Part shown: positions 1-64,000 of the stretch, piece after piece
Numbering within the stretch: the first letter of the stretch is position 1
How the letters are laid out: every line of letters starts with the position of its first letter
NCBI RefSeq assembly: GCF_002163855.1
Contig: NZ_CP019332.1
Coordinates: 2,459,145 to 2,523,144 of the forward strand
DNA: 64,000 nucleotides
Direction: 5' to 3'
Source: Winogradskyella sp. PC-19
GTDB lineage: Bacteria > Bacteroidota > Bacteroidia > Flavobacteriales > Flavobacteriaceae
Notes under the pieces: model-generated
Told to the model about the DNA's origin: nothing
The model's input: only the letters and a program-made list of their open reading frames with translations
Databases searched by the model: none
Program-made: the position numbers and the translations under genes

Positions 1-2
1 AT

Positions 3-1592
3 AGAAGTACAGCACCAAGGTTCGAAAGACCGCAAAGTTACTTGCAGCGTAATACCGACAATTCGTTTACCCTAGAAGACTTTATTCCTGTAGGTGTTAT
101 TGGCGAGACTGAAGCTATTAATTCTTCGCCAACAGATTTATTAGAGATTACAAATGCAACAGAGATATTCGCAGTAGATTATATGAATGTCGATACGCCT
201 ATTGCCACCATATTAGCATTAAAAACTGAAGATGGAGTTTACGAACACACTAAATATATTTGTGATCGTTTATTAGGAGCTGAGTTAATAACAGTGTCTA
301 CAATAAATATTAATGAGCAGCAGTTTATTAAATCTGTAATAAAAAATCCTGATGGTACACATGAGTTTGTATTAAGCTTATCTGCAAAAGTGATTAATAA
401 TGATGCTGAATTTGCTATAGAAAGCCACTGGAATTTAGATAAGTACGAAGAAAATACAACGTTCTATAATTTTCAGATATGGGCTAATACTGTAGACGAT
501 TTATACTTATTAGGCGCCGAGGTTTTAAACCTATTGGCTATCGAAAAGCCAATTGTAGATTACAATAATTCTGAACCACCAGTAGTATTTGTAAGAAAGG
601 GAGAATACAACAATGGCGGATTAGACTTGCAAATTATAAATATCAATGCAACACAGAGCGTCAACTTTGATGCGGGCTATAGAACTTCTGAAACAGCTGA
701 GTTTAGTAACCTTAATATGGATATTGACTTAAACGGGCAATACCTAACTAACATTAGAGTAGAAACTGGACTATTATTTGATATTGGTTTTAGAATCGGT
801 GATGGCATCACTACACCAGACGATTTGTTTATGTCTGATGGCCCTTGGGGATTAGACGATTCTCAAGAAGGAACAAATATAGATAGTTATGAAATTACAA
901 CTAATGACTATACTTTTGCTGAGCAAGACAGGCCAATAGAACGTAATGTTTATTTAGACGCTACAACAAATACTTATGTTGCTGTTTATAGAGCTTTGAC
1001 ACCACGTTTTAAAGCTATAGACTTAACCACCTTTAGTAGTTTAAAATTTAAAGCAAAAGGGACAGGGCAATTAGAAATCGCTTTTGTTAAGGAAAGTATC
1101 ACTGATTGGGGCCAACAATTTAAAAGAACAGTTACGTTATCCGATACTTGCCAAACCTATTTGCTGCCAATTGAAGAGTTTGCTTCTAGCACAGGAAACG
1201 GCTCGCTCGACGATGTAGTTACATTAGTGTTTACAATGGTATCTCAAGACGGAACATTAGTAAATAAAAAAATGACTTTAGAGAATTTAAGACTCTCGAA
1301 TAACAATGCATTATCAGTAGAAGATTTTTCTAGTGACGTATCAGAATTAAGAGCATTCCCTAACCCAATGGATACGCAAACAGAATTGCAATTTACAGCT
1401 GCACAAAACGAAACAATCAGTTGTATTATTTACAATACACTTGGTAAAGAAGTGTACAAGACAACTTTTGATGCAAAATCTGGTAAAAATAGTATGACCC
1501 TAAAAAATGAAGGCTTAGTCCCGGGCTTATACTTCTGTAAGTTGCAAAGCCAATACAATGATTACAAAATAATAAAGCTATTAGTGAAGTAG
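3..1592 (+). CDS. T9SS-secreted protein with C-terminal sorting domain (5' end outside window)
   Basis: The reading frame is open to the left edge of the window, so the N-terminus and any signal peptide lie outside. The last 80 or so residues look like a type A sorting domain of the type IX secretion system. They have the pattern RAFPNPM, then a central YNTLGKEVY, and end in IIKLLVK; such domains direct export through the outer membrane and are cleaved at the cell surface. The preceding region, with FSSLKFKAKGTGQLEI and a DGPWGLDD segment, resembles a beta-sandwich carbohydrate-binding or CIA30-like module. I do not recognise the rest. It ends just upstream of a polysaccharide locus, which would suit a surface glycan-related role, but no catalytic motif is visible. 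A strong terminator follows 30 bases after the stop. Confidence 0.8.
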   Translation, partial: RSTAPRFERPQSYLQRNTDNSFTLEDFIPVGVIGETEAINSSPTDLLEITNATEIFAVDYMNVDTPIATILALKTEDGVYEHTKYICDRLLGAELITVSTININEQQFIKSVIKNPDGTHEFVLSLSAKVINNDAEFAIESHWNLDKYEENTTFYNFQIWANTVDDLYLLGAEVLNLLAIEKPIVDYNNSEPPVVFVRKGEYNNGGLDLQIININATQSVNFDAGYRTSETAEFSNLNMDIDLNGQYLTNIRVETGLLFDIGFRIGDGITTPDDLFMSDGPWGLDDSQEGTNIDSYEITTNDYTFAEQDRPIERNVYLDATTNTYVAVYRALTPRFKAIDLTTFSSLKFKAKGTGQLEIAFVKESITDWGQQFKRTVTLSDTCQTYLLPIEEFASSTGNGSLDDVVTLVFTMVSQDGTLVNKKMTLENLRLSNNNALSVEDFSSDVSELRAFPNPMDTQTELQFTAAQNETISCIIYNTLGKEVYKTTFDAKSGKNSMTLKNEGLVPGLYFCKLQSQYNDYKIIKLLVK

Positions 1593-1621
1593 AGTTTCAT
1601 TAATGATTTGGTTTGATGGGC

Positions 1622-1658
1622 AGAAGGCAAAAGCGAAAGCTTTTGCTTTCTGTTTTTT
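1622..1658 (+). terminator. Rho-independent terminator of the T9SS cargo gene
   Basis: An 8-bp perfect stem (GCAAAAGC/GCTTTTGC) closes a GAAA tetraloop. Further pairs extend it at its base, and a run of six T follows. Confidence 0.85.
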
Positions 1659-1801
1659 AATATAGGTTTCGGTTTTATAATTGTATTTATGTGTCTTCAT
1701 CCATAAAAATGATATTAACTTGTGAGTAAAAAAATAGTACTTTTCAAGTAGGATATAGTTATTGTATTAAATTGTTGTAAGCAAGCTAAAAAAGAACAGA
1801 A

Positions 1802-2656
1802 ATGTCTAAAATGTACAATTATATTGACCAAACAGGAATTCCATTTAAAAAGCTCGATTGCTTCTCAGTCAGAGTTCAAGAAAGAAACATTTTAAATAAG
1901 TTGAAAATTGAATCTGATGAAACAACAAATAAGATTATAAATAAGGGAGAATTAATCATTTCTACACATAACCACCCCAATATAAAAGCACCTGATTTTC
2001 CAAATAAATTCATGCTTAACAGAAAAGCCCAAGAAGAAATTGTGATTAATTGGTTAAAAGATACCACAGGTTATGTTGTTGATGATTTTAAAACTCTTTT
2101 TGAACTTCCTGAATTGAATGGAAAACCTTTTTTGTTGCAAATTGAAAGAGGTATACGGAATTACTTTTTAATTCTAGCGAATCATATAGTTGATGGAGAT
2201 ATGATTGTAAGAGAAAAATACCATAGTTATCATGGTTTTGTACAGGAAAATTTCATTAAAACATTTGGACAAATAACAAAAATAAACGGAACTTTAGGTA
2301 TTGACGGGAAAATGAATGACTTTGCAAACTTAAACGAAGTTGGTGGCGATTTGTGGTTTTCTAATCACGTTTACCAAGAAAATTTAGAATCTATTTATCC
2401 ATTAAAAATAGTTTATGGTGATTTAAATTTAAAAAACACTCATGCGTCATTAGAGTGTTTAGAAGAAGTTGGAGGGAATTTGAATTTAAGAAAGACTACA
2501 TGCTATAATATTTCATCTTTAAAAAGAGTTGGTGGTAATGTATTAATTTCAAAAAGTCAATTCGAAAAATATGATTTTTCAAAAGTTGAAATTAAAGGAA
2601 AAATCAAGATTTTTAATGATAAATTTAATCATAGAGTACTGACAAGACCACATTAA
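1802..2656 (+). CDS. Hypothetical protein with repeat-like beta segments
   Basis: I do not recognise the family. The 284-residue protein has no signal peptide and no membrane segment. Its C-terminal half has at least three similar units of about 20 residues: EVGGDLWFSN, IVYGDLNLKNT, EVGGNLNLRKT and RVGGNVLISKS. These alternate small hydrophobic strands with a VGG(D/N)L motif, as in leucine-rich or receptor-L-like solenoids. The N-terminal half is rich in charged residues and unassigned. The gene stands alone, between the terminator of the cargo gene and the convergent TPR/barrel gene. Lysine and asparagine are abundant and its AT content is slightly higher than its neighbours, so it may be accessory. 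A cytoplasmic binding role is possible; I cannot assign a function. Confidence 0.7.
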   Translation: MSKMYNYIDQTGIPFKKLDCFSVRVQERNILNKLKIESDETTNKIINKGELIISTHNHPNIKAPDFPNKFMLNRKAQEEIVINWLKDTTGYVVDDFKTLFELPELNGKPFLLQIERGIRNYFLILANHIVDGDMIVREKYHSYHGFVQENFIKTFGQITKINGTLGIDGKMNDFANLNEVGGDLWFSNHVYQENLESIYPLKIVYGDLNLKNTHASLECLEEVGGNLNLRKTTCYNISSLKRVGGNVLISKSQFEKYDFSKVEIKGKIKIFNDKFNHRVLTRPH

Positions 2657-2772
2657 TTATTACAAAATAATTTAAAAAATAGATGAAGTCAATAAACAAA
2701 TAAACTTTATGTTCATCACAAGAGTTCACTTTGTGTTTTCTCAACTAGTTGAATATATAGATAGCTAAATTG

Positions 2773-4836
2773 TTATTTCTTAAAGGTAGCCCTGTTCCAA
2801 AACACCCACTTAAACCTCAACCCAATCTCCGTAAAAGTAAATCCAGCAGCAGTCGCAGAGGCAATATTACTATGGGTGCCATAAGCGTTAAGTAAACTAC
2901 GCTCAGAAAACTTGTACCCAAAAGCACCTTGTAGTCTATACGTACTTTGCTTGGCATCGTCTTCTATAAACTGGTAACCAAATGCTGCGGTTAGGTTGTA
3001 AAACCACTCGTTTGGTTTAGCAACTGCTTCGTCCTTTATAAGGTTTACAAATACTTCGCCAGCATTAAATTGCTCTGGGCTAAAGTAAATACTTGGTACT
3101 TGGTCTTTAAACGTAATGTACTGGTAGTTAAGTCCAACTTTTAAAGAGGGTTTTGCCAATAGGTTATAGTACAATGAAGTAAATAGTAAGTTACGGTTAT
3201 TGCCATCGTTCTGGTCCGTAAACATGTATTGTGTATACCAACCTAAATTAAAATTAGTGCTTAAATTATAAGTGGCGTAGTAGTTGTTTTGCACTAACTC
3301 TTGGTCTAATAAATCGGCATTAAAACTTTCGACTTGTCTTTTATAACCAACTGCGATGTTCTGTAATTTTAGTGCATTGATATTAAGTGATAGGTCAGTC
3401 ACTAATTGTGTAAAATCGTTAGTTTCTGCATTTGCTGCAGTGATACCTGCAGTACCATTAACTGTAATATTTGGTATAAGTTGGTATGCCAAGCCTAATG
3501 AAAAATTGTTAGAGCTTGCCGTATTATTTGTTACTGTATTATTAGTGGTTCTGTAATTATAGCTTCCTAACACCTTTAGTTTTGTAGATAGCGGATAGGT
3601 TACTGTGGTATTAAAGGCAAATGCTTTATTATCTCCATTATCAAAAGTATGTGATGCTTTAGATTCTAAAACTGGTGAAAAACTGCGGTCTAATTGGTCA
3701 ATAAAATTAACGGCATCTTTTTGGTTGTCATATATTTTTAATGTGTTTTCTGCCCAAGTATACGCATCGTCAAATCTACCTAAGGCTTTTAGGGTATTAG
3801 CTTTTCCCAAGTTGCCATCAAAAGATGTACTGTCATTTTCTAAAATTCTGTTATAATCGGCGAGACTCTGCTTAAAATTGCTTTTGTAAACATTTAGTGT
3901 TGCTCTTAAAGCCAATACCCAATTTTTGTTAGGATGCTTCGCGATTAAGTCTGTAATAAGATGTGTCGCAGCGCTGTACTTTTTATTCCAAATCAATGCT
4001 TGTGCATAACGCTCAGTGGTTTGTTGTGCTACATTTGCATCTGTATTATCAGTAATGCTATTATAAGCTTCAGTACTTATTTGTAAAGCCTTTTTTTCTT
4101 TTCCGTTTAAATGCGCTACCAAAGACAAACCGTTTTGTGCTAACATTAGATTTTCAGGTTGTTTGGCTAGACGTTGGTAGGTTAGCTCGGCATCATCAAG
4201 CTTTTCCCATATTAAATACAAGTTGGCCAGATTTAGTAAAGTGTCTTTATCGTCATTAAATAATTCTAGGTTTTTTATTAATAACTGTTCTGCCTTATCA
4301 TAGTTTTGCTGTTGTTGGTTTTGGTAAGCGTAACCCAAATAGATATACTTTTTTGAGGTTAGCGCATTAGGATTTCCCGGGGAAACAGCTAATGCATTAT
4401 TGACTTGAGTTAATGCATCTTCATATTCTTTTAGATTAGATAAGGTATTTGCATAACCTAATAATGCAGCAAAGCTTTTTGAGTCTTCAGAAACCAAAGT
4501 CTTGTAATATTGTTTTGCAGCTTTAAAGTTATTGGTCCACAAAAGAGATTCGCCGTAGTTTAGTTTTACTTCAAAATCATTTGGATAGTCTTTAAGTAAG
4601 TCTGTAAATAGTGTATTCGCTTTTTCTGCATTACCATTAAGTCCAATAGCGCGACCATAACACAAACGTGCCGTCTTATTATTAGGGTATGTCTTTAGTA
4701 TGGTACTAAAAAACTGTTCTGCATTTGCGTATTTCCCCGTTTCTAAATAGGTAAAACCGTCTTGCATGTCTTGTGCTTGTGCAGGTAACGTAAACAATAT
4801 AATATATGCAATTCCTATTAATTTTAAAGTCTTCAT
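2773..4836 (-). CDS. TPR/outer-membrane beta-barrel protein, probable polysaccharide export protein
   Basis: The 687-residue protein begins with a signal peptide (ILFTLPAQAQD). Residues 25 to about 390 are tetratricopeptide repeats (for example GYANTLSNLKEYEDALTQVNNALAVSPGNP). About 300 residues of alternating hydrophobic and polar strands rich in aromatic residues follow, consistent with a beta-barrel; the last residues, RFKWVFWNRATFKK, form a terminal strand. A TPR scaffold fused to a barrel is the layout of PgaA and PelB and of YaiO-like proteins, which export or anchor exopolysaccharides. The divergent STAS-flippase operon and the downstream glycosyltransferases support that role. A pair of direct repeats spaced like a LytTR operator lies in the divergent promoter region. 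The exact family and the exported polymer are unknown. Confidence 0.8.
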   Translation of the reverse strand: MKTLKLIGIAYIILFTLPAQAQDMQDGFTYLETGKYANAEQFFSTILKTYPNNKTARLCYGRAIGLNGNAEKANTLFTDLLKDYPNDFEVKLNYGESLLWTNNFKAAKQYYKTLVSEDSKSFAALLGYANTLSNLKEYEDALTQVNNALAVSPGNPNALTSKKYIYLGYAYQNQQQQNYDKAEQLLIKNLELFNDDKDTLLNLANLYLIWEKLDDAELTYQRLAKQPENLMLAQNGLSLVAHLNGKEKKALQISTEAYNSITDNTDANVAQQTTERYAQALIWNKKYSAATHLITDLIAKHPNKNWVLALRATLNVYKSNFKQSLADYNRILENDSTSFDGNLGKANTLKALGRFDDAYTWAENTLKIYDNQKDAVNFIDQLDRSFSPVLESKASHTFDNGDNKAFAFNTTVTYPLSTKLKVLGSYNYRTTNNTVTNNTASSNNFSLGLAYQLIPNITVNGTAGITAANAETNDFTQLVTDLSLNINALKLQNIAVGYKRQVESFNADLLDQELVQNNYYATYNLSTNFNLGWYTQYMFTDQNDGNNRNLLFTSLYYNLLAKPSLKVGLNYQYITFKDQVPSIYFSPEQFNAGEVFVNLIKDEAVAKPNEWFYNLTAAFGYQFIEDDAKQSTYRLQGAFGYKFSERSLLNAYGTHSNIASATAAGFTFTEIGLRFKWVFWNRATFKK

Positions 4837-4881
4837 ATCTGTTGTATTTAACTAATTGCAAGTTACGGACAAGAACCGTTT

Positions 4882-4912
4882 CATTCATCTACAGCAAACG
4901 ACCATCCGTCGA
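4882..4912 (+). promoter_or_regulatory. Candidate LytTR-type operator, site A
   Basis: Two related 10-mers, CATTCATCTA at 4882 and CATCCGTCGA at 4903, start exactly 21 bp apart. This lies in the divergent promoter region between the TPR/barrel gene and the STAS operon. LytTR-domain regulators bind two about 9-bp direct repeats separated by about 12 bp. The -7-like element GATATTTG begins 40 bp after the start of the second repeat. Confidence 0.55.
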
Positions 4913-4918
4913 AATAGA

Positions 4919-4950
4919 TTGCACATACATGGAAATACTAAAGATATTTG
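4919..4950 (+). promoter_or_regulatory. Candidate promoter of the STAS-flippase operon
   Basis: A TTG at 4919-4921 is followed 21 bp later by GATATTTG at 4943-4950. This matches 7 of 8 positions of the TAnnTTTG element and fits the Bacteroidota -33/-7 arrangement. The first gene starts 41 bp downstream. Confidence 0.5.
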
Positions 4951-4990
4951 TGTCAGAAATAAATGTAAAACATCAAAAAAATAAGAAAAT

Positions 4991-5272
4991 ATGGCTCTTA
5001 CAATTAAAGAAAACAATGGCGCTTATCAATTAGAAGGTGTACTAAATGTAAACACTGCAAATCACTTTTTAACGCATTGCGAAATACTACTTAATGCGTT
5101 TGGAAAATTAACTATTGATATAGAAAAAACAAGCTTAATAGATAGCGATGGTATGCGCGCTATTAAATCACTATTTGCAAATGCAAATACTAGTCAAAGA
5201 AAATTTTATGTGATTGGTACAGGTTGTAAAGATATCTATGACGACATGAGAACCACAAACACAGCTGCTTAA
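4991..5272 (+). CDS. STAS-domain protein, copy 1 (Ser retained at the SpoIIAA phosphosite)
   Basis: A 93-residue protein made of one STAS-like domain (anti-sigma-factor antagonist type), with the strand-helix pattern LTIDIEKTSLIDSDGMRAI near residues 40-58. In Bacillus SpoIIAA the phosphorylated serine lies in a D-S-S-G motif. Here the aligned motif is D51-S52-D53-G54, so the serine at the phosphosite is kept. The next gene encodes a close paralogue with Glu at that position. STAS proteins act by binding partner proteins according to phosphorylation state. No cognate anti-sigma kinase is visible nearby, so the partner is unknown; it may control a protein of the polysaccharide machinery. It is the first gene of an operon with the paralogue and the flippase. 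Confidence 0.8.
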   Translation: MALTIKENNGAYQLEGVLNVNTANHFLTHCEILLNAFGKLTIDIEKTSLIDSDGMRAIKSLFANANTSQRKFYVIGTGCKDIYDDMRTTNTAA

Positions 5273-5304
5273 AAACTAATTAATAAAACAAAAATCAAAA
5301 TAGT

Positions 5305-5586
5305 ATGGCAATTACAATAGAAGAGAATAACGGCATATATGAAGTGCAAGGTCCCTTGACAGTAAATACAGCAAAGAACTTTCAGTCGCATTGCGAACTT
5401 ATCATGAATCATGATAAACAACTTACTATTGATGTTCAGTTTTTGACGGATATAGATGAAGATGGCATTAAGGCAATACACGCCTTGTATACCAATGCAA
5501 TTTATAAGGATTGCGCCTTTTTTATAGAAGGTAATCGTAGTAAAAAGTTATACGAAGCATTTCCTTTTACAGTTGCAGCAGCATAA
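5305..5586 (+). CDS. STAS-domain protein, copy 2 (Glu at the SpoIIAA phosphosite)
   Basis: This paralogue of the preceding gene has the same length (93 residues) and aligns end to end without gaps: both begin MA(L/I)TI(K/E)ENNG and carry NTA at 21-23 and HC at 29-30. The phosphosite motif here is D51-E52-D53-G54, so Glu replaces the phosphorylatable Ser. This could mimic a permanently phosphorylated state, leaving one switchable copy and one fixed copy; that is inference from alignment to SpoIIAA. The gene lies 32 bp after copy 1 and 30 bp before the flippase, and is probably co-transcribed with both. The partner is unknown. Confidence 0.8.
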   Translation: MAITIEENNGIYEVQGPLTVNTAKNFQSHCELIMNHDKQLTIDVQFLTDIDEDGIKAIHALYTNAIYKDCAFFIEGNRSKKLYEAFPFTVAAA

Positions 5587-5616
5587 AACTTAGTAATAAC
5601 TACAAATCAAAACAAC

Positions 5617-6867
5617 ATGCAATTATTAACAGCTATAAAATCAAAACGCCTTACGCCAGAGCAACTATTTATGTTGAGTGTATTGGCTGTAAATGGTGGT
5701 AACTATCTATATAATCTTATTTTGGGTCGTTTACTGGGTCCTAGTCAATTTGCAGATGCGGCAGTGCTTATCACATTTTTATTGGTGTTGTCTTTTATGG
5801 CAATGACATTTCAGTTGGTAACTGCAAAATTTTCGGTACTTTTTGAAAACGAAATCTTTAATAATTTCATTGCCAAGGTTTATAAGCAGGCGTTTTTTGT
5901 GGGTCTATTATTGGGTGTGATTATTGTTGCCTGTGCGTCTCAATTGCAAACACTATTTAATACATCATCTTCCACGATGTTTGTCATATTTGGTTTTGGT
6001 GTTCCGCTTTATTTTTTGATGAGTGTAAATCGCGGTACGTATCAAGGCAAAAAAGCCTATAAATCACTTTCTATAACGTATCAAGGTGAAATGTTAAGCC
6101 GTCTGCTAATAACACTAGGTTTGATTCTGGTTTTTAATATCCAATCTTCAGCAGTTATAGCTATAGGAATTGTGATCTCTTTTGTTTTTGGATTATTTCC
6201 TTTCAAAACAAAGCATGTTAGTATTAAGAAGCTCATTCCGTTAGACTCAAAATATAGTAAGCAGATTAAAAATTTCTTCTTGCTAACTGCTTTTTACGAG
6301 TTAACTCAAATCATTATAAACAATAGCGATATACTATTGGTAAAACATTATTTCGATTCTTATGACGCTGGTTTATATGCATCATTAGCATTAATAGGTC
6401 GTATTGTATACTTCATAGCTTGGATGTTTGTAATGTTGCTTTTACCTGCTGTTGTTGAGCTAAAAAAGGAAGGAAAGGAAACAGCTTCTGTTTTATTTAA
6501 ATATGTAGGATATATAGCTTTAATATCAGCAGTTATAGTATTGGCGTGTTTAGTGTTCCCAGAGTTAATAATACAACTACTATTTGGAGAGCAGTATCTT
6601 ACCATGGCGCCTTTGTTATGGAAATATGCTATCGCTACATCTATGTTTGCCATCTCTAACATTTTTGCGTATTACTATTTGTCTTTAGATAAATACGTGC
6701 CTGTAATTATCTCTGGTGTTTTTGGAATGTTACAAATGTTGTTAGTCGTATTCTATCACGATTCTTTAGAGCAAGTTGTACATATGCAAATCGTTGCAAT
6801 GGCATTACTTTTAGTCATACAAGTGCTGTTTTTTAAAAGCGAAAGTCTACTCAATAAAAAAAGCTAA
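5617..6867 (+). CDS. MOP-superfamily polysaccharide flippase (Wzx/PelG-like)
   Basis: A 416-residue integral membrane protein with about 12 hydrophobic segments. The N-terminus has the signature common to polysaccharide flippases (GGNYLYNLILGRLLGPSQF). Such proteins move lipid-linked or nascent glycan across the inner membrane. Further typical features are NNSDILLVKHYF near residue 230, a conserved helix in these transporters, and EQYLTMAPLLWKYA near residue 325. It is the third gene of the STAS operon, and a glycosyltransferase with its own upstream control region follows. In Pel-type loci a MOP protein (PelG) works with a GT4 enzyme (PelF) and a TPR/barrel porin (PelB), and the same three classes sit together here. 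Orthology to PelG is not shown. Confidence 0.85.
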   Translation: MQLLTAIKSKRLTPEQLFMLSVLAVNGGNYLYNLILGRLLGPSQFADAAVLITFLLVLSFMAMTFQLVTAKFSVLFENEIFNNFIAKVYKQAFFVGLLLGVIIVACASQLQTLFNTSSSTMFVIFGFGVPLYFLMSVNRGTYQGKKAYKSLSITYQGEMLSRLLITLGLILVFNIQSSAVIAIGIVISFVFGLFPFKTKHVSIKKLIPLDSKYSKQIKNFFLLTAFYELTQIIINNSDILLVKHYFDSYDAGLYASLALIGRIVYFIAWMFVMLLLPAVVELKKEGKETASVLFKYVGYIALISAVIVLACLVFPELIIQLLFGEQYLTMAPLLWKYAIATSMFAISNIFAYYYLSLDKYVPVIISGVFGMLQMLLVVFYHDSLEQVVHMQIVAMALLLVIQVLFFKSESLLNKKS

Positions 6868-6882
6868 TCTAAAGCTAATGAC

Positions 6883-6913
6883 CATTCGTCTACAGCAAAA
6901 TGCAACCCAACTA
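6883..6913 (+). promoter_or_regulatory. Candidate LytTR-type operator, site B
   Basis: CATTCGTCTA at 6883 is followed exactly 21 bp later by the weaker copy AACCCAACTA at 6904; both continue with CA. The -7-like CAAATTTG at 6944-6951 begins 40 bp after the start of the second repeat, the same distance as at site A. The glycosyltransferase gene starts at 6990. Confidence 0.5.
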
Positions 6914-6989
6914 CACCAAACAATTTTAATGACTTTTTAGCTGCAAATTTGTAGTGTAAATAAGAAATAACAATTATAAAAACAATATC

Positions 6990-8201
6990 ATGAAACTAGC
7001 AATTGTAACAGCATATCCGCCAAGTAAAGTCACTTTAAACGAGTACGCCTATCACTTGGTAAAACAGTTTATAAAAAATAAAGATGTTACAGAATTAATT
7101 TTATTAACAGATAAAACTGAAGGTGCAAAGGGTATCACTTTTACAGAACAAGGTTGTAAGATTACAGTAAAAGAATGTTGGTCTTTTAATAGCTATGCAA
7201 ATATCTTTTCTGTAACAAAGGCCATCAACAAAACTAAGCCAGATTCAGTATTGTTCAACTTACAATTCATGAAGTTTGGTGATAAGAAAATTGCTGCAGC
7301 TTTAGGTTTATTATTGCCATTGGTTTGTAAACTAAAAAAGATTCCTAACATCGTATTATTACACAATATACTTGAGGAAGTAGATTTAGGAAGTGCAGGA
7401 TTTACATCAAATAAATTGATGAAGAAAATCTACGGATTTATTGGTACAACGTTGACTAAATTTATTTTGCAAGCGGATACCGTTGCAGTAACCATGCAAA
7501 AATATGTGGATATCCTTGAGGAAAAATACAATGCAAAGAACGTTAAGTTAATACCTCATGGTACTTTTGAAATTCCTGCAGAACCAGATTATAGCCTGTC
7601 TAAAGGACCATTTCAAATTATGACCTTTGGTAAATTTGGTACCTATAAAAAAGTAGAAGGTATGATCCAAGCCGTTGAGATGGTGAGAAAGTCAACCGGA
7701 CTAAATTTAGAAGTTGTAATTGCGGGTACTGATAATCCAAATGTACCTGGGTATTTAGCTCAAGTTGAAGAAGATTATAAACACGTCCCACAAGTAAGAT
7801 TCACAGGTTATGTTGAAGAAGAAGACGTGCCAGTAATATTTAATGAAAGTGCAGTTGTTGTTTTCCCGTATACATCTACAACAGGAAGTTCAGGTGTTTT
7901 ACATCAAGCCGGAAGTTATGGTAAAGCTGTGGTTATGCCAGATTTAGGAGACTTGGCATTACTGGTTCAAGATGAAGGTTACTTAGGTGAGTTTTTTGAG
8001 CCAACAAGCGTAAAAAGTTTAGCCTATGCTATTGAAATATTAGTAACAAATGAAGCACATAGATTGCATATAGCTAAAACTAATTATAAAGCTGCAACAT
8101 CGCATCCTATGTCAAAAATTACACAAATGTATATTGAAGAATTCCAAACTATTATTGAAAGTAAGTCAATAGTAGTAAAAGCTCAAGAAATTATTCTTTA
8201 G
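6990..8201 (+). CDS. GT4-family (GT-B fold) glycosyltransferase
   Basis: The 403-residue protein opens with MKLAIVTAYPPSKVTLNEYA, the N-terminal Rossmann strand and loop of family 4 glycosyltransferases. The C-terminal nucleotide-sugar domain starts near residue 208 (FQIMTFGKFGTYKKVEG). It contains FTGYVEEEDVPVIF and then TGSSGVLHQAGSYGKAVV, the usual acceptor and nucleotide-binding stretch. It would add a sugar to a polysaccharide in the cytoplasm; the donor cannot be predicted. The stop overlaps by 11 bp, tail to tail, the end of the glycosidase gene on the other strand. An upstream direct-repeat site and -7 element suggest independent, regulated transcription. Confidence 0.88.
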   Translation: MKLAIVTAYPPSKVTLNEYAYHLVKQFIKNKDVTELILLTDKTEGAKGITFTEQGCKITVKECWSFNSYANIFSVTKAINKTKPDSVLFNLQFMKFGDKKIAAALGLLLPLVCKLKKIPNIVLLHNILEEVDLGSAGFTSNKLMKKIYGFIGTTLTKFILQADTVAVTMQKYVDILEEKYNAKNVKLIPHGTFEIPAEPDYSLSKGPFQIMTFGKFGTYKKVEGMIQAVEMVRKSTGLNLEVVIAGTDNPNVPGYLAQVEEDYKHVPQVRFTGYVEEEDVPVIFNESAVVVFPYTSTTGSSGVLHQAGSYGKAVVMPDLGDLALLVQDEGYLGEFFEPTSVKSLAYAIEILVTNEAHRLHIAKTNYKAATSHPMSKITQMYIEEFQTIIESKSIVVKAQEIIL

Positions 8202-9714
8202 ACGAGATATATTTGTACGATGCCTTTTTTACCCCATTTTCATTTATAAAACCAAAATATTTTTGAGCATTTTGCCTCCAAGGAAGTCCGCCTACGACTT
8301 CCTTTGGTATTTCCGTAAAATCGTACAAGGTCCATGACATAAATTGAATCTTATTTTCAGAGAAAATGGCTTGGATTTTTTGATGATAATCCGCCTGATC
8401 TTTTTCGCTATGACCTGTAGGATTCCAGATGCCATTGTAAGACGATAATCCAAACTCTGTAATAATAGCTGGCTTATCTTTAATTTTTGATTTTAAAACT
8501 TTATAACTCTCAGAAAGTTTTTCTAAATCTTCATAATAGTGAAATGTTACAAAATCTAATTTATCAACTAATATATTAGCACTTTCTACATTAGACCAAC
8601 CAATGGTAACTGGGTGATTAGGGTCATAAAGTTTTACTACATCTATCATTTTATCTAACCACGTATTTACCAATTCTTTTCCTCTTGATTCAAAATCTAA
8701 ATTAGGCTCATTCTTAATATCCCAACCCATTAGAGCTTCATGATTTTTTATATGGTTAACAACAATCTTAGCATGCCTTTGATTTAATGTCCAATCTAAC
8801 ACCGAATAATCGCCATAAAAATCAAATAGTGTTACTAATACTTTTAAGTCTTTACGTTCTGCAATATCTAAGACTGTAGATAGTTTTTCTAGCTTATCTG
8901 CTTTGATATTAGACTTTCCAAAGTCTTCGTAGGGAACAAAAATCCTGATACTATTTAATCCAGCATTTTTTATGATTTCGAAGTCATTACTTATAATTGA
9001 AGCATCAAAATTATCACCATACATGTCCCAAGGTGTATTTTGCGGATAGTAATTAATACCTTTTATGTTGGAAGTTGATAATGGTTTTTCTTTCTTTTTT
9101 GGGTAATAAAATTCACTACTAGTTTTTACAAGATGTCGTATTCTCCAAAAGCCATCTTCTAATAATAAGATAACTTTATAGGTAGATTTTTCATTTATCT
9201 CTGTTATGAGTTTTTCTCCTTTAAAAATGCGTTTGTATTCAATCACATCCTTATCAGTTAGTACGGCCATTTGCCCATCTTCACTAAAAAATTCTAGATT
9301 AGGGTTGTGGGATAGGCTTGTGCCTTCAATAGAAGTTGTGTTTTCTTTGTTTTGGTCTATTATACCGTATAGATTTAGACGAGCACTCTCTGTGTAATAG
9401 TCATCTAGGCCAATTTTTGTATTAGATTTAAAGGAAATATGCTTTACATACCAAGCGTCTAAATAATCGTTTTCAATAGATCTTAAAGTCTGTTGGTCCA
9501 TTGACCTGCCTTCATTAGTTAATGGACTCCAATTAAATTCTGGCAGATATTGGTCTACTTGTTTAATTTCTGTATGCAACATTTTACTTCGGTCTGCTCC
9601 TGTATTTAGATATGTGAAGATTGCAGCTATTCCATAAATAATTAATGACATAATAACAATGTAGATTAGGAGTATTACACCACGCAATATGTTTTTGTTC
9701 ATACTACTACTCAT
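8191..9714 (-). CDS. Membrane-anchored TIM-barrel glycoside hydrolase with NTF2-like domain
   Basis: The 507-residue protein has one N-terminal membrane segment (residues 9-36). An NTF2-like domain follows at about 73-200 and ends in FWRIRHLVK. A (beta/alpha)8 glycosidase domain covers about 217-505. The pair of catalytic glutamates expected of clan GH-A enzymes is visible: E336 in WDIKNEPN and E420 in ITEFG. It is predicted to sit outside the inner membrane and to cut or edit a glycan; a glycosidase of this kind (PelA, PgaB type) often accompanies exopolysaccharide synthases. The start overlaps the end of the upstream gene by 8 bp, implying translational coupling. A start at the fifth codon (Met) is possible. 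The exact GH family is not resolved. Confidence 0.8.
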   Translation of the reverse strand: MSSSMNKNILRGVILLIYIVIMSLIIYGIAAIFTYLNTGADRSKMLHTEIKQVDQYLPEFNWSPLTNEGRSMDQQTLRSIENDYLDAWYVKHISFKSNTKIGLDDYYTESARLNLYGIIDQNKENTTSIEGTSLSHNPNLEFFSEDGQMAVLTDKDVIEYKRIFKGEKLITEINEKSTYKVILLLEDGFWRIRHLVKTSSEFYYPKKKEKPLSTSNIKGINYYPQNTPWDMYGDNFDASIISNDFEIIKNAGLNSIRIFVPYEDFGKSNIKADKLEKLSTVLDIAERKDLKVLVTLFDFYGDYSVLDWTLNQRHAKIVVNHIKNHEALMGWDIKNEPNLDFESRGKELVNTWLDKMIDVVKLYDPNHPVTIGWSNVESANILVDKLDFVTFHYYEDLEKLSESYKVLKSKIKDKPAIITEFGLSSYNGIWNPTGHSEKDQADYHQKIQAIFSENKIQFMSWTLYDFTEIPKEVVGGLPWRQNAQKYFGFINENGVKKASYKYISSKE

Positions 9715-10921
9715 AGGTGATATTTTTAAAAGATTTGACCAAGCCAGCAGATTCTATAATAAAACTGTAGGTTGATTCTGGATACCTATCGGAATTTAGT
9801 TTAAAGATGCCGAAGCCTTCTAAAGTAGTCACTAATAATTCATCTTCTAAATTATTTTTATTGTAAATTTTTAATCTAATTTTCAGTCCATCTGGGATTT
9901 TCTGATTCATAAAGCTTTTGATAGGTCCAATTTTGATAGTTCTGTTATTATCTAAAAAAGAAACTTCAAAATCTGAGACAGCTTGCTTATAGTTCAACGC
10001 AATACTATTACTATTTGCCATACCTTCAATATACGCTTTGACAGACCATTGGTCTTCCTCATCTGGATGTAATATTTTTGCTGTTGCAACACCATTAATT
10101 GTTGCTCCGAAGGTTTGAGTTTTATTACCGTTTTTATCTGTTATAAAAAAGTTTACAAAGGTTCCATCACTAACAATATTATTATACCTATCTCTTATTA
10201 TTGAAGTTGTAAATGTTGTCATTTGATTACCATCTGCATAATCGTGAATTCGTTTAGCATTAATGGTAAAATCTGTAGGGATGGCTGGCATAACATTGAC
10301 ATCAAACTCTTTTGAGTTAAGTTCTAAGCATTCTGAACTAATTAAAATACGTCCGCTAGGTTGGTAAGAATAGATATTCTTATAAGCAAAACCGTGTTTA
10401 GTAAATACAGAATCACTAACCTGTTTATCCAGAAACTGATGTTTTACTTGGACTTTAGTGCTGTCTTTTAGAGGATTGTCAAGATTGTCAGTTGGTATAG
10501 TAACAAGCATAGTGTAATCTGTTTTGCCAGCCTCAATACTTGGAGGTCCAAGGTAGCTTTCTATTGTTTTAATAGCTTCTCTAGGTTTTATGTCAATTTG
10601 CCCACGAATTGTATTTGTTGGTGTGATTAGTTGCCAATTTAAAACACCGGATTTTTTAGATAGTGCTATCGGAATTTTAAATATGAGCGCCTTATTATTG
10701 ATTTTAGGATCTAATAACGCAGAACCATAACTATTTGAGCAATATAATTGAACATCTGAGTTTGAGGTAAAACTAAACTTAAGACTTATATCTGCTCCAG
10801 CAACGTAAGTGGTCGTTTGGCTTAAAAGTTTATAATCTGATACATCATTGGTATCTCTCGCTCTGTTTGGAGAGACAATGATTAAAAACCAAAGCAATAT
10901 GTAAAAATGTTTAGCTGTCAT
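9707..10921 (-). CDS. Exported protein with Ig-like/beta-sandwich repeats
   Basis: The 404-residue protein starts with a hydrophobic signal segment (FYILLWFLIIVSP). Beyond that I see no catalytic motif. The sequence is beta-rich with several Ig-like units. One near residues 230-310 (IRDRYNNIVSDGTFVNFFI, then GKT-like NGVATAKIL) resembles the invasin/Big_1 type found in adhesins. It is the middle gene of a three-gene minus-strand operon. Its start codon overlaps the stop of the large membrane protein by one base, and its end overlaps the glycosidase start by eight. The tight coupling suggests that the three products form one envelope complex, perhaps with this one as a periplasmic binding or scaffold subunit. 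Function is not established. Confidence 0.7.
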   Translation of the reverse strand: MTAKHFYILLWFLIIVSPNRARDTNDVSDYKLLSQTTTYVAGADISLKFSFTSNSDVQLYCSNSYGSALLDPKINNKALIFKIPIALSKKSGVLNWQLITPTNTIRGQIDIKPREAIKTIESYLGPPSIEAGKTDYTMLVTIPTDNLDNPLKDSTKVQVKHQFLDKQVSDSVFTKHGFAYKNIYSYQPSGRILISSECLELNSKEFDVNVMPAIPTDFTINAKRIHDYADGNQMTTFTTSIIRDRYNNIVSDGTFVNFFITDKNGNKTQTFGATINGVATAKILHPDEEDQWSVKAYIEGMANSNSIALNYKQAVSDFEVSFLDNNRTIKIGPIKSFMNQKIPDGLKIRLKIYNKNNLEDELLVTTLEGFGIFKLNSDRYPESTYSFIIESAGLVKSFKNITYE

Positions 10922-13900
10922 TAATTAGGACTTCCTATATATGTGTTCACTTCTAATTTTATGAAATTATATGTTTTATGTTCTATGTTTTGAAGTTCTT
11001 TTTTATTGTGGTTTGTAATTCTATTTGCAATTATTTTGTCTGAAATAGCTGTATTTGGCAGACCATTTACATAACAATTACTCATGTCCTCGTTAATAAC
11101 TTCTACGGCTGAGTTGTCAATAATTTTATATTTAAAAACACCTTGCCGTTGTTGTCTTACACCTTCTGTAATGAATAAATGATCAACCCATTTTATTTTT
11201 TTGTCTTTACTGTAATATGAGACCAACAGCTGAGGTATAGTTACCTCTTCCGTACCCATATTTACTATAGTTCCATATACATAGTTTACTTCGGATTTGG
11301 ATACTGAGATAGCCGTATTTTTAAATAAATCAGAACCAGAGACGTTCCCAGCGGCTTGAAGATTAAATTTAGTTGGTTGTTCTTCAAATGCAATTGGGGT
11401 AAACTCATCAGGGTTAAATGTTTTGGGAATAGAGTCTTTAGTTTGTGACCATGCAATACCCTCAAAATTTATTCTAAAAGATGTTACCTCTTTAGGTAAC
11501 AGTTTGTGTTTTACATGATATTTGGCATTATATGTGGCTAGCTCTTTATTGTTATCATTGTATAGCGTACCCTTTAGGACCACATCAGATGGGACGTTAT
11601 CGATATTTTGAATTTCACCAATGATAGCATAACTGCCTTTGTGTTTTACAAGTTTGGCAGTTAAAATCTCGAGTACAGGTTGTTTTAAAACGTCTTCATG
11701 ATGTGTTTGCTCTGTAGTTATGCGTCTTCTACCTTGATTAAAATAAGTTGTTTTGTTATCAGAATATAATTGGTCTGGCGGAAGGTCAGTAGGTTTATCT
11801 TCAGGTTGTAAGTACCACTTGCCATTGACTTTAATAAGCTTTTTAAAGTCTATTTTTTCAATCATCTCTAAAGGTGTTATCCAATCTGTTGTTACCTTTA
11901 AGCTTGCTAAATCACCTGTTTGACTAATAGTTTCTGTTGTAAGAGATTCTAGTTTTGCATATGAGCTTAATAATCCATCGGTTACAGATATCTCTAACAT
12001 ATATTGTGCTATAGAAAGCTCACTTTTTGGATTGATTAAACTGTGTGCTTTTTCAAACTCTTTAAAATCAAGCGCATCATAGTAAGTCAAAACGGCATTC
12101 TCTGGCGAATGATGTGATTCATTTTTTATATAAAAAAAATACACGCCGTAGACCACGAAAATTGCTAAAATAACAGACCAAATATGAGTTATACGTAAAA
12201 CACTTCTAGAGAATTTTGAATAGTTATTCTGAAATTTCATAAATACAGGTGGCGCAGTAATTCTAGTTTTTAACGCATGGACTAGCAAGAATTGAACATT
12301 CAAAATAAAAGCAATCAAGACGCTTAAGAACGGCATTGTACCCCATAGTATTTTTTGCCAAGTAGCTACATCATCTTTTGGTAAAATAGATGACAATGGA
12401 GGAACATTTAATTTTTCCCATACCATAATACCATTTTCTAATTGGCGTAATCTTTGCCAGCCACAGAAATATAAAATAGGATCATAAAATTTATCATTAG
12501 AAAAAATATATTTCAGATTGTATTTTTCTGGCGTGGTCAAAAACTGCTGTAACGAACCAATTCCTTCTACGCCTTTAAACTTTGAGTTTTCTAGGCGTTC
12601 TGTAGGTCGTGTAGTGAGTTCAGGAAGTCGTCTAGCAGAATGATAATTTCCATCTACAGATAGCGCATTGGTTTGTGCTGATAACCAAGCCATCTGATCT
12701 CCAAAACCCAAGGTCATGTAACGCCATTGGTCGTGTTGATCTTGATTAAGAAAATTTACAATGGGTAACATTTTAATCTTCTGCGGTTGTGATGGCTTAA
12801 AATAGCCAAGACTCATTGTAAATATGGTCATAAATAAAAAGAGCCCTGCTAAAATACCACCTGAAATTCTATGAAAAACAGCACCAAATTTATTCTGAAT
12901 GAGAGACTTTAAATCGCCTTCTACAAAACGATAAGCAAACTCGCCAAATAATGGTAAGGACATTATTGAAGCCCAAAGCGTAAATCTATCTAGGGTTAAT
13001 ATGTTAAATGCAGTTTCACCAAGTACCATTCTTGGAATTGGAGTAGTGCCACCTGTTCCTAAAACAAAGAGTATTGTAATAGATAACCCAAAAAAGAGAT
13101 ACCGCTTGCTGTAGTATCTATAAAAAATATAAGGTAATAATATGAGTAAAATCCCCCAAGGGATTAAAAAGAAAACCAATCCTGAAGACGTGATTTCAAG
13201 AAAATTATCTCTCGAGCCATGTGGTATTGGTACCTGGGTAATAGGGTTGTTTTTAGAGTTTATCCAATACGGTAGTATGCATCCAATAATTATAGTTAAA
13301 GACAGCATACCAAAGCTAATAATACGTTTAAAGAGTTTAAAGAAACTATTGATAAACACCTTTATAGTCACTTCTTTTATGGTCTTTACCTTTTCTTTAG
13401 CATCATTCATGATAACCATTCCTATTAAAGGAAAAATGAAAAATATCATACCAAAGATTGGGGTGACATGATGAGAAGTAACTGTGACTGCTATTAAGGA
13501 TAAGGACGTACCTAGGTAACGTTTTTTACCTGTTTTAAGCCATAAGTATATCTCTGGTAATGCATGCATAAGTATAGAGATACCAATGATACCCGGTAAT
13601 TGACCAAAAATATGAAGGGTTTCTACAAATGAGGAAGAAAACACGGCAAGTACAGCGGCATAACCAGCAACAGTTCTATTTGCCGACATAAGAAGCGAAA
13701 ATCTGTAAACGCCAGTTATAAAAAGTATAATACCCAAAAGCGCAACTGTAAACATTCCAAACTTTAATCCTCCAATTAATGAGAGTGCGGCAATGGATTG
13801 ATGGACTAATGGAGGATAACTCATAACAGTAAAACCGGTATACCATTTTGTGTTCCATGGTTCAAACCAACTCGATGAATAATGGTCTGCAAAAAATAAG

Positions 13901-14010
13901 TGTATCAAAGCATCATAGGTAGTTTCTAAAGTAAAGAAGATAGAAGTACCATGAAACGCAATACCAATGAGTAGTGCAGCAATAAGATATTTATTTGAAG
14001 TGTTTTTCAC
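10921..14010 (-). CDS. Large membrane protein, GT-C/PTPS-related type, with NTF2-like and FxLYD-like C-terminal domains
   Basis: The 1029-residue protein has about 12 membrane segments in its first 600 residues. The first periplasmic loop carries acidic and His residues (D33, H37 in DALIHLFFADHY) followed by a conserved YPPLVH. This matches the 6-pyruvoyl-tetrahydropterin-synthase-related membrane family, which has the topology of GT-C glycosyltransferases using lipid-linked donors. After the last segment (about 610-630) comes an NTF2-like domain (about 640-740, YYDALDFKEFEKAHSLI ending in GKWYLQPED). Two FxLYD-like beta domains then occupy about 770-1000. The same NTF2-like fold occurs in the glycosidase encoded two genes downstream. 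It heads the coupled minus-strand operon. A role in transferring sugar to an exported glycan is inference. Confidence 0.7.
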   Translation of the reverse strand: MKNTSNKYLIAALLIGIAFHGTSIFFTLETTYDALIHLFFADHYSSSWFEPWNTKWYTGFTVMSYPPLVHQSIAALSLIGGLKFGMFTVALLGIILFITGVYRFSLLMSANRTVAGYAAVLAVFSSSFVETLHIFGQLPGIIGISILMHALPEIYLWLKTGKKRYLGTSLSLIAVTVTSHHVTPIFGMIFFIFPLIGMVIMNDAKEKVKTIKEVTIKVFINSFFKLFKRIISFGMLSLTIIIGCILPYWINSKNNPITQVPIPHGSRDNFLEITSSGLVFFLIPWGILLILLPYIFYRYYSKRYLFFGLSITILFVLGTGGTTPIPRMVLGETAFNILTLDRFTLWASIMSLPLFGEFAYRFVEGDLKSLIQNKFGAVFHRISGGILAGLFLFMTIFTMSLGYFKPSQPQKIKMLPIVNFLNQDQHDQWRYMTLGFGDQMAWLSAQTNALSVDGNYHSARRLPELTTRPTERLENSKFKGVEGIGSLQQFLTTPEKYNLKYIFSNDKFYDPILYFCGWQRLRQLENGIMVWEKLNVPPLSSILPKDDVATWQKILWGTMPFLSVLIAFILNVQFLLVHALKTRITAPPVFMKFQNNYSKFSRSVLRITHIWSVILAIFVVYGVYFFYIKNESHHSPENAVLTYYDALDFKEFEKAHSLINPKSELSIAQYMLEISVTDGLLSSYAKLESLTTETISQTGDLASLKVTTDWITPLEMIEKIDFKKLIKVNGKWYLQPEDKPTDLPPDQLYSDNKTTYFNQGRRRITTEQTHHEDVLKQPVLEILTAKLVKHKGSYAIIGEIQNIDNVPSDVVLKGTLYNDNNKELATYNAKYHVKHKLLPKEVTSFRINFEGIAWSQTKDSIPKTFNPDEFTPIAFEEQPTKFNLQAAGNVSGSDLFKNTAISVSKSEVNYVYGTIVNMGTEEVTIPQLLVSYYSKDKKIKWVDHLFITEGVRQQRQGVFKYKIIDNSAVEVINEDMSNCYVNGLPNTAISDKIIANRITNHNKKELQNIEHKTYNFIKLEVNTYIGSPN

Positions 14011-14073
14011 TAAGCAGTATAGGTCTTAAGTCTACAGTGTAAAGATATATAAATAAAAAAGCCATTTGATTTT

Positions 14074-14104
14074 TAATCATCTACACCATTTTACCATTCG
14101 TCTA
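14074..14104 (+). promoter_or_regulatory. Candidate LytTR-type operator, site C
   Basis: TAATCATCTA at 14074 and CATTCGTCTA at 14095 start exactly 21 bp apart, and each is followed by CA. The site lies between the divergent large membrane protein gene and the receiver-GT2 gene. A weak -7-like ACTTTTTG at 14133-14140 faces the receiver-GT2 gene, at nearly the same distance as in sites A and B. Confidence 0.55.
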
Positions 14105-14194
14105 CACTTAGAAGCGCATTAGTCTAAATTAAACTTTTTGAAGACGCTTTAAAACTAATTTTGAGGTATAATTAAAACAATAAAATAAATTATT

Positions 14195-15382
14195 ATGAAG
14201 GTTTTAGCAATAGATGATCAACAATTAGTACTCCTTCCATTACAAAAAAGATTAATGGATTTAGGATACGAAGTTAAAATAGAAACTGATGCTTCTAATG
14301 GTCTAAAGACTTACGATGTATTTAATCCAGACTTAGTAATAGTAGATTTAAACATGCCAAATGTATCGGGTTTTGAGGTGATCAATCATATAAGAGTAAA
14401 AAGAGCTTCTCAAACGCCTATTATGATTTTGTCTGGTAATACTCAAGACGATGCAATAACAGCTGCTTTTGATTTAGGTGTTAACGATTATATGAAAAAA
14501 CCATTAAGCCTTGTAGAAATATGCGCAAGAGTTAAAAACTTAATCGGTGCACCACAAATGCAAAACCAATCTGTTACAGCATCTAATATTATAATTCAGC
14601 AAAGATGTGTTGGTGTTGTTATCCCTTGTTATAATGAAGAGGAACGTTTATTAAGTGAAGAGTTTTTAGATTTTGTAAATACAAATTCGGGCTACCATTT
14701 ATGTTTTGTTAACGATGGAAGTAAAGATAATACTTTAAATGTTCTTAAGGATTTGCAAAAAGGAAGAGAAGACTATATCACTGTTTATGATTGCGAAAAA
14801 AATGGAGGTAAAGCTGAAGCTGTAAGACTCGGAATGTTACACATGTCTAAAAAAGAGGATTTAGATTATATAGGGTTTTTAGATGCCGATTTATCTACTG
14901 ACTTAGCGGATTTTGACGATTTGGTTAAAACTATAGAAACATCAGATTTTAAAATTGTAAGTGGATCTCGTATTTCTAGAATGGGAGCAAATATCACAAA
15001 AGAATCAGCACGTAAGATTATTAGTTTAACGATTAATTACATCATAAGAAAAATTCTTTCCATGGATTTTAAAGATACACAATGTGGTGCTAAGATTTTT
15101 CATAAAGATGTTATAGATATAGCCTTTAAAGAAAAGTTTGTTACTCAGTGGATTTTTGATGTTGAAATTTTCAAAAGAATGACAATGCATTTTGGACTAA
15201 CTAAAGCTAAGTCAATGTTATGTGAACAACCATTAAAAAGATGGATACATACCGATGGCTCTAAATTATCAATGAAAGATTCAGTAAAAATAGTTTTTCA
15301 ATTAGCACAAATAGCTTGGGTGTATAGAAACAAGAAAGAATACGTAAAGTATGACACAAAAGGCGAAATAGAAATCATATAA
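14195..15382 (+). CDS. CheY-like receiver domain fused to a family 2 glycosyltransferase
   Basis: Residues 1-118 form a complete receiver domain. It has the acidic pair D7-D8, the phospho-acceptor D51 (VIVDLNMPN), S80 in MILSGN and K102 in MKKPLS. A short linker leads to a GT2 domain from about residue 138. This has GVVIPCYNEEERL, FVNDGSKDNT, NGGKAEAVRLG and the metal-binding FLDADLSTD, and resembles dolichyl-phosphate-mannose-synthase-like enzymes. No membrane segment follows, so it should be cytoplasmic. All receiver switch residues are present, so phosphorylation could control the transferase directly; that is inference. It starts an operon with a GT2-like protein and ManA and has candidate site C upstream. 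Response regulators with an enzymatic glycosyltransferase output are uncommon. Confidence 0.9.
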   Translation: MKVLAIDDQQLVLLPLQKRLMDLGYEVKIETDASNGLKTYDVFNPDLVIVDLNMPNVSGFEVINHIRVKRASQTPIMILSGNTQDDAITAAFDLGVNDYMKKPLSLVEICARVKNLIGAPQMQNQSVTASNIIIQQRCVGVVIPCYNEEERLLSEEFLDFVNTNSGYHLCFVNDGSKDNTLNVLKDLQKGREDYITVYDCEKNGGKAEAVRLGMLHMSKKEDLDYIGFLDADLSTDLADFDDLVKTIETSDFKIVSGSRISRMGANITKESARKIISLTINYIIRKILSMDFKDTQCGAKIFHKDVIDIAFKEKFVTQWIFDVEIFKRMTMHFGLTKAKSMLCEQPLKRWIHTDGSKLSMKDSVKIVFQLAQIAWVYRNKKEYVKYDTKGEIEII

Positions 15383-15395
15383 GCTACTAAACATA

Positions 15396-15887
15396 ATGAA
15401 GTTAGGAATCATAATAATTTTTAGAAACAATGCAGATAAAATTGATATTGAAGCTATCTCGAAAAGCCTAAAATCTGTAAGTGATTTGGTCTTGTGTGTA
15501 GTAGATAATCAAAGCAAAGATGATACACTAGAAAAGCTTAAAGAAGTCAGAGAAAATTCTTCAAACGTTGAGGTTGTAGAAATTAAAAAACATAGCACTT
15601 TAGAAGCAGCAAAAAAAGCTGGAGCTCGGTTTATGTTCAATACTTATAATTTAAAACATCTAGGCTTTATAGATGTTAATGCTATAGAAAAAAATACCCT
15701 AGATGTTAATAATGTAATAGAGTTAGTTTGCCAAAGTCAAGGTTCTATAATCGATTTTGATAAAGAATTAAAAAGAGAGACACAAGTTCGGCAGACTTTT
15801 TTTAAAAGTATCTTTTCTGTACTAGATTTTCTTAAACAGAATCATTTAAATAATTCATCTGACACTACTTTTTTGTCAACAACTTAA
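15396..15887 (+). CDS. Short GT2-like protein, probably catalytically inactive
   Basis: The 163-residue protein follows the fold order of a family 2 glycosyltransferase. It has KLGIIIIFRNNADKI, then CVVDNQSKDDTLEKL, a helix with AAKKAGARF, then HLGFIDVNAIEKN. The DxD metal-binding motif expected after LGFID is replaced by DVN. The protein stops about 60 residues later, far shorter than a full GT2 (about 230-300). No frameshift is visible, and the last 40 residues are a non-homologous-looking tail. It lies 13 bp after the receiver-GT2 fusion and 11 bp before manA, so it is co-transcribed with both. It may be a pseudo-enzyme partner of the fusion or a decaying gene. Confidence 0.7.
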   Translation: MKLGIIIIFRNNADKIDIEAISKSLKSVSDLVLCVVDNQSKDDTLEKLKEVRENSSNVEVVEIKKHSTLEAAKKAGARFMFNTYNLKHLGFIDVNAIEKNTLDVNNVIELVCQSQGSIIDFDKELKRETQVRQTFFKSIFSVLDFLKQNHLNNSSDTTFLSTT

Positions 15888-15898
15888 AAAAATAAATC

Positions 15899-16867
15899 AT
15901 GCAAGCATATCCAATAAAATTCAGACCAATACTCAAAGAAAAAATTTGGGGTGGACAAAAGCTCAATAAATTATTTAGAAAAGCATCTAACTCTACAAAT
16001 TTGGGCGAGAGTTGGGAAATTTCAGGAGTAGAAAATAATATTTCTGTAGTTGCAAATGGTATTTACAAAGGAAAAACGTTAAATGACTTAATTACTTCTT
16101 ACAAGAGTAGTTTTTTAGGTTCAGAAAATATCAAAACCTATGGCGAGAATTTTCCTTTACTTATTAAGTATTTAGACGCAAATACAAATCTTTCTGTACA
16201 GGTTCATCCTGATGATAAGATGGCTAATAAGTATCATAATTCATTTGGAAAAACAGAAATGTGGTATGTGATGGATAGCGAAGAAGATGCCGAAATTATT
16301 GTAGGATTGAAGGACGAAAACTTAGATAAAAATAAACTAGCTGAAATAAATAAGAATAACGTCAGTGATATATTCAACGCTGTAAAAGTAAAAAAAGGAG
16401 ATAGTTATTTTATTCCGGCTGGTAAAGTGCACGCCATTGGAGCAGGAGTGGTTGTTGCAGAAATACAGCAGACAAGTGATATTACTTACCGTGTTTATGA
16501 TTGGGATAGAGAAGATAGTAATGGTCAAAAAAGAGAACTCCATATAGACTTAGCTCAACAAGCAACAAAAGTTTTTTCTTCAAGTGGAAAGGTAAGTCAT
16601 AATACTCAAAATTGTACAACTGCTAATTTAGTGGACTGTAATTATTTTACAACAAATGAATTTACTGTTTCTGAATCTATGGTTAAAAATTACAAAAGTT
16701 TAGACTCATTTGTAATCTATATGTGTGTGGAAGGAAGACTTAAGGTAACAATTAATGGTCTTTCAGAATTTCTTGCTGAAGGAGAAACTATATTGATTCC
16801 TGCTAATTGCGAAGAGGTAATTTTGGATTCTCAATCTTCAAAACTATTAGAGGTTTACATAGATTAA
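15899..16867 (+). CDS. manA: Mannose-6-phosphate isomerase, class I
   Basis: Interconverts fructose 6-phosphate and mannose 6-phosphate, feeding GDP-mannose for glycan synthesis. The 322-residue length fits the short Bacteroidota/Bacillus form. Metal-site motifs are visible: VQVHPDD, GKTEMWYV and PAGKVHAIG. The family signature EIQQTSDITYRVYDWDR is also present. The second cupin-like half ends in FLAEGETILIPAN. It is the last gene of the operon that starts with the receiver-GT2 fusion, which suggests that the polymer made here contains mannose or a mannose-derived sugar (inference). Confidence 0.93.
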   Translation: MQAYPIKFRPILKEKIWGGQKLNKLFRKASNSTNLGESWEISGVENNISVVANGIYKGKTLNDLITSYKSSFLGSENIKTYGENFPLLIKYLDANTNLSVQVHPDDKMANKYHNSFGKTEMWYVMDSEEDAEIIVGLKDENLDKNKLAEINKNNVSDIFNAVKVKKGDSYFIPAGKVHAIGAGVVVAEIQQTSDITYRVYDWDREDSNGQKRELHIDLAQQATKVFSSSGKVSHNTQNCTTANLVDCNYFTTNEFTVSESMVKNYKSLDSFVIYMCVEGRLKVTINGLSEFLAEGETILIPANCEEVILDSQSSKLLEVYID

Positions 16868-16952
16868 ATGAATAGACATTTTAGTGTATTGTTTTAGTGA
16901 GTTGATTAAGATATGGGTTCCTTACTAAAGCTAAAAAAGTATATATTTACAT

Positions 16953-17798
16953 ATGCTCTTAGCCCTAAATCAAGAAACAGATTTAAGTTTCTTTTCTAAT
17001 ATTCTAATATTATCATTAATAGGTTTTTTTGTACTAAAGTATATTATAAGGTATGCTGAGCAATCTTATGCCGAGGTCAAGAAAAAACCTTTTGTGCTTA
17101 ATTTTGTAGTTTTTAAAAAGGATTTATCCAATAAAGAAGAAAAAATTCTAAATAATCAGTTTAGTTTTTATAAACGTTTGTCAAATAAAGAGCAACTTAT
17201 CTTTAAGCATCGTTTATCTGTATTTATAAATAGTAAAGAGTTTGTAGGAAGAGAGAATTTAGAAGTTACTAGTGAGATGAAGGTATTAATTTCAGCCACA
17301 GCAGTTATGATAACTTTTGGTTTTAGAAACTATAATCTGCCAATTATAAATACTGTTTTGATATACCCAAAACCGTTTTACTCAAAGCAGAATGAACAAT
17401 TACACAAAGGAGAAGTTAACCCTAGATTGTCAGTTATTGCATTATCATGGGAAGATTTTAGACATGGTTTCGATATAGAAAATGACAATCTTAATCTAGG
17501 TATTCATGAATTTACTCATGCTATTCATCTAAATAGTTACAGAAATAATGATGTTAGTTCCTTAATTTTTAGAGATGGTTTTAATGAATTAAAAAGTTTT
17601 TTAAAATCTAACGAGTTAAAGCGACAGCAGCTTATTACTACAAAATATTTTAGAGAATATGCATACACAAATGAGTTTGAATTTGCGGCAGTTTTAATTG
17701 AATGTTTTATTGAAACACCTGATGAATTTAAATCTAATTTTCCAACATTATATAACTATGTTAAGCAGATGCTTAATTTTAATTTTGCATCCTTTTGA
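16953..17798 (+). CDS. MtfA-like zinc metallopeptidase (M90 type), membrane-anchored
   Basis: The 281-residue protein has one hydrophobic segment at residues 13-30. The body contains the zinc-binding motif HEFTH at 185-189 (LGIHEFTHAIHL) and a downstream acidic residue in FAAVLIECFIETP. This arrangement is characteristic of the MtfA/DUF980 family. In Escherichia coli MtfA binds the repressor Mlc and has peptidase activity; that function need not carry over here. The gene lies 85 bp after manA and in the same direction, within the polysaccharide locus. The N-terminal anchor is an addition to the soluble E. coli form. Confidence 0.8.
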   Translation: MLLALNQETDLSFFSNILILSLIGFFVLKYIIRYAEQSYAEVKKKPFVLNFVVFKKDLSNKEEKILNNQFSFYKRLSNKEQLIFKHRLSVFINSKEFVGRENLEVTSEMKVLISATAVMITFGFRNYNLPIINTVLIYPKPFYSKQNEQLHKGEVNPRLSVIALSWEDFRHGFDIENDNLNLGIHEFTHAIHLNSYRNNDVSSLIFRDGFNELKSFLKSNELKRQQLITTKYFREYAYTNEFEFAAVLIECFIETPDEFKSNFPTLYNYVKQMLNFNFASF

Positions 17799-17937
17799 CC
17801 TTTTCCTTTGATTTTAAAAAATGAAATTAAGTATCTAACACATATTTAGTTTTTGATTTCATGCCTAACTTTTGGGCTTCTGCACCATTAAATAATCGCT
17901 TAAAGGATAAAAAACACGATAAAACGCAAATTTTATC

Positions 17938-17945
17938 TATATTTG
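17938..17945 (+). promoter_or_regulatory. Promoter -7 element
   Basis: TATATTTG is a perfect TAnnTTTG match, 25 bp before the start of the 140-residue gene. No clear TTG -33 element is seen. Confidence 0.5.
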
Positions 17946-17969
17946 GTTAAACTAAAAAACTAAATTATT

Positions 17970-18392
17970 ATGTCAGAAACAATTAAAGTGTCTAATGTAT
18001 CCATCTCCCAAATTGAAAGTGGAGAAAGTTTTCAAAGTCAAGAAAATCCACTTGTTTACTCGAGTCCAGTAGTCAACGGACAAGTTACAGTTGGAGTTGT
18101 TGCACCATTTCATAACAATGTAGATGCTTCAGTACTGCCATCTATTTCAGTTTCGGTTGGTGATGATGGTAACGATGTGTTAATTACCCCATCATACAAT
18201 CCACAAATGCCTTTAAGCACAACTTATACACAAGTGGCTAAAATTTCATTTACATTAAACGATGTGGCTTTAAATATGGGTGAAGCAGTTATCAATGTCA
18301 CTGTTGACGAAGAAGGCTTACCTGATAACAACTCAGATAGATTAGGTGACCCTAAAAAGAAAACAAAAGTTACAGCCTCTAATGGTGGTTAA
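17970..18392 (+). CDS. Hypothetical protein, 140 residues
   Basis: I do not recognise this protein. It has no signal peptide and no membrane segment. It is rich in Ser, Val, Asn and Thr, and the middle (residues 35-110) reads as alternating beta strands (VVNGQVTVGVVAPF, ISVSVGDDGNDVLITP). The last 25 residues are polar and basic (GDPKKKTKVTASNGG). It has its own perfect -7 element and directly precedes the histidine kinase gene, 53 bp away, so it may be the input or target of that system. No function can be assigned. Confidence 0.65.
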   Translation: MSETIKVSNVSISQIESGESFQSQENPLVYSSPVVNGQVTVGVVAPFHNNVDASVLPSISVSVGDDGNDVLITPSYNPQMPLSTTYTQVAKISFTLNDVALNMGEAVINVTVDEEGLPDNNSDRLGDPKKKTKVTASNGG

Positions 18393-18419
18393 AAAATAAC
18401 AGAGTAAAATTTTTTCACA

Positions 18420-18456
18420 TTAGCAGATATATCTATTTTAGTTGTATGTCTGCTAA
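18420..18456 (+). promoter_or_regulatory. Inverted repeat covering the kinase start codon
   Basis: TTAGCAGATAT (18420-18430) can pair with ATGTCTGCTAA (18446-18456), 11 bp with one T-G wobble around a 15-base loop. The 3' arm begins exactly at the kinase ATG. If the mRNA starts upstream of 18420, the start codon would be sequestered. A TATTTTAG at 18434 could instead drive an almost leaderless transcript. Confidence 0.4.
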
Positions 18457-20185
18457 TTTTAGTTTAGTACTTTTTTTGTTGTATATCCCACTTCTTTCTT
18501 TTGCACAAAATGGCAATTGTACGAGGCAGGATCTTATAAAATCTTTTTCCAAATCTGAAAAGCTCCTTGAAGTTGATGAATTTATAACAAAAGGAAAGAA
18601 TGAAGAAGCCTTCAAAATAATTAGGGACATAAACTCTAAACAGAATTTTGACCAGAGTTTAAGTGGTATCTTATTCTTTTTAGAAGCACAAATTCACAAC
18701 AACAATGGCTCATTTAACAAAAGTTTAGAGGCCTATAACAAAATTTTAAATAAGGAATCTACTAATAAGGATTTGCTTTTTTACACTTATTTAGGAATTG
18801 GTGCAAGTTATATGTCAGGTCTTAGAGAGTTCGAAGAAGTAATTCCTAATTACAAAAAAGCAGAGGCATTATTAGATAGTAATTCATGTAAAATAAAGAA
18901 AGCACTTGTTTATGAAGCTTTAGGAACAGTTAATTTGCTCAAAGAAAATTTAAAAGATTCCGAAAGTTACTATTTAAAAGCACTAAATATATACCTCAAA
19001 GAGAGAAATGTTCTTAGCACAGCGCGAACTTATAATAACCTAGGTAATCTGTATTTTGAACATGACTTCGACCAAAAAGCAAAAGTATATTTTTTAAAAG
19101 CATTAGAATCTTTTCCTATAAAAGACAGCACAAATATTCATTTACGAGAAAAGTTTAATTATAATTTATTCGCTGTAAACGAGTACTTGGGAAATTATAA
19201 AAAAGCAATCGCTTACTTAGAGAAATCAAATTCATTAAGGGATTCTATATTGAATCGTGACAAAGTCTGGGAAATCGCCGAATATGATAAAAAGTTGGCT
19301 ATTTCCGAAAAACAAAAAGAGCTAACAATTCTCGGAGCAGAAAACAAGGCTAAAGAAGCTCAACGAAATGCAGTTTTTATATCTGCTGCTGTATTATTAC
19401 TATTGTTAGGCGTAAGTATGTATTACTATATACAAAAGGTGAAAACCAATAAAATAATTTCCTCTCAAAACGAAACGTTAGATAACCTTAACGCTACCAA
19501 AGACAAACTGTTTTCTATTGTTAGTCATGACTTAAGGTCTTCTGTAAATGCCTTAAAATCCAATAACAAAACTTTAATCAATAGTCTTCAAACAAAAAAT
19601 TTAGAAAAGTTAGATGGATTGTTGGCATCAAATAGTAGTATTGTAAATGGTGCCTATAATTTATTAGATAATTTGCTTAATTGGGCTATGCTTCAAACTA
19701 AGCAAACTTACTTTTTAATAGAGCCACACAGGTTACATCATTTAGTAGGGCAAGTTGTTTTTAATTATGAAGCTTTATTAAAGGAAAAGGAAATAACTTT
19801 CAAAAACCAAGTTTCAAAAAATGCCAAAGTTCTTATTGACAAAGAATCATTTAAAATAATACTCCGTAATTTTTTAGACAACGCTATCAAATTCACACAG
19901 AAAAATGGTGAGATTTCAATATTATCGAGCCTAGATGATGATTATTGGCAAGTTATAATTGAGGATAATGGATTAGGTATGAGAGCAGATAAAAAAGCCG
20001 AATTGTTAAGTGATAGTAAATTGCTTTCTAAAAAAGAGAATGAAGGTATTATTGGTACTGGTCTAGGTATGCATTTATGTAAATCTTATATTAAAAAAAA
20101 CAAGGGAAAATTCGATATCGAAACGCAATTCGGTATTGGAACAAAAATCATTGTATCTTTACCAAAAGCCGATGTAGATGGATAA
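18446..20185 (+). CDS. TPR-containing sensor histidine kinase
   Basis: The 579-residue protein has a signal peptide (LVLFLLYIPLLSFAQ) and about 290 residues of tetratricopeptide repeats. A coiled-coil stretch leads into one membrane helix (about 313-331, AVFISAAVLLLLLGVSMYY) and a cytoplasmic kinase. The phosphoacceptor His lies in KLFSIVSHDLRSS. The ATPase domain has N-box RNFLDNAIKF, G1 box IIEDNGLGM and G2 box GTGLGMHLCK. It probably senses an extracytoplasmic signal through the TPR domain and phosphorylates the LytTR regulator, whose start codon overlaps the kinase end by 8 bp. It might also phosphorylate the receiver-GT2 fusion encoded 3 kb upstream; that is speculative. Confidence 0.92.
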   Translation: MSANFSLVLFLLYIPLLSFAQNGNCTRQDLIKSFSKSEKLLEVDEFITKGKNEEAFKIIRDINSKQNFDQSLSGILFFLEAQIHNNNGSFNKSLEAYNKILNKESTNKDLLFYTYLGIGASYMSGLREFEEVIPNYKKAEALLDSNSCKIKKALVYEALGTVNLLKENLKDSESYYLKALNIYLKERNVLSTARTYNNLGNLYFEHDFDQKAKVYFLKALESFPIKDSTNIHLREKFNYNLFAVNEYLGNYKKAIAYLEKSNSLRDSILNRDKVWEIAEYDKKLAISEKQKELTILGAENKAKEAQRNAVFISAAVLLLLLGVSMYYYIQKVKTNKIISSQNETLDNLNATKDKLFSIVSHDLRSSVNALKSNNKTLINSLQTKNLEKLDGLLASNSSIVNGAYNLLDNLLNWAMLQTKQTYFLIEPHRLHHLVGQVVFNYEALLKEKEITFKNQVSKNAKVLIDKESFKIILRNFLDNAIKFTQKNGEISILSSLDDDYWQVIIEDNGLGMRADKKAELLSDSKLLSKKENEGIIGTGLGMHLCKSYIKKNKGKFDIETQFGIGTKIIVSLPKADVDG

Positions 20186-20924
20186 AATTAATGTGCTTAT
20201 AGTAGAAGATACAGTCTCTGAAAGAGATGCACTAATTCCTGTTTTAGAAGCAAATAATTATAATGTTCTTGGTGTAGCGTCAACATTTAAAGACGCACTT
20301 CAGCTTTATAATAGTACTAATCCAGATGTTCTAATCATTGATATTTTTTTAAACGGCACACCAGACGGTATTAACTTTGCGGAGTTTGTCGATGCTAGTA
20401 GTAACGGCTCAAAGCCCTTTGTGTTTTTAACTAGTTCTACTGACAGAAAAATTTTCGAAAAAGCTAAGCTGGCTAAACCTTTTAGTTACTTGTTGAAACC
20501 TTTTAATGAACTAGAATTACTTTACGCAATTGAGATGGCTGTAGAAAAGTTTTACAACCAAAACGATGTATTTTCTGGAGATGAAGAAGACACTGTAATA
20601 AGTGATGAGCATTTATTCATTAAAAAAGGGAAATCACTAAAGAAGGTTCTTGTTAGTGACATTATTTATGTCGAAGTTGAAGATAAATATTGCAACGTTG
20701 TAACTGAAAAAGAAAATTTTGTCATTTTAATGTCTTTAAAGAAGATGATAAAGTTTTTAAACTCTTCTCTTTTTTATCAAACACATCGACGTTTTGTAGT
20801 AAATATTGAAAAGATTCAAGAAATCACGATTTCAGATAATTTAATCTTACTTTCTGGAGGTCACAAAGTTGATATTAGTGATAATTATCGTGATGTCATA
20901 AAAGACATTAAAACGTTGAAATAG
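20178..20924 (+). CDS. LytTR-family response regulator
   Basis: The 248-residue transcription factor has a receiver domain at 1-125, with acidic residues in VLIVEDTVSERD, the acceptor Asp in DVLIIDIFLNG, the Thr/Ser in FLTSST and Lys in LLKPFN. A LytTR DNA-binding domain follows at about 148-245 (HLFIKKGKSLKKV, IIYVEVEDKYCNV, FYQTHRRFVVNIEKI). It is translationally coupled to the histidine kinase. LytTR proteins bind paired direct repeats about 21-22 bp apart. Such repeats occur at 4882, 6883, 14074 and 20970 in this window, so this protein is the natural candidate to control the surrounding locus. Confidence 0.93.
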   Translation: MDKINVLIVEDTVSERDALIPVLEANNYNVLGVASTFKDALQLYNSTNPDVLIIDIFLNGTPDGINFAEFVDASSNGSKPFVFLTSSTDRKIFEKAKLAKPFSYLLKPFNELELLYAIEMAVEKFYNQNDVFSGDEEDTVISDEHLFIKKGKSLKKVLVSDIIYVEVEDKYCNVVTEKENFVILMSLKKMIKFLNSSLFYQTHRRFVVNIEKIQEITISDNLILLSGGHKVDISDNYRDVIKDIKTLK

Positions 20925-20969
20925 TTTGGGTTTTTCCTTTACTTCAAACTTTCAAAATTTAATACCAAA

Positions 20970-20999
20970 AAATTCCGCTTTCGCGAATAAGAAATTCCG
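20970..20999 (+). promoter_or_regulatory. Candidate LytTR-type operator, site D (22-bp spacing)
   Basis: AAATTCCG occurs at 20970 and again at 20992, followed by CTTT and TTTT. The units TTCCGCTTT and TTCCGTTTT fit the published LytTR half-site pattern [TA][AC][CA]GTT better than sites A-C do. The -7 element TAGATTTG begins 47 bp after the start of the second unit. Confidence 0.5.
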
Positions 21000-21038
21000 T
21001 TTTACAACATTTTAAAAATTTTGCCTGAGTTTATACTG

Positions 21039-21046
21039 TAGATTTG
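21039..21046 (+). promoter_or_regulatory. Promoter -7 element of the 100-residue gene
   Basis: TAGATTTG matches TAnnTTTG exactly. It overlaps the TTG that would otherwise allow a longer coding start, which argues for the ATG at 21068. Confidence 0.55.
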
Positions 21047-21067
21047 TGTCAAACAAAACACACAGTT

Positions 21068-21370
21068 ATGTCTTACAGATACAAAGTTCACTCAGCCATA
21101 TATTCTTGCAATGCATCACAATCTGATATCATTGCTGGTTACGATGTTACAGAAAAAGTACAAAGCTTATTAAGTGAGCCAAAAAGTAATGGTGTTTTAC
21201 ATGTTGATGAAGGCAAAATCAGAAATTCGAAAACCGAATGCTCTTCAAAATGTTTTGCAATAATTGTAACGGTTGTATATCCTAGCGGAAATATAGAAAC
21301 GAGGTTTACATCCTGCGGAGAAGGTAGTACGCTAAATATAAAAGAATCTGGAGTTGTTTGCTCCTTTTAA
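21068..21370 (+). CDS. Small hypothetical protein downstream of site D
   Basis: The 100-residue protein starts at ATG 21068, since the earlier TTG belongs to a -7 promoter element. I do not recognise it. It has YDVTEKVQSLLSEPKSNGVL near residues 23-42, then a Cys pair (TECSSKCF) and a later Cys (FTSCGEG). The stretch AIIVTVVYPSGNIETRFTS looks like two beta strands. No signal peptide is seen. It directly follows the LytTR regulator and has a LytTR-like repeat pair in its promoter, so it may be a target or feedback component of that system. It is followed by its own strong terminator. Confidence 0.65.
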   Translation: MSYRYKVHSAIYSCNASQSDIIAGYDVTEKVQSLLSEPKSNGVLHVDEGKIRNSKTECSSKCFAIIVTVVYPSGNIETRFTSCGEGSTLNIKESGVVCSF

Positions 21371-21464
21371 AAACATATAATTCAATTGCGCATAAGTAGG
21401 TGAACCAAGTTGTGGTAATTACTATTGGGGGATTTAATTTACACTTCAATTATTCACCAAAATT

Positions 21465-21492
21465 AACCAGGAGAGAAATCTTCTGGTTTTTT
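21465..21492 (+). terminator. Rho-independent terminator after the 100-residue gene
   Basis: AACCAG/CTGGTT plus a G-T pair and AGA/TCT enclose a GAAA tetraloop, followed by six T. Confidence 0.8.
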
Positions 21493-21524
21493 AATTTTCA
21501 GGATAAATACTATTTCTAAAAGTG

Positions 21525-21532
21525 TAAATTTG
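21525..21532 (+). promoter_or_regulatory. Promoter -7 element of wecB
   Basis: TAAATTTG is a perfect TAnnTTTG match, 20 bp before the wecB ATG and just after a terminator. Confidence 0.55.
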
Positions 21533-21551
21533 AATACATTCTAATTTCAAT

Positions 21552-22652
21552 ATGTATAAGATTACCATAATAGCAGGTGCGCGACCAAATTTCATAAAAA
21601 TAGCACCTATAATGTATGCGCTTAAAGAAGCAAAAGAAAAAGGTTTCAATATATCTTATAGATTGGTGCATACAGGTCAGCACTACGATAAAAATATGTC
21701 TGATAGTTTTTTTGAGCAACTCTCTATTCCTGAACCTAATACTAATTTAGAATGTTCAGGTGGTTCTCAGGCAGAACAAACAGCAAGTATATTATTAGCA
21801 TTTGAAAAAGAATTAAAAATAAATCCTGCAGATTTACTTATAGTGGTTGGTGATGTGACATCTACAATGGCTTGCACACTTGTAGCTAAAAAAAATAATG
21901 TAAAAGTTGCACATGTTGAAGGTGGAATACGTTCAGGAGATATGACAATGCCAGAAGAAATTAATAGAATTGTTACCGATAGCATAGCCGATTATTTTTT
22001 TACAACATCAGAATTAGCAAATCAGAATTTAATAGCTGAAGGTGTTGATAAAAATCAGTTGTTCTTAGTTGGTAATACAATGATAGATACTTTACTTAAA
22101 AATAAACAACGTTTTTTTAAGCCAGAAATATGGGGTAATTTAAATTTAAGACTTAAGTCATATGTAGTTTTAACCATGCATCGTCCTGCGAATGTTGATG
22201 CTGAAAAAAACTTGGAAGCTATGTTGAATGAAATCATTCTTCAAACAAAAAATTTACCAATTATATTTCCAGCACATCCACGAACACAAAGAATCTTATC
22301 AAAACTTAATATTGAAAGTAATCGACTTCACATAGTTGAACCCTTAAGCTATTTGGAATTTAATTATTTAGTAAAAAATGCTAAAGCTGTTATTACAGAT
22401 TCGGGAGGTATCACTGAAGAAGCCTCTATAATGAATGTGCCTTGTCTAACTCTAAGAGATAATACCGAACGTCCAGAAACGATTACTTTAGGTACTAACG
22501 AACTTATTGGTACAAATCCTAAAAATCTAAAAACTTATTTAAATAAACTATTTGATGGACAATGGAAACAAATGCAATCTATTCCGTTCTGGGACGGAAA
22601 AACTGCTGAACGTATCGTTAAAGTAATTACTAATAATCTAATTAAGAATTAG
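21552..22652 (+). CDS. wecB: Non-hydrolysing UDP-N-acetylglucosamine 2-epimerase
   Basis: Converts UDP-GlcNAc to UDP-ManNAc, a precursor for ManNAc- or ManNAcA-containing surface polymers. The 366 residues match the family length. Visible motifs are GARPNFIKIAPI at the N-terminus, HTGQHYDKNMSD, VVGDVTSTMA, the active-site stretch HVEGGIRSGDMTMPEEINR and DSGGITEEA for UDP binding. It has its own promoter after the terminator of the preceding gene. It closes the polysaccharide locus and overlaps rpe tail to tail by 11 bp. Together with ManA it hints at mannose-type and ManNAc-type sugars in the product. Confidence 0.94.
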   Translation: MYKITIIAGARPNFIKIAPIMYALKEAKEKGFNISYRLVHTGQHYDKNMSDSFFEQLSIPEPNTNLECSGGSQAEQTASILLAFEKELKINPADLLIVVGDVTSTMACTLVAKKNNVKVAHVEGGIRSGDMTMPEEINRIVTDSIADYFFTTSELANQNLIAEGVDKNQLFLVGNTMIDTLLKNKQRFFKPEIWGNLNLRLKSYVVLTMHRPANVDAEKNLEAMLNEIILQTKNLPIIFPAHPRTQRILSKLNIESNRLHIVEPLSYLEFNYLVKNAKAVITDSGGITEEASIMNVPCLTLRDNTERPETITLGTNELIGTNPKNLKTYLNKLFDGQWKQMQSIPFWDGKTAERIVKVITNNLIKN

Positions 22653-23304
22653 CTAAACGTTTAAGATTTGTAATTGTTTCAGGCTGATTATCGCTTTTAA
22701 AAACGTGGCTACCAGCAACAAAAACATTAGCACCAGCATCTGCTAGCTTTTTAATGTTTTTATCTGTTACACCTCCATCAATTTCGATAAGTGTATTTAA
22801 ACCTTGTTCATCAATCATCTTACGTAATTTTTTTACACGATTATAAGTGATATCTTCAAATTTTTGACCCCCAAAGCCAGGATTAATAGACATTAACAAA
22901 ACCATGTAACATTCAGGTAAAATATCTTCTAATACAGAAACAGGAGTTGTCAAGTTCAGAACAATGCCAGCTTTGCAACCAGCAGCTTTTATTTGTCTAA
23001 GTGTTCTGTGAAGATGCACAGTGCTTTCGTGATGCACAGTGATAATATCTGCACCAACTTTGACAAATTCTTCGATATAACGTTCAGGTTTCTCAATCAT
23101 TAAATGAACATCTAGTGGCTTAGTCGCGTGCTTTTTAATAGCAGCTATGACAGGCATGCCATAAGAGATATTTGGCACAAAATGTCCATCCATAACATCA
23201 ATGTGAAACCAGTCGGCATCACTATTATTTACCATTTCAGTATCACGTTGAAGATTTCCGAAATCTGAAGCAAGCATTGAAGGTGCTATGAGGCATTTAC
23301 TCAT
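22642..23304 (-). CDS. rpe: Ribulose-phosphate 3-epimerase
   Basis: Interconverts ribulose 5-phosphate and xylulose 5-phosphate in the pentose phosphate pathway. The 220-residue TIM barrel starts IAPSMLASDFGNL. It carries the metal and catalytic residues of the family in WFHIDVMDGHFVPNISYG, LDVHLMIEKPE, MSINPGFGGQKF and IEIDGGV. Its start lies immediately downstream of the broken BLUF gene, overlapping its end by four bases. The two may have been co-transcribed. Confidence 0.96.
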   Translation of the reverse strand: MSKCLIAPSMLASDFGNLQRDTEMVNNSDADWFHIDVMDGHFVPNISYGMPVIAAIKKHATKPLDVHLMIEKPERYIEEFVKVGADIITVHHESTVHLHRTLRQIKAAGCKAGIVLNLTTPVSVLEDILPECYMVLLMSINPGFGGQKFEDITYNRVKKLRKMIDEQGLNTLIEIDGGVTDKNIKKLADAGANVFVAGSHVFKSDNQPETITNLKRLANS

Positions 23305-23710
23305 TTGTTTTTGTTTAAGAAGTTTGTTGTTAATTCAATTAATTCGTTTGCAGGTAAATATTCTGCTTTTTTAATCCAACTGAAGTACAAATATAGTTTT
23401 TTCATACTACTAAATTTTTGAAAGGCATCAAATTCACCACTATTATAATCTTTTAATATTTTTCCTTCAATTTTGGTATTTAGCAATCTAATAACACCTG
23501 TATGTCAAGAGTCATTTTTATCTTTTCGTATAGTGGGTCTATTTTCTCGTCCTCACCTTCAAGAATCTGAAAAAAGTGTTTGTTTTTAATGATTAATAGC
23601 CCAGTAACATTCAAAAGTTTATTTTTCTTATTGACTGTTTGAATTAATTTGTCAATATCGTGCTTACTTAAATCTTTAGAAAAATTACTAATGTAATAAA
23701 TGGCTTTCAA
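23301..23710 (-). pseudogene. BLUF-domain blue-light photoreceptor gene, frameshifted
   Basis: The N-terminal part encodes a BLUF domain: KAIYYISNFSKDLS, then KKNKLLNVTGLLI, KHFFQILEGE and YEKI. The flavin-contacting Tyr, Asn and Gln of BLUF proteins are all present. The frame ends after DIQVLLDC. In the next frame the rest of the domain continues from HTGVIRLLNTKIEGKI to a stop at 23301, so a one-base loss near 23505 splits the gene. No good ATG precedes the domain; TTG at 23710 is the likeliest start, because the longer frame upstream of it runs through the rpoD terminator hairpin. This is a decayed gene, a sequencing error or, less likely, a programmed shift. Confidence 0.75.
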
Positions 23711-23755
23711 CAGAGGAACGATTAAGTTTGATATAACTAAGTTACTTAAAAAAGT

Positions 23756-23783
23756 GAAACCCCGGTAATCAGCCGAGGTTTCT
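23756..23783 (-). terminator. Terminator downstream of rpoD
   Basis: On the minus strand GAAACC pairs with GGTTTC, and an inner CGG/CCG helix follows after a mismatch. The hairpin is followed by ACTTTTTT. It lies about 190 bp past the rpoD stop. Confidence 0.7.
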
Positions 23784-23976
23784 TTCATCAATCAAAAAAC
23801 GAACAGTTATGTTTTGTAACTGTTGTTACCGTAATTCAGTCGTATTTCTTATAAAAACTAACAGATTTTACTGTGAGTTTATTTTCAAATATAAACAACT
23901 AAAATGATATTTTAAAACTTCTTTAACAATTCAAAGAATTCCTTACCCTAAAGTTGGATGATGAGTGTGCCGAAGC

Positions 23977-24840
23977 TTATCCCAAATAGGTCTTTAATAT
24001 TTTGCTTCTTGAGGTATGTTTTAATCTACGAATAGCTTTTTCTTTTATTTGTCTAACACGTTCTCTCGTAAGGTCAAACGTTTCTCCAATTTCTTCAAGA
24101 GTCATCGGGTGTTGGTTACCTAAACCAAAATACAAACGAATAACATCTGCTTCACGAGGTGTTAATGTCTCAAGTGCACGTTCTATTTCAGTACGTAAAG
24201 ATTCATGTAATAAATCCCTATCAGGGTTTGGAGACTCTCCACTACGTAATACATCGTATAGATTAGAATCTTCTCCTTCAACAAGCGGTGCATCCATTGA
24301 TACGTGACGACCAGAATTTTTCATTGACTCTTTAACATCGTTAATAGTCATATCTAATTCCTTTGCTATTTCTTCTGCAGAAGGCGGGCGCTCATGACTT
24401 TGCTCTAAAAAAGCAAATGTCTTGTTGATTTTATTAATAGAACCAATTTTATTAAGAGGCAAACGTACAATACGAGACTGTTCTGCCAATGCTTGTAAGA
24501 TTGATTGTCTAATCCACCATACAGCGTATGATATAAATTTAAAACCACGTGTCTCATCAAAACGTTGAGCTGCTTTAATTAGACCTAAATTACCTTCATT
24601 AATTAAATCAGGTAAAGTTAAGCCCTGGTTTTGGTATTGTTTAGCCACAGATACTACAAAACGTAAGTTTGCCTTTGTTAGTTTCTCTAAAGCGATTTGG
24701 TCACCAGCTTTGATACGCTGTGCCAATTCTACTTCTTCGTCCGCCGTGATAAGGTCTACTTTTCCAATTTCTTGTAAGTATTTGTCTAACGATGCAGTTT
24801 CTCTGTTGGTTACCTGCTTGGTAATTTTAAGCTGTCTCAT
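23977..24840 (-). CDS. rpoD: Primary RNA polymerase sigma factor RpoD/SigA
   Basis: The housekeeping sigma factor in the short form typical of Bacteroidota (287 residues), lacking the long region 1.1. I place the start at [14 protein letters not shown], the conserved N-terminus of this lineage, not at the in-frame ATG 57 bp upstream. Region 1.2 ([10 protein letters not shown]) is followed by region 2 with [18 protein letters not shown] and [15 protein letters not shown]. Region 3 comes next, then region 4 ending in [28 protein letters not shown]. It would recognise the -33/-7 (TAnnTTTG) promoters seen throughout this window. It is transcribed alone. Confidence 0.97.
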
Positions 24841-24961
24841 GTATTTTATATGTGCAATTTTTGGGGCAACACTATGTTGCGCTATAGTTATACGCAAAAA
24901 GTAAATGTTTTGTTACAATATTTTAATTTTTTTTACATATTATTTTGTCTTTTAATTTTTG

Positions 24962-26287
24962 CTATTCCTCTTCAAAAGTTTGAGAGTCTCCAAAGTTTGC
25001 AGATCTTGCATTTATCGCATCATTTGTGATGGCGTCCACAACTATAGCTACTAAACTTAAATTACTGTTGTTTTCTATGCTAGCAGGTAGTGAGCCTATT
25101 ATAGTTGTTGTATACTCTTCTTCACCAACAACTTCAGATGAAGGAATAGATTCTCCGAGTAAATCTGTGTAGGCTGCTCTTAATACATGATTGTGTTCAA
25201 AATTTACTAATGGATTAACACCTCCATAATAGCTTGTACCATTTGTTTGGTTGAATTCTAATCCATCTTCAAGAAGGTATAAAACAATTCTTAAGTCAGT
25301 AGCAGCTATTTCACCACCAAATTTAACTTTAACCTCTACAGATACATTGTTGCCGTTTAGAGTAGGCACTATTGCAAGGCCCAAATCTGCATCATCTCCT
25401 GTTAAGTTTGTTACTTGTGCAACATTATTTGGCTCTGGAAAAGTCCAATCTGTAGTACGGTCTAACATTGCTGTAGGATACCCAGTAAGATTAATCATGT
25501 CCTCAAGAGCACCTGCATTAAAATTATACGGGTCATAAGAACCGCTTGCTGGATTTGTACTTCCTCTATGTATAGCAACAATTATTGCATCATCTGTTTG
25601 TCCATTTACTAAATCAATGGCATGAGATACTCTTGGGCAAAATTGACACCAAGTTCCAGTGTAATCTTCTATTAAAACATTTTTAGTAAACTTAGTTGGC
25701 GGCGGCGCCACAATAACTTGTAATGAATTACTGTTTAATCCATCATAAGTGGCCGTGACATCTAAATTACCGACAGTTGTTGTTTGGTAAGTATTATTGG
25801 CTAAAGGTGTACCATTTACAGAAATGGTACTTTGGCTAGTAACATTCTCACTTGTATCACCTACAACTTGAAATGTTACAGTGTCACCTGGATAAATAGG
25901 TGCATTGCCTACTCTAAATAATGAAATGCTTGTAATAACTGGCTCTGGGTCGACGGTTATTTGTATTGTATTGCTCGTTAAGTTCTCATATGTAGCACTG
26001 ACGCTTAGTTGACCAGCAGAATTAGTTTGATAACTACTACCATTTATTGGTGTTCCGTTTACTGTAATGCTACTTGAGGATGTAACCACTGCATTTGTAT
26101 TTCCTTTAACTTCAAAGGCAACAGTGTCTCCAGGGAATAAAGTCCCTGTCCCAACCCTTGCTAAAGTTATACTTGTAATAGTGTTTGTATTACCTCCTGG
26201 GTTCTCATCATCACTACTGCTGCTACAACCTAAAATTGTTAAAGCAGATAGAAAGAATAAAATTTTTGTTGAGAATCTAATCTTCAT
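24962..26287 (-). CDS. Omp28-like lipoprotein with thioredoxin-like fold and two Ig-like repeats
   Basis: The 441-residue protein has a lipoprotein signal peptide with the Cys in TILGCSSSSDDE. Two near-identical repeats of about 85 residues follow (ITLARVGTGTLFPGDTVAFEV and ISLFRVGNAPIYPGDTVTFQV). These look like Ig-like spacer domains. The C-terminal part from about residue 200 is Omp28-related and thioredoxin-like. It opens VLIEDYTGTWCQFCPR, giving a CxxC motif, and continues with AIHRGSTNPASG and LTGYPTAMLDRT. It lies divergent to a TlpA thioredoxin gene. A surface or periplasmic redox function is plausible but unproven. Confidence 0.85.
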   Translation of the reverse strand: MKIRFSTKILFFLSALTILGCSSSSDDENPGGNTNTITSITLARVGTGTLFPGDTVAFEVKGNTNAVVTSSSSITVNGTPINGSSYQTNSAGQLSVSATYENLTSNTIQITVDPEPVITSISLFRVGNAPIYPGDTVTFQVVGDTSENVTSQSTISVNGTPLANNTYQTTTVGNLDVTATYDGLNSNSLQVIVAPPPTKFTKNVLIEDYTGTWCQFCPRVSHAIDLVNGQTDDAIIVAIHRGSTNPASGSYDPYNFNAGALEDMINLTGYPTAMLDRTTDWTFPEPNNVAQVTNLTGDDADLGLAIVPTLNGNNVSVEVKVKFGGEIAATDLRIVLYLLEDGLEFNQTNGTSYYGGVNPLVNFEHNHVLRAAYTDLLGESIPSSEVVGEEEYTTTIIGSLPASIENNSNLSLVAIVVDAITNDAINARSANFGDSQTFEEE

Positions 26288-26382
26288 ATTAATTATTTAA
26301 AAATTTATGATATTAAAATTATTTTATTTCCTTTTTAGGCATTATAATTGCGAATATATTAATAAAATGTTAAAATCAAAAT

Positions 26383-26862
26383 ATGAGAACTTTTTTCACT
26401 TTATGTCTTCTGTTTATCACACTTTGTGTTAAGGCACAAGACATTCCAGAAGTCACAGTAAAAAATTTAGCTGGAGATGACATTTCTACGTCAGAATTTA
26501 AAAATTCAAAAGACATTAAAGTCATTAGTTTTTGGGCTACATGGTGTGTGCCATGTATTAATGAGTTAGATGCAATAAGCGAGATTTATCAAGATTGGCA
26601 GGACGAAACAAATGTTGAAGTTATAGCTATATCTACAGATGATGCTAGAACAAGACGTAGAGTAAAACCCCTGATTAATGGAAAAGATTGGGGGTTTAAA
26701 ATTTATGTAGACGAAAATCAAGATCTTAAGCGAGCACTTAATATCAATATTTTACCATATGTAATCGTAGTTAAAGAAGGGAAAATAATTCATACAAGAA
26801 CAGGGTACACGCCAGGTAGTGAAGAAGAACTTTTTGAAATTGTAAAGCAACACACTGATTAA
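26383..26862 (+). CDS. TlpA-like periplasmic thiol-disulfide oxidoreductase
   Basis: The 159-residue protein has an N-terminal signal peptide (TLCLLFITLCVKAQD) followed by a thioredoxin fold. The active site WCVPC lies in FWATWCVPCINEL, and the cis-proline region is NINILPYVIVV. This fits the TlpA/ResA group, which reduces or delivers thiols in the envelope. A DUF6029 outer-membrane protein follows 17 bp downstream. The divergent Omp28-like gene also has a CxxC, so the three may form one envelope module. Confidence 0.92.
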   Translation: MRTFFTLCLLFITLCVKAQDIPEVTVKNLAGDDISTSEFKNSKDIKVISFWATWCVPCINELDAISEIYQDWQDETNVEVIAISTDDARTRRRVKPLINGKDWGFKIYVDENQDLKRALNINILPYVIVVKEGKIIHTRTGYTPGSEEELFEIVKQHTD

Positions 26863-26879
26863 TATTTTCCTATTCTTTT

Positions 26880-28562
26880 ATGAAAAAACTAACCACCCTA
26901 ATTATTTTTTTGAGCTTTGTTTCGTTAGGACATTGCCAATTAATAGAGAACTTACGAGTAGGATTAGAAGTCAATGCTGCTTGGTACAATGATGACAAAA
27001 ATACAGGACCATTTTTTGATTCTGATAACCAAGATTCAGATAAACATTTAAGAGCTAATAGCTATTTAAAACTCGATTATGACTTTTTGAAAAACTTTAC
27101 GGCAACTGTGCAATTAGAATCTTATGCACCACTAGCGTTGTTGAATTATTCTCCAAATTTTGATGGTACCAATTTAGGTATATACTCCTTAAACTATAGA
27201 AGTGAAAAATTAGAAGCAACCGTTGGACATTTTTATGAGCAATTTGGAAGTGGTCTAATTTTAAGAAATTGGGAAGATCGTCAACTAGGTGTTAATAATG
27301 CGTTGTTAGGTGGTCGCGTCAACTATTCAATCTTAGATGAGTTATCGATAACTGCCTTGTATGGTAAGCAACGCGTAGGATTTAAAACTTCTGATGGAGA
27401 GATTTTTGGTGCTAATATAGAATATGACCTTTCTAAATCTTTAGGATTATCAGAATCTTCAGTGAATTTAGGATTTAGTTATGTCGGTAGAAAGCAGGAT
27501 ATAGATATTATGAATCCAGAATACGATGAGCTAACAAATTCATTTTCTGGGCGTTTAGATTATTCAAAGAATAGTTTTTATGCAGGTTTAGAATATGTAT
27601 ATAAGTCGGAGGACGTGGCTGTACTAACGGGTCAGTTAATCAATCAATTTGTAAATCCAGGAAGTGCTTTACTTATTAATACAGGATTCTCTAAAAAAGG
27701 TTTTGGTTTAGACGCCACTTTTAGAAGATTAGAGAATATGGCATTCTTTTCTGATCGAGAAAAAGCTGGAAATATATACTTGGAGAACAATGTGAATTTC
27801 ACACCTGCTTTAACAAAGCAACACGATTATTTACTTACTAATATTTTTGTTTATCAAGCACAATCTCAAGTTGTTTTTGCCGATCCTCAATTAACAGAAG
27901 TAGGTGAAATTGGTGGTCAAGTCGATATGTATTACAATATTAAAAAAGACACTCCATTAGGTGGAAAGTATGGAACAAAATTAGCTGTTAACGCATCGTA
28001 TTGGGCAGGATTGAAAGGTAATTATGATTTTAATAACCTGTCCTATGATGTAGACTATTTAGGTTTTGGAGAAAAATACTTTTCAGATATCAGTTTAGAA
28101 GTAAGAAAAAAATGGTCTTCAAAGTTGAATACAATATTCTATTATGTTAATCAATATTATAATCAGAGAGCTATTGAGGATAACTTCTCAGGAGAACAAA
28201 TTCAAACTAATATATTGGCTTTAGAGACTATGCATAGATTAGGTAGTAATGGAAAATCTTTGCGTCTTGTAGCTCAGAAATTATGGTCTAATTCAGATAA
28301 CCATGATTGGATTGGTGGTGTCGTTGAGTATAACTTTAATACTAAATTCTCTATATATGCCAATGATATATATAATAGCGGAGATGATAGTGATACTACC
28401 GAAACGCATTACTATAATTTTGGTGGCAGTTATACAAAAGGAGCTACACGTTTTTCTTTAAATTACGGAAGACAACGAGCTGGATTAGTTTGCGTGGGTG
28501 GTGTCTGTCGTTTTGTGCCAGAAGCCACAGGACTTTCTGCTAGCTTCTTATATAGTTTTTAG
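26880..28562 (+). CDS. DUF6029-type outer-membrane protein
   Basis: The 560-residue protein has a signal peptide (LIIFLSFVSLGHCQ) and then a long run of amphipathic strands with frequent aromatic residues and turns. It ends in GLSASFLYSF with a terminal aromatic, all consistent with a beta-barrel. Conserved stretches such as VGHFYEQFGSGLILRNWEDRQLGVNNALLGGR agree with the DUF6029 family as I remember it. The gene is probably co-transcribed with the TlpA-like gene. The function of the family is not known to me. A perfect hairpin terminator follows. Confidence 0.85.
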   Translation: MKKLTTLIIFLSFVSLGHCQLIENLRVGLEVNAAWYNDDKNTGPFFDSDNQDSDKHLRANSYLKLDYDFLKNFTATVQLESYAPLALLNYSPNFDGTNLGIYSLNYRSEKLEATVGHFYEQFGSGLILRNWEDRQLGVNNALLGGRVNYSILDELSITALYGKQRVGFKTSDGEIFGANIEYDLSKSLGLSESSVNLGFSYVGRKQDIDIMNPEYDELTNSFSGRLDYSKNSFYAGLEYVYKSEDVAVLTGQLINQFVNPGSALLINTGFSKKGFGLDATFRRLENMAFFSDREKAGNIYLENNVNFTPALTKQHDYLLTNIFVYQAQSQVVFADPQLTEVGEIGGQVDMYYNIKKDTPLGGKYGTKLAVNASYWAGLKGNYDFNNLSYDVDYLGFGEKYFSDISLEVRKKWSSKLNTIFYYVNQYYNQRAIEDNFSGEQIQTNILALETMHRLGSNGKSLRLVAQKLWSNSDNHDWIGGVVEYNFNTKFSIYANDIYNSGDDSDTTETHYYNFGGSYTKGATRFSLNYGRQRAGLVCVGGVCRFVPEATGLSASFLYSF

Positions 28563-28586
28563 TCCTATTCAGCCATAGAAAATTTG

Positions 28587-28612
28587 AGCCGCGTTTTTAC
28601 GCGGCTTTTTTA
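28587..28612 (+). terminator. Terminator after the DUF6029 gene
   Basis: AGCCGCGT pairs with ACGCGGCT (8 bp) around a TTTT loop, followed by a T-rich run. Confidence 0.85.
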
Positions 28613-28633
28613 TATTACACATCAATCGGAGAA

Positions 28634-28876
28634 CTATAAAAAATTCATCTTATAGTCTAAATTTATTCTCTCTTTTGTTAATGAAATTTTATTATGTATT
28701 GTTTTAAAAAATAATGCTCTATCTTTTTCACCAGCCGTAGCAAGTAGTTTTGAGTTTGCCATTTGTTTATTCAAAAATTCATGCATCATGTCACATGTTA
28801 CCTTATTCTCAATTTTAAAATAACTTAGGACTGTAAAAGGTGTAAAAAATGCTTTTTGAGCTGGTGTAACAATCAT
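28634..28876 (-). CDS. Doubtful small protein, 80 residues
   Basis: The frame encodes 80 residues starting at an ATG (MIVTPAQKAFFTPFTVL), with a charged C-terminal half (EKDRALFFKTIHNKISLTKERINL). I do not recognise it. There is no signal peptide, no clear promoter, and it lies isolated between two terminators. It overlaps the neighbouring plus-strand frame by 21 bp at their 5' ends. Composition is compatible with coding, but chance cannot be excluded. Confidence 0.35.
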   Translation of the reverse strand: MIVTPAQKAFFTPFTVLSYFKIENKVTCDMMHEFLNKQMANSKLLATAGEKDRALFFKTIHNKISLTKERINLDYKMNFL

Positions 28877-29116
28877 TACCCAGCAGATCCTCTTCCTGGA
28901 GGAGGCAGTATTGGTCCATACGATGACACTTCTTGTACTGGAATTAATGTGAATTCAATTGTATATTACAGCGTTCCAGAGTCTGCTCAGAGTTTTAAAG
29001 TTAGATGGTATAAAAATAAAAATGGAATTCAAACAGATGGATTTACTAATGAAATTCCTTTTAATATTGATATTGTCAACTCATTTTCTTTTGAATATTT
29101 AGACTATTGCTTTTAA
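28856..29116 (+). CDS. Doubtful small protein or gene remnant, 86 residues
   Basis: The frame has only a TTG start and no promoter. It encodes a Pro/Gly-rich stretch (ADPLPGGGSIGPYDD) followed by a beta-like segment (SFKVRWYKNKNGIQTDGF) and ends YLDYCF. It contains Cys residues near both ends. It could be the 3' remnant of a secreted protein gene or a true small protein. A strong terminator directly follows its stop, which slightly supports real transcription. I cannot name it. Confidence 0.35.
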   Translation: MSWCNNHYPADPLPGGGSIGPYDDTSCTGINVNSIVYYSVPESAQSFKVRWYKNKNGIQTDGFTNEIPFNIDIVNSFSFEYLDYCF

Positions 29117-29120
29117 ATAA

Positions 29121-29155
29121 AAACAGCCTATCGAAATCTGATAGGCTGTTTTTTA
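29121..29155. terminator. Bidirectional terminator between the 86-residue frame and pnp
   Basis: AACAGCCTATC and GATAGGCTGTT form a perfect 11-bp stem with a 7-base loop. T runs lie on the plus-strand side and A runs on the other, so it can end transcription in both directions, including pnp. Confidence 0.9.
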
Positions 29156-29175
29156 TTCATAATGATTAAGAAAAA

Positions 29176-31440
29176 TTAATCTTCTTTCTTATCTTCTCTT
29201 GGTTTTCTGTCGTCTCTGCGATTGTCTCTATTGCGATTATCACGTCCACGATTGTCACGACCTCTGTTGTCACGTCCATTACGATTGTTATCTCTTGGAG
29301 GTCTTTCTACATAACCTTCTGGTTTTGGTAAAATCGCCTTACGAGATACTTTTTCTTTACGGGTACGTTTATCAATACCAAAGTATTTTACATCAAACAC
29401 ATCGCCCATGTTTACCACATCTGATACATTTTCTGTGCGTTCCCATGCCAATTCAGAAACGTGTAAAAGTACCTCATTTCCTGGTGCTTCCATATATTCT
29501 ACAACAGCACCAAAATCTAACATTTTGATGACTTTTACTTCATATACGCTTCCAACTTCTGGCTTAAATAATAATGAATCTATTTTTGCCATTACAGCAT
29601 CAATACCCGTTTTGCCTACTCCTAAAATTTCAACAATACCTTCTTCAGTAACTGGGTCTTCATTAATAACGATAGTTGTCTCAGTTTCTTTTTGCATTTC
29701 CTGAATCACTTTTCCACCAGGACCAATTAAGGCTCCGATAAATTCGTTAGGAATGCGACGCGTAATCATAGTTGGTGCGTGATCCTTAACTTCAGCATTT
29801 GGTGTTGCAATTGTATCAGTTAATTTTTCTAAGATATGTAAACGACCATCACGAGCTTGTTGTAGTGCATTCACTAAAATCTCGTAGCTTAATCCTTTTA
29901 CTTTAATATCCATTTGACAAGCAGTAATTCCATCTGCTGTACCAGTTACTTTAAAGTCCATATCACCTAAGTGATCTTCATCTCCTAAGATATCTGAAAG
30001 TACAGCGTATTTTCCAGAGTCTGCATCGGAAATTAATCCCATAGCAATACCAGAAACTGGCTTTGTCATTTGTACACCAGCATCCATCATAGCCATTGTA
30101 CCAGCACAAACTGTAGCCATAGAAGACGAACCGTTAGATTCTAATACTTCAGACACAACTCTTACTGTGTAAGGGCAATCATCTGGCACCATGCCTTTTA
30201 ATGCACGTTGTGCTAAGTTACCATGTCCAACTTCACGACGTGATGTTCCGCGGATTGGTCTAGCTTCACCTGTACAGAATGGTGGAAAGTTATAATGTAA
30301 ATAGAAACGCTCTTCACCTTCTTGAGATGGCATATCTATTTGGTTAGCATCTCTAGATGTACCTAAAGTTACTGTAGCTAATGCTTGTGTTTCTCCACGC
30401 GTAAAAACAGAGGAGCCATGTGTTGATGGTAAGTAATCTACCTCACACCAAATAGGTCTAATATCTGTCGTTTTACGACCGTCTAAACGTAAACCTTCGT
30501 CTAATGTTAAGTTACGAATCGCTTCTTTTTGTGCTTTAGCAACATATTTGTGGATGAGTTTTCCTAAGTCTGCTTGTTCTTCTTCAGAGAAAGCATTGAA
30601 CACCTCTTCTTTAATTTCAGAGAATTTAGCGCCGCGTTCATGTTTTGCAGAGCCTGCTTTTGCAATAGCATATGTTTTGTCATATACCATATCATGAATT
30701 TTCTTGGCTAATTCTTCGTCAGCACGTTCTGGCTCATATTCACGTACTTCTTTTTTACCAACAGCTTCGGCCAAACGCACTTGAGCAGCACATTGTACTT
30801 TGATATGCTCGTGCGCAAATTTGATTGCATCTGCCATTTCTTCTTCTGAAATCTCATCCATTTCACCTTCAACCATCATCACAGAATCGGCAGAAGCACC
30901 AATCATCATATCGATGTCTGATTCTTCTAACTGTGCTAATGTCGGGTTAATGATAAATTCGCCATTGATGCGTCCAACTCTGGCTTCAGAAATTGGGCAT
31001 TCAAATGGAAAATCTGATAATTGAATCGCTGCAGAAGCAGCTAAACCTGCCATTGCATCTGGCATAACGTTTGGGTCATGAGACATTAACTGAATCATTA
31101 CCTGAGTTTCTGAATGGTAATCTTTTGGAAATAATGGACGTAAAACACGGTCTACTAAACGCATTGTTAATACTTCACCATCACTTGGACGTGCTTCTCT
31201 TTTAAAGAAACCGCCTGGATAGCGACCAGCTGCTGCAAATTTTTCGCGGTAATCTACTGTTAACGGTAAAAAGTCAACATCGTTTTGATGGTAGTTGGAA
31301 ACAACTGTACATAATAACATACATTTTCCTGATTGCACAACAACGCTACCATGAGCTTGTTTTGCTAGTTTTCCGGTTTCGATAGAAATTTCTCTACCAT
31401 CACCAAGGTCAATAACCTCTTTGTAAGTCTTTGGAATCAT
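29176..31440 (-). CDS. pnp: Polyribonucleotide nucleotidyltransferase (PNPase)
   Basis: A phosphorolytic 3'-5' exoribonuclease that degrades mRNA and trims RNA ends. The 754 residues contain two RNase PH domains: the N-terminal one with [20 protein letters not shown], the second with [15 protein letters not shown] and [20 protein letters not shown] domain follows with the GxxG loop IGPGGK ([19 protein letters not shown]), then an S1 domain ([20 protein letters not shown]). The last 40 residues are a low-complexity Arg/Asp/Asn tail with repeated RDNRG units, as in RNA-binding RG tails. It lies downstream of rpsO, the usual rpsO-pnp order, but a terminator separates them. Confidence 0.97.
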
Positions 31441-31616
31441 AAATTTTTAATTCACGCTTTGATATTAAACTATCAAAGTCTTGTTAAACAATGGTCGTTG
31501 TGTTGTTGTGTGTAGTTGTTGTAAATGACATTTAATGTCTGACCAATGAAAAACTGTATTTAGCTTCTTCAACTCGAATTTTAGACGCTTTCGATTGCGT
31601 TGTATAGTAATAAAAA

Positions 31617-31636
31617 ACCACGCTGTTAGGCGTGGT
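31617..31636 (-). terminator. Terminator between rpsO and pnp
   Basis: ACCACGC pairs with GCGTGGT around a 6-base loop. On the minus strand it is followed by TTTTTTATTA, so rpsO can be transcribed without pnp. Confidence 0.8.
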
Positions 31637-31649
31637 CTTTTTATTTAGA

Positions 31650-31919
31650 TTATTTTCTTAATCCTAATTCTTTAACTATTGCACGATATCTTAAAATATC
31701 TTTCTTAGTTAAATAGTCAAGTAATGCGCGACGCTTACCTACTAATTTTACTAAAGAACGCTCAGTGTTATAATCCTTACGGTTATTTTTTAAGTGTTCA
31801 GTTAAATGGTTAATTCGTGCTGTAAATAAAGCAATTTGTCCTTCTGCAGAACCTGTGTCGTTTGCACCTTTTCCGTGCTTTGCAAAAATTTTTGCTTTTT
31901 CTTCTTTTGTAACGTACAT
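31650..31919 (-). CDS. rpsO: 30S ribosomal protein S15
   Basis: Binds 16S rRNA early in small-subunit assembly. The 89 residues match the family length and motifs: TGSAEGQIALFTARINHLTEHLK near the middle and the C-terminal LVGKRRALLDYLTKKD. A perfect TATATTTG promoter element and a 5' stem-loop lie just upstream. pnp follows after a terminator. Confidence 0.97.
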   Translation of the reverse strand: MYVTKEEKAKIFAKHGKGANDTGSAEGQIALFTARINHLTEHLKNNRKDYNTERSLVKLVGKRRALLDYLTKKDILRYRAIVKELGLRK

Positions 31920-31951
31920 GCTAATATTATTGTAAATGATTGTTATGTATT

Positions 31952-31982
31952 CTGAAAGTCGTTCTTTCAGGCGGCAAATATA
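31952..31982 (-). promoter_or_regulatory. rpsO promoter element and 5' leader stem-loop
   Basis: On the minus strand TATATTTG (31975-31982) is a perfect -7 element. CTGAAAG and CTTTCAG (31952-31970) form a 7-bp stem with a 5-base loop. The stem would sit at the very start of the rpsO transcript. S15 represses its own mRNA in several bacteria, so an autoregulatory or stabilising role is possible. Confidence 0.45.
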
Positions 31983-32180
31983 AGAAAATTAAAATATTAA
32001 CAAATCGAACATGATATTTATTTGACTTTTTTTGAGTCCTTACTAAACCTTTTTAAAAATGTAAAGTCTTAAAAGCATGTTAACAACTAAAATTAATCCT
32101 ACTCAATTGTTATTTCATTTTAGTGCACATAAGATGAGACGCAATTATGATTTTACATTAACAACTTAAACATTTTAATC

Positions 32181-33023
32181 ATGAAACACTTTAAATGTAT
32201 TACAAAATCTGCTTTGGCAGTATTAATTATAGGACTACTATTTAGTTCTTGCTCAGATAATAATGAGGATTTACAAATCGATGACTCGGCAAATGACGCT
32301 ATCGAGTTATCACGGGCATCAGAGGTAGACGCTGCTAGCTCTTCTATGACAGATATAGTTACTGAAGTATTTGAATTCGATGAAGCAAATCCTAATGGAA
32401 GAGTGCAACCACTAGCATTACCAGATTGTGTAACTATTACGGTTGTTGCACAACAAGCCTTTAGAGAAGTTACTATAGATTTTGGAAATGAAGGTTGTTT
32501 AGTGAGAGGACATGTTCTTAAAGGACAAATCGTTTTCTCTTATACTAGAGATATTGAAGCTCAGGAAGTATTGATTACTTACAACCTTATTGATTTTTAC
32601 TTTGATAATAAAAACGTATTAGGAAGTCGAACTATTTTAAGAGAGAAAGAAAATGATAATGGAAATCCACAGTTTACTCACAATTTAGACTTAACTGTGA
32701 TTTGGCCGAATGGTGTACAAGCTTCTAGAACAGGAACTAAAGTTAGAGAATGGGTTGAAGGTTTTGGTAGCGGAAATTTTAGTGATAACGTTTTTGAAGT
32801 TTCGGGAGATTGGACAACAACCTTCGTAAATGGTAACTCTCACACTTATGAAGTGATGACGCCTCTACGACGGGAAGTCATTTGTACTTATTTTGTGAGC
32901 GGTACTGTCGAGGTACAACGCACAAATTTTGGTGGAACTTTTGATTACGGTAATGGAGATTGCGATAATCAAGCATCATTTACCTTTAACAATGGTACCG
33001 AGATTAATATAACTCTGAATTGA
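32181..33023 (+). CDS. Hypothetical lipoprotein
   Basis: The 280-residue protein has a lipoprotein signal peptide with the Cys in GLLFSSCSDNNED. An acidic Asp/Ser linker and a beta-rich domain follow, with repeated strand-like segments (VTITVVAQQAFREVTIDFG, VLKGQIVFSYTRD, EINITLN at the end). Six Cys residues, apart from the lipid-bearing one, could form disulfides. I do not recognise the family and see no catalytic motif. It is a single gene with its own terminator. Expected location is the outer membrane, possibly surface-exposed. Confidence 0.75.
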   Translation: MKHFKCITKSALAVLIIGLLFSSCSDNNEDLQIDDSANDAIELSRASEVDAASSSMTDIVTEVFEFDEANPNGRVQPLALPDCVTITVVAQQAFREVTIDFGNEGCLVRGHVLKGQIVFSYTRDIEAQEVLITYNLIDFYFDNKNVLGSRTILREKENDNGNPQFTHNLDLTVIWPNGVQASRTGTKVREWVEGFGSGNFSDNVFEVSGDWTTTFVNGNSHTYEVMTPLRREVICTYFVSGTVEVQRTNFGGTFDYGNGDCDNQASFTFNNGTEINITLN

Positions 33024-33059
33024 TTTTAGTTTGTTTGATTGAGTTTTGAAAAGAAAAAA

Positions 33060-33084
33060 GTGAGCCGATTGGCTCGCTTTTTTT
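33060..33084. terminator. Terminator shared by the lipoprotein gene and accD
   Basis: GTGAGCC and GGCTCGC form a 7-bp stem with a GATT loop. Seven T follow on the plus strand and a T-rich run follows on the minus strand. Confidence 0.8.
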
Positions 33085-33940
33085 ATGTTCTTAAAGGTTG
33101 ATTTTTTATTAAATCTATATAAAGATTCACCTTATTTTTTAATTCTTTTCTATGTGTGATAAAATCTAAGAAACCATGCTCCAGTAAAAATTCTGAAGTT
33201 TGAAAGCCTTCAGGTAATTCTTTTCCTGTTGTGTCTCTTACAACTCGTGGTCCTGCAAAACCAATTAACGCACCTGGTTCAGAGATATTAATATCGCCCA
33301 GCATAGCAAAAGATGCTGTTGTACCACCAGTTGTAGGGTCAGTACACAAAGAGATGTATGGTATTCCTGCATCAGCTAGTTGTGCTAATTTTGCAGATGT
33401 TTTTGCTAATTGCATTAAGGACAATGCTGCTTCCATCATACGTGCACCACCAGATTTACTAATAATCATAAATGGCAGTTTTTTCTTTAAAGCGTAATCA
33501 GCTGCTCTAGCAATTTTCTCTCCAACGACACTACCCATTGAGCCTCCGATAAAGGCAAAATCCATACACGCAATTACCAGGTCATTACCTTTAGATTTAC
33601 CAACAGCACAACGCACTGCATCGGTAAGATTTGTTTTAGCTTGAGCAGCTTTTAAACGGTCTGGGTATTTTTTTGTGTCTTCGAATTTTAAAGGGTCTTT
33701 CGATGATAATCCTGCGTCTAATTCTTTAAACTTATTGTCATCAAAAAGAATTTCGAAATATTCTTTACTGCCAATTCTTACATGATATCCATCTTCGGGA
33801 CTTACATAAAAATTTTGAGCCAATTCTTTAGTGTCTACAATCTTTCCTGTAGGTGATTTATACCAAAGACCTTTTGGAGTATCCTTTTTTTCTTCGGTAG
33901 AGGTTTGTATGCCTTTATCTTTTCTTTTAAACCAAGCCAT
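33083..33940 (-). CDS. accD: Acetyl-CoA carboxylase carboxyltransferase subunit beta
   Basis: The beta subunit of the carboxyltransferase that makes malonyl-CoA for fatty acid synthesis. The 285 residues carry the crotonase-like core: [54 protein letters not shown] and [14 protein letters not shown]. In E. coli the N-terminal region carries a four-Cys zinc ribbon. Here the matching stretch ([13 protein letters not shown], then [14 protein letters not shown]) has no Cys, so the zinc site is missing. I recall this as common in Flavobacteriia. The gene stands alone behind a good promoter. Confidence 0.95.
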
Positions 33941-33989
33941 ATGTCGATTTACGATTTTAGTTAGTTTTAATACGTGTTATACACAGCGA

Positions 33990-34020
33990 CAAAATTAGGC
34001 ATTTTATTAATACCACTCAA
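33990..34020 (-). promoter_or_regulatory. accD promoter
   Basis: On the minus strand TTG (34018-34020), a 20-bp spacer and TAATTTTG (33990-33997) match the Bacteroidota -33/-7 consensus. The accD ATG lies 50 bp downstream. Confidence 0.6.
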
Positions 34021-34063
34021 CATTTGCTTTTGCTATCTATTATAGAATTATTGATATCAAAAA

Positions 34064-34098
34064 AAAACCTGTTTCAGATATATTGAAACAGGTTTTTT
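34064..34098 (-). terminator. Terminator of the aldolase gene
   Basis: AAAACCTGTTTCA and TGAAACAGGTTTT form a 13-bp perfect stem with a 7-base loop. On the minus strand a T run follows. It lies 20 bp after the aldolase stop. Confidence 0.85.
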
Positions 34099-34117
34099 GA
34101 ATTTTATAAATATCTAA

Positions 34118-35185
34118 TTATAAAGTATCTACGTTGTTTAGGTCTTCAAATGCTTTTTTAAGACGCTCCACAAATGCATTTTCTCCTTTACGTAACCAAA
34201 CTCTTGGATCATAGTATTTTTTATTTGGAGAATCTGGTCCATCAGGACTTCCGATTTGTGATGCTAAATACGCTTCTTTTTCACCCATATAATCTCTAAC
34301 TCCAGACATAAAGGCATACTGCATATCGGTGTCAATATTCATTTTAATTACACCGTAACCAATGGCTTCTTGTATTTCTTCTTCTGTAGATCCCGAACCA
34401 CCATGAAATACAAAATCAATATGATTATGAGCTACACCATATTTTTCTGTTATGTGCTCCTGAGAGTTTTTTAGAATTTTTGGTGTTAATTTTACGTTTC
34501 CAGGTTTATACACTCCGTGAACATTACCAAATGCGGCTGCAATTGTAAATTGGTCGCTAACTTTACTTAACTCTTCATAAGCATATGCAACTTCTTCTGG
34601 TTGTGTATATAGCTTTGATTCGTCAACATCACTATTGTCAACACCATCTTCTTCTCCACCGGTTATACCTAGCTCAATTTCCAGAGTCATACCCATTTTG
34701 CTCATGCGCTCTAGGTACGTCTTACAAATTTCTATATTTTCTTCAAGAGGTTCTTCACTTAAATCAATCATGTGAGAACTGTATAACGATTTTCCTGTTG
34801 CTGCAAAATGTTGCTCGCTTGCATCTAATAATCCATCTATCCAAGGCAATAATTTTTTGGCGCAGTGGTCAGTGTGTAAAATAACAGGTACACCGTAGGC
34901 TTCTGCCATATGGTGTACATGTTTTGCACCTGCTATACTGCCAGCAATTGCTGCTTTTTGATTTTCGTTACTTAAGCCTTTACCTGCATTAAATTGCGCC
35001 CCACCATTTGAGAATTGAATAATTACTGGTGAGTTTAAAGCCTTAGCAGTTTCTAATACTCCATTAATAGTGTTAGAGCCAATAACATTTACGGCTGGTA
35101 ATGCAAAGCCTTTTTCTTTAGCTAGTTTAAAAATTTCTTGAACTTGGTATCCTGTTGCAACGCCTGGTTTTATATTATGACTCAT
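34118..35185 (-). CDS. fbaA: Class II fructose-bisphosphate aldolase
   Basis: A zinc-dependent aldolase of glycolysis and gluconeogenesis. The 355-residue length matches the class IIA (E. coli FbaA-like) form. Family motifs are visible: ALPAVNVIGSNTINGVLETA, the zinc-binding HTDHCAKK, SSHMIDLSEEPLEENIE, LEIELGITGGEEDGVDN, FVFHGGSGSTEEEI with another zinc His, and KMNIDTDMQYAF. A -7 element (TATTTTTG on the minus strand) is at 35212-35219. The gene is monocistronic, with a strong terminator. Confidence 0.96.
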   Translation of the reverse strand: MSHNIKPGVATGYQVQEIFKLAKEKGFALPAVNVIGSNTINGVLETAKALNSPVIIQFSNGGAQFNAGKGLSNENQKAAIAGSIAGAKHVHHMAEAYGVPVILHTDHCAKKLLPWIDGLLDASEQHFAATGKSLYSSHMIDLSEEPLEENIEICKTYLERMSKMGMTLEIELGITGGEEDGVDNSDVDESKLYTQPEEVAYAYEELSKVSDQFTIAAAFGNVHGVYKPGNVKLTPKILKNSQEHITEKYGVAHNHIDFVFHGGSGSTEEEIQEAIGYGVIKMNIDTDMQYAFMSGVRDYMGEKEAYLASQIGSPDGPDSPNKKYYDPRVWLRKGENAFVERLKKAFEDLNNVDTL

Positions 35186-35301
35186 GGTTATTTTTTAATA
35201 ATTAATGAAATCAAAAATACATAATTTACAGCATTATAATATGCGAAAAACACTATAATTACTCAAAAAAATACGAAAACGATGTAGCTAAAACTAGTTT
35301 T

Positions 35302-37893
35302 TTAGAAAGGATAATTTATTCCAATATTATATGTTGCATTACCAAAGTTATAATTTGTAAACCAACGATTGCCTATCTCTAATGATGGATCATAGGTCTT
35401 GAAGCCAATGTCACCTCTAAGTACAAAAAAGGTAAAGTCATATCTGATACCAAAACCACTACCAACTGCAATATTTTGTAACGATTTAAAATTATTGAAT
35501 GTAGATTCAGGGTCGTCTTCTACGTTACCAAAGGCGTTCCAAATGTTACCAGCATCCATAAAAAGTGCACCGTCAAAACTTCCAAAAAGGTTAAAGCGTT
35601 GTTCTAAACTAAAATGAAGTTTAAGGTTAGCTTCATTGAACTCATTAGTATTCTGTGAGCTTCCTGGTCCTAAATTGTAAGCTGTCCAGGCTCGATTATC
35701 ATTTGGCCCACCAGCAAAAAAACTTTCTACAAATGGTATGTTGTTTGAATTTCCAAACGGTATAGCTACACCAAAATAACCTCTAAATGCTAAAACACTT
35801 TTTCGACCACGTTGCCCAAAATATTTAACGTAGTCCAATTCAGTTTTAAAATATTGCGAAAATGGTACATTTAAAATTTCGTAGCGACCATCAGAGTTTT
35901 TTTCTGTGTTTGTTAAACTAGAAATACCAGATAATAAATTACCAGCCAATTCTACATGATATTTAAATCTCGAAAAATTATTATCTGATAAATCTGACCT
36001 TGTATCTCTGGTATAATCAAAATTGGTCGATATTATAAGGTTGTTTTCTGTTAATCTGTCTTGACGTTGGTTAATATTGTTTACGTCTATAAAATCGTTA
36101 TCTGTCGGTGTCAAACTAGTATTTCCGGTCAATACATCATTAATAAAGGTATCAGCAGGTTGAAATCCATTATCTGGTGGTGGGTCTTGTAGAACTTGAT
36201 TATTGTTTATATAGCCTATGTTACGAGCAATATCATTTAATCGGTTAAATGAATTTGTGTATACCCCAAAATAATTTTCAGGATTTAAATTTCTAACATA
36301 CTGAATATTAAACAGTTCTAAATTATTTGTTACTTTTTTTGAAGGAAACCAATTGTAAGCCAAAATACTTGATAGTGTCTGTCTATCTAAGCCAATGTTT
36401 TGTTGACTTGTAGCAGCCATATTTATTTTCGTACTTGGGGACATTGATTTTGGTATAATTTTGTCAGTGTTCATAGGAAAGAAAATCCTTGGTATTGTCA
36501 ATCCTATTGCTCCACCAAACTCATTAATATCAAAAAACGAATCTTCATTATTACCTGCATCTTTAGAAGCGCCTATTGACCCTAAAGCAGATATATCAAG
36601 AGTTTCTGCGCCTTTAAAAACATTTCTGATTTTTAGACCTGTACTAAATGCAAAACCAACTGTTTGAATGTTGCTTTGAGACACGTCAAAAGCAAATTGC
36701 AGCTTGTATTTTTTGAGTGGAGATAAGAGTATGTTTGCTACTAAAGTCGAGTCTGATTCGTTAGCTACATAATCAACTGTAGGATATCTAAACATTTGTA
36801 GTTGATTTAGGTAATCCGAAGTTCTTGTTCTGTCTATATCACGATAGACATCTCCTTTTTTTATAAAAATAGCATCAGTTAAGGCTTTGGGCTTAAATTT
36901 TAGTTCATTAAAGCTATAAAGATTGTAACCGTCGTAAGTTATACTGTCTTTTATTTGTCCGCTTTCAATAAGATTTTCATTTGATGCATCAGTAATTATA
37001 TTTACAGCTTTTATTTTATAAACTTTAAAAGGTTTAATAACAGAAGAGTCACTATATCTAATTGTCCTATTATCTATAAACATCTCTGTATTAACTGTTT
37101 TTCTTGATTTGAAGGTGTCAATCTCAAAACGAACGTAATCTTGACCAAAAAAGTAAAGCCCAGAATTTCGCATCAACCTGTTTATTCTAACCCTTTCATT
37201 TGTAAAATTGTCTTCATCGTATTGCTGACCTTTTTTGATTAATGACGCATTAATATTTGCTTTATAAATAGAGTCTACAACTGGTGTCTTTATGGTGGTT
37301 TTTAAGGTGTCAAGTTTACTAGGTAAATTTTTAGTTACTGTATATTTTACTTTAGCTTTTTTGTTTGAATCTTTTTCAATAGTATAATCTACTTCATTAT
37401 ATAAAAAGCCTCGTTTGTAGTAATAGGCGCGAAGTCTGCTTTTTGTTTTTTCAGTCTTTTCTTCGTTTAATATTGAAGGTGCTTCTCCAATTCGCTTTAA
37501 CCATGAATTAAATCCTAAAACGGACTGTTTGTATTTTTCAAGTTGCTTTTTGGATAATGTGTTTGTTAGACGTTTTCGTCTATTACCTTTATCTAACCAA
37601 GATTCAAAGATTGAGTCTCTATTTGGTCTTGCTAAATTATAAACGTGAAGATTAAGAGGAAAAAAGCCAATCCCAGAATTGGGCTTCTGAAGCGGAATAT
37701 TATTTACACGTTCTTTATTGGTGACTTTACCATCAACTTCAATTTTATTTTCTATTAAAAGGTATTTACCATCCTTTACACGCTTAACGGTACTACAAGA
37801 TGCGATTAGTAATAAAAAGCTAATGCAAATAGCCGCTTTAGTGAAAAAGGAGTTTATTTTTTGTAATACCAGTTTATGACGTTTAACGTTCAA
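35302..37893 (-). CDS. BamA/TamA-family outer-membrane assembly lipoprotein
   Basis: The 863-residue protein begins with a lipoprotein signal peptide, the lipobox being LLIASC. Periplasmic POTRA-like repeats cover about 60-420 (for example AYYYKRGFLYNEVDYTI and IDRTRTSDYLNQLQMFRYPTVDY). A C-terminal 16-stranded-type barrel with the Omp85 signatures FFAGGPNDNRAWTAYNLGPG and GSGFGIRYDFTFFVLRGDIG follows, ending NIGINYPF. A lipid-anchored Omp85 protein is the layout of TamL, the Bacteroidota TamA variant; I cannot separate TamL from other lipidated Omp85 members by eye. It would insert or assemble outer-membrane proteins. A SpoU methyltransferase gene diverges from it. Confidence 0.88.
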   Translation of the reverse strand: MNVKRHKLVLQKINSFFTKAAICISFLLLIASCSTVKRVKDGKYLLIENKIEVDGKVTNKERVNNIPLQKPNSGIGFFPLNLHVYNLARPNRDSIFESWLDKGNRRKRLTNTLSKKQLEKYKQSVLGFNSWLKRIGEAPSILNEEKTEKTKSRLRAYYYKRGFLYNEVDYTIEKDSNKKAKVKYTVTKNLPSKLDTLKTTIKTPVVDSIYKANINASLIKKGQQYDEDNFTNERVRINRLMRNSGLYFFGQDYVRFEIDTFKSRKTVNTEMFIDNRTIRYSDSSVIKPFKVYKIKAVNIITDASNENLIESGQIKDSITYDGYNLYSFNELKFKPKALTDAIFIKKGDVYRDIDRTRTSDYLNQLQMFRYPTVDYVANESDSTLVANILLSPLKKYKLQFAFDVSQSNIQTVGFAFSTGLKIRNVFKGAETLDISALGSIGASKDAGNNEDSFFDINEFGGAIGLTIPRIFFPMNTDKIIPKSMSPSTKINMAATSQQNIGLDRQTLSSILAYNWFPSKKVTNNLELFNIQYVRNLNPENYFGVYTNSFNRLNDIARNIGYINNNQVLQDPPPDNGFQPADTFINDVLTGNTSLTPTDNDFIDVNNINQRQDRLTENNLIISTNFDYTRDTRSDLSDNNFSRFKYHVELAGNLLSGISSLTNTEKNSDGRYEILNVPFSQYFKTELDYVKYFGQRGRKSVLAFRGYFGVAIPFGNSNNIPFVESFFAGGPNDNRAWTAYNLGPGSSQNTNEFNEANLKLHFSLEQRFNLFGSFDGALFMDAGNIWNAFGNVEDDPESTFNNFKSLQNIAVGSGFGIRYDFTFFVLRGDIGFKTYDPSLEIGNRWFTNYNFGNATYNIGINYPF

Positions 37894-37995
37894 ATTGAAA
37901 GCAATTTTTCGATATTAAATACACTGAGCAATAATTAGTCCAAAAAGTATTAATTTGTCAGCGCATATACTACTAACAAATGTAAATACATTTTA

Positions 37996-38721
37996 ATGTT
38001 ATCAAAGAATCAGATAAAATTAATTAAAAGTTTAGCCCAAAAAAAAATTAGAAGCCAACATGGATTATTTACAGTCGAAGGTGTAAAAGGGATTACCGAG
38101 TTCGTAAATTCTTCATTTCGATTACAACATATTTACACTACAAATTCGGTTTTTGATGTTGAAAGTGATGCCTTAACAATTATAGGTGAATCAGATTTAA
38201 AAAGAATAAGTCAATTAAAAAATCCAAATACTGCTGTTGGTGTTTTCGAAATTTCTAAACCTAAACCTATTAATAAGTCAAAGCTAATTATTGCTTTGGA
38301 TGATGTGCAAGACCCTGGGAATTTAGGGACAATTATACGTTTGTGTGATTGGTTTGGAGTTTCTGATTTAGTTTGTAATGGTAATACAGTAGACTGCTAT
38401 AATCCTAAAGTAGTACAAGCTACAATGGGTTCACTAACTCGAGTAAATGTTAGTTATGTAGATTTAGAAAGTTTTATTTCTGAATATGAACATGAAATTT
38501 ATGGCACTTTTATGGATGGAGAAAATATATACAGTAAAGAATTATCAGGAGCAGGTATTTTAGTTATGGGTAATGAAGGTAAAGGGATATCTCAAAGTAT
38601 TGAAGACTTAGTAACTAAAAGAATATCTATACCAAAATTTGGAGAAAAAGCGACAGAGAGTCTTAATGTTGCTACAGCGACTGCAATTTGTTTAAGTGAA
38701 TTTATGCGAAAAACTATCTAA
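37996..38721 (+). CDS. TrmH/SpoU-family RNA 2'-O-methyltransferase
   Basis: The 241-residue protein has an N-terminal RNA-binding domain (QKKIRSQHGLFTVEGVKGI) and a C-terminal SPOUT knot domain. The three SpoU motifs are DDVQDPGNLGTIIRLCDWFG, LVMGNEGKGIS and SIPKFGEKATESLNVATATAI. It should methylate a ribose in rRNA or tRNA using S-adenosylmethionine; the exact nucleotide is not predictable. Its end overlaps the porT stop by 8 bp, tail to tail. Confidence 0.93.
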   Translation: MLSKNQIKLIKSLAQKKIRSQHGLFTVEGVKGITEFVNSSFRLQHIYTTNSVFDVESDALTIIGESDLKRISQLKNPNTAVGVFEISKPKPINKSKLIIALDDVQDPGNLGTIIRLCDWFGVSDLVCNGNTVDCYNPKVVQATMGSLTRVNVSYVDLESFISEYEHEIYGTFMDGENIYSKELSGAGILVMGNEGKGISQSIEDLVTKRISIPKFGEKATESLNVATATAICLSEFMRKTI

Positions 38722-39427
38722 ACGTAAAGTTTATAAAAACACCTCTTGTCTTCATTGATGTAACATTGCCTGTCCATGGACTATTAGGGTCGACATCTCT
38801 AACGATTTCATCATTTATAGCAAATACACCTCTAATCGATGGTGTAAATTTAAAGTATAATAGATATAAATCAATACCGAATCCGATTTCGTAGAAATAG
38901 TTATTTGATGTCATTCGGAATTGACCTGCGCTGTTGTCGTCAGGATTTTGCTCATTACTTGCTAGATTAATAGCCGTAGAAACGCCTCCAACAATAAATG
39001 GTCTGATATTATTAATTCTATTAGTCGAAAACTTAATTAATAATGGTAGGTGTATATACGTAGATTTTGTTTCACGTAATAAGTCTGAAGGATTAAAACT
39101 TTGGCCATCGAAGTAACTCTCGTCATATCTTAGATTTCTAGTCGTAAAATATACACCTGGCTCAAATCTTAAATTTAAGTGATTATTCAGCCTTAAGTCA
39201 CCAGTTAATCCAACTTGAAACCCTGTTGTTGCATCAACTAAAATATCATCTAAATTTTGTTCGTATTCAAATTTATAATCATAACTATTAAAACCCAAAA
39301 AGTAACCCCATGACAATATTTTTTTATCCATGTTTTCAAGGTTGATAACCTTTTTGTTAGTGAATAATTGTCCGAAACTTACGTTGTAGCTGATTAGAAC
39401 AGCAATAACTATAATTATTTTTTTCAT
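38714..39427 (-). CDS. porT: PorT, type IX secretion system protein
   Basis: The 237-residue protein has a signal peptide (IVIAVLISYNVSFGQ) and an eight-strand-type small barrel: FRFEPGVYF-like strands, YIHLPLLIKFSTNR, PFIVGGVSTAINLA, and the end GVFINFTFR. It matches PorT/SprT as I know it, a component needed for type IX secretion and, in Flavobacterium, gliding. The gene follows ubiE by 6 bp on the minus strand, the order I recall from other Flavobacteriaceae. It works with the Plug protein encoded at 54 kb and with the SprA translocon, which lies outside this window. Confidence 0.9.
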   Translation of the reverse strand: MKKIIIVIAVLISYNVSFGQLFTNKKVINLENMDKKILSWGYFLGFNSYDYKFEYEQNLDDILVDATTGFQVGLTGDLRLNNHLNLRFEPGVYFTTRNLRYDESYFDGQSFNPSDLLRETKSTYIHLPLLIKFSTNRINNIRPFIVGGVSTAINLASNEQNPDDNSAGQFRMTSNNYFYEIGFGIDLYLLYFKFTPSIRGVFAINDEIVRDVDPNSPWTGNVTSMKTRGVFINFTFR

Positions 39428-39433
39428 ATAAAA

Positions 39434-40165
39434 CTAAGCCTTCGTTGCAGTATAGATTGTTGCTACACCAAACGTTTGTGGTTTATCCTCGACATTAATA
39501 AACCCAATTTCCCTTAAAATATTGTTTAGCTCTTCTCCAAAAGGAAATACTGATGCAGATTCACTTAAATACTTATAGGCACTTTGGTCTTTTGAAAAGA
39601 CTCTGCCAATAGTAGGTAAAATAAATTTAGAATACAATTTATAGCCTTGTTTGAAAGGTGTTTTTGTTGGTACAGATGTTTCTAGTATTACAAAAATGCC
39701 GTTAGGTTTTAGGACTCGTAATATTTCGGCTAGCCCTTTTTTTAGATTCATAAAATTTCTAACTCCAAAAGCTACAGTTATAGCATCAAAAGTGTTATCC
39801 TCAAAGGGTAAATCTTCTGAATCTCCAATAACCATATTGATTACACCGTCTAAGCTTTTGGTTTTAATCTTCTTACGGCCAACTTCAAGCATTCCGTCGC
39901 TAATGTCTAAGCCAATAATTTCTTTAGCCGATGTATTAGCAAGACTGATTGCTAAATCACCTGTTCCAGTAGCAATATCTAATATGTTTTTTGGATTGGT
40001 GTCTGCAACAAGTTTTACAACTTTATTTCTCCATTTGATATCGATTCCGAAAGAAATAACTCGATTTAATCCATCGTATTCTTCAGAGATGGTATCAAAC
40101 ATTTTTGTGACTTGTTCTTTCTTATCAAGCTCGCTATTCTTGTATGGCTTTACGTTTTTTGACAT
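39434..40165 (-). CDS. ubiE: Demethylmenaquinone methyltransferase
   Basis: Methylates demethylmenaquinone to menaquinone, the quinone likely used by the Na+-NQR encoded at 55-61 kb. The start is placed at MSKNVKPY because the upstream in-frame TTG belongs to the -7 element TATATTTG. Motifs include MFDTISEEYDGLNRVISFGIDIKWR, the SAM-binding ILDIATGTGDLAI and DAITVAFGVRNF. The 243-residue length is normal. porT follows by 6 bp and is probably co-transcribed. Confidence 0.95.
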   Translation of the reverse strand: MSKNVKPYKNSELDKKEQVTKMFDTISEEYDGLNRVISFGIDIKWRNKVVKLVADTNPKNILDIATGTGDLAISLANTSAKEIIGLDISDGMLEVGRKKIKTKSLDGVINMVIGDSEDLPFEDNTFDAITVAFGVRNFMNLKKGLAEILRVLKPNGIFVILETSVPTKTPFKQGYKLYSKFILPTIGRVFSKDQSAYKYLSESASVFPFGEELNNILREIGFINVEDKPQTFGVATIYTATKA

Positions 40166-40180
40166 CAAAATTTTTTTTTG

Positions 40181-40188
40181 CAAATATA
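40181..40188 (-). promoter_or_regulatory. Promoter -7 element of ubiE-porT
   Basis: TATATTTG on the minus strand is a perfect match, only 15 bp before the chosen ATG, giving a very short leader. Confidence 0.6.
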
Positions 40189-40340
40189 GTCATAACTAAT
40201 AAGTACTTAAAGCTGTAAAGGACTAAATTAACCAATCTATAACACCAGATTTGGTTTAAAAAAATATGCATACGATTAAAAATTACTTTTGAATTCCGTT
40301 AATAAGATCTATAACTTTAGTAGCACTCTTTGAGGTTTAG

Positions 40341-40348
40341 TATATTTG
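40341..40348 (+). promoter_or_regulatory. Promoter -7 element of trkA-trkH
   Basis: TATATTTG is a perfect TAnnTTTG match, 25 bp before the trkA ATG. No consensus TTG lies at the expected -33 position. Confidence 0.55.
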
Positions 40349-40373
40349 TATACTTTTTTTCAAATTATTATAA

Positions 40374-41723
40374 ATGAAAATTATCATTGCTGGTGCAGGA
40401 GAAGTCGGATTCCATCTGGCTAAACTACTTTCTTACGAGTCTCAAGAAATTACTTTAATAGACAATAAAAAAGATAGCTTAAGCTACGCTGGCGAAAATT
40501 TAGATATCAAAACTATAAAAGGAGATGCAACCTCTATTGCAACTTTAAAAGAAGGTCGAATAGAGAATTCTGAATTATTTATTGCAGTAACATCTTCTGA
40601 AACTACAAATATTACAGCTTGTGTATTGGCAAAGCAATTGGGTGCAAAACGAACAATTGCAAGAATTTCTAATACAGAGTTTATTGAAAATAAAGACGAG
40701 GTTGGATTTTCTAAATTTGGGATTGACGAGTTGATTTCACCAGAATCTTTAGCTGCTTCAGAAATCGAATTATTATTAAACCAATATGGTTTTAATGATA
40801 CTTATGAGTTTGAAGATGGAAAACTAACCATGCTAGGTCTTCGATTATCTCGTACTGCAACTTTTGTTGGTAAAACCGTAAAAGAAGCTGCTGAGTCGTA
40901 TTCTGAATTGCACTTTATACCTATTGCAATTCAGCGATATGGTACACAATACACTATAATTCCGAGAGGAGACACTATTTTTAAAGAAGGAGATCAAGTC
41001 GTTTTTATAACTTCAAAAGGTGGAGACGAAGAGTTGTTTGAGCTATCAGGAAAAGTAAAAGTAGGTATTAAGGATGTAATGATTTTAGGTGGTAGTCAAA
41101 TCGGTTTTAAGACTGCGCAAGATTTATGTAAAAGTAAGTTTAATGTAAAACTCGTTGAAGGAAAAAGAGCTACAGCAGAGGATTTAGCGGATGAATTACC
41201 AGACGCTTTAGTGATTTGTGGAGATGGAAGGAATGTAGATATTCTTCAAGAAGAGAGTATATCTGAAATGGATGCTTTTATATCGGTTACAGGTAATTCC
41301 GAAACTAATATAATGTCTTGCCTCTTGGCAAAATCAAAAGGCGTAAAAAAGACTATCGCATTGGTCGAAAATATGGATTACTATCAACTATCTCAATCCA
41401 TCGGAATTGATACATTAATTAATAAAAAACTTTTAGCAGCAAACACCATTTTTAGATACATTAGAAAAGGTGAAGTTGTTGCAATGACAAAATTGACCAA
41501 TATGAATGCTGAGCTTTTAGAGTTTGAAGTCAAGTCAAATTCTAAAATAACAAATCAGAAAATCAAAGATTCTAGTTTTCCTAAATCGGCCATCATTGGT
41601 GGTGTTATTCGTGATGAAGAGGGATTAATTCCTTTGGGAGATTTTAAAATTGAAGCTGGAGACCGAGTTGTCGTTTGTTGCTTACCACGTTCTATCGCCG
41701 AAGTTGAAAAGTTTTTTGCATGA
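40374..41723 (+). CDS. trkA: Trk potassium uptake regulatory subunit TrkA
   Basis: The cytoplasmic NAD-binding gating subunit of the Trk K+ transporter. The 449 residues contain two RCK units. The first starts KIIIAGAGEVGFHLAKLLS with an intact GxGxxG. The second, near residue 232 (DVMILGGSQIGFKTAQDL), has GGSQIG instead of the canonical glycine pattern. Each is followed by a TrkA-C domain (TFVGKTVKEAAE and the C-terminal FKIEAGDRVVVCCLP). trkH follows after 9 bp. Confidence 0.96.
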   Translation: MKIIIAGAGEVGFHLAKLLSYESQEITLIDNKKDSLSYAGENLDIKTIKGDATSIATLKEGRIENSELFIAVTSSETTNITACVLAKQLGAKRTIARISNTEFIENKDEVGFSKFGIDELISPESLAASEIELLLNQYGFNDTYEFEDGKLTMLGLRLSRTATFVGKTVKEAAESYSELHFIPIAIQRYGTQYTIIPRGDTIFKEGDQVVFITSKGGDEELFELSGKVKVGIKDVMILGGSQIGFKTAQDLCKSKFNVKLVEGKRATAEDLADELPDALVICGDGRNVDILQEESISEMDAFISVTGNSETNIMSCLLAKSKGVKKTIALVENMDYYQLSQSIGIDTLINKKLLAANTIFRYIRKGEVVAMTKLTNMNAELLEFEVKSNSKITNQKIKDSSFPKSAIIGGVIRDEEGLIPLGDFKIEAGDRVVVCCLPRSIAEVEKFFA

Positions 41724-41732
41724 TTTGGTATT

Positions 41733-43235
41733 ATGGCAAAAATGAAACTTAATTATAAAATCATTTTCCATTTTTTAGGATTATTACTCCTATTTAATGG
41801 AGGTTTTATGCTTATAGCTACATTGATAAGCTTCATCTACAAAGATGGTGTTACTTTAGAGTTATTGCTCTCGGGCTTTACAATTCTTCTCTTAGGTGGT
41901 ATTGTGATGTTTAACACACGCAATCACCGTAAAGAAATGAATAAGCGAGAAGGTTACATTGTCGTCGCTTTTGGATGGATTGTAATGTCACTTTCGGGTT
42001 CGCTACCATACATGATTACAGAGGTAATTCCGTCATTTACAGATGCTTTTTTCGAAACAATGTCGGGCTACACTACAACTGGCGCAAGTATACTTAATGA
42101 TATCGAGATTGTGCCTAAAGGTGTACTGTTTTGGCGTAGTATGACGCATTGGATAGGTGGTATGGGAATTATCGTACTAGCCATTGCTATTTTACCATTA
42201 TTAGGTATTGGTGGTATGCAGTTGTTTGCTGCTGAAGCACCAGGTCCAGGTGGTGATAAATTACATCCAAGGATTACAGACACTGCTAAACGTTTGTGGC
42301 TTATCTATTTTGGATATACTGCAGCAGAGACTATTCTGCTTCAAGTTGCTGGGATGTCATTTTTCGATGCTATTAATCATGCCTTAAGTACGTTATCTAC
42401 AGGTGGTTTTTCTACTAAAAATGCTAGTGTTGCGCATTGGAATGATAATCCTGCTATCCAGTACATTATTATCACATTTATGTTTTTAGCAGGTACAAAT
42501 TTTGTATTGAGTTATTTTGCTTTTAAGGGTAAGGTTCAGAAAATTATTAAGGATGATGAGTTTAAGGTTTACTTCAAGTTTATCGCTGTTTTTACAATCG
42601 TAGCTGCTCTAGTTATTTACTTTAATGCAGACGTTTCCAAATCTTCAATAGAACATCCTATGGTTTTAGGTGAGTTTGAGAGCGCCTTGCGTCATTCATT
42701 ATTTCAAGTATTAGCGATTATAACAACAACTGGTTTTGTTACAGCAGATTATACGATGTGGACGCCATTTTTGACAGTCCTTTTCTTTGGACTTATGTTT
42801 TTAGGAGGTTCTGCTGGGAGTACATCTGGTGGTATTAAAGTTGTAAGACATTTAGTGTTGATTAAAAATGGATTCTTAGAGTTTAAGCGGGCGTTACACC
42901 CTAATGCTATTTTACCTGTACGCTACAATCAAAAATCTGTATCTAAGGATATTGTGTTTAATATTCTTGGTTTTTTTATTACCTATATGCTATTCTTTAT
43001 ATTCGGAGCATTGGTATTCTCTATGTTTCAACTAGACTTTGAATCCGCTATTGGACTTTCGGCATCGAGCTTAGGTAATGTTGGTCCTGCTTTGGGTGAT
43101 TTTGGTCCTGTAAATAATTATGCAGCATTACCGCCTTTAGGAAAATGGTGGGCTTCGTTTTTAATGCTTTTGGGACGTCTTGAACTATTTACAGTACTAA
43201 TTTTACTGACGCCTTTTTTCTGGAGAAATAGATAA
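41733..43235 (+). CDS. trkH: Trk potassium transporter membrane subunit TrkH
   Basis: The K+-conducting membrane protein of 500 residues with about ten membrane helices. The four selectivity-filter loops of the Trk/Ktr fold are visible: GYTTTGAS, LSTGGFSTKNAS, TTTGFVTADY and LGNVGPALG. A GGxxGSTSGGIK loop (FLGGSAGSTSGGIKVVRH) before the last third is the conserved TrkH gating loop. It forms an operon with trkA. The start at 41733 could be replaced by the Met at codon 4. Confidence 0.96.
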   Translation: MAKMKLNYKIIFHFLGLLLLFNGGFMLIATLISFIYKDGVTLELLLSGFTILLLGGIVMFNTRNHRKEMNKREGYIVVAFGWIVMSLSGSLPYMITEVIPSFTDAFFETMSGYTTTGASILNDIEIVPKGVLFWRSMTHWIGGMGIIVLAIAILPLLGIGGMQLFAAEAPGPGGDKLHPRITDTAKRLWLIYFGYTAAETILLQVAGMSFFDAINHALSTLSTGGFSTKNASVAHWNDNPAIQYIIITFMFLAGTNFVLSYFAFKGKVQKIIKDDEFKVYFKFIAVFTIVAALVIYFNADVSKSSIEHPMVLGEFESALRHSLFQVLAIITTTGFVTADYTMWTPFLTVLFFGLMFLGGSAGSTSGGIKVVRHLVLIKNGFLEFKRALHPNAILPVRYNQKSVSKDIVFNILGFFITYMLFFIFGALVFSMFQLDFESAIGLSASSLGNVGPALGDFGPVNNYAALPPLGKWWASFLMLLGRLELFTVLILLTPFFWRNR

Positions 43236-43441
43236 TTGTTTTATTAAAATTGCCTCAATTTTTACTTCAAATTGATATATTTTCTATTTTTTTTGATAAA
43301 ATTCAATTTTATTCCAGCCTATATAAATACTAATATCTCAGTGATTTTAGTGTTGGTTTTTAAGTGTTTAGCGAGAAATATCTTGTAACATTTTTAAAAT
43401 AGCTTCGTCTTATAAGCATAACCAATTAATTTTTATCAATC

Positions 43442-43693
43442 ATGGAATTAGTATTAAACACATTTGAAACAGAACCATTACCCGAACCCAGAGAAACGTT
43501 TGCAATTGTAAACGAACCATTACTAAACTCTAATTACAAAGCAGCGGTTCAGCAGAACTTCATCAAATCTTCAAAGCCATCTGTTTTCGGAATGAGACAA
43601 CGTCTTAAATTTAAGCAATTCAATAACGTACAAGCTATTGGAGTCATTTTAAAATTATCTGTATTTGTAACAGTACTTACTATTATGTTTTAA
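43442..43693 (+). CDS. Small protein with C-terminal membrane segment
   Basis: The 83-residue protein is acidic at its N-terminus (EPLPEPRETFAIVNEP), basic in the middle (MRQRLKFKQF) and ends with one hydrophobic helix (AIGVILKLSVFVTVLTIMF). This is a tail-anchored or single-pass layout with the soluble part likely in the cytoplasm. I do not recognise the family. It lies 207 bp after trkH and is closed by a 12-bp hairpin terminator, so it is a separate transcript. Confidence 0.65.
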   Translation: MELVLNTFETEPLPEPRETFAIVNEPLLNSNYKAAVQQNFIKSSKPSVFGMRQRLKFKQFNNVQAIGVILKLSVFVTVLTIMF

Positions 43694-43722
43694 GTTACAA
43701 AACGGCATATGGACCTTTAACT

Positions 43723-43758
43723 GATGCTTTTTAAGAAATTAAAAAGCATCTTTTATTA
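43723..43758 (+). terminator. Terminator after the 83-residue gene
   Basis: GATGCTTTTTAA and TTAAAAAGCATC form a perfect 12-bp stem with a GAAA loop, followed by a T-rich run. Confidence 0.85.
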
Positions 43759-43790
43759 TATCACTTTTCAAACTTTTAAAACTTATCGCT

Positions 43791-44060
43791 ATGCATGGAA
43801 ATTCAATGAATACAAGTGTGCGTAATAATCTTAAACTACTTAAAAAAAGAGATAAGCTCAAGAATAGATTAGGCGGTTATGATGCATCAAAAACTACCGA
43901 GTATAATTTCCCTAAGGCATCATCAAAACAATTAAGAGATATAAAGAAAAAGATGAAAGAAGAGCGAAGAAACTGGTGGTTCAATGTAATAATGTTGACT
44001 TTGATAAACTTCACTTTTGTAGCGATTATATTTTATTGTGTAATTAAATATATTTTTTAA
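43791..44060 (+). CDS. Small tail-anchored membrane protein, paralogue 1
   Basis: The 89-residue protein has a basic N-terminal half with a TEYNFPKAS motif near residue 43, a charged helix (LRDIKKKMKEERRN) and one C-terminal membrane helix (VIMLTLINFTFVAIIFYCVI). The next gene has the same layout and a TEYNLPEAT motif, so the two are tandem paralogues. Flavobacterial proteins of this kind have been labelled riboflavin synthase subunit beta in some annotations. I see nothing that supports that label. The role is unknown. Confidence 0.7.
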   Translation: MHGNSMNTSVRNNLKLLKKRDKLKNRLGGYDASKTTEYNFPKASSKQLRDIKKKMKEERRNWWFNVIMLTLINFTFVAIIFYCVIKYIF

Positions 44061-44061
44061 T

Positions 44062-44325
44062 ATGCCTTTAGGAGAATCAATGCTGAGCGTCGTTAGAAGT
44101 AACAAAAGTGTTATGCTAGATAAGTCAAAACATTTTAGGAAAACTCGTGGTGGTAATTCTAGGAAGTCAAAAACAGAATATAATCTTCCTGAAGCTACAC
44201 CTGAGTTAATCTCAAAAATTAGAGAAAGGATGATTAAAGAAAACAAAAAAACCAGAACAATACGGTTAATAATTTCCTTAGTTCTGGTTATTGCTTCGAC
44301 TGTGATTGTTTACTTATTAACCTAA
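44062..44325 (+). CDS. Small tail-anchored membrane protein, paralogue 2
   Basis: The 87-residue protein shares with its upstream neighbour the order basic N-terminus, TEYNLPEAT, a charged helix (LISKIRERMIKENKK) and a C-terminal membrane helix (LIISLVLVIASTVIVYLLT). It starts one base after the previous stop, so the pair is translated from one mRNA. The stop overlaps the aminotransferase gene tail to tail by 9 bp. The role is unknown. Confidence 0.7.
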   Translation: MPLGESMLSVVRSNKSVMLDKSKHFRKTRGGNSRKSKTEYNLPEATPELISKIRERMIKENKKTRTIRLIISLVLVIASTVIVYLLT

Positions 44326-45501
44326 AGCTTTTTTAATTCGCTTTATAGCTTCTTTGATTTGTTCTTGAGACGCTGCATAAGAAATTCTAATACAATTAGG
44401 GTTGCCAAAAGCATCGCCAGTTACAGTGGCTACATTAGCATATTCTAAAAGATACATAGCAAATTCTGAAGCATTATTTATTTTGGTACCATTAAGAGTT
44501 TTTCCAAAATAAGCTGAGATGTCTGGAAATACATAAAATGCACCTTCGGGTTCATTACAAGAAAAACCTTCTACATCACTAAGTAATTTTAATATTAGCT
44601 GACGACGTTCTTTAAACTCGTCAACCATGTACTGTATTTTTTCAGGAGAAGCTTCCATAGCAGTAATTACTGCACGTTGCGCGATACAGTTGGCACCACT
44701 TGTAACTTGACCCTGCATTTTGTTACAAGCTCTAGCAATAGCGGTAGGAGCACCAATAAAACCTATTCGCCAACCTGTCATTGCAAATGCTTTAGAAACA
44801 CCATTTACTGTGATTGTACGCTCAAACATATCATCGAATTGTGCCATGCTAGAGTGACCGCCAATGAAGTTTATATGCTCATAGATTTCGTCAGAAACCA
44901 CATAAATATTAGGATGCTTTTGTAGTACATCAGCCAAAGCTCTCAATTCATCTTTGCTGTAAACTGAGCCACTAGGATTACAAGGAGAACTATACCAAAT
45001 CATTTTAGTTTTTGGCGTAATAGCAGCTTCAAGTTGTGCTGGTGTCATTTTAAAATCATCATCAATTGACGTCTTTACTTCAACAGGAACACCTCCATTT
45101 AGTTTAACAATATCACTGTAGCTCACCCAGTATGGACAAGGTAAAATTACTTCGTCTCCATCATTAAGCAATACAGATGCAATGTTAAACAAAGATTGTT
45201 TTGCACCAGTAGATACTACAATTTGAGAACGATTATACTCAAGTTTATTATCGCGCTTGAATTTTGTTATAATAGCATCTTTTAATTCTGCATAACCATC
45301 AACAGGTGTGTAGCTATTATAGTTGTCATCTATAGCTTTTTTAGCAGCTTCTTTTATAAAGTCTGGTGTGTCAAAGTCTGGCTCACCTAAGCTAAGTCCG
45401 ATTATATCTTTTCCTTCTTCTCTTAATTCTCTTGCTTTAGCGGCCATTGCTAAAGTTGCCGAAGTCGATAGATTGTTAATTCTATCCGAAAGGTGGTTCA
45501 T
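44317..45501 (-). CDS. PLP-dependent aminotransferase, aspartate aminotransferase type (class I)
   Basis: The 394-residue fold-type I enzyme transfers amino groups, probably from aspartate. Visible motifs are GLSLGEPDFDTPDFI at the N-terminus, WYSSPCNPSGSVYS, VVSDEIYEHINF, and the PLP-binding lysine in GVSKAFAMTGWRIGF. The substrate-binding Arg is in CIRISYA near the C-terminus. It lies 22 bp after the desaturase gene on the same strand and is probably co-transcribed. Substrate range is inferred from family resemblance. Confidence 0.92.
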   Translation of the reverse strand: MNHLSDRINNLSTSATLAMAAKARELREEGKDIIGLSLGEPDFDTPDFIKEAAKKAIDDNYNSYTPVDGYAELKDAIITKFKRDNKLEYNRSQIVVSTGAKQSLFNIASVLLNDGDEVILPCPYWVSYSDIVKLNGGVPVEVKTSIDDDFKMTPAQLEAAITPKTKMIWYSSPCNPSGSVYSKDELRALADVLQKHPNIYVVSDEIYEHINFIGGHSSMAQFDDMFERTITVNGVSKAFAMTGWRIGFIGAPTAIARACNKMQGQVTSGANCIAQRAVITAMEASPEKIQYMVDEFKERRQLILKLLSDVEGFSCNEPEGAFYVFPDISAYFGKTLNGTKINNASEFAMYLLEYANVATVTGDAFGNPNCIRISYAASQEQIKEAIKRIKKALG

Positions 45502-45523
45502 GCGCGTGTTGGTTGTCTAAGAT

Positions 45524-46627
45524 TTATGCTTGCATTGCAGGCTTCATTCCCATTTCTTTCAAAAATCTAAAATGTGCTACAATAGCTTTTCTTGTGGTTT
45601 TATATTCCTTGTATGGTAAATTAAATTCTTTAGCAGTATCCTTTACGATTTTTGCAATTTTTCCGTAATGAACGTGGCTTATGTTCGGGAAAATGTGATG
45701 CTCTACTTGATGGTTTAATCCACCTGTATACCAGTTGATAAACCAGCTTTTTGCACCAAAATTAACAGTAGTTTTTAACTGATGAATAGCCCAAGTATTT
45801 TTCATAGTACCATCTTTTTCTGGCATCGGCATTTCTGCTTCGTCCATAACATGAGCGAGTTGAAAAACTACACTTAAAATTAGACCAGCGACATAATGCA
45901 TTAAAAAGAAACCTATTAAAACTTTATACCAAGCCAAATCAGTTAATACAATTGGGATTACAATCCACATACTTACATAAATCAGTTTTGAAACCACCAA
46001 TTTACTCCAATTTACAACTGGGTTTGGAAGTTTACCATATGATAATCTACGCTTCATGTAACGATACATTTGCTGAAAATCAGTAGTGATTGCCCAGTTA
46101 ATCGTAAGTAATCCGTATAATAAGATAGAATAGTAGTGCTGAAATTTATGATGCTTACGCCATTCAGAATGTTCAGAAAATCTAAGTACACGTCCAGCTT
46201 CTAAATCCTCATCATGACCGTGAATATTTGTGTAAGTATGGTGCAGTACATTATGCTGTACTTTCCAGTTGTAAACATTTCCGGCAAGAATATAAATACT
46301 ACTTCCCATTAAACGATTTACCCATTCTTTATTAGAAAAAGAACCGTGGTTCCCGTCATGCATTACATTCATACCAACGCCAGCCATTCCAACACCCATT
46401 ACTAGAGTGAGTAAAAGTTGTGCCCAAGTAGGAATATTGAGTGTTAATAATAAAAAATATGGTGTTAAAAACAGCGCAAACATAACAATGGTTTTAATCC
46501 ATAATTTGTAGTTTCCTGTGCGCTTTATGTTGTTTTCTTTAAAATAATCGTTGACACGTTTATTAAGAGTTCTGAAGAATTTAGCAGAATCTTTTCTAGA
46601 AAAAGTAAGGGCTTTTTGTGTATTCAT
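45524..46627 (-). CDS. Membrane fatty acid desaturase (acyl-CoA/acyl-lipid type)
   Basis: The 367-residue di-iron membrane enzyme introduces double bonds into fatty acids. All three His boxes are present: HDGNHGS near residue 110, HNVLHHTYTN near 145 and HQVEHHIFP near 305. The QxxHH form of the third box is typical of front-end and related desaturases. Four hydrophobic segments surround them. It heads a minus-strand unit with the aminotransferase. A -7 element (TATCTTTG on the minus strand, 46681-46688) lies 54 bp upstream. It probably serves membrane fluidity in the cold. Confidence 0.93.
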   Translation of the reverse strand: MNTQKALTFSRKDSAKFFRTLNKRVNDYFKENNIKRTGNYKLWIKTIVMFALFLTPYFLLLTLNIPTWAQLLLTLVMGVGMAGVGMNVMHDGNHGSFSNKEWVNRLMGSSIYILAGNVYNWKVQHNVLHHTYTNIHGHDEDLEAGRVLRFSEHSEWRKHHKFQHYYSILLYGLLTINWAITTDFQQMYRYMKRRLSYGKLPNPVVNWSKLVVSKLIYVSMWIVIPIVLTDLAWYKVLIGFFLMHYVAGLILSVVFQLAHVMDEAEMPMPEKDGTMKNTWAIHQLKTTVNFGAKSWFINWYTGGLNHQVEHHIFPNISHVHYGKIAKIVKDTAKEFNLPYKEYKTTRKAIVAHFRFLKEMGMKPAMQA

Positions 46628-46745
46628 AGGGCTTTTAATTTTAATACATAACGCTTCAAAAAATTGTTAAGTATACGTAGCAAAGATAATTAATATATGC
46701 TGTCAAAACATGACCAAATGTTAAAAAATCCAAGCTAAAAATAAC

Positions 46746-46753
46746 TATTTTTG
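46746..46753 (+). promoter_or_regulatory. Promoter -7 element of rsmG
   Basis: TATTTTTG is a perfect TAnnTTTG match, 13 bp before the rsmG ATG. Confidence 0.5.
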
Positions 46754-46766
46754 TCAAAACTATATA

Positions 46767-47393
46767 ATGGAACTAATCTTAAAATATTTTCCAAACCTAG
46801 CAGAGCAGCAAATAGAGCAATTTGAAGCTTTATTGCCATTATATAAAGATTGGAATGCTAAGATAAATGTGATTTCTCGAAAAGATATTGACGAACTCTA
46901 TTTACGTCATGTTTTGCACTCATTAGCAATAGCCAAAGTGATGCCGTTTAGTGGTGGTTCATCAATATTAGATGTAGGTACTGGTGGAGGATTTCCTGGT
47001 GTACCGTTAGCTATTTTGTTTCCAGAATGCCAGTTTCATTTGGTAGATAGTATCAATAAAAAACTAAAAGTTATTAATGGTGTGGCTGAATCTCTAGGTT
47101 TAAAAAATATTAGAACTACTCACAGTAGAGTAGAGGCTATTGACGAGCAATATGATTTTATAGTAAGTCGTGCAGTTACTGCTATGCCAGAATTTACTAA
47201 ATGGATAAAAGGTAAGATTAGAAAAGAACAGAAAAACGAATTTAAAAACGGGATTTTGTATCTAAAAGGTGGAGATTTGACTGAAGAGTTAAAGCAATAT
47301 AAGACCGTAAAACAATTTTCGTTAACAGAGTATTTTGAAGAAGATTTTTTCGAAACAAAAAAAGTGGTGTATTTACCAATAAAGTACAAATAA
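46767..47393 (+). CDS. rsmG: 16S rRNA m7G527 methyltransferase
   Basis: Methylates G527 of 16S rRNA with S-adenosylmethionine. The 208-residue length is normal for the family. Motifs are LYKDWNAKINVISRKDIDELYLRHVLHSL near the N-terminus, the SAM-binding ILDVGTGGGFPGVPLAI, FHLVDSINKKLKVI and DFIVSRAVTAMPEF. It is a single gene, with a compact terminator 3 bp after its stop. Confidence 0.96.
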   Translation: MELILKYFPNLAEQQIEQFEALLPLYKDWNAKINVISRKDIDELYLRHVLHSLAIAKVMPFSGGSSILDVGTGGGFPGVPLAILFPECQFHLVDSINKKLKVINGVAESLGLKNIRTTHSRVEAIDEQYDFIVSRAVTAMPEFTKWIKGKIRKEQKNEFKNGILYLKGGDLTEELKQYKTVKQFSLTEYFEEDFFETKKVVYLPIKYK

Positions 47394-47395
47394 AG

Positions 47396-47420
47396 AAAGC
47401 GCCATTCGGCGCTTTTTTAT
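47396..47420 (+). terminator. Terminator of rsmG
   Basis: AAAGCGCC and GGCGCTTT form an 8-bp stem with an ATTC loop, followed by a T run. Confidence 0.85.
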
Positions 47421-47436
47421 TTGATAAAACGAAATT

Positions 47437-49170
47437 TTAGTTAACTATAAATTTCGTTGTAAATCTAGAATTATTCTCTCCTTCAATATTCAAAATATAA
47501 AAGCCAGAATTTAATCTAACTGGTATTTCTATTCTGTTATTCAATTCTGTTTGAGTTTTGAAAACTATTTTTCCTGTGAAATCAATAATAGAAACTGATA
47601 CATTTTGATTACCATTTGTTAATAAAACTAATTTGTCTTTAATTGGATTATTTTCTAATTGAAAAGCTGTAACGTTTACATCATCAGAACCTAATACCGT
47701 GCCTCTTATTTCTGCAAGTATAAAAGCTGCGTTGCCTGGCGTTATTGCAACATGATCTTCATTATCATCTGGTAAATAGGTGTTATCAAACGGTGTATTG
47801 TTTGTTGTTGCTCGACCAGATGTTAAATCAATATTATGATACCAATTTATATTGTCTGCATTGTTTCCTTCGTCATTAATTTCTAATGCAAGTGCACTAA
47901 CCGTTGGAATAAAACTAAATTTATCAATAGTTAAAGCGTCTAGAAAATCAGCTGCAAGACCAGTGGATGGTAAATCTCCTGCTAAACCAGTTAAATCAAA
48001 TAGACCGCCAGGAGCTGCATCTACACCATCAAAATTTGTAGTTCCGGAATTTGCAGTTGAAACAATATCTGGGAAGAATGGTATTGGAGCAAAAAAACTA
48101 CTAACCTGTTGAGAGCTTCCAGAAACTGGTGTCATATATACGTCAATATCTACGTTTAGACTTCCTAAAATAGGTACATCATTTACAGTGAATGTATCCG
48201 ATATAATAGTAAAACCAGGAACAACTTCAGTAACTCCATCTTTAGCTAAATAAGAAGAGCCAATACCGCTACCATTAACAACTGATATTTTTCTTGTGTT
48301 TTGCGGAAAATCAATTGTATTTGGGTTTCCATCTAAGCTATTAATATTTATCTCAAATTGCGTTCGGTATGAATCAGGTATTGGTAGAGTCAATGATGAA
48401 TCAAATGTTACACCATCACCAGAACCATCAAGATGTGCCAAAAAATGGTCAACTAATAATTGTCTAGCAGCAGGAGAATTTAAAACATCATCAATAATTG
48501 GCTGTACTTCAATAACTGGATTTGTACTATTATTAGCTAAATAATTAAATTGATGTTGAAGTCCAATAGGGACATTTGCCCCAAGGTGTGGCGAATCTAT
48601 AGATACCCACAAGCTTGTATCGGTATCTAACATATTACCTTCCATATAATTTAAAGCATATCGGGAGATTAAACCACCCATACTTGGACCAATGATAATA
48701 TTTTGTTCAGGTGAACTTGCTAGTGCTTTTTCAGTATTTATGTCTTCAATAAGTGCTACCAATGTTAGTGCATTTCGTTCAATAAAATCTGCTCCGCCGT
48801 CTACCATTAGATTTCCGTCAGTTGGGTTGGTGTATTGCGGGAAATTTACAACCACTATATCAAAACCTTCAGCTCTAAGTTCGTCACCAATGTTAGTGAA
48901 GTTAGGATTTCCTGTGTAATCTAAAGAAGAATAAAGGGCATCGATATTTCGTGTATCACCTGGGTCAAAACCATCTATTAAAAAGATAGGTTTATCTAAA
49001 ATATCATCACTGCTTTTGTATACAAAATATTCTGCTTGGCCTGCAAATTCTGTTGCGCCTGTATAACCCGTTAGATTTGCTGTTAAATCAGACGTTATCG
49101 AAACTGGAGTTACTTGTGCTACTGCAAAAAATGATGCTAAAGTTAAAGTCAAAGAGTAAATTTTTTTCAT
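47437..49170 (-). CDS. T9SS-exported alpha/beta-hydrolase (lipase/esterase-like)
   Basis: The 577-residue protein has a signal peptide (LTLTLASFFAVAQ). An alpha/beta-hydrolase domain follows: PIFLIDGFDPGD, FDIVVVNFPQY and the nucleophile elbow IIGPSMGGLISRYAL, a GxSxG motif, near residue 165. The distal half is beta-rich and less clear; a candidate catalytic His is in DNEDHVAITPGNAAF. The last 75 residues form a type A sorting domain (AFQLENNPIKDKLVLL, central SIIDFTGKIVFKT, end TTKFIVN). It should be secreted through the type IX system and act on an extracellular ester. It is monocistronic. Confidence 0.87.
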   Translation of the reverse strand: MKKIYSLTLTLASFFAVAQVTPVSITSDLTANLTGYTGATEFAGQAEYFVYKSSDDILDKPIFLIDGFDPGDTRNIDALYSSLDYTGNPNFTNIGDELRAEGFDIVVVNFPQYTNPTDGNLMVDGGADFIERNALTLVALIEDINTEKALASSPEQNIIIGPSMGGLISRYALNYMEGNMLDTDTSLWVSIDSPHLGANVPIGLQHQFNYLANNSTNPVIEVQPIIDDVLNSPAARQLLVDHFLAHLDGSGDGVTFDSSLTLPIPDSYRTQFEININSLDGNPNTIDFPQNTRKISVVNGSGIGSSYLAKDGVTEVVPGFTIISDTFTVNDVPILGSLNVDIDVYMTPVSGSSQQVSSFFAPIPFFPDIVSTANSGTTNFDGVDAAPGGLFDLTGLAGDLPSTGLAADFLDALTIDKFSFIPTVSALALEINDEGNNADNINWYHNIDLTSGRATTNNTPFDNTYLPDDNEDHVAITPGNAAFILAEIRGTVLGSDDVNVTAFQLENNPIKDKLVLLTNGNQNVSVSIIDFTGKIVFKTQTELNNRIEIPVRLNSGFYILNIEGENNSRFTTKFIVN

Positions 49171-49230
49171 ATAATTTCATTTATTTCGCAATAAAGATAC
49201 AAAGTTTAGATTTTAAATTTCTGATAAAAT

Positions 49231-49266
49231 AAAACCCTTAATATCAATAAGATAAAAAGGGTTTTT
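49231..49266 (-). terminator. Terminator of pruA
   Basis: AAAACCCTT and AAGGGTTTT form a 9-bp stem with a 17-base loop. On the minus strand it is followed by ATTTTATC. It lies about 20 bp after the pruA stop. Confidence 0.65.
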
Positions 49267-49286
49267 AAGTATTGTTTTTGTAAATG

Positions 49287-50915
49287 TTATTCTCCTAAAA
49301 ATGGATATCTGTAATCAGTTGGTGTTACAAATGTTTCTTTAATCATTCGTGGCGAAACCCAACGCAGTAAGTTAAGTGCGCTACCAGCTTTGTCATTTGT
49401 TCCAGAAGCTCTTGCGCCTCCAAATGGTTGTTGCCCTACAACTGCGCCAGTTGGCTTATCGTTGATGTAGAAGTTTCCGGCTGCGTTTTGTAAGATGTTT
49501 GTTGCTTCTTGGATGGCATATCTATCTGTCGATAAAATGGCACCTGTTAATGCATACTCACTTGTTTCGTCTACTAATTTTAAGGTTGCTGTATAGTCGT
49601 TTTCATCGTATACATAGATTGTTATTACGGGGCCAAAAAGCTCTGTGCACATCGTTGTATATTTTGGATTTGATGTTACGATTACTGTTGGCTCAATAAA
49701 GTAGCCTTTAGACTTGTCATAACCACCACCTACTATAATTTCAGCATCAGCATCGGATTTAGCAGCATCAATGTATTTTGCCAATTTGTCAAACGAACCT
49801 TCATGGATTACTGCAGTAACAAAATTACTCATATCTTCAGGAGAACCCATTTTAAAAGAGTTCACGTCTTTAATTACAGAAGCTTTTACTTCTGGCCATA
49901 AATTAGAAGGAACATAAGCACGTGAAGCAGCTGAACATTTTTGTCCTTGGAACTCAAAGGCTCCACGAGAAATAGCTGTTGCTACTTGTTGTGGATTAGC
50001 CGATTTATGAGCGACAATAAAATCTTTACCACCAGTCTCACCTACTATCCTTGGATACGTTTTATAGTTATGTATGTTGTTTCCGATTTGTTTCCAAAGC
50101 TCTTTAAAGATATATGTAGAACCTGTAAAGTGTAAGCCAGAAAAATCTGGACTTGCCATCACGGTATTAGTAATCATAACAGGGTCACCAAAAACAACGT
50201 TAATTACACCATCCGGAACACCAGCTTCTTTAAATATATCCATGATTATTTTAGCAGAAAAAATCTGGCTATCACTTGGTTTCCATACGACAACATTACC
50301 CATCATTGCCATACATGCAGGTAAGTTTGCTGCAATTGCCGTAAAATTAAAAGGAGTAACTGCATAAGTAAATCCTTCAAGCGGACGATACTCTAACCTG
50401 TTCCATGCATCAGATGTACTTTCTGGTTGTTCGTGATAAATATCAGTCATAAACTGAACGTTAAAACGCAAGAAGTCAATTAACTCACAAGCAGCATCAA
50501 TTTCGGCTTGGTGTACTGTTTTTGACTGAGCAATCATAGTTGCTGCATTAATCTTTGCGCGGTAAGGACCAGCAATTAACTCAGCAGCTTTTAAGAAAAT
50601 ACCTGCACGTTGTTCCCAAGGTAATTGAGACCAAGTTTTACGAGCTTCCAAAGCCGTAGAAATAGCTTCTTCAACATGAGATTGTTCAGCTAAATGGTAT
50701 TCTCCAACAATATGTTTATGGTCGTGAGGCGGAGACATAGTTCTGGTATTACCAGTTTTTACGTCTTTACCATTAATATACATTGGTACTTCTGTCTTAC
50801 TATTAAACATAGTTTTATATGCCTCTGTAACAGCAGTTCTCTCAGGAGAACCTGGAGCATATGATTTTACAGGCTCGTTAACAGCGATTGGTACATTGAA
50901 GAATCCTTTTCCCAT
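49287..50915 (-). CDS. pruA: L-glutamate gamma-semialdehyde dehydrogenase (P5C dehydrogenase)
   Basis: Oxidises glutamate semialdehyde to glutamate with NAD+, the second step of proline breakdown. The 542-residue length and the N-terminal MGKGFFNVPIAVNEPV match the mitochondrial-type P5CDH. Motifs include YAVTPFNFTAIAANLPACMAMMGN for the NAD fold, LHFTGSTYIFKELW, the catalytic Glu region IVGETGGKDF, and the catalytic Cys in FQGQKCSAASRAYVP. A -7 element (TACCTTTG on the minus strand) is at 50952-50959. No proline dehydrogenase gene is nearby. Confidence 0.95.
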   Translation of the reverse strand: MGKGFFNVPIAVNEPVKSYAPGSPERTAVTEAYKTMFNSKTEVPMYINGKDVKTGNTRTMSPPHDHKHIVGEYHLAEQSHVEEAISTALEARKTWSQLPWEQRAGIFLKAAELIAGPYRAKINAATMIAQSKTVHQAEIDAACELIDFLRFNVQFMTDIYHEQPESTSDAWNRLEYRPLEGFTYAVTPFNFTAIAANLPACMAMMGNVVVWKPSDSQIFSAKIIMDIFKEAGVPDGVINVVFGDPVMITNTVMASPDFSGLHFTGSTYIFKELWKQIGNNIHNYKTYPRIVGETGGKDFIVAHKSANPQQVATAISRGAFEFQGQKCSAASRAYVPSNLWPEVKASVIKDVNSFKMGSPEDMSNFVTAVIHEGSFDKLAKYIDAAKSDADAEIIVGGGYDKSKGYFIEPTVIVTSNPKYTTMCTELFGPVITIYVYDENDYTATLKLVDETSEYALTGAILSTDRYAIQEATNILQNAAGNFYINDKPTGAVVGQQPFGGARASGTNDKAGSALNLLRWVSPRMIKETFVTPTDYRYPFLGE

Positions 50916-51071
50916 TTTATAGTGTGATTTTAATTATAAATTTTGAAAGTGCAAAGGTACAATTTTTAAAAGATTATTTTGAAAACCAACTCATAATGAA
51001 AACTTAATTATTGATTAATTTTTGTAAGTTGCTTCTTATAAAAATGACAAAATAGCTGATTATTTATTTCT

Positions 51072-52082
51072 ATGACTATGCTTCAAAATGATGCTTTTAT
51101 AATAACTATGGCTTATCCGGAAACTATTGTTTCTCATGCCGAAGAATGGTATTCAAAATTTCTCAGATTTTTGTTTATAGGAAATAAAAAACATGTGCGT
51201 GCAGGACATGCAGCTTTGGTGTTAATAGATAAGAAAACGGGTGAATTAGAATATCACGATTTTGGACGATATATAACATCTTCACCAAATGGAAGAGTAA
51301 GAGGTAAAGAGACCGATTTTGAACTAAATTTTCCTATAAAAGCAAATATCAAAGGTGATAGGATTCTGAATTTTGATGAAGTTTTAAAGTTTCTAGCTAC
51401 AAATCCTAAATTAACTCACGGTGATGGTGATTTATATGCTTCAATATGTAACAGTATAAATTATGATTTGGCTCGTAAACATATTACCGAACGCCAGAAT
51501 GAAGGCTTTATAAGATATGCAGCTTTTATTGGTCAAGCTTGTAATTGCGCGCGTTTTGTTACGGATGCATTGATAGCATCTGTAATCGATAAAAAAATAA
51601 AAAGAGCATTAATTAAATCTAAATGGTTTACACCAAGTACTATCGGAAACGTAGTTATAGCTGATACAGATAATCATGTATATAGAGTTACTGACAAAGC
51701 AGAAATACATAAATTCACTTCTTCTGTTAGTAAAGAAAATAGACGATTGTTCTTGGATCTTCTTAAAGAGTATAACCCAAGTATAGAAGGAACAATATTA
51801 CCAAAGCATAATGATACAAAAGAAGACCACGCTCAGTGGCTTGGTGGTATTGCAGCTGGTGCTTGGTTCGAAATTTATGGATTAGAAAGTAAATCTGAAT
51901 ACAGATTTCGAAGAATTTCTCCTTACGGAAATATAGATTGTGATGGCGTCTATAAAATAAATGACGCTAGTTTTGATGTTAGTCTAAGCTATGAATTTAT
52001 ACATTATTCTAACTGTAAATTTTTTCACATTAATCAAAACGAAAAAACATTTCGATTTGAATATCAAAAAGATTTCAAATAA
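51072..52082 (+). CDS. Conserved hypothetical protein (possibly DUF6695)
   Basis: The 336-residue protein has no signal peptide and no membrane segment. The N-terminal part holds motifs suggestive of an NlpC/P60-like fold: a His in VRAGHAALVLIDKKTGELEYHDFGRY, and FIGQACNCARFVTDALI, where Cys residues precede a helix. This might be a papain-like thiol hydrolase, but the catalytic arrangement is not proven. The C-terminal 80 residues look like a small beta domain (WFEIYGLESKSEYRFRRISPYG). I believe it belongs to a flavobacterial DUF family, possibly DUF6695. It is a single gene, divergent from pruA. Confidence 0.75.
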   Translation: MTMLQNDAFIITMAYPETIVSHAEEWYSKFLRFLFIGNKKHVRAGHAALVLIDKKTGELEYHDFGRYITSSPNGRVRGKETDFELNFPIKANIKGDRILNFDEVLKFLATNPKLTHGDGDLYASICNSINYDLARKHITERQNEGFIRYAAFIGQACNCARFVTDALIASVIDKKIKRALIKSKWFTPSTIGNVVIADTDNHVYRVTDKAEIHKFTSSVSKENRRLFLDLLKEYNPSIEGTILPKHNDTKEDHAQWLGGIAAGAWFEIYGLESKSEYRFRRISPYGNIDCDGVYKINDASFDVSLSYEFIHYSNCKFFHINQNEKTFRFEYQKDFK

Positions 52083-52118
52083 TTAAATATTATAATTTGG
52101 TGGCTGAGTTTGTCGAAG

Positions 52119-52505
52119 TCAGTTCAGAGAAAAAGGTGCACTTAATCTAAAAGAAGGTATGTAAACTTTAAACCTTTTAGAGTTTGAAAAGTTAATCATA
52201 TTGTAATAACCGTGCATACTACCAAAAGGTGATGTTAGTAAGCAACCCGAATTATAAGTATGAGATTCACCTGGTTGAAGAATTGGTTTCTGACCAATTA
52301 CGCCTTCACCACGTACTACCTCAATATTATTTAAGGCATCCTTGATTTTCCAATAGCGAGAGTTTAGCTGTACAACGTCGTTACTCTGATTTTCAATAGT
52401 AACTTTATAAGCGAAGGCAAAATTCATTTTATAATTTTTATAAAATGTACCCTCGAAATCAGTTTCAACTGAAATTTTAATTCCGCTTGTAACTTGTTGT
52501 ACCAT
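52119..52505 (-). CDS. apaG: ApaG-family protein
   Basis: A small beta-sandwich (Fn3-like) protein of 128 residues. I place the start at MVQQVTSGIKISVETDFEG, the usual N-terminus, 15 bp inside the longest frame. Conserved features are YKVTIENQSNDVVQLNSRYWKI, GEGVIGQKPILQPGESHTYNSG and TSPFGSMHGYYNMIN. ApaG has been linked to Co2+ and Mg2+ homeostasis in enterobacteria, but its biochemical role is uncertain. It lies close to the decarboxylase gene, with which it may be co-transcribed, and two genes from the T9SS plug gene. Confidence 0.92.
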   Translation of the reverse strand: MVQQVTSGIKISVETDFEGTFYKNYKMNFAFAYKVTIENQSNDVVQLNSRYWKIKDALNNIEVVRGEGVIGQKPILQPGESHTYNSGCLLTSPFGSMHGYYNMINFSNSKRFKVYIPSFRLSAPFSLN

Positions 52506-52562
52506 TGCTTTTTTGTTCACTGCGAAGATAAGCTATTTTTTTATTTGTTATATAATATTGCT

Positions 52563-53939
52563 TTATGTTAGTGTGTTTTTTAACAAAGATTTAGAGGCAT
52601 AAGTTTCTAAGGTTTCAAAGAAATTCAGAATATCTTCTTTTTGTAATACTGTATTTATTGTAACCATTCTTACGAATTCTGTATTATTAAACTTACCAAA
52701 GCCAACCATGAGTTCAGAATCTTCATATAGAGCTGTGCATAATAAATTTGCAGGTATGTCTTTATAATTAAAACATATAGAAATAGAATCGTCAAAACTA
52801 TAAAGTTTGTAATCTGGATTATTATTAATGTAATCTCTTGCAGTTTGAGCTAGTTCAAATTGATGGTCAACTATTTTCTCAAGCCCTTTAGTACCAACAG
52901 ATTTCCATAGTGTCCATAGTTTTAAAGCATCATTTCGACGCCCGCATTGTAATGAAGTTTTGCCTAGATTGTAATCATCGCCATCTGTTTGGTATAAATA
53001 ATCAGCTTCATTAGAAAAAGAATGATGTAGCTGAGATTTGTGTTGTGTAGTAATAATTGAGCAACCTAAAGGTGTTCCAAGCATTTTATGAGCATTGACA
53101 CTAAAAGAATCAGATAATCTTAGTCCGTCAACAAGATGTTTATATTTTGCGCTAAATATTACACTGCCACAATATGCGCCATCAACATGTAACCATAAAT
53201 TGTGTGCTTTGCAGACTTTACTTAGATTAGTAATATCGTCAAAAGCTCCCAATACGGTTGTGCCAGCTGTTGCATTTACAAAAAACGGTTGATGTCCATT
53301 TGCGATGTCTTCTTTAACGACTTGATCTAAATGAGTTGCGCTCATTTCACCTTTATTATTGGTTTTAATCAATCTTACATTATGTCTTCCTATACCAGAT
53401 AAAACTGCATTTTTAGAAATGGAATAATGAGAAGCTTCAGAAGTGTAAATTGTCATTTTCTGGGTAATGCCTTCAGTTCTAATTTTAGGGAATTTATAAT
53501 CTCTAGCCATTAATAACGCCATAAAATTGGTCATTGAGCCACCAGCAGCCAATGTGCCACCGCTATTTTTGGGATAGCCAGAAAGGTTACAAATATTATC
53601 TATAATCTCTTTCTCTATACCAACTTGTGGGCCAGCAACTTTGTATGTATACATGCTGTTATTAAGCATAACTGCTAGTAAATCTCCTAAAGTGGCTTTT
53701 CCAATTCTTCCACCAAAAAGTTGATTAAAAAATGATTTTGAAGCTGTTTTAGGCGTATATTTTATAATAGACTTTAATGTCAAAGCTAATTCCTCGTTTA
53801 TGACACCTTCGTCATTTAGTGATAAATCTAATTTTTGAAATAATTCTGAAGTAGGGATAGGTTGTGCTACAGGGTTGTTCTTTTCTTCTTCAAAAAGAAA
53901 ATCACATAATTCTGAAAATATCTTGAGGTCTTGCTGCAT
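52563..53939 (-). CDS. PLP-dependent group II decarboxylase
   Basis: The 458-residue fold-type I decarboxylase belongs to the family that includes glutamate, aromatic amino acid, cysteine-sulfinate and diaminobutyrate decarboxylases. Motifs are SGGTLAAGGSMTNFMALLMARD, VNATAGTTVLGAFDDI, LWLHVDGAYCGS, and the PLP lysine in SFSVNAHKMLGTPLGC. The substrate cannot be read from the sequence. It lies between the T9SS plug gene and apaG on the minus strand. Confidence 0.9.
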   Translation of the reverse strand: MQQDLKIFSELCDFLFEEEKNNPVAQPIPTSELFQKLDLSLNDEGVINEELALTLKSIIKYTPKTASKSFFNQLFGGRIGKATLGDLLAVMLNNSMYTYKVAGPQVGIEKEIIDNICNLSGYPKNSGGTLAAGGSMTNFMALLMARDYKFPKIRTEGITQKMTIYTSEASHYSISKNAVLSGIGRHNVRLIKTNNKGEMSATHLDQVVKEDIANGHQPFFVNATAGTTVLGAFDDITNLSKVCKAHNLWLHVDGAYCGSVIFSAKYKHLVDGLRLSDSFSVNAHKMLGTPLGCSIITTQHKSQLHHSFSNEADYLYQTDGDDYNLGKTSLQCGRRNDALKLWTLWKSVGTKGLEKIVDHQFELAQTARDYINNNPDYKLYSFDDSISICFNYKDIPANLLCTALYEDSELMVGFGKFNNTEFVRMVTINTVLQKEDILNFFETLETYASKSLLKNTLT

Positions 53940-54022
53940 TTTGTAATACTCTAAAATGTTGGTTTCTATGTCTAAAAACCTACAAGATACTTACAAAATT
54001 ACTTTAAATAAAATATTGAGTA

Positions 54023-55270
54023 TTAATTGGTAATGCGTTCGGAGTTTGCTTCTCCAAAGCCTATTAATCTATCATAACGTGCACCTAAATCTCTGTAGTA
54101 AACCAAAACTTTATAGTTATTTTCAGTTTGCCAAAAGTTACCACTAATTGCTCCTTCATCAACTGTACCATCGCCATCTACTGTTACAAATTTATAATTG
54201 TAAAAACCTTGTTTTAACTTTATAATGCATTCGTAATTACCACTTTCATTGTTATAATACATACGTGTCATATCCTCTATTGCAAAGTTGTTAAAGTTGC
54301 CAAAAACATGTACATCTTTACCTGGGATTTGTTCGTGCATAAGTGTAAAGTGAACTTCGGTATAATCAGCTTGGGTGTCTAGATTATTGACGCCAATAGC
54401 ATTTATCAAAAAGTTGCCATTTATATCTGGATTCCATGTGTATGGTCTATCTCTTCTACTTATTTGTTTAAATAAGTAGCTATGATATAAGTCTTGTAAA
54501 TCTATAAATTGAATACCAAGATTCGCAGAACGCACATTTTTACTTTCAAAATTTAAGTATTCATTACCTGCCCAAAAAGACGCTTCGTCGTCATATCGAT
54601 ATATTAATTCGTTCCCTACTGTAAATTGGGGTATTAGGTTAGATATTGCAGTATTTAAATTGTTGTTTTGAATAACAAGAGTCTTTACAGTTTCTAAAGG
54701 ATTATTCAAATTAGTGTCCCCAGAATTTATTTTGATATTGACAATTTGCTTCTCGTTAATTGTTTCAAAATTACGAGTACGTCTTGGTTTTACGCCGACA
54801 GATGCTATGTCTTCTACAACCATAAACTTTCTAGAAAACATAACTTCATCATAGTCATCATATATGGTAATCATATAATTACCAGATTTAAGTAATCCTT
54901 TAGTTTGTTGATTAGGGATATTTAAATCGTAATGAGAATAAATTTGAAATGTGTTAAGAGAATTAAGGTAAGTGATGATTCTCATATTATCAATGCCTCT
55001 TAAATATTCTCCCTTTACAAGTTGCGAAGGCGTCCAATCAAAATTAAAGTGTTCAATCTTATAGTAAAAATCTTCTTCATTGCCAGTTAATGCATCAAAT
55101 TCAAGACTAAAAGGTTCACCAAGTCTTAAAATAGGTAATTGTGCTTGACTCGTACTTCCTTTGAATGTAATGGTCTTTATAAAATTCGGAGGTAATGTTT
55201 CTTCAACTTGAGAAAAGCTAAAAAAAGAAATTCCAACGAGTAGTAAAGTAGCGTAGTATTTAAAATTCAT
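54023..55270 (-). CDS. Type IX secretion system Plug protein (DUF5103)
   Basis: The 415-residue periplasmic protein has a signal peptide (LLLVGISFFSFSQ). The N-terminal beta domain contains DFYYKIEHFNFDWTPSQLVKGEYLRG. It continues with the conserved YDDYDEVMFSRKFMVVE and EKQIVNIKINSGD. A C-terminal CBM48-like segment (GKDVHVFGNFNNFAIEDMTRMYYN, then YNYKFVTVDGDG) follows. This is the DUF5103 family, of which a member plugs the periplasmic end of the SprA translocon in Flavobacterium johnsoniae. With porT it shows that the organism has type IX secretion. A -7 element (TATCTTTG, minus strand, 55290-55297) precedes it. Confidence 0.9.
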   Translation of the reverse strand: MNFKYYATLLLVGISFFSFSQVEETLPPNFIKTITFKGSTSQAQLPILRLGEPFSLEFDALTGNEEDFYYKIEHFNFDWTPSQLVKGEYLRGIDNMRIITYLNSLNTFQIYSHYDLNIPNQQTKGLLKSGNYMITIYDDYDEVMFSRKFMVVEDIASVGVKPRRTRNFETINEKQIVNIKINSGDTNLNNPLETVKTLVIQNNNLNTAISNLIPQFTVGNELIYRYDDEASFWAGNEYLNFESKNVRSANLGIQFIDLQDLYHSYLFKQISRRDRPYTWNPDINGNFLINAIGVNNLDTQADYTEVHFTLMHEQIPGKDVHVFGNFNNFAIEDMTRMYYNNESGNYECIIKLKQGFYNYKFVTVDGDGTVDEGAISGNFWQTENNYKVLVYYRDLGARYDRLIGFGEANSERITN

Positions 55271-55472
55271 AGTTTAATAAATTCTCATTCAAAGATAATC
55301 AAAATCCATGCCTCAGTATGTTTACATTTTGTTATAAGATTTGTTTAATCTGTTTTTAGTATTTGATTAGAATTGAAAGTGATTGTTAAACAAAACGATT
55401 TTGCGACAAATTCCTTAACAACAATTAACTAAAAATTTTAAGAATGGTCTAAATTGTTTTGGCTTTAATTCG

Positions 55473-55480
55473 TATTTTTG
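55473..55480 (+). promoter_or_regulatory. Promoter -7 element of the nqr operon
   Basis: TATTTTTG matches TAnnTTTG exactly, 34 bp before the nqrA start. A TTG at 55454 is too close (16 bp) for the usual -33 spacing. Confidence 0.5.
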
Positions 55481-55514
55481 CACCGATTTTTAGATAACTA
55501 AATCTTAAAGACAT

Positions 55515-56867
55515 ATGTCAAAAGACATTAGAATAAAAAAGGGTTTAAATATAAAGTTGGTCGGCGAAGCCGAAAAGACCACTGAAAACGCTATTATTAG
55601 CAACACTTACACGATTAGACCCGAAGATTTTCACAGCATTACACCAAAATTGGTTGCCAAAGAAGGTACTAAAGTAAAAGCAGGTGATACACTATTTTAC
55701 AATAAGGAAAATGAAGCTATGAAGTTTGTGTCACCAGTGTCTGGTGAGATTGCTGAAATACAACGTGGACCAAAACGTAGAATTGACGGCATTAAAATTA
55801 ACGCAGACAAAGCACAAGTCTATGCTGAGCATGGAAAGTTTGACTTAAGTGCAGATGCAGCTGCTATTAAGGCACATTTGTTAGCTTCAGGTTGTTGGGC
55901 ATTTATTAAACAACGTCCTTACGACGTTGTGGCTAGTGCAGAAAAAGCACCTAGAGATATTTATATTTCTGGCTTTGCAACAGCACCATTAGCAGCAGAT
56001 TTAGACTATGTTTTAGAAGGTAAAGAAGCTGAATTGCAAGCTGCGGTAACAGCACTTTCAAAATTAACTGAAGGTAATGTACATGTTTCTGTAGCTAAGG
56101 GTTCTGGTTCTATATTTTCTAATATTACAGGCGCTAGTGTTCATGTTGTTTCTGGGCCGCATCCAGCAGGAAACGTTGGAACTTTAATCAATAAAGTAGG
56201 ACCAGTAAATAAAGGCGAAACTGTTTGGACTGTAAATGCTCAGGATTTAGTAATTATTGGAGAGTTACTATTAACAGGTAAGTTTAACGCCGAAAGAACA
56301 ATTGCACTTGCAGGTTCTTCAGTAAAGAAACCACGTTATTTCAAAACCAAAATCGGTGCAGAGGTAGCAACCATGATTTATGATAATGGTGTTGATAAAG
56401 ATGGGAATGATAGGATTATATCTGGAAATGTATTAAGTGGAAAACAAGTAAGTCCTGATGGGAATTTAGATTATTATAGTAATGTAATTACTGTAATCCC
56501 TGAAGGTGACGATTACGAATTTTTCGGATGGAACAAGCCTGTTTTTGATAAAGTATCGACTTCAAGAGCTTTGACATTTTCATGGTTAACTCCAAATAAA
56601 AAGTTTGATTTAACAACAAATACTAATGGAGAGCATCGTGCATTTGTAATCACTGGTAGTTATGAAGAGGTGTTCCCTTTAGATATCTATCCGATGCAGA
56701 TTTTAAAGGCGTGTATGTACAAAGACTTAGATGAAATGGAAGCTCTAGGGATGTACGAAGTTGCACCTGAGGATTTTGCATTGACTGAGTTTATTTGTGT
56801 GTCTAAACAACCACATCAAAAAATAATAAGAGAAGGATTAGACTTAATGCTTAAAGAAATAGGATAA
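55515..56867 (+). CDS. nqrA: Na+-translocating NADH:quinone reductase subunit A
   Basis: A peripheral cytoplasmic subunit of the sodium-pumping NADH:quinone reductase, linked to quinone binding. The 450-residue length is normal. Motifs are KGLNIKLVGEAEKTT at the N-terminus, FVSPVSGEIAEIQRGPKRR (barrel-sandwich segment), VVSGPHPAGNVGTLINKVGPV and the C-terminal FVITGSYEEVFPLDIYPMQILKA. It is the first gene of nqrABCDEF; its last base is shared with the first base of nqrB. Confidence 0.97.
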   Translation: MSKDIRIKKGLNIKLVGEAEKTTENAIISNTYTIRPEDFHSITPKLVAKEGTKVKAGDTLFYNKENEAMKFVSPVSGEIAEIQRGPKRRIDGIKINADKAQVYAEHGKFDLSADAAAIKAHLLASGCWAFIKQRPYDVVASAEKAPRDIYISGFATAPLAADLDYVLEGKEAELQAAVTALSKLTEGNVHVSVAKGSGSIFSNITGASVHVVSGPHPAGNVGTLINKVGPVNKGETVWTVNAQDLVIIGELLLTGKFNAERTIALAGSSVKKPRYFKTKIGAEVATMIYDNGVDKDGNDRIISGNVLSGKQVSPDGNLDYYSNVITVIPEGDDYEFFGWNKPVFDKVSTSRALTFSWLTPNKKFDLTTNTNGEHRAFVITGSYEEVFPLDIYPMQILKACMYKDLDEMEALGMYEVAPEDFALTEFICVSKQPHQKIIREGLDLMLKEIG

Positions 56868-58075
56868 TGGGTTTAAAGCAAAAATTACATAATTTCAAAG
56901 TTAAAAATCAGGACAAGAAATGGTTGCCTGGATTTAACGCATTATTTACGTTTTTATACATGCCAAATGAGACAACTCATAACGGTACTCATATAAAAGC
57001 TGCAGATGATTTAAAGCGAACAATGAATACTGTAATCATGGCTTTAGTACCATGTTTAGTATTTGGAATGTTTAACGCAGGTTACCAACACTACTTAGCA
57101 CAAGGTCTAATTGAATCTGCTGATGGGTTCTTAGGCGCATCTTTCTGGACTTGGGACAACTTTGTTATAGGTCTTTGGAAAGTATTGCCGCTAGTCATAG
57201 TTTCTTATGGTGTAGGTCTTGTAGTAGAATTCATATTTGCAATTATTAAAGGTCACGAAGTTGAAGAAGGGTACTTAGTAACTGGTATGTTAGTGCCATT
57301 AATTGTACCTGTAGACATCCCGTTATGGATGCTAGCAGTAGCAGTTGTTTTTGGTGTAGTTATCGGTAAGGAAGTTTTTGGAGGAACAGGAATGAATATC
57401 TTGAATCCAGCTCTAACAATACGTGCATTTTTATTCTTTGCTTATCCAACATGGATGTCAGGAGATAAAGTGTGGGTGCATGGTGCAACTGCGGCAGCAG
57501 GAACACCAGATGCATATTCTGGAGAAACTTTATTAGGAGCATATGCTCAAAATAGCTCTTTAGCAGGTATAGATTATTGGGATATGTTCTGGGGAATTAT
57601 ACCTGGTTCTGTTGGAGAAACTTCAAAATTCTTAATCATAATAGGTGCATTATTTTTGATATTCACTAAAGTAGGAAGTTGGAGAATTATATTTTCAACA
57701 TTGATAGGTGCTTTAGCAATGGGACTAATTTTTAATGGTGTTGTTGATGCAGGTTGGATTAGCGAATCAAGTAAGTTTTATGGATTGATGAGCGTTCCTT
57801 TTTGGCAACACCTAATTATCGGTTCAATATTATTTGGTGCGGTATATATGGCAACAGACCCAGTAACAGCATCACAAACAAATAAAGGAAAATGGATTTA
57901 TGGTTTCTTAATAGGATTTATTTCAATTATGATTCGCGTATTTAATCCAGCTTATCCAGAAGGAGTATTCTTAGCAATATTATTAATGAATGTTTTTGCA
58001 CCAACTATTGACCATTATGTGGTTCAAGGAAATGTAAAACGAAGATTAAAACGTGTAAAAGTTAAAGCAGCATAA
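56867..58075 (+). CDS. nqrB: Na+-translocating NADH:quinone reductase subunit B
   Basis: An integral membrane subunit with covalent FMN and a main sodium path. The 402 residues contain about ten membrane helices. The flavinylation motif is AYSGET near 216-221, so Thr221 is the likely FMN attachment point, with the usual S-G-x-T pattern. Other conserved stretches are GKEVFGGTGMNILNPALTIRAFLFFAYP and MATDPVTASQTNKGKWIYG. It overlaps nqrA by one base and precedes nqrC by two. Confidence 0.97.
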   Translation: MGLKQKLHNFKVKNQDKKWLPGFNALFTFLYMPNETTHNGTHIKAADDLKRTMNTVIMALVPCLVFGMFNAGYQHYLAQGLIESADGFLGASFWTWDNFVIGLWKVLPLVIVSYGVGLVVEFIFAIIKGHEVEEGYLVTGMLVPLIVPVDIPLWMLAVAVVFGVVIGKEVFGGTGMNILNPALTIRAFLFFAYPTWMSGDKVWVHGATAAAGTPDAYSGETLLGAYAQNSSLAGIDYWDMFWGIIPGSVGETSKFLIIIGALFLIFTKVGSWRIIFSTLIGALAMGLIFNGVVDAGWISESSKFYGLMSVPFWQHLIIGSILFGAVYMATDPVTASQTNKGKWIYGFLIGFISIMIRVFNPAYPEGVFLAILLMNVFAPTIDHYVVQGNVKRRLKRVKVKAA

Positions 58076-58077
58076 TT

Positions 58078-58872
58078 ATGGCAGTTAACACAGATAAAAA
58101 TTCGTACACAATATTATTTGCAGTTGTAATGGTATTGGTTGTAGGTTCTTTACTAGCATTTACAGCTTCAGCATTGAAGCCAAATATTAAAGAGAATGAG
58201 CGTATAGAAAAGCAACAAAATATTCTTTATGCTATGGGTATAAATGGAAATGAAGGAGCTGGAGACATTACTTTTATTGATGCGAAGATAGCTGAAGCAG
58301 AATTTGCTTCCAATGTTTCTGAGCAAGTTGTTTTAGAAGTTAAAGATGGTAAGATAATCAATGAAATGACAGGTGAAGAGTTTGCAAATTCCAAAGATGC
58401 TGATAAAGGTATTGCTCCTTATTTGATTGATGTGAAGAAACAACAAACAAGAGTAAAAGAAGGTAAGTCTAGATATTTACCACTTTTTATCTCAAACAAA
58501 AATGGTCAAAAAGTTTATGTTGCACCAATTAGAGGAAAAGGACTTTGGGATGCTATTTGGGGTTATGTTGCTGTAGATAAAAATATGGTTGTCCAAGGCG
58601 CGTTTTTTGACCATAAAGGTGAAACTCCAGGTTTAGGTGCTAACATAAAGCAGCGCTATTTTATGGATGATTTTGCAGGTGAAAAATTATTAACAGAAGC
58701 TGGTGTATTTAAAGGTATATCAGTCGCTAAAGGTAATAATGATCCAAAAAACGAAATAAAAGACGATTACGAAGTTGACGCACTTGCTGGCGCAACAATC
58801 ACAGGTGACGGTGTTTCTAAAATGATAAAGAAAGATTTAAAATTGTATTTACCTTACTTTAAAAACTTATAA
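58078..58872 (+). CDS. nqrC: Na+-translocating NADH:quinone reductase subunit C
   Basis: A membrane-anchored periplasmic subunit with the second covalent FMN. The 264 residues begin with one membrane helix (ILFAVVMVLVVGSLLAFTAS). The FMN-binding domain has GLWDAIWGYVAVD, FDHKGETPGLGANI and the flavinylation motif DALAGATIT, giving Thr240 as attachment residue. The ApbE flavin transferase needed for this is not in the window. Confidence 0.97.
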   Translation: MAVNTDKNSYTILFAVVMVLVVGSLLAFTASALKPNIKENERIEKQQNILYAMGINGNEGAGDITFIDAKIAEAEFASNVSEQVVLEVKDGKIINEMTGEEFANSKDADKGIAPYLIDVKKQQTRVKEGKSRYLPLFISNKNGQKVYVAPIRGKGLWDAIWGYVAVDKNMVVQGAFFDHKGETPGLGANIKQRYFMDDFAGEKLLTEAGVFKGISVAKGNNDPKNEIKDDYEVDALAGATITGDGVSKMIKKDLKLYLPYFKNL

Positions 58873-58877
58873 TAACT

Positions 58878-59522
58878 ATGGGACTACTTTCAAAAAAAGA
58901 CACTAAGTTAATTACTGACCCATTAGCGGACAATAATCCAATTACAATTCAAGTATTAGGTATATGTTCTGCATTAGCAATTACTGCTGAACTGAAAGCT
59001 TCTTTGGTAATGGGTATTGCCGTACTATTTGTTTTAGGTGTAGGTAACGTTGTAATTTCTTTATTAAGGAATCTTATTCCTTCAAAAATTAGAATTATCG
59101 TTCAACTAATTGTAGTTGCTTCTTTAGTAATTATTGTTGATCAAGTGTTAAAGGCTTTTGCTTTTGAATTAAGTAAAACACTTTCGGTATTTATTGGTTT
59201 AATAATTACCAACTGTATCATTATGGGACGTTTTGAAGCTTTCGCTCTAGGAAATGGGCCTTGGAAATCTTTTCTTGATGGAATTGGTAACGCTTTAGGT
59301 TACGCAGTAATCTTGATTATTGTTGGTTTCTTTAGAGAGTTATTTGGATCCGGAACTTTATTCGGCATTCCAGTTTTAGGAGATCCAATTGAAAAGACAG
59401 GTGTTTATTCTATCGGATATGAGAACAACGGATTTATGTTAATGCCGCCAATGGCGTTAGTCATAGTAGGACTTATTATTTGGGTACAACGTAGCAGAAA
59501 CAAAGATTTAATCGAAGACTAA
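58878..59522 (+). CDS. nqrD: Na+-translocating NADH:quinone reductase subunit D
   Basis: A six-helix membrane subunit of 214 residues. It shares with NqrE an inverted-topology fold, with cysteines at the membrane centre that bind an iron-sulfur cluster. The two expected Cys are seen in VLGICSALAIT (C30) and TNCIIMGRFEAFA. Other conserved parts are GNALGYAVILIIVGFFRELFGSG and MLMPPMALVIVGLIIW. It lies 5 bp after nqrC. Confidence 0.96.
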   Translation: MGLLSKKDTKLITDPLADNNPITIQVLGICSALAITAELKASLVMGIAVLFVLGVGNVVISLLRNLIPSKIRIIVQLIVVASLVIIVDQVLKAFAFELSKTLSVFIGLIITNCIIMGRFEAFALGNGPWKSFLDGIGNALGYAVILIIVGFFRELFGSGTLFGIPVLGDPIEKTGVYSIGYENNGFMLMPPMALVIVGLIIWVQRSRNKDLIED

Positions 59523-59554
59523 ACGCTTAGCGTTTTAATTTAAAGTATAAGAAA

Positions 59555-60277
59555 ATGATAGAGCATTTAGAATTATTTTTCAAATCCATCTTTATAGATA
59601 ATATGGTATTTGCCGTATTCTTAGGGATGTGTTCATACTTAGCCGTATCTAAAAAAGTAGCTACAGCAGTAGGTCTTGGAGCAGCAGTAATATTTGTATT
59701 GGCAATCACAGTACCATTAAACTGGTTATTAGACCAGTATTTATTACAGCCAGGTGCATTAAAATGGTTAGGCCCAGAATATGCAGACTACGATTTAGGC
59801 TTCTTGTCTTTTATCATGTTTATTGCAACGATTGCAACCATGGTGCAATTAGTAGAAATAGTGGTTGAGAAATTCTCTCCATCGTTATATAATTCATTAG
59901 GTATATTTTTACCACTAATTGCCGTAAACTGTGCGATTTTAGGTGGTTCTTTATTTATGCAATCTCGTGAGATTGAAACTTTTGGATTAGCACTTAACTA
60001 TGGTATATCATCAGGTATAGGTTGGTTTTTAGCGATTTTAGCAATTGCTGCAATCCGTGAAAAAATTAGATACAGTGCAGTGCCAGCACCATTAAGAGGT
60101 TTAGGAATTACATTTATCATTACTGGATTAATGGGTATTGGTTTCCTAAGTTTTGGTGGTATGTTAACTGGTGGAGATGAAGAAGAAGCACCAAAAGATG
60201 TGCCAACAGCACAAGTTGAAAAGCTTGAAGTTAAAGAAGAAAACAAACTAGCAGAAAATACTAAAACTATAGATTAA
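59555..60277 (+). CDS. nqrE: Na+-translocating NADH:quinone reductase subunit E, with C-terminal extension
   Basis: The partner of NqrD, with six membrane helices and cluster-binding Cys in FLGMCSYLAVS (C26) and AVNCAILGGSLFM. The core ends near residue 200 at GFLSFGGMLTG. The protein then continues for about 40 residues with an acidic, Lys/Glu-rich tail (DEEEAPKDVP and onward) not present in the usual NqrE of about 200 residues. The tail should be soluble; its role is unknown. nqrF starts 1 bp after the stop. Confidence 0.96.
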   Translation: MIEHLELFFKSIFIDNMVFAVFLGMCSYLAVSKKVATAVGLGAAVIFVLAITVPLNWLLDQYLLQPGALKWLGPEYADYDLGFLSFIMFIATIATMVQLVEIVVEKFSPSLYNSLGIFLPLIAVNCAILGGSLFMQSREIETFGLALNYGISSGIGWFLAILAIAAIREKIRYSAVPAPLRGLGITFIITGLMGIGFLSFGGMLTGGDEEEAPKDVPTAQVEKLEVKEENKLAENTKTID

Positions 60278-60278
60278 T

Positions 60279-61589
60279 ATGATTTTAGCAGCAGGAACAA
60301 CAGGAACAGTTATAGCAACAGTAGCAGCGTTTTTATTAATTACGTTGGTGCTAGTTAGTTTATTGTTATTTGTAAAACAAAAATTATCACCATCTGGACC
60401 AGTAAAAATTCTGATTAATGGTGAACGCGAAATAGAAGTAGCATCTGGTAGTACACTATTATCTACCTTAGGAAGTAATAAAATTTTCTTACCATCTGCT
60501 TGTGGTGGTGGTGGAACTTGTATACAATGTGAGTGTCATGTATTATCTGGTGGTGGAGAAGCTTTACCAACAGAGACGCCTCACTTTTCAAGAAAAGAGT
60601 TAGCACACGGTGCACGTTTGTCTTGCCAAGTAAAAGTGAAACAGGATATGGAAATTACCATACCTGAAGAAGTATTTGGTATCAAGAAATGGGAAGCAAC
60701 TGTAGTACGTAACTATAATGTAGCATCATTTATTAAGGAATTTGTAGTAGAGATTCCTGAAGATATGGGATATAAAGCTGGTGGATATATTCAGATTGAA
60801 ATCCCTGAATGTACTATCGATTACAAAGATATTGATATAACAGCACACCCAGAAGAGCATGATACGCCAGACAAGTTTCAAGCAGAATGGGATAAGTTTG
60901 GTCTTTGGCCATTAACAATGAAAAATACGGAGACTGTTGAGCGTGCATATTCTATGGCATCTTACCCAGCAGAAGGACGTGAGATTATGTTGAATGTGCG
61001 TATAGCAACACCGCCATGGGATAGAAGTAAAAACCAATGGATGGATGTAAATCCAGGTGTAGCATCATCATATATTTTTGCACAAAAACCAGGAGATAAA
61101 GTAACGATTTCTGGACCTTATGGAGAATTCTTCATTAACGAGTCAGAAAGTGAAATGCTTTACGTAGGTGGTGGTGCAGGTATGGCGCCAATGCGTTCAC
61201 ACTTATACGAATTGTTCCGTACGATTAAAACTGGTCGTAAAGTGACGTATTGGTATGGTGGACGTTCTAAGCGTGAATTATTCTACATTGAGCACTTTAG
61301 AAAATTAGAGCAAGATTTCCCTAACTTTAAATTCTATATGGCACTTTCTGAGCCAATGGAAGAAGATAATTGGAAGGTGAAAAAGGATATTAATGACGAA
61401 GCTGGAGATGGTTTCGTAGGATTTATTCACAACTGTGTGATTGATAATTATTTAAATCATCATGAAGCACCAGAAGATATAGAGCTGTATTTCTGTGGAC
61501 CACCATTAATGAACCAAGCGGTTCAGAAAATGGGAGAAGATTTTGGTATCCCAGATGAGCATATTAGATTTGATGACTTTGGTGGGTAA
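60279..61589 (+). CDS. nqrF: Na+-translocating NADH:quinone reductase subunit F
   Basis: The NADH-oxidising entry subunit, 436 residues. An N-terminal membrane helix is followed by a 2Fe-2S ferredoxin domain (SACGGGGTCIQCECHV and SCQVKV, four Cys). The FAD domain has RAYSMASYPAE. The NADH domain has YVGGGAGMAPMRSHLYELF and ends in CGPPLMNQAVQKM and RFDDFGG. It is the last gene of the operon; a strong hairpin follows. Confidence 0.97.
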   Translation: MILAAGTTGTVIATVAAFLLITLVLVSLLLFVKQKLSPSGPVKILINGEREIEVASGSTLLSTLGSNKIFLPSACGGGGTCIQCECHVLSGGGEALPTETPHFSRKELAHGARLSCQVKVKQDMEITIPEEVFGIKKWEATVVRNYNVASFIKEFVVEIPEDMGYKAGGYIQIEIPECTIDYKDIDITAHPEEHDTPDKFQAEWDKFGLWPLTMKNTETVERAYSMASYPAEGREIMLNVRIATPPWDRSKNQWMDVNPGVASSYIFAQKPGDKVTISGPYGEFFINESESEMLYVGGGAGMAPMRSHLYELFRTIKTGRKVTYWYGGRSKRELFYIEHFRKLEQDFPNFKFYMALSEPMEEDNWKVKKDINDEAGDGFVGFIHNCVIDNYLNHHEAPEDIELYFCGPPLMNQAVQKMGEDFGIPDEHIRFDDFGG

Positions 61590-61608
61590 TCACTAAATTT
61601 TATAAAAT

Positions 61609-61642
61609 AAAAAACCCAATAATTAAATTATTGGGTTTTCTG
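61609..61642. terminator. Terminator of the nqr operon
   Basis: AAAACCCAATAATT and AATTATTGGGTTTT form a long stem followed by T-rich sequence. A and T runs on both sides suit use from both directions, including the convergent gene. Confidence 0.8.
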
Positions 61643-61663
61643 TTTCTACAAATGATGTCTTTC

Positions 61664-62137
61664 TTAAACTAAGTGGTATTTAGGCTTGTTATTTTCGTAT
61701 TCTAATAGCTTAGAATAATCCATTATGTTTGTGATGCCTTCTATCCTACATAGATGCGAAATTACAGCGGAAAGCCCCTTAAAAAGCACCTCTTTTTCTT
61801 TAATGTTATCTGGTCTACCATTTTTATGATGCAACGGTAGCTTGTAACCACAAGCTTTTAAGAAAATAGATTCTATAGTCAATAATTCTAGTGGCGTATA
61901 ACCATTAAAACGACGTCCTAAATTTTGATGTACCTTACCTACATAACTGAGTTGTGTGGAGCCATGGTCGTCAGAAAGGTATTTCCAACTTTCGGTATTA
62001 TTCAAAATATTACCAACAGCACATTGCTTACAACATTCGGGATTTAGTGTGTTGTTATGAAACGCTAAATAGAGTTTTTTTATAGCAGCTTCAAAACGTT
62101 TTGAAGTTTTCATAGTTTGTGATTTTTCTACTTTCAT
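61664..62137 (-). CDS. Conserved hypothetical protein next to nqrF
   Basis: A soluble protein of about 157 residues; an ATG at 62113 (MKTSKRFEAAI) is an alternative start that fits the conserved core. It has a Cys cluster, LNPECCKQCAVGNIL, that could bind metal, then YVGKVHQNLGRRFNGYTPLELLTIESIFLKACGY. Homologues are sometimes labelled as NqrF because of their neighbour. Nothing here resembles an NADH or flavin domain, so that label is not justified. It is convergent with the nqr operon. Confidence 0.8.
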   Translation of the reverse strand: MKVEKSQTMKTSKRFEAAIKKLYLAFHNNTLNPECCKQCAVGNILNNTESWKYLSDDHGSTQLSYVGKVHQNLGRRFNGYTPLELLTIESIFLKACGYKLPLHHKNGRPDNIKEKEVLFKGLSAVISHLCRIEGITNIMDYSKLLEYENNKPKYHLV

Positions 62138-62186
62138 GGAAATAAGATACAAAAAAATAAAAAAGCTATTGTTTTATTTATTGCTC

Positions 62187-62294
62187 TTACTTATCCTCTT
62201 TTTTCATTTTTATATAACCAGTAACTAATCTTACACCTAATCTTGCAAAAAGAATTATAGCAATTACCATTATGATATTAAATCCATCCATCAT
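62187..62294 (-). CDS. 35-codon membrane miniprotein coupled to the cupin gene
   Basis: A short frame starting ATGATG, whose ATG overlaps the cupin TGA stop in an ATGA arrangement typical of translational coupling. It encodes MMDGFNIIMVIAIILFARLG followed by a basic tail ending MKKEDK. That gives one hydrophobic helix with positive residues after it. It is too short for routine gene calling. The coupling and the clean helix support a real gene. The role is unknown. Confidence 0.55.
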   Translation of the reverse strand: MMDGFNIIMVIAIILFARLGVRLVTGYIKMKKEDK

Positions 62295-62665
62295 TTATAT
62301 TCCATAATTAAAAACACAGCAGTACTGTCTCCAATATTTAAAACTTCGTGTGTTGTTAGTTTATCTTTAGAGAACGAATAACCTGTTGGGACATTTACTT
62401 CTCTTACTCCAGATGTGTCTTTAATTTTAAACTTGCTTCCAACTAAAGTATAGCCAAAATGTGGTTTATGATAGTGTAATTCGTGTCCAACTTTTGGAGG
62501 AAATGTACATTTGAGGACTCTTAATTCTTTATTGTCTTCTAAGACTTTACATACAGACTTGCCTTCCCAACCTGCTTCTAGTGGGTCAGGTAACGAAGGT
62601 TTAGTTTTATTACAACTAAGAGCTACTAATACTATAAATAAAAGGATATGTGCTTTACAATTCAT
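62291..62665 (-). CDS. Cupin-fold lipoprotein
   Basis: The 124-residue protein has a lipoprotein signal peptide (LLFIVLVALSC, the Cys being the lipid site). A single cupin domain follows, with HELHYHKPHFGYTLVGS carrying several His for metal and a late VPTGYSFSKDKLTTHEVLNIG. Such small cupins bind metals or small molecules; no enzyme function can be inferred. It lies 3 bp after a DUF6090 gene and overlaps the start of the 35-codon gene, so it belongs to the minus-strand operon that enters the window from the right. Confidence 0.82.
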   Translation of the reverse strand: MNCKAHILLFIVLVALSCNKTKPSLPDPLEAGWEGKSVCKVLEDNKELRVLKCTFPPKVGHELHYHKPHFGYTLVGSKFKIKDTSGVREVNVPTGYSFSKDKLTTHEVLNIGDSTAVFLIMEYK

Positions 62666-62668
62666 TTT

Positions 62669-63424
62669 TTATTTTGAATTAATTTCAGACTCTATCGCGG
62701 TTATTAAATCCGTTACTTTAATTTTTACCATTTCGCAATGTTTTAGTCTGTTTTCAGAGGTTTGTTTTAGCTGAAATAATATATTTTTGAAGGTGTTGTC
62801 ATTTGAAAGATTCTCTAAATCTAAAGGTTGAAAGAAATTCTTTTGATTATCGTCTATACCACTAAAACTCATCTGATAACCCGATAAAATTTCAAAATTT
62901 TTATTTGTATATGAAAAAAGAGCGTTTTCTATAAAACCATGCATTTGCCTTTCAAATGTAAAGGCATTATCAAAATCAACTTCATAGAGTTCAATTATTC
63001 TATTGAGTATACTGTCGTTATTTATAGCTACACTAGGACTATTTTGAATACGTTTGTAACCGCTATTTATAGAATTTAAAAATTGTTTAGAATGAATTAT
63101 AGAATAATATAAAGATGTGTTTGCTCTAAATTCTGGCTTTTTTAGAGCAGATAAAACGGAATCAATAGCTTGATTATTGGATTCTAATTTATCAATTACA
63201 CTTTCTATTTCTTTATTATTGCTCTCGAGGTCAATTTTAACCTGTTTTAATAATTGTATCTCTACTTTATGATACTTATTCGCTTCATTCCAATTATTAA
63301 TCTGTAATGCAATTAAAATTCCTATAACCACAAGGATAATTTCACCAATAGCGTATTTAAAGTATTTGCCTGTCTTGTTTTTTATAAGTAAGTTTTTGCG
63401 GATATGTCTAAAAAATTTAATCAT
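62669..63424 (-). CDS. DUF6090 membrane protein
   Basis: The 251-residue protein begins MIKFFRHIRKNLL. The family hallmark follows: GKYFKYAIGEIILVVIGILIALQINNWNE, one membrane helix ending in a conserved NNWNE. The rest is a predicted helical, coiled-coil-rich extracytoplasmic domain (YHKVEIQLLKQVKIDLESNNKEI and later helices). Function is unknown. Proteins of this family commonly occur in tandem copies in Flavobacteriaceae, as here. It starts directly after the stop of the upstream copy, with no gap. Confidence 0.87.
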   Translation of the reverse strand: MIKFFRHIRKNLLIKNKTGKYFKYAIGEIILVVIGILIALQINNWNEANKYHKVEIQLLKQVKIDLESNNKEIESVIDKLESNNQAIDSVLSALKKPEFRANTSLYYSIIHSKQFLNSINSGYKRIQNSPSVAINNDSILNRIIELYEVDFDNAFTFERQMHGFIENALFSYTNKNFEILSGYQMSFSGIDDNQKNFFQPLDLENLSNDNTFKNILFQLKQTSENRLKHCEMVKIKVTDLITAIESEINSK

Positions 63425-64000
63425 TTACATGTCGTTAATATGATTGTTAATTACTGGTACAAGTTCTTTATTGAGTTTCATTAGGTTTTCTATGTCTTCA
63501 ATAAGCTCTGCTGTTTTTACTCTCAATTCAAATAATATTTGACCAAATTCATCAGTATCGTAGAGCTTTTCGAGTTTTGATATGTCTAATATATTTTTCC
63601 CATAATCTTCTATATTAATAACAGCTTTTTTAGGGATGTGTATAGCGTTTTTTCGTAAATAAGGTCTAATTAGATTTAATACTACGTTACTGTAAGTTAC
63701 ATTATCCCTTAATGCCACTTGCTGATACCTGTAATAGTTTTTTAGGACTTCAATAATCTCTTTATTATTTATACCTTCGGGTATATTATCCTCGAAGGTC
63801 ACTGGGTAGATGTAAACAAGATATCTTATAAAATTGATATCGGTTTTTGCTAATGTAGAATTATAAGGGTCTATCTATAAGCTCGTCAACTAATTTTAAT
63901 TGCCTGTGTAGGTTTTTTTTGTCTTCAGTAAAAGCTTTATAATCTAATTCTAAATCTTCGACTAAATCGATTAGGATAATTTTTTCATTATTATTTAATT
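63425..64000 (-). pseudogene. Second DUF6090-like gene, frameshifted and cut by the window edge
   Basis: The 3' part reads as a 125-codon frame from GTG 63802, but this frame stays open upstream to about 63870 (DPYNSTLAKTDINFIRYLV). In the neighbouring frame, coding continues to the window edge as NNNEKIILIDLVEDLELDYK, ending LVDELIDRPL with a stop at 63861. Joining the two near 63869 gives a continuous DUF6090-like helical domain, so a single-base indel has split the gene. The N-terminal membrane helix would lie beyond the window. It may be a true pseudogene or a sequence error. Confidence 0.65.

Follow-up and report, generated by a model that had tools for sequence, protein, structure and literature searches.

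Conserved direct repeats at a Winogradskyella polysaccharide locus are probable operators of a LytTR regulator encoded with an H-NOX protein

A polysaccharide locus of Winogradskyella sp. PC-19 carries related direct repeats in three intergenic regions (sites A, B, and C), which raises the question of which regulator reads them, and in response to what signal. The window analyzed here is a 64,000-nucleotide stretch of contig NZ_CP019332.1 that contains the locus. Site A separates a divergent gene for a TPR protein (2773–4836, minus strand), weakly similar (below cut-off) to the PgaA export porin, from the first of two STAS-domain protein genes (4991–5272 and 5305–5586, plus), which are followed by that of a polysaccharide flippase-like protein (5617–6867, plus; PF13440). 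A GT4-type glycosyltransferase is encoded past site B (6990–8201, plus). The minus strand then encodes a GH5-like glycoside hydrolase (8191–9714) and two proteins without confident family assignment, of 404 residues (9707–10921) and 1029 residues (10921–14010), the latter divergent from site C; past site C lies the gene for a response-regulator receiver fused to a GT2 glycosyltransferase (receiver-GT2; 14195–15382, plus). Because divergent genes flank both A and C, the five transcription directions of the locus can all be served from these three intergenic sites.

The original prediction described three pairs of repeats, at 4882/4903, 6883/6904, and 14074/14095, with a start-to-start distance of exactly 21 bp in each, and these were reproduced here as paired 12-mers. 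Their mismatches to CATTCGTCTACA (first plus second repeat: A, 1+3; B, 0+5; C, 3+0) imply one strong half-site per pair. At site A the strong distal half-site CATTCATCTACA (4882–4893, plus) is followed 21 bp on by the proximal half-site CATCCGTCGAAA (4903–4914, plus); at site B the strong half-site CATTCGTCTACA (6883–6894, plus) is accompanied by a weak proximal half-site (6904–6915, plus; 5/12 mismatches) and, 21 bp ahead of it, by a weak additional copy AGCTAATCTAAA (6862–6873, plus). The predicted 40 bp between the second repeat and an element resembling TAnnTTTG, the Bacteroidota −7 consensus, is found at A (4903 to 4943) and at B (6904 to 6944), where the −7-like elements GATATTTG (4943–4950, plus; its register shared by many relatives) and CAAATTTG (6944–6951, plus) are each one letter off TAnnTTTG, but not at C. 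The −7 element of C had been placed at 14133, 38 bp from the second repeat; the conserved one is instead TAATTTTG (14156–14163, plus), 61 bp from 14095 and in the same register in most site-bearing relatives. The pair assigned to this promoter is accordingly replaced by the strong half-site CATTCGTCTACA (14095–14106, plus) and a weak proximal copy CATTAGTCTAAA (14117–14128, plus), 22 bp past 14095 and 39 bp ahead of the −7 element. The half-site TAATCATCTACA (14074–14085, plus) is kept as an additional upstream copy, which may act on the divergent promoter, the probable −7-like element of which is TATCTTTAC (14039–14047, minus). Once the register of C is corrected, the start of the strong half-site is exactly 61 bp from a downstream −7-like element at all three sites, a distance that also recurs in many relatives.

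A matrix trained only on 26 C-region sequences from relatives, with none from the window and none from A or B, gave the three pairs scores of 33.9, 32.8, and 32.6 in the 64-kb window, 100 dinucleotide shuffles of which yielded pair scores of at most 13.9; the 14 best window pairs listed, on both strands, all fall at sites A, B, and C. For 9-bp units, start-to-start distances of 21–22 bp correspond to spacers of 12–13 bp, and the repeats lie ahead of a predicted core promoter, the −7 element of which was assigned from sequence. In length, spacing, and position they fit the LytTR-type operators that had been proposed. Operators with such repeats are also those of AlgR, YehT, and YpdB, and the CCGTTCGTC-like site of AlgR is one that we take to be similar to the motif of A–C. 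The operators of AgrA, RcoM1, and CoxC comprise two or three direct repeats of about 9 bp with 10–13-bp spacers upstream of the promoter (available parts of PMC4227749 and PMC11347149). Sites A–C share this repeat length, spacing, and upstream position, but differ in their motif (CATTCGTCTACA), in their constant 61-bp distance from a Bacteroidota −7 element, and in that their targets are largely one polysaccharide locus and the putative regulator's own operon.

Conservation in relatives was a check set beforehand, and the repeats do recur at the same intergenic places. From 80 loci found, L061–L080 were omitted as distant matches and L001–L060 were used, with the window excluded (L055 and L056 were covered over the 330 bp ahead of the receiver-GT2 gene). 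Half-sites scoring at least 6 were present in 47/53 C regions, 29/51 B regions, and 24/30 A regions, whereas shuffled controls predict 1.6, 1.6, and 1.0 and reversed ones contained 3, 2, and 2; because the matrix derives from C regions the C count is partly circular, which the A and B counts are not, and the B count is a lower bound, the L009 region used having missed a real site. At this threshold no half-site was present in 22/51 B, 6/30 A, and 6/53 C regions. A promoter-pattern scan of eight genomes returned 30 matches, compared with one for the reversed pattern; 27 of the 30 lie within the polysaccharide cluster, six of these representing three sites in a stretch that is doubled in one genome (G004), and the other three are all in a single genome (G006). 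The scan and the conservation together support the prediction that one regulator is shared and that its regulon lies mostly within a single locus. Half-sites as short as these, with degenerate proximal copies, might be expected of a chance similarity or of intergenic DNA retained by shared ancestry without function. The shuffle tests of the window and of the relatives' regions, the in-register conservation at three separate places, and the genome-wide confinement relative to the reversed-pattern control leave such an origin a negligible probability.

As common controller, the original prediction had named the LytTR response regulator at 20178–20924 (plus), the partner of a TPR histidine kinase (18446–20185, plus). 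This protein is of the right class and is encoded about 6 kb from site C, but we consider it very improbable that it, with its kinase, binds sites A–C. Among 50 genomes that have the locus, or at least its receiver-GT2 gene, orthologues (53–67% identity) occur in three, on contigs other than that of the locus; in these three genomes (four stretches) the kinase–LytTR pair has other surroundings, the kinase not being kept beside the locus. In the flanks fetched from relatives, the LytTR proteins encoded are 25–29% identical to the 20178 protein, and a window scan found no CATTCGTC-type pair near 18–21 kb. The rarity of the orthologues, their lack of linkage to the locus, and the association of the sites with another LytTR gene led us to reject it as the controller. 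AATTCCG repeats at 20971/20993 are suggestive of an operator of its own, for which we make no claim; this repeat pair was not found in the four stretches around the orthologues.

The LytTR gene with which the sites co-occur is a different one, here termed LYTH, the product of which is 26–29% identical (BLAST) to the 20178 protein. In the same 50 genomes of L001–L060, searched for LYTH, H-NOX, and 20178 orthologues, LYTH lies at most 30 kb from the receiver-GT2 gene in 45, with contig identity deduced from matching coordinates (least certain for L026). Where the adjacent LYTH has 66–100% identity to its W. vincentii counterpart, at least one of A, B, and C carries a site in 42/42 cases; at 61% identity this is so in 0/3. 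L151 and L152 have the operon described below without a LYTH gene, and a search of A, B, and C turned up no site there; these two operons and the 61% group are few, may be related, and do not represent many independent events, and the association counts as a whole carry no correction for relatedness among genomes. A LYTH-like gene is kept elsewhere in the genome in L036, L041, and L056, so that only the local copy has been lost there. Across 299 Flavobacteriaceae genomes, 158 pattern matches were found in the 111 with LYTH and 16 in the 188 without it, the reversed pattern giving 15 and 18, respectively; the pattern is strict, and 35 of the 111 LYTH genomes have no match. Among the 150 matches listed of 174, 108 lie at most 40 kb from LYTH, 27 are in LYTH genomes but farther off or on another contig, and 15 are in genomes without LYTH. 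LYTH is present in 61/62 receiver-GT2 genomes. Fourteen genomes with LYTH and no detected H-NOX contain 14 matches, in seven of them, and eight genomes with H-NOX only contain two; the pattern signal thus goes with LYTH rather than with H-NOX. From these sequence comparisons LYTH, not the neighboring 20178 protein, appears to be the most likely reader of the repeats.

The LYTH gene of relatives closes an operon encoding, in order, a receiver, an H-NOX heme protein, a PAS/GAF histidine kinase, in many cases a FIST protein accompanied by a second kinase, and an Hpt-like protein; some operons have no FIST gene. The operon is probably self-regulated, because its own promoter bears the same repeats (8/8 fetched genomes). 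It is followed in relatives by the gene for a T9SS-sorted protein of about 810–890 residues, the C-terminal part of which is encoded at the left end of the window (42–1592, plus; start left of the window). By analogy with the relatives, the operon would lie just beyond the left window edge in PC-19. The H-NOX protein scores 135 bits against PF07700 (cut-off 25.5 bits), a family represented above cut-off in 50/50 genomes, and its proximal histidine and YxSxR, the H-NOX heme motif, are present in 11/11 aligned sequences. H-NOX is found in 56/62 receiver-GT2 genomes versus 49/237 others, and lies within 40 kb of receiver-GT2 in 51 of the 56 genomes having both. The H-NOX of the Kordia algicida operon (L155) matches the PDB 6bdd/6bde chains over its full length. 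Family membership and the solved relative 6bdd suggest that the ligand is probably nitric oxide, and hence that the H-NOX/LYTH relay is probably nitric-oxide-sensing. The Hpt-like protein scores below the PF01627 cut-off (16.7 versus 24.6 bits) and has an HxxK motif of the VHKLKHK/VHKIKHK type in 9/9 aligned sequences. Assignment of the FIST protein as NosP (NF041558) was rejected (30.9 bits for one protein versus an equivalog cut-off of 450). A Pfam scan of operon proteins, seven from L111 and single ones from L112 and L115, found no GGDEF, EAL, or HD-GYP domain.

We propose, with a probability of roughly 0.78, that the repeats are operators of one LytTR regulator, LYTH, which stands at the end of an H-NOX-linked phosphorelay and governs the polysaccharide locus in its entirety. 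H-NOX would bind a gas, probably nitric oxide, that sets kinase activity, and phosphate would most likely pass from the kinase to the receiver, to Hpt, and to LYTH. A LYTH dimer would then activate transcription from the strong CATTCGTCTACA and the weaker half-site 21–22 bp (about two helical turns) downstream, which starts 39–40 bp ahead of the −7 element, directly upstream of the expected −33 element. More tentatively, and at clearly less than even odds, a complete relay (H-NOX, often FIST, one or two kinases, receiver, Hpt, and LytTR) may bypass c-di-GMP, drive one polysaccharide machine through a locus-specific operator code, and also phosphorylate the receiver fused to GT2; if so, a single signal would govern both transcription and synthesis, the latter via that receiver.

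Two other readings retain LYTH as the binding protein. The relevant input might not be H-NOX or nitric oxide, a PAS/GAF or FIST-linked kinase sensing another cue with H-NOX as a minor modulator: the operon kinase has PAS and GAF domains of its own, the FIST protein falls short of the curated NosP cut-off, and the motif accompanies LYTH even where H-NOX was not detected. The presence of H-NOX in all 50 genomes searched, its enrichment in receiver-GT2 genomes, and its proximity to that gene speak against such an input, which we regard as unlikely, if a serious competitor. Bound LYTH might instead mainly repress or tune the locus, for which CoxC offers a precedent, a LytTR protein that acts as a repressor and whose three repeats cover the −35 box (available part of PMC11347149). 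The proximal half-sites end about 27–28 bp ahead of the −7 element, however, upstream of the expected −33 element, and such an upstream position is that of LytTR activators in the portions available of PMC11347149 and, for AgrA, PMC4227749; predominant repression is improbable.

Activation by LYTH at the end of an H-NOX relay would have both counterparts and differences among known systems. In Shewanella, Vibrio, and Legionella, the H-NOX gene lies beside that of a kinase, with receiver and phosphotransfer proteins and a link to biofilms, features common to the operon described here, and the output of the relays is a c-di-GMP enzyme, HnoC, or a quorum-sensing regulator (PMC8738867 and PMC6769237, in the parts available). 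The predicted DNA-binding output here is in contrast a LytTR protein adjoining polysaccharide genes, and no c-di-GMP enzyme domain was found in the operon proteins scanned, mainly of one genome. NosP/FIST signaling, as far as the accessible part of PMC12570481 describes it, likewise has a FIST protein encoded beside a histidine kinase; the FIST protein here is far below the equivalog cut-off, shares an operon with H-NOX, and is missing from some operons. A molecular-dynamics study of the Kordia algicida H-NOX deals, in the part available, with gas diffusion in the protein and not with its targets (PMC7356049), whereas the operon context here suggests a target.

The association described ties together a conserved operator, a candidate regulator, and a target locus in the Flavobacteriaceae, a family in which, to our knowledge, little is known of surface-polysaccharide regulation or of the role of H-NOX. 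It gives the structurally solved K. algicida H-NOX a concrete candidate function and offers a possible c-di-GMP-independent path leading from gas sensing to polysaccharide production. Searches of the open-licence literature, judged largely by title, returned no paper linking H-NOX to LytTR in Bacteroidota, two that were retrieved dealing by title with other bacteria; a search combining LytTR, Bacteroidetes, and direct repeats found nothing, and among the matches listed for the motif string all were unrelated by title. Nitric oxide plays a part in algal-bacterial interactions, according to the available part of PMC10356946. Such interactions are the setting of many of these bacteria.

The pairs of related 10-mers noted in the polysaccharide locus are present at 4882/4903 (site A), 6883/6904 (site B) and 14074/14095 (site C), with a start-to-start distance of exactly 21 bp in each. 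Every pair combines one near-perfect and one weaker half-site, with 1 + 3 (A), 0 + 5 (B) and 3 + 0 (C) mismatches to CATTCGTCTACA. In a matrix scan whose training set was the C regions of 26 relatives, free of window sequence and of A and B sites, the three pairs rank best in the window, scoring 33.9, 32.8 and 32.6; the maximum in 100 dinucleotide shuffles of the window was 13.9 with the same matrix. At all three sites the strong half-site starts exactly 61 bp before a -7-like element (A, 4882 to 4943; B, 6883 to 6944; C, 14095 to 14156), and in relatives TAnnTTTG lies ~61 bp downstream of the strong half-site preceding the receiver-GT2 gene (14195..15382, + strand; the product is a GT2 glycosyltransferase with a fused receiver domain). 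Because of this shared register, the earlier assignment of a site C element 38 bp after the start of the second repeat is wrong, and the element is placed at 14156. At site C the proximal register is occupied by a weak copy at 14117, with 14074 being an additional upstream copy; site B has an additional weak upstream copy at 6862. Sites A and C each lie between divergent genes. Near site C, GTAAAGATA (14039-14047), retained in many relatives, is a putative -7-like element of the divergent gene; the extra copy at 14074 lies ~27 bp from it, mirroring the layout of the forward promoters.

Scanning of relatives' genome contigs with the receiver-GT2 protein gave 80 loci, of which L001-L060 were used; the block TPR/STAS-flippase/GT4/GH5-404-1029/receiver-GT2 is syntenic in most of them. 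With the window left out, half-sites scoring ≥6 were found in 47/53 C regions (shuffled 1.6, reversed 3), 29/51 B regions (1.6 and 2) and 24/30 A regions (1.0 and 2), confirming the expected conservation at the same places. The B count is a lower bound because the L009 region used missed a site present there; a fair share of B regions (22/51) had no half-site scoring ≥6. The promoter pattern CATTCRTCKA-N(50-52)-NANNTTTG matched 30 times in eight whole genomes, versus once for the reversed pattern; 27 matches fall within the polysaccharide cluster and three, all in one genome (G006), elsewhere. Two G006 matches near contig starts (L093 and L110), outside the cluster, are identical in sequence and lie inside an ORF, likely a repeated gene. 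Six of the 27 are three sites in a stretch occurring twice in Tamlana nanhaiensis (G004), where on contig C2 sites of identical sequence, LYTH (described below) and H-NOX each occur twice, ~189 kb apart, probably through assembly duplication.

Additional matches ~5-14 kb left of site A in the eight-genome scan pointed to another LytTR regulator, LYTH. The operon that it ends in the relatives' fetched left flanks encodes a receiver, an H-NOX protein, a PAS/GAF kinase, often a FIST protein and second kinase, and a 105-aa Hpt-like protein (scoring under Pfam's cut-off). Assignment of the FIST protein as NosP was rejected, its score being below NCBI's cut-off. Repeats occur upstream of the operon in 8/8 genomes and, in 6/8, between LYTH and a gene for a T9SS-sorted protein, these being the genomes with that gene there; the window's first gene is the counterpart of the last 516 residues of this protein. 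The YxSxR motif of H-NOX proteins and the histidine are present in 11/11 aligned H-NOX sequences, and the operon's Kordia algicida H-NOX matches PDB 6bdd. The molecule name given for the K. algicida H-NOX chains in 6bdd/6bde is an aldolase, which looks like an annotation error carried over.

In raw counts, with kinship among genomes ignored as in all association counts here, LYTH lies ≤30 kb from the receiver-GT2 gene in 45/50 genomes. Where the neighbouring LYTH shares 66-100% identity with the Winogradskyella vincentii protein, at least one of sites A-C was found in 42/42 genomes; the counts are 0/3 at 61% identity (A checked separately) and 1/5 where no LYTH is adjacent, the one being K. 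algicida, whose H-NOX/LYTH operon lies elsewhere on the chromosome. Two Maribacter-type loci with 61% LYTH (L149/L150) have the complete operon, with sites A-C unrecognised by the matrix and the site before the operon kept in L149 only; their operator may have diverged. In Euzebyella and Pseudozobellia the operon lacks its LYTH gene, and the search of positions A, B and C gave no site. Both retain a LYTH-like gene elsewhere; the one in Euzebyella has further flippase and GT4 paralogues nearby and the same motif adjoining it. This second Euzebyella cluster (L153) holds the LYTH paralogue, a receiver, the paralogues, CATTCGTCTACA repeats and a gene with a short kinase-like match. Across 299 Flavobacteriaceae the promoter pattern matched 158 times in 111 LYTH genomes (E ≤ 1e-80) and 16 times in the 188 lacking LYTH, compared with 15 and 18 for the reversed control; against this, 35/111 LYTH genomes have no exact match, and 27 of the 150 matches listed are in LYTH genomes but away from LYTH. 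LYTH is present in 61/62 receiver-GT2 genomes and H-NOX in 56/62 versus 49/237 others (linked ≤40 kb in 51 of those 56); the motif tracks LYTH, not H-NOX, across genomes.

The original prediction named the LytTR regulator at 20178 as common controller. This is probably not the case: its orthologues (53-67% identity) occur in 3/50 genomes, on contigs other than that of the locus, and LytTR proteins in the relatives' fetched flanks are merely 25-29% identical to it. Around the orthologous kinase-LytTR pair, four neighbourhoods fetched from three genomes show a small gene in front (4/4), small genes behind (3/4) and no polysaccharide-block gene alongside. In the window (17970-21370) the pair is likewise bordered by small genes. 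Its locations in L158-L161 (three relatives) are unrelated and the small genes around it there are mostly different ones, as would suit a cassette of its own. Just past the LytTR gene, upstream of a 108-aa gene (21044-21370), direct AATTCCG repeats at 20971/20993, 22 bp apart, are followed by TAGATTTG at 21039 (20971-21046); the pair is possibly this regulator's own target, and was not found in the four stretches around its orthologues.

LytTR operators are described in PMC11347149 and, for AgrA, PMC4227749 as 9-bp repeat pairs with 10-13 bp spacing, sometimes three repeats, most regulators binding upstream of -35 and activating; the repeat spacing and upstream position of sites A-C fit. Judged from sequence, the sites are a real, conserved and largely locus-specific LytTR-type regulon, so that the predicted protein class and locus specificity stand and the protein named is probably wrong. 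The H-NOX/LYTH operon holds the parts of a four-step relay, and in other bacteria NO-bound H-NOX inhibits or tunes partner kinases (PMC8738867 and PMC6769237). Given these, the H-NOX motif and the 6bdd match, our proposal is that LYTH phosphorylation would be set by a gas, most likely NO, and that LYTH would activate the polysaccharide locus; the response could have either sign. The receiver-GT2 fusion (14195-15382) is found in 62/299 Flavobacteriaceae, and direct control of this polysaccharide enzyme by phosphorylation is possible.
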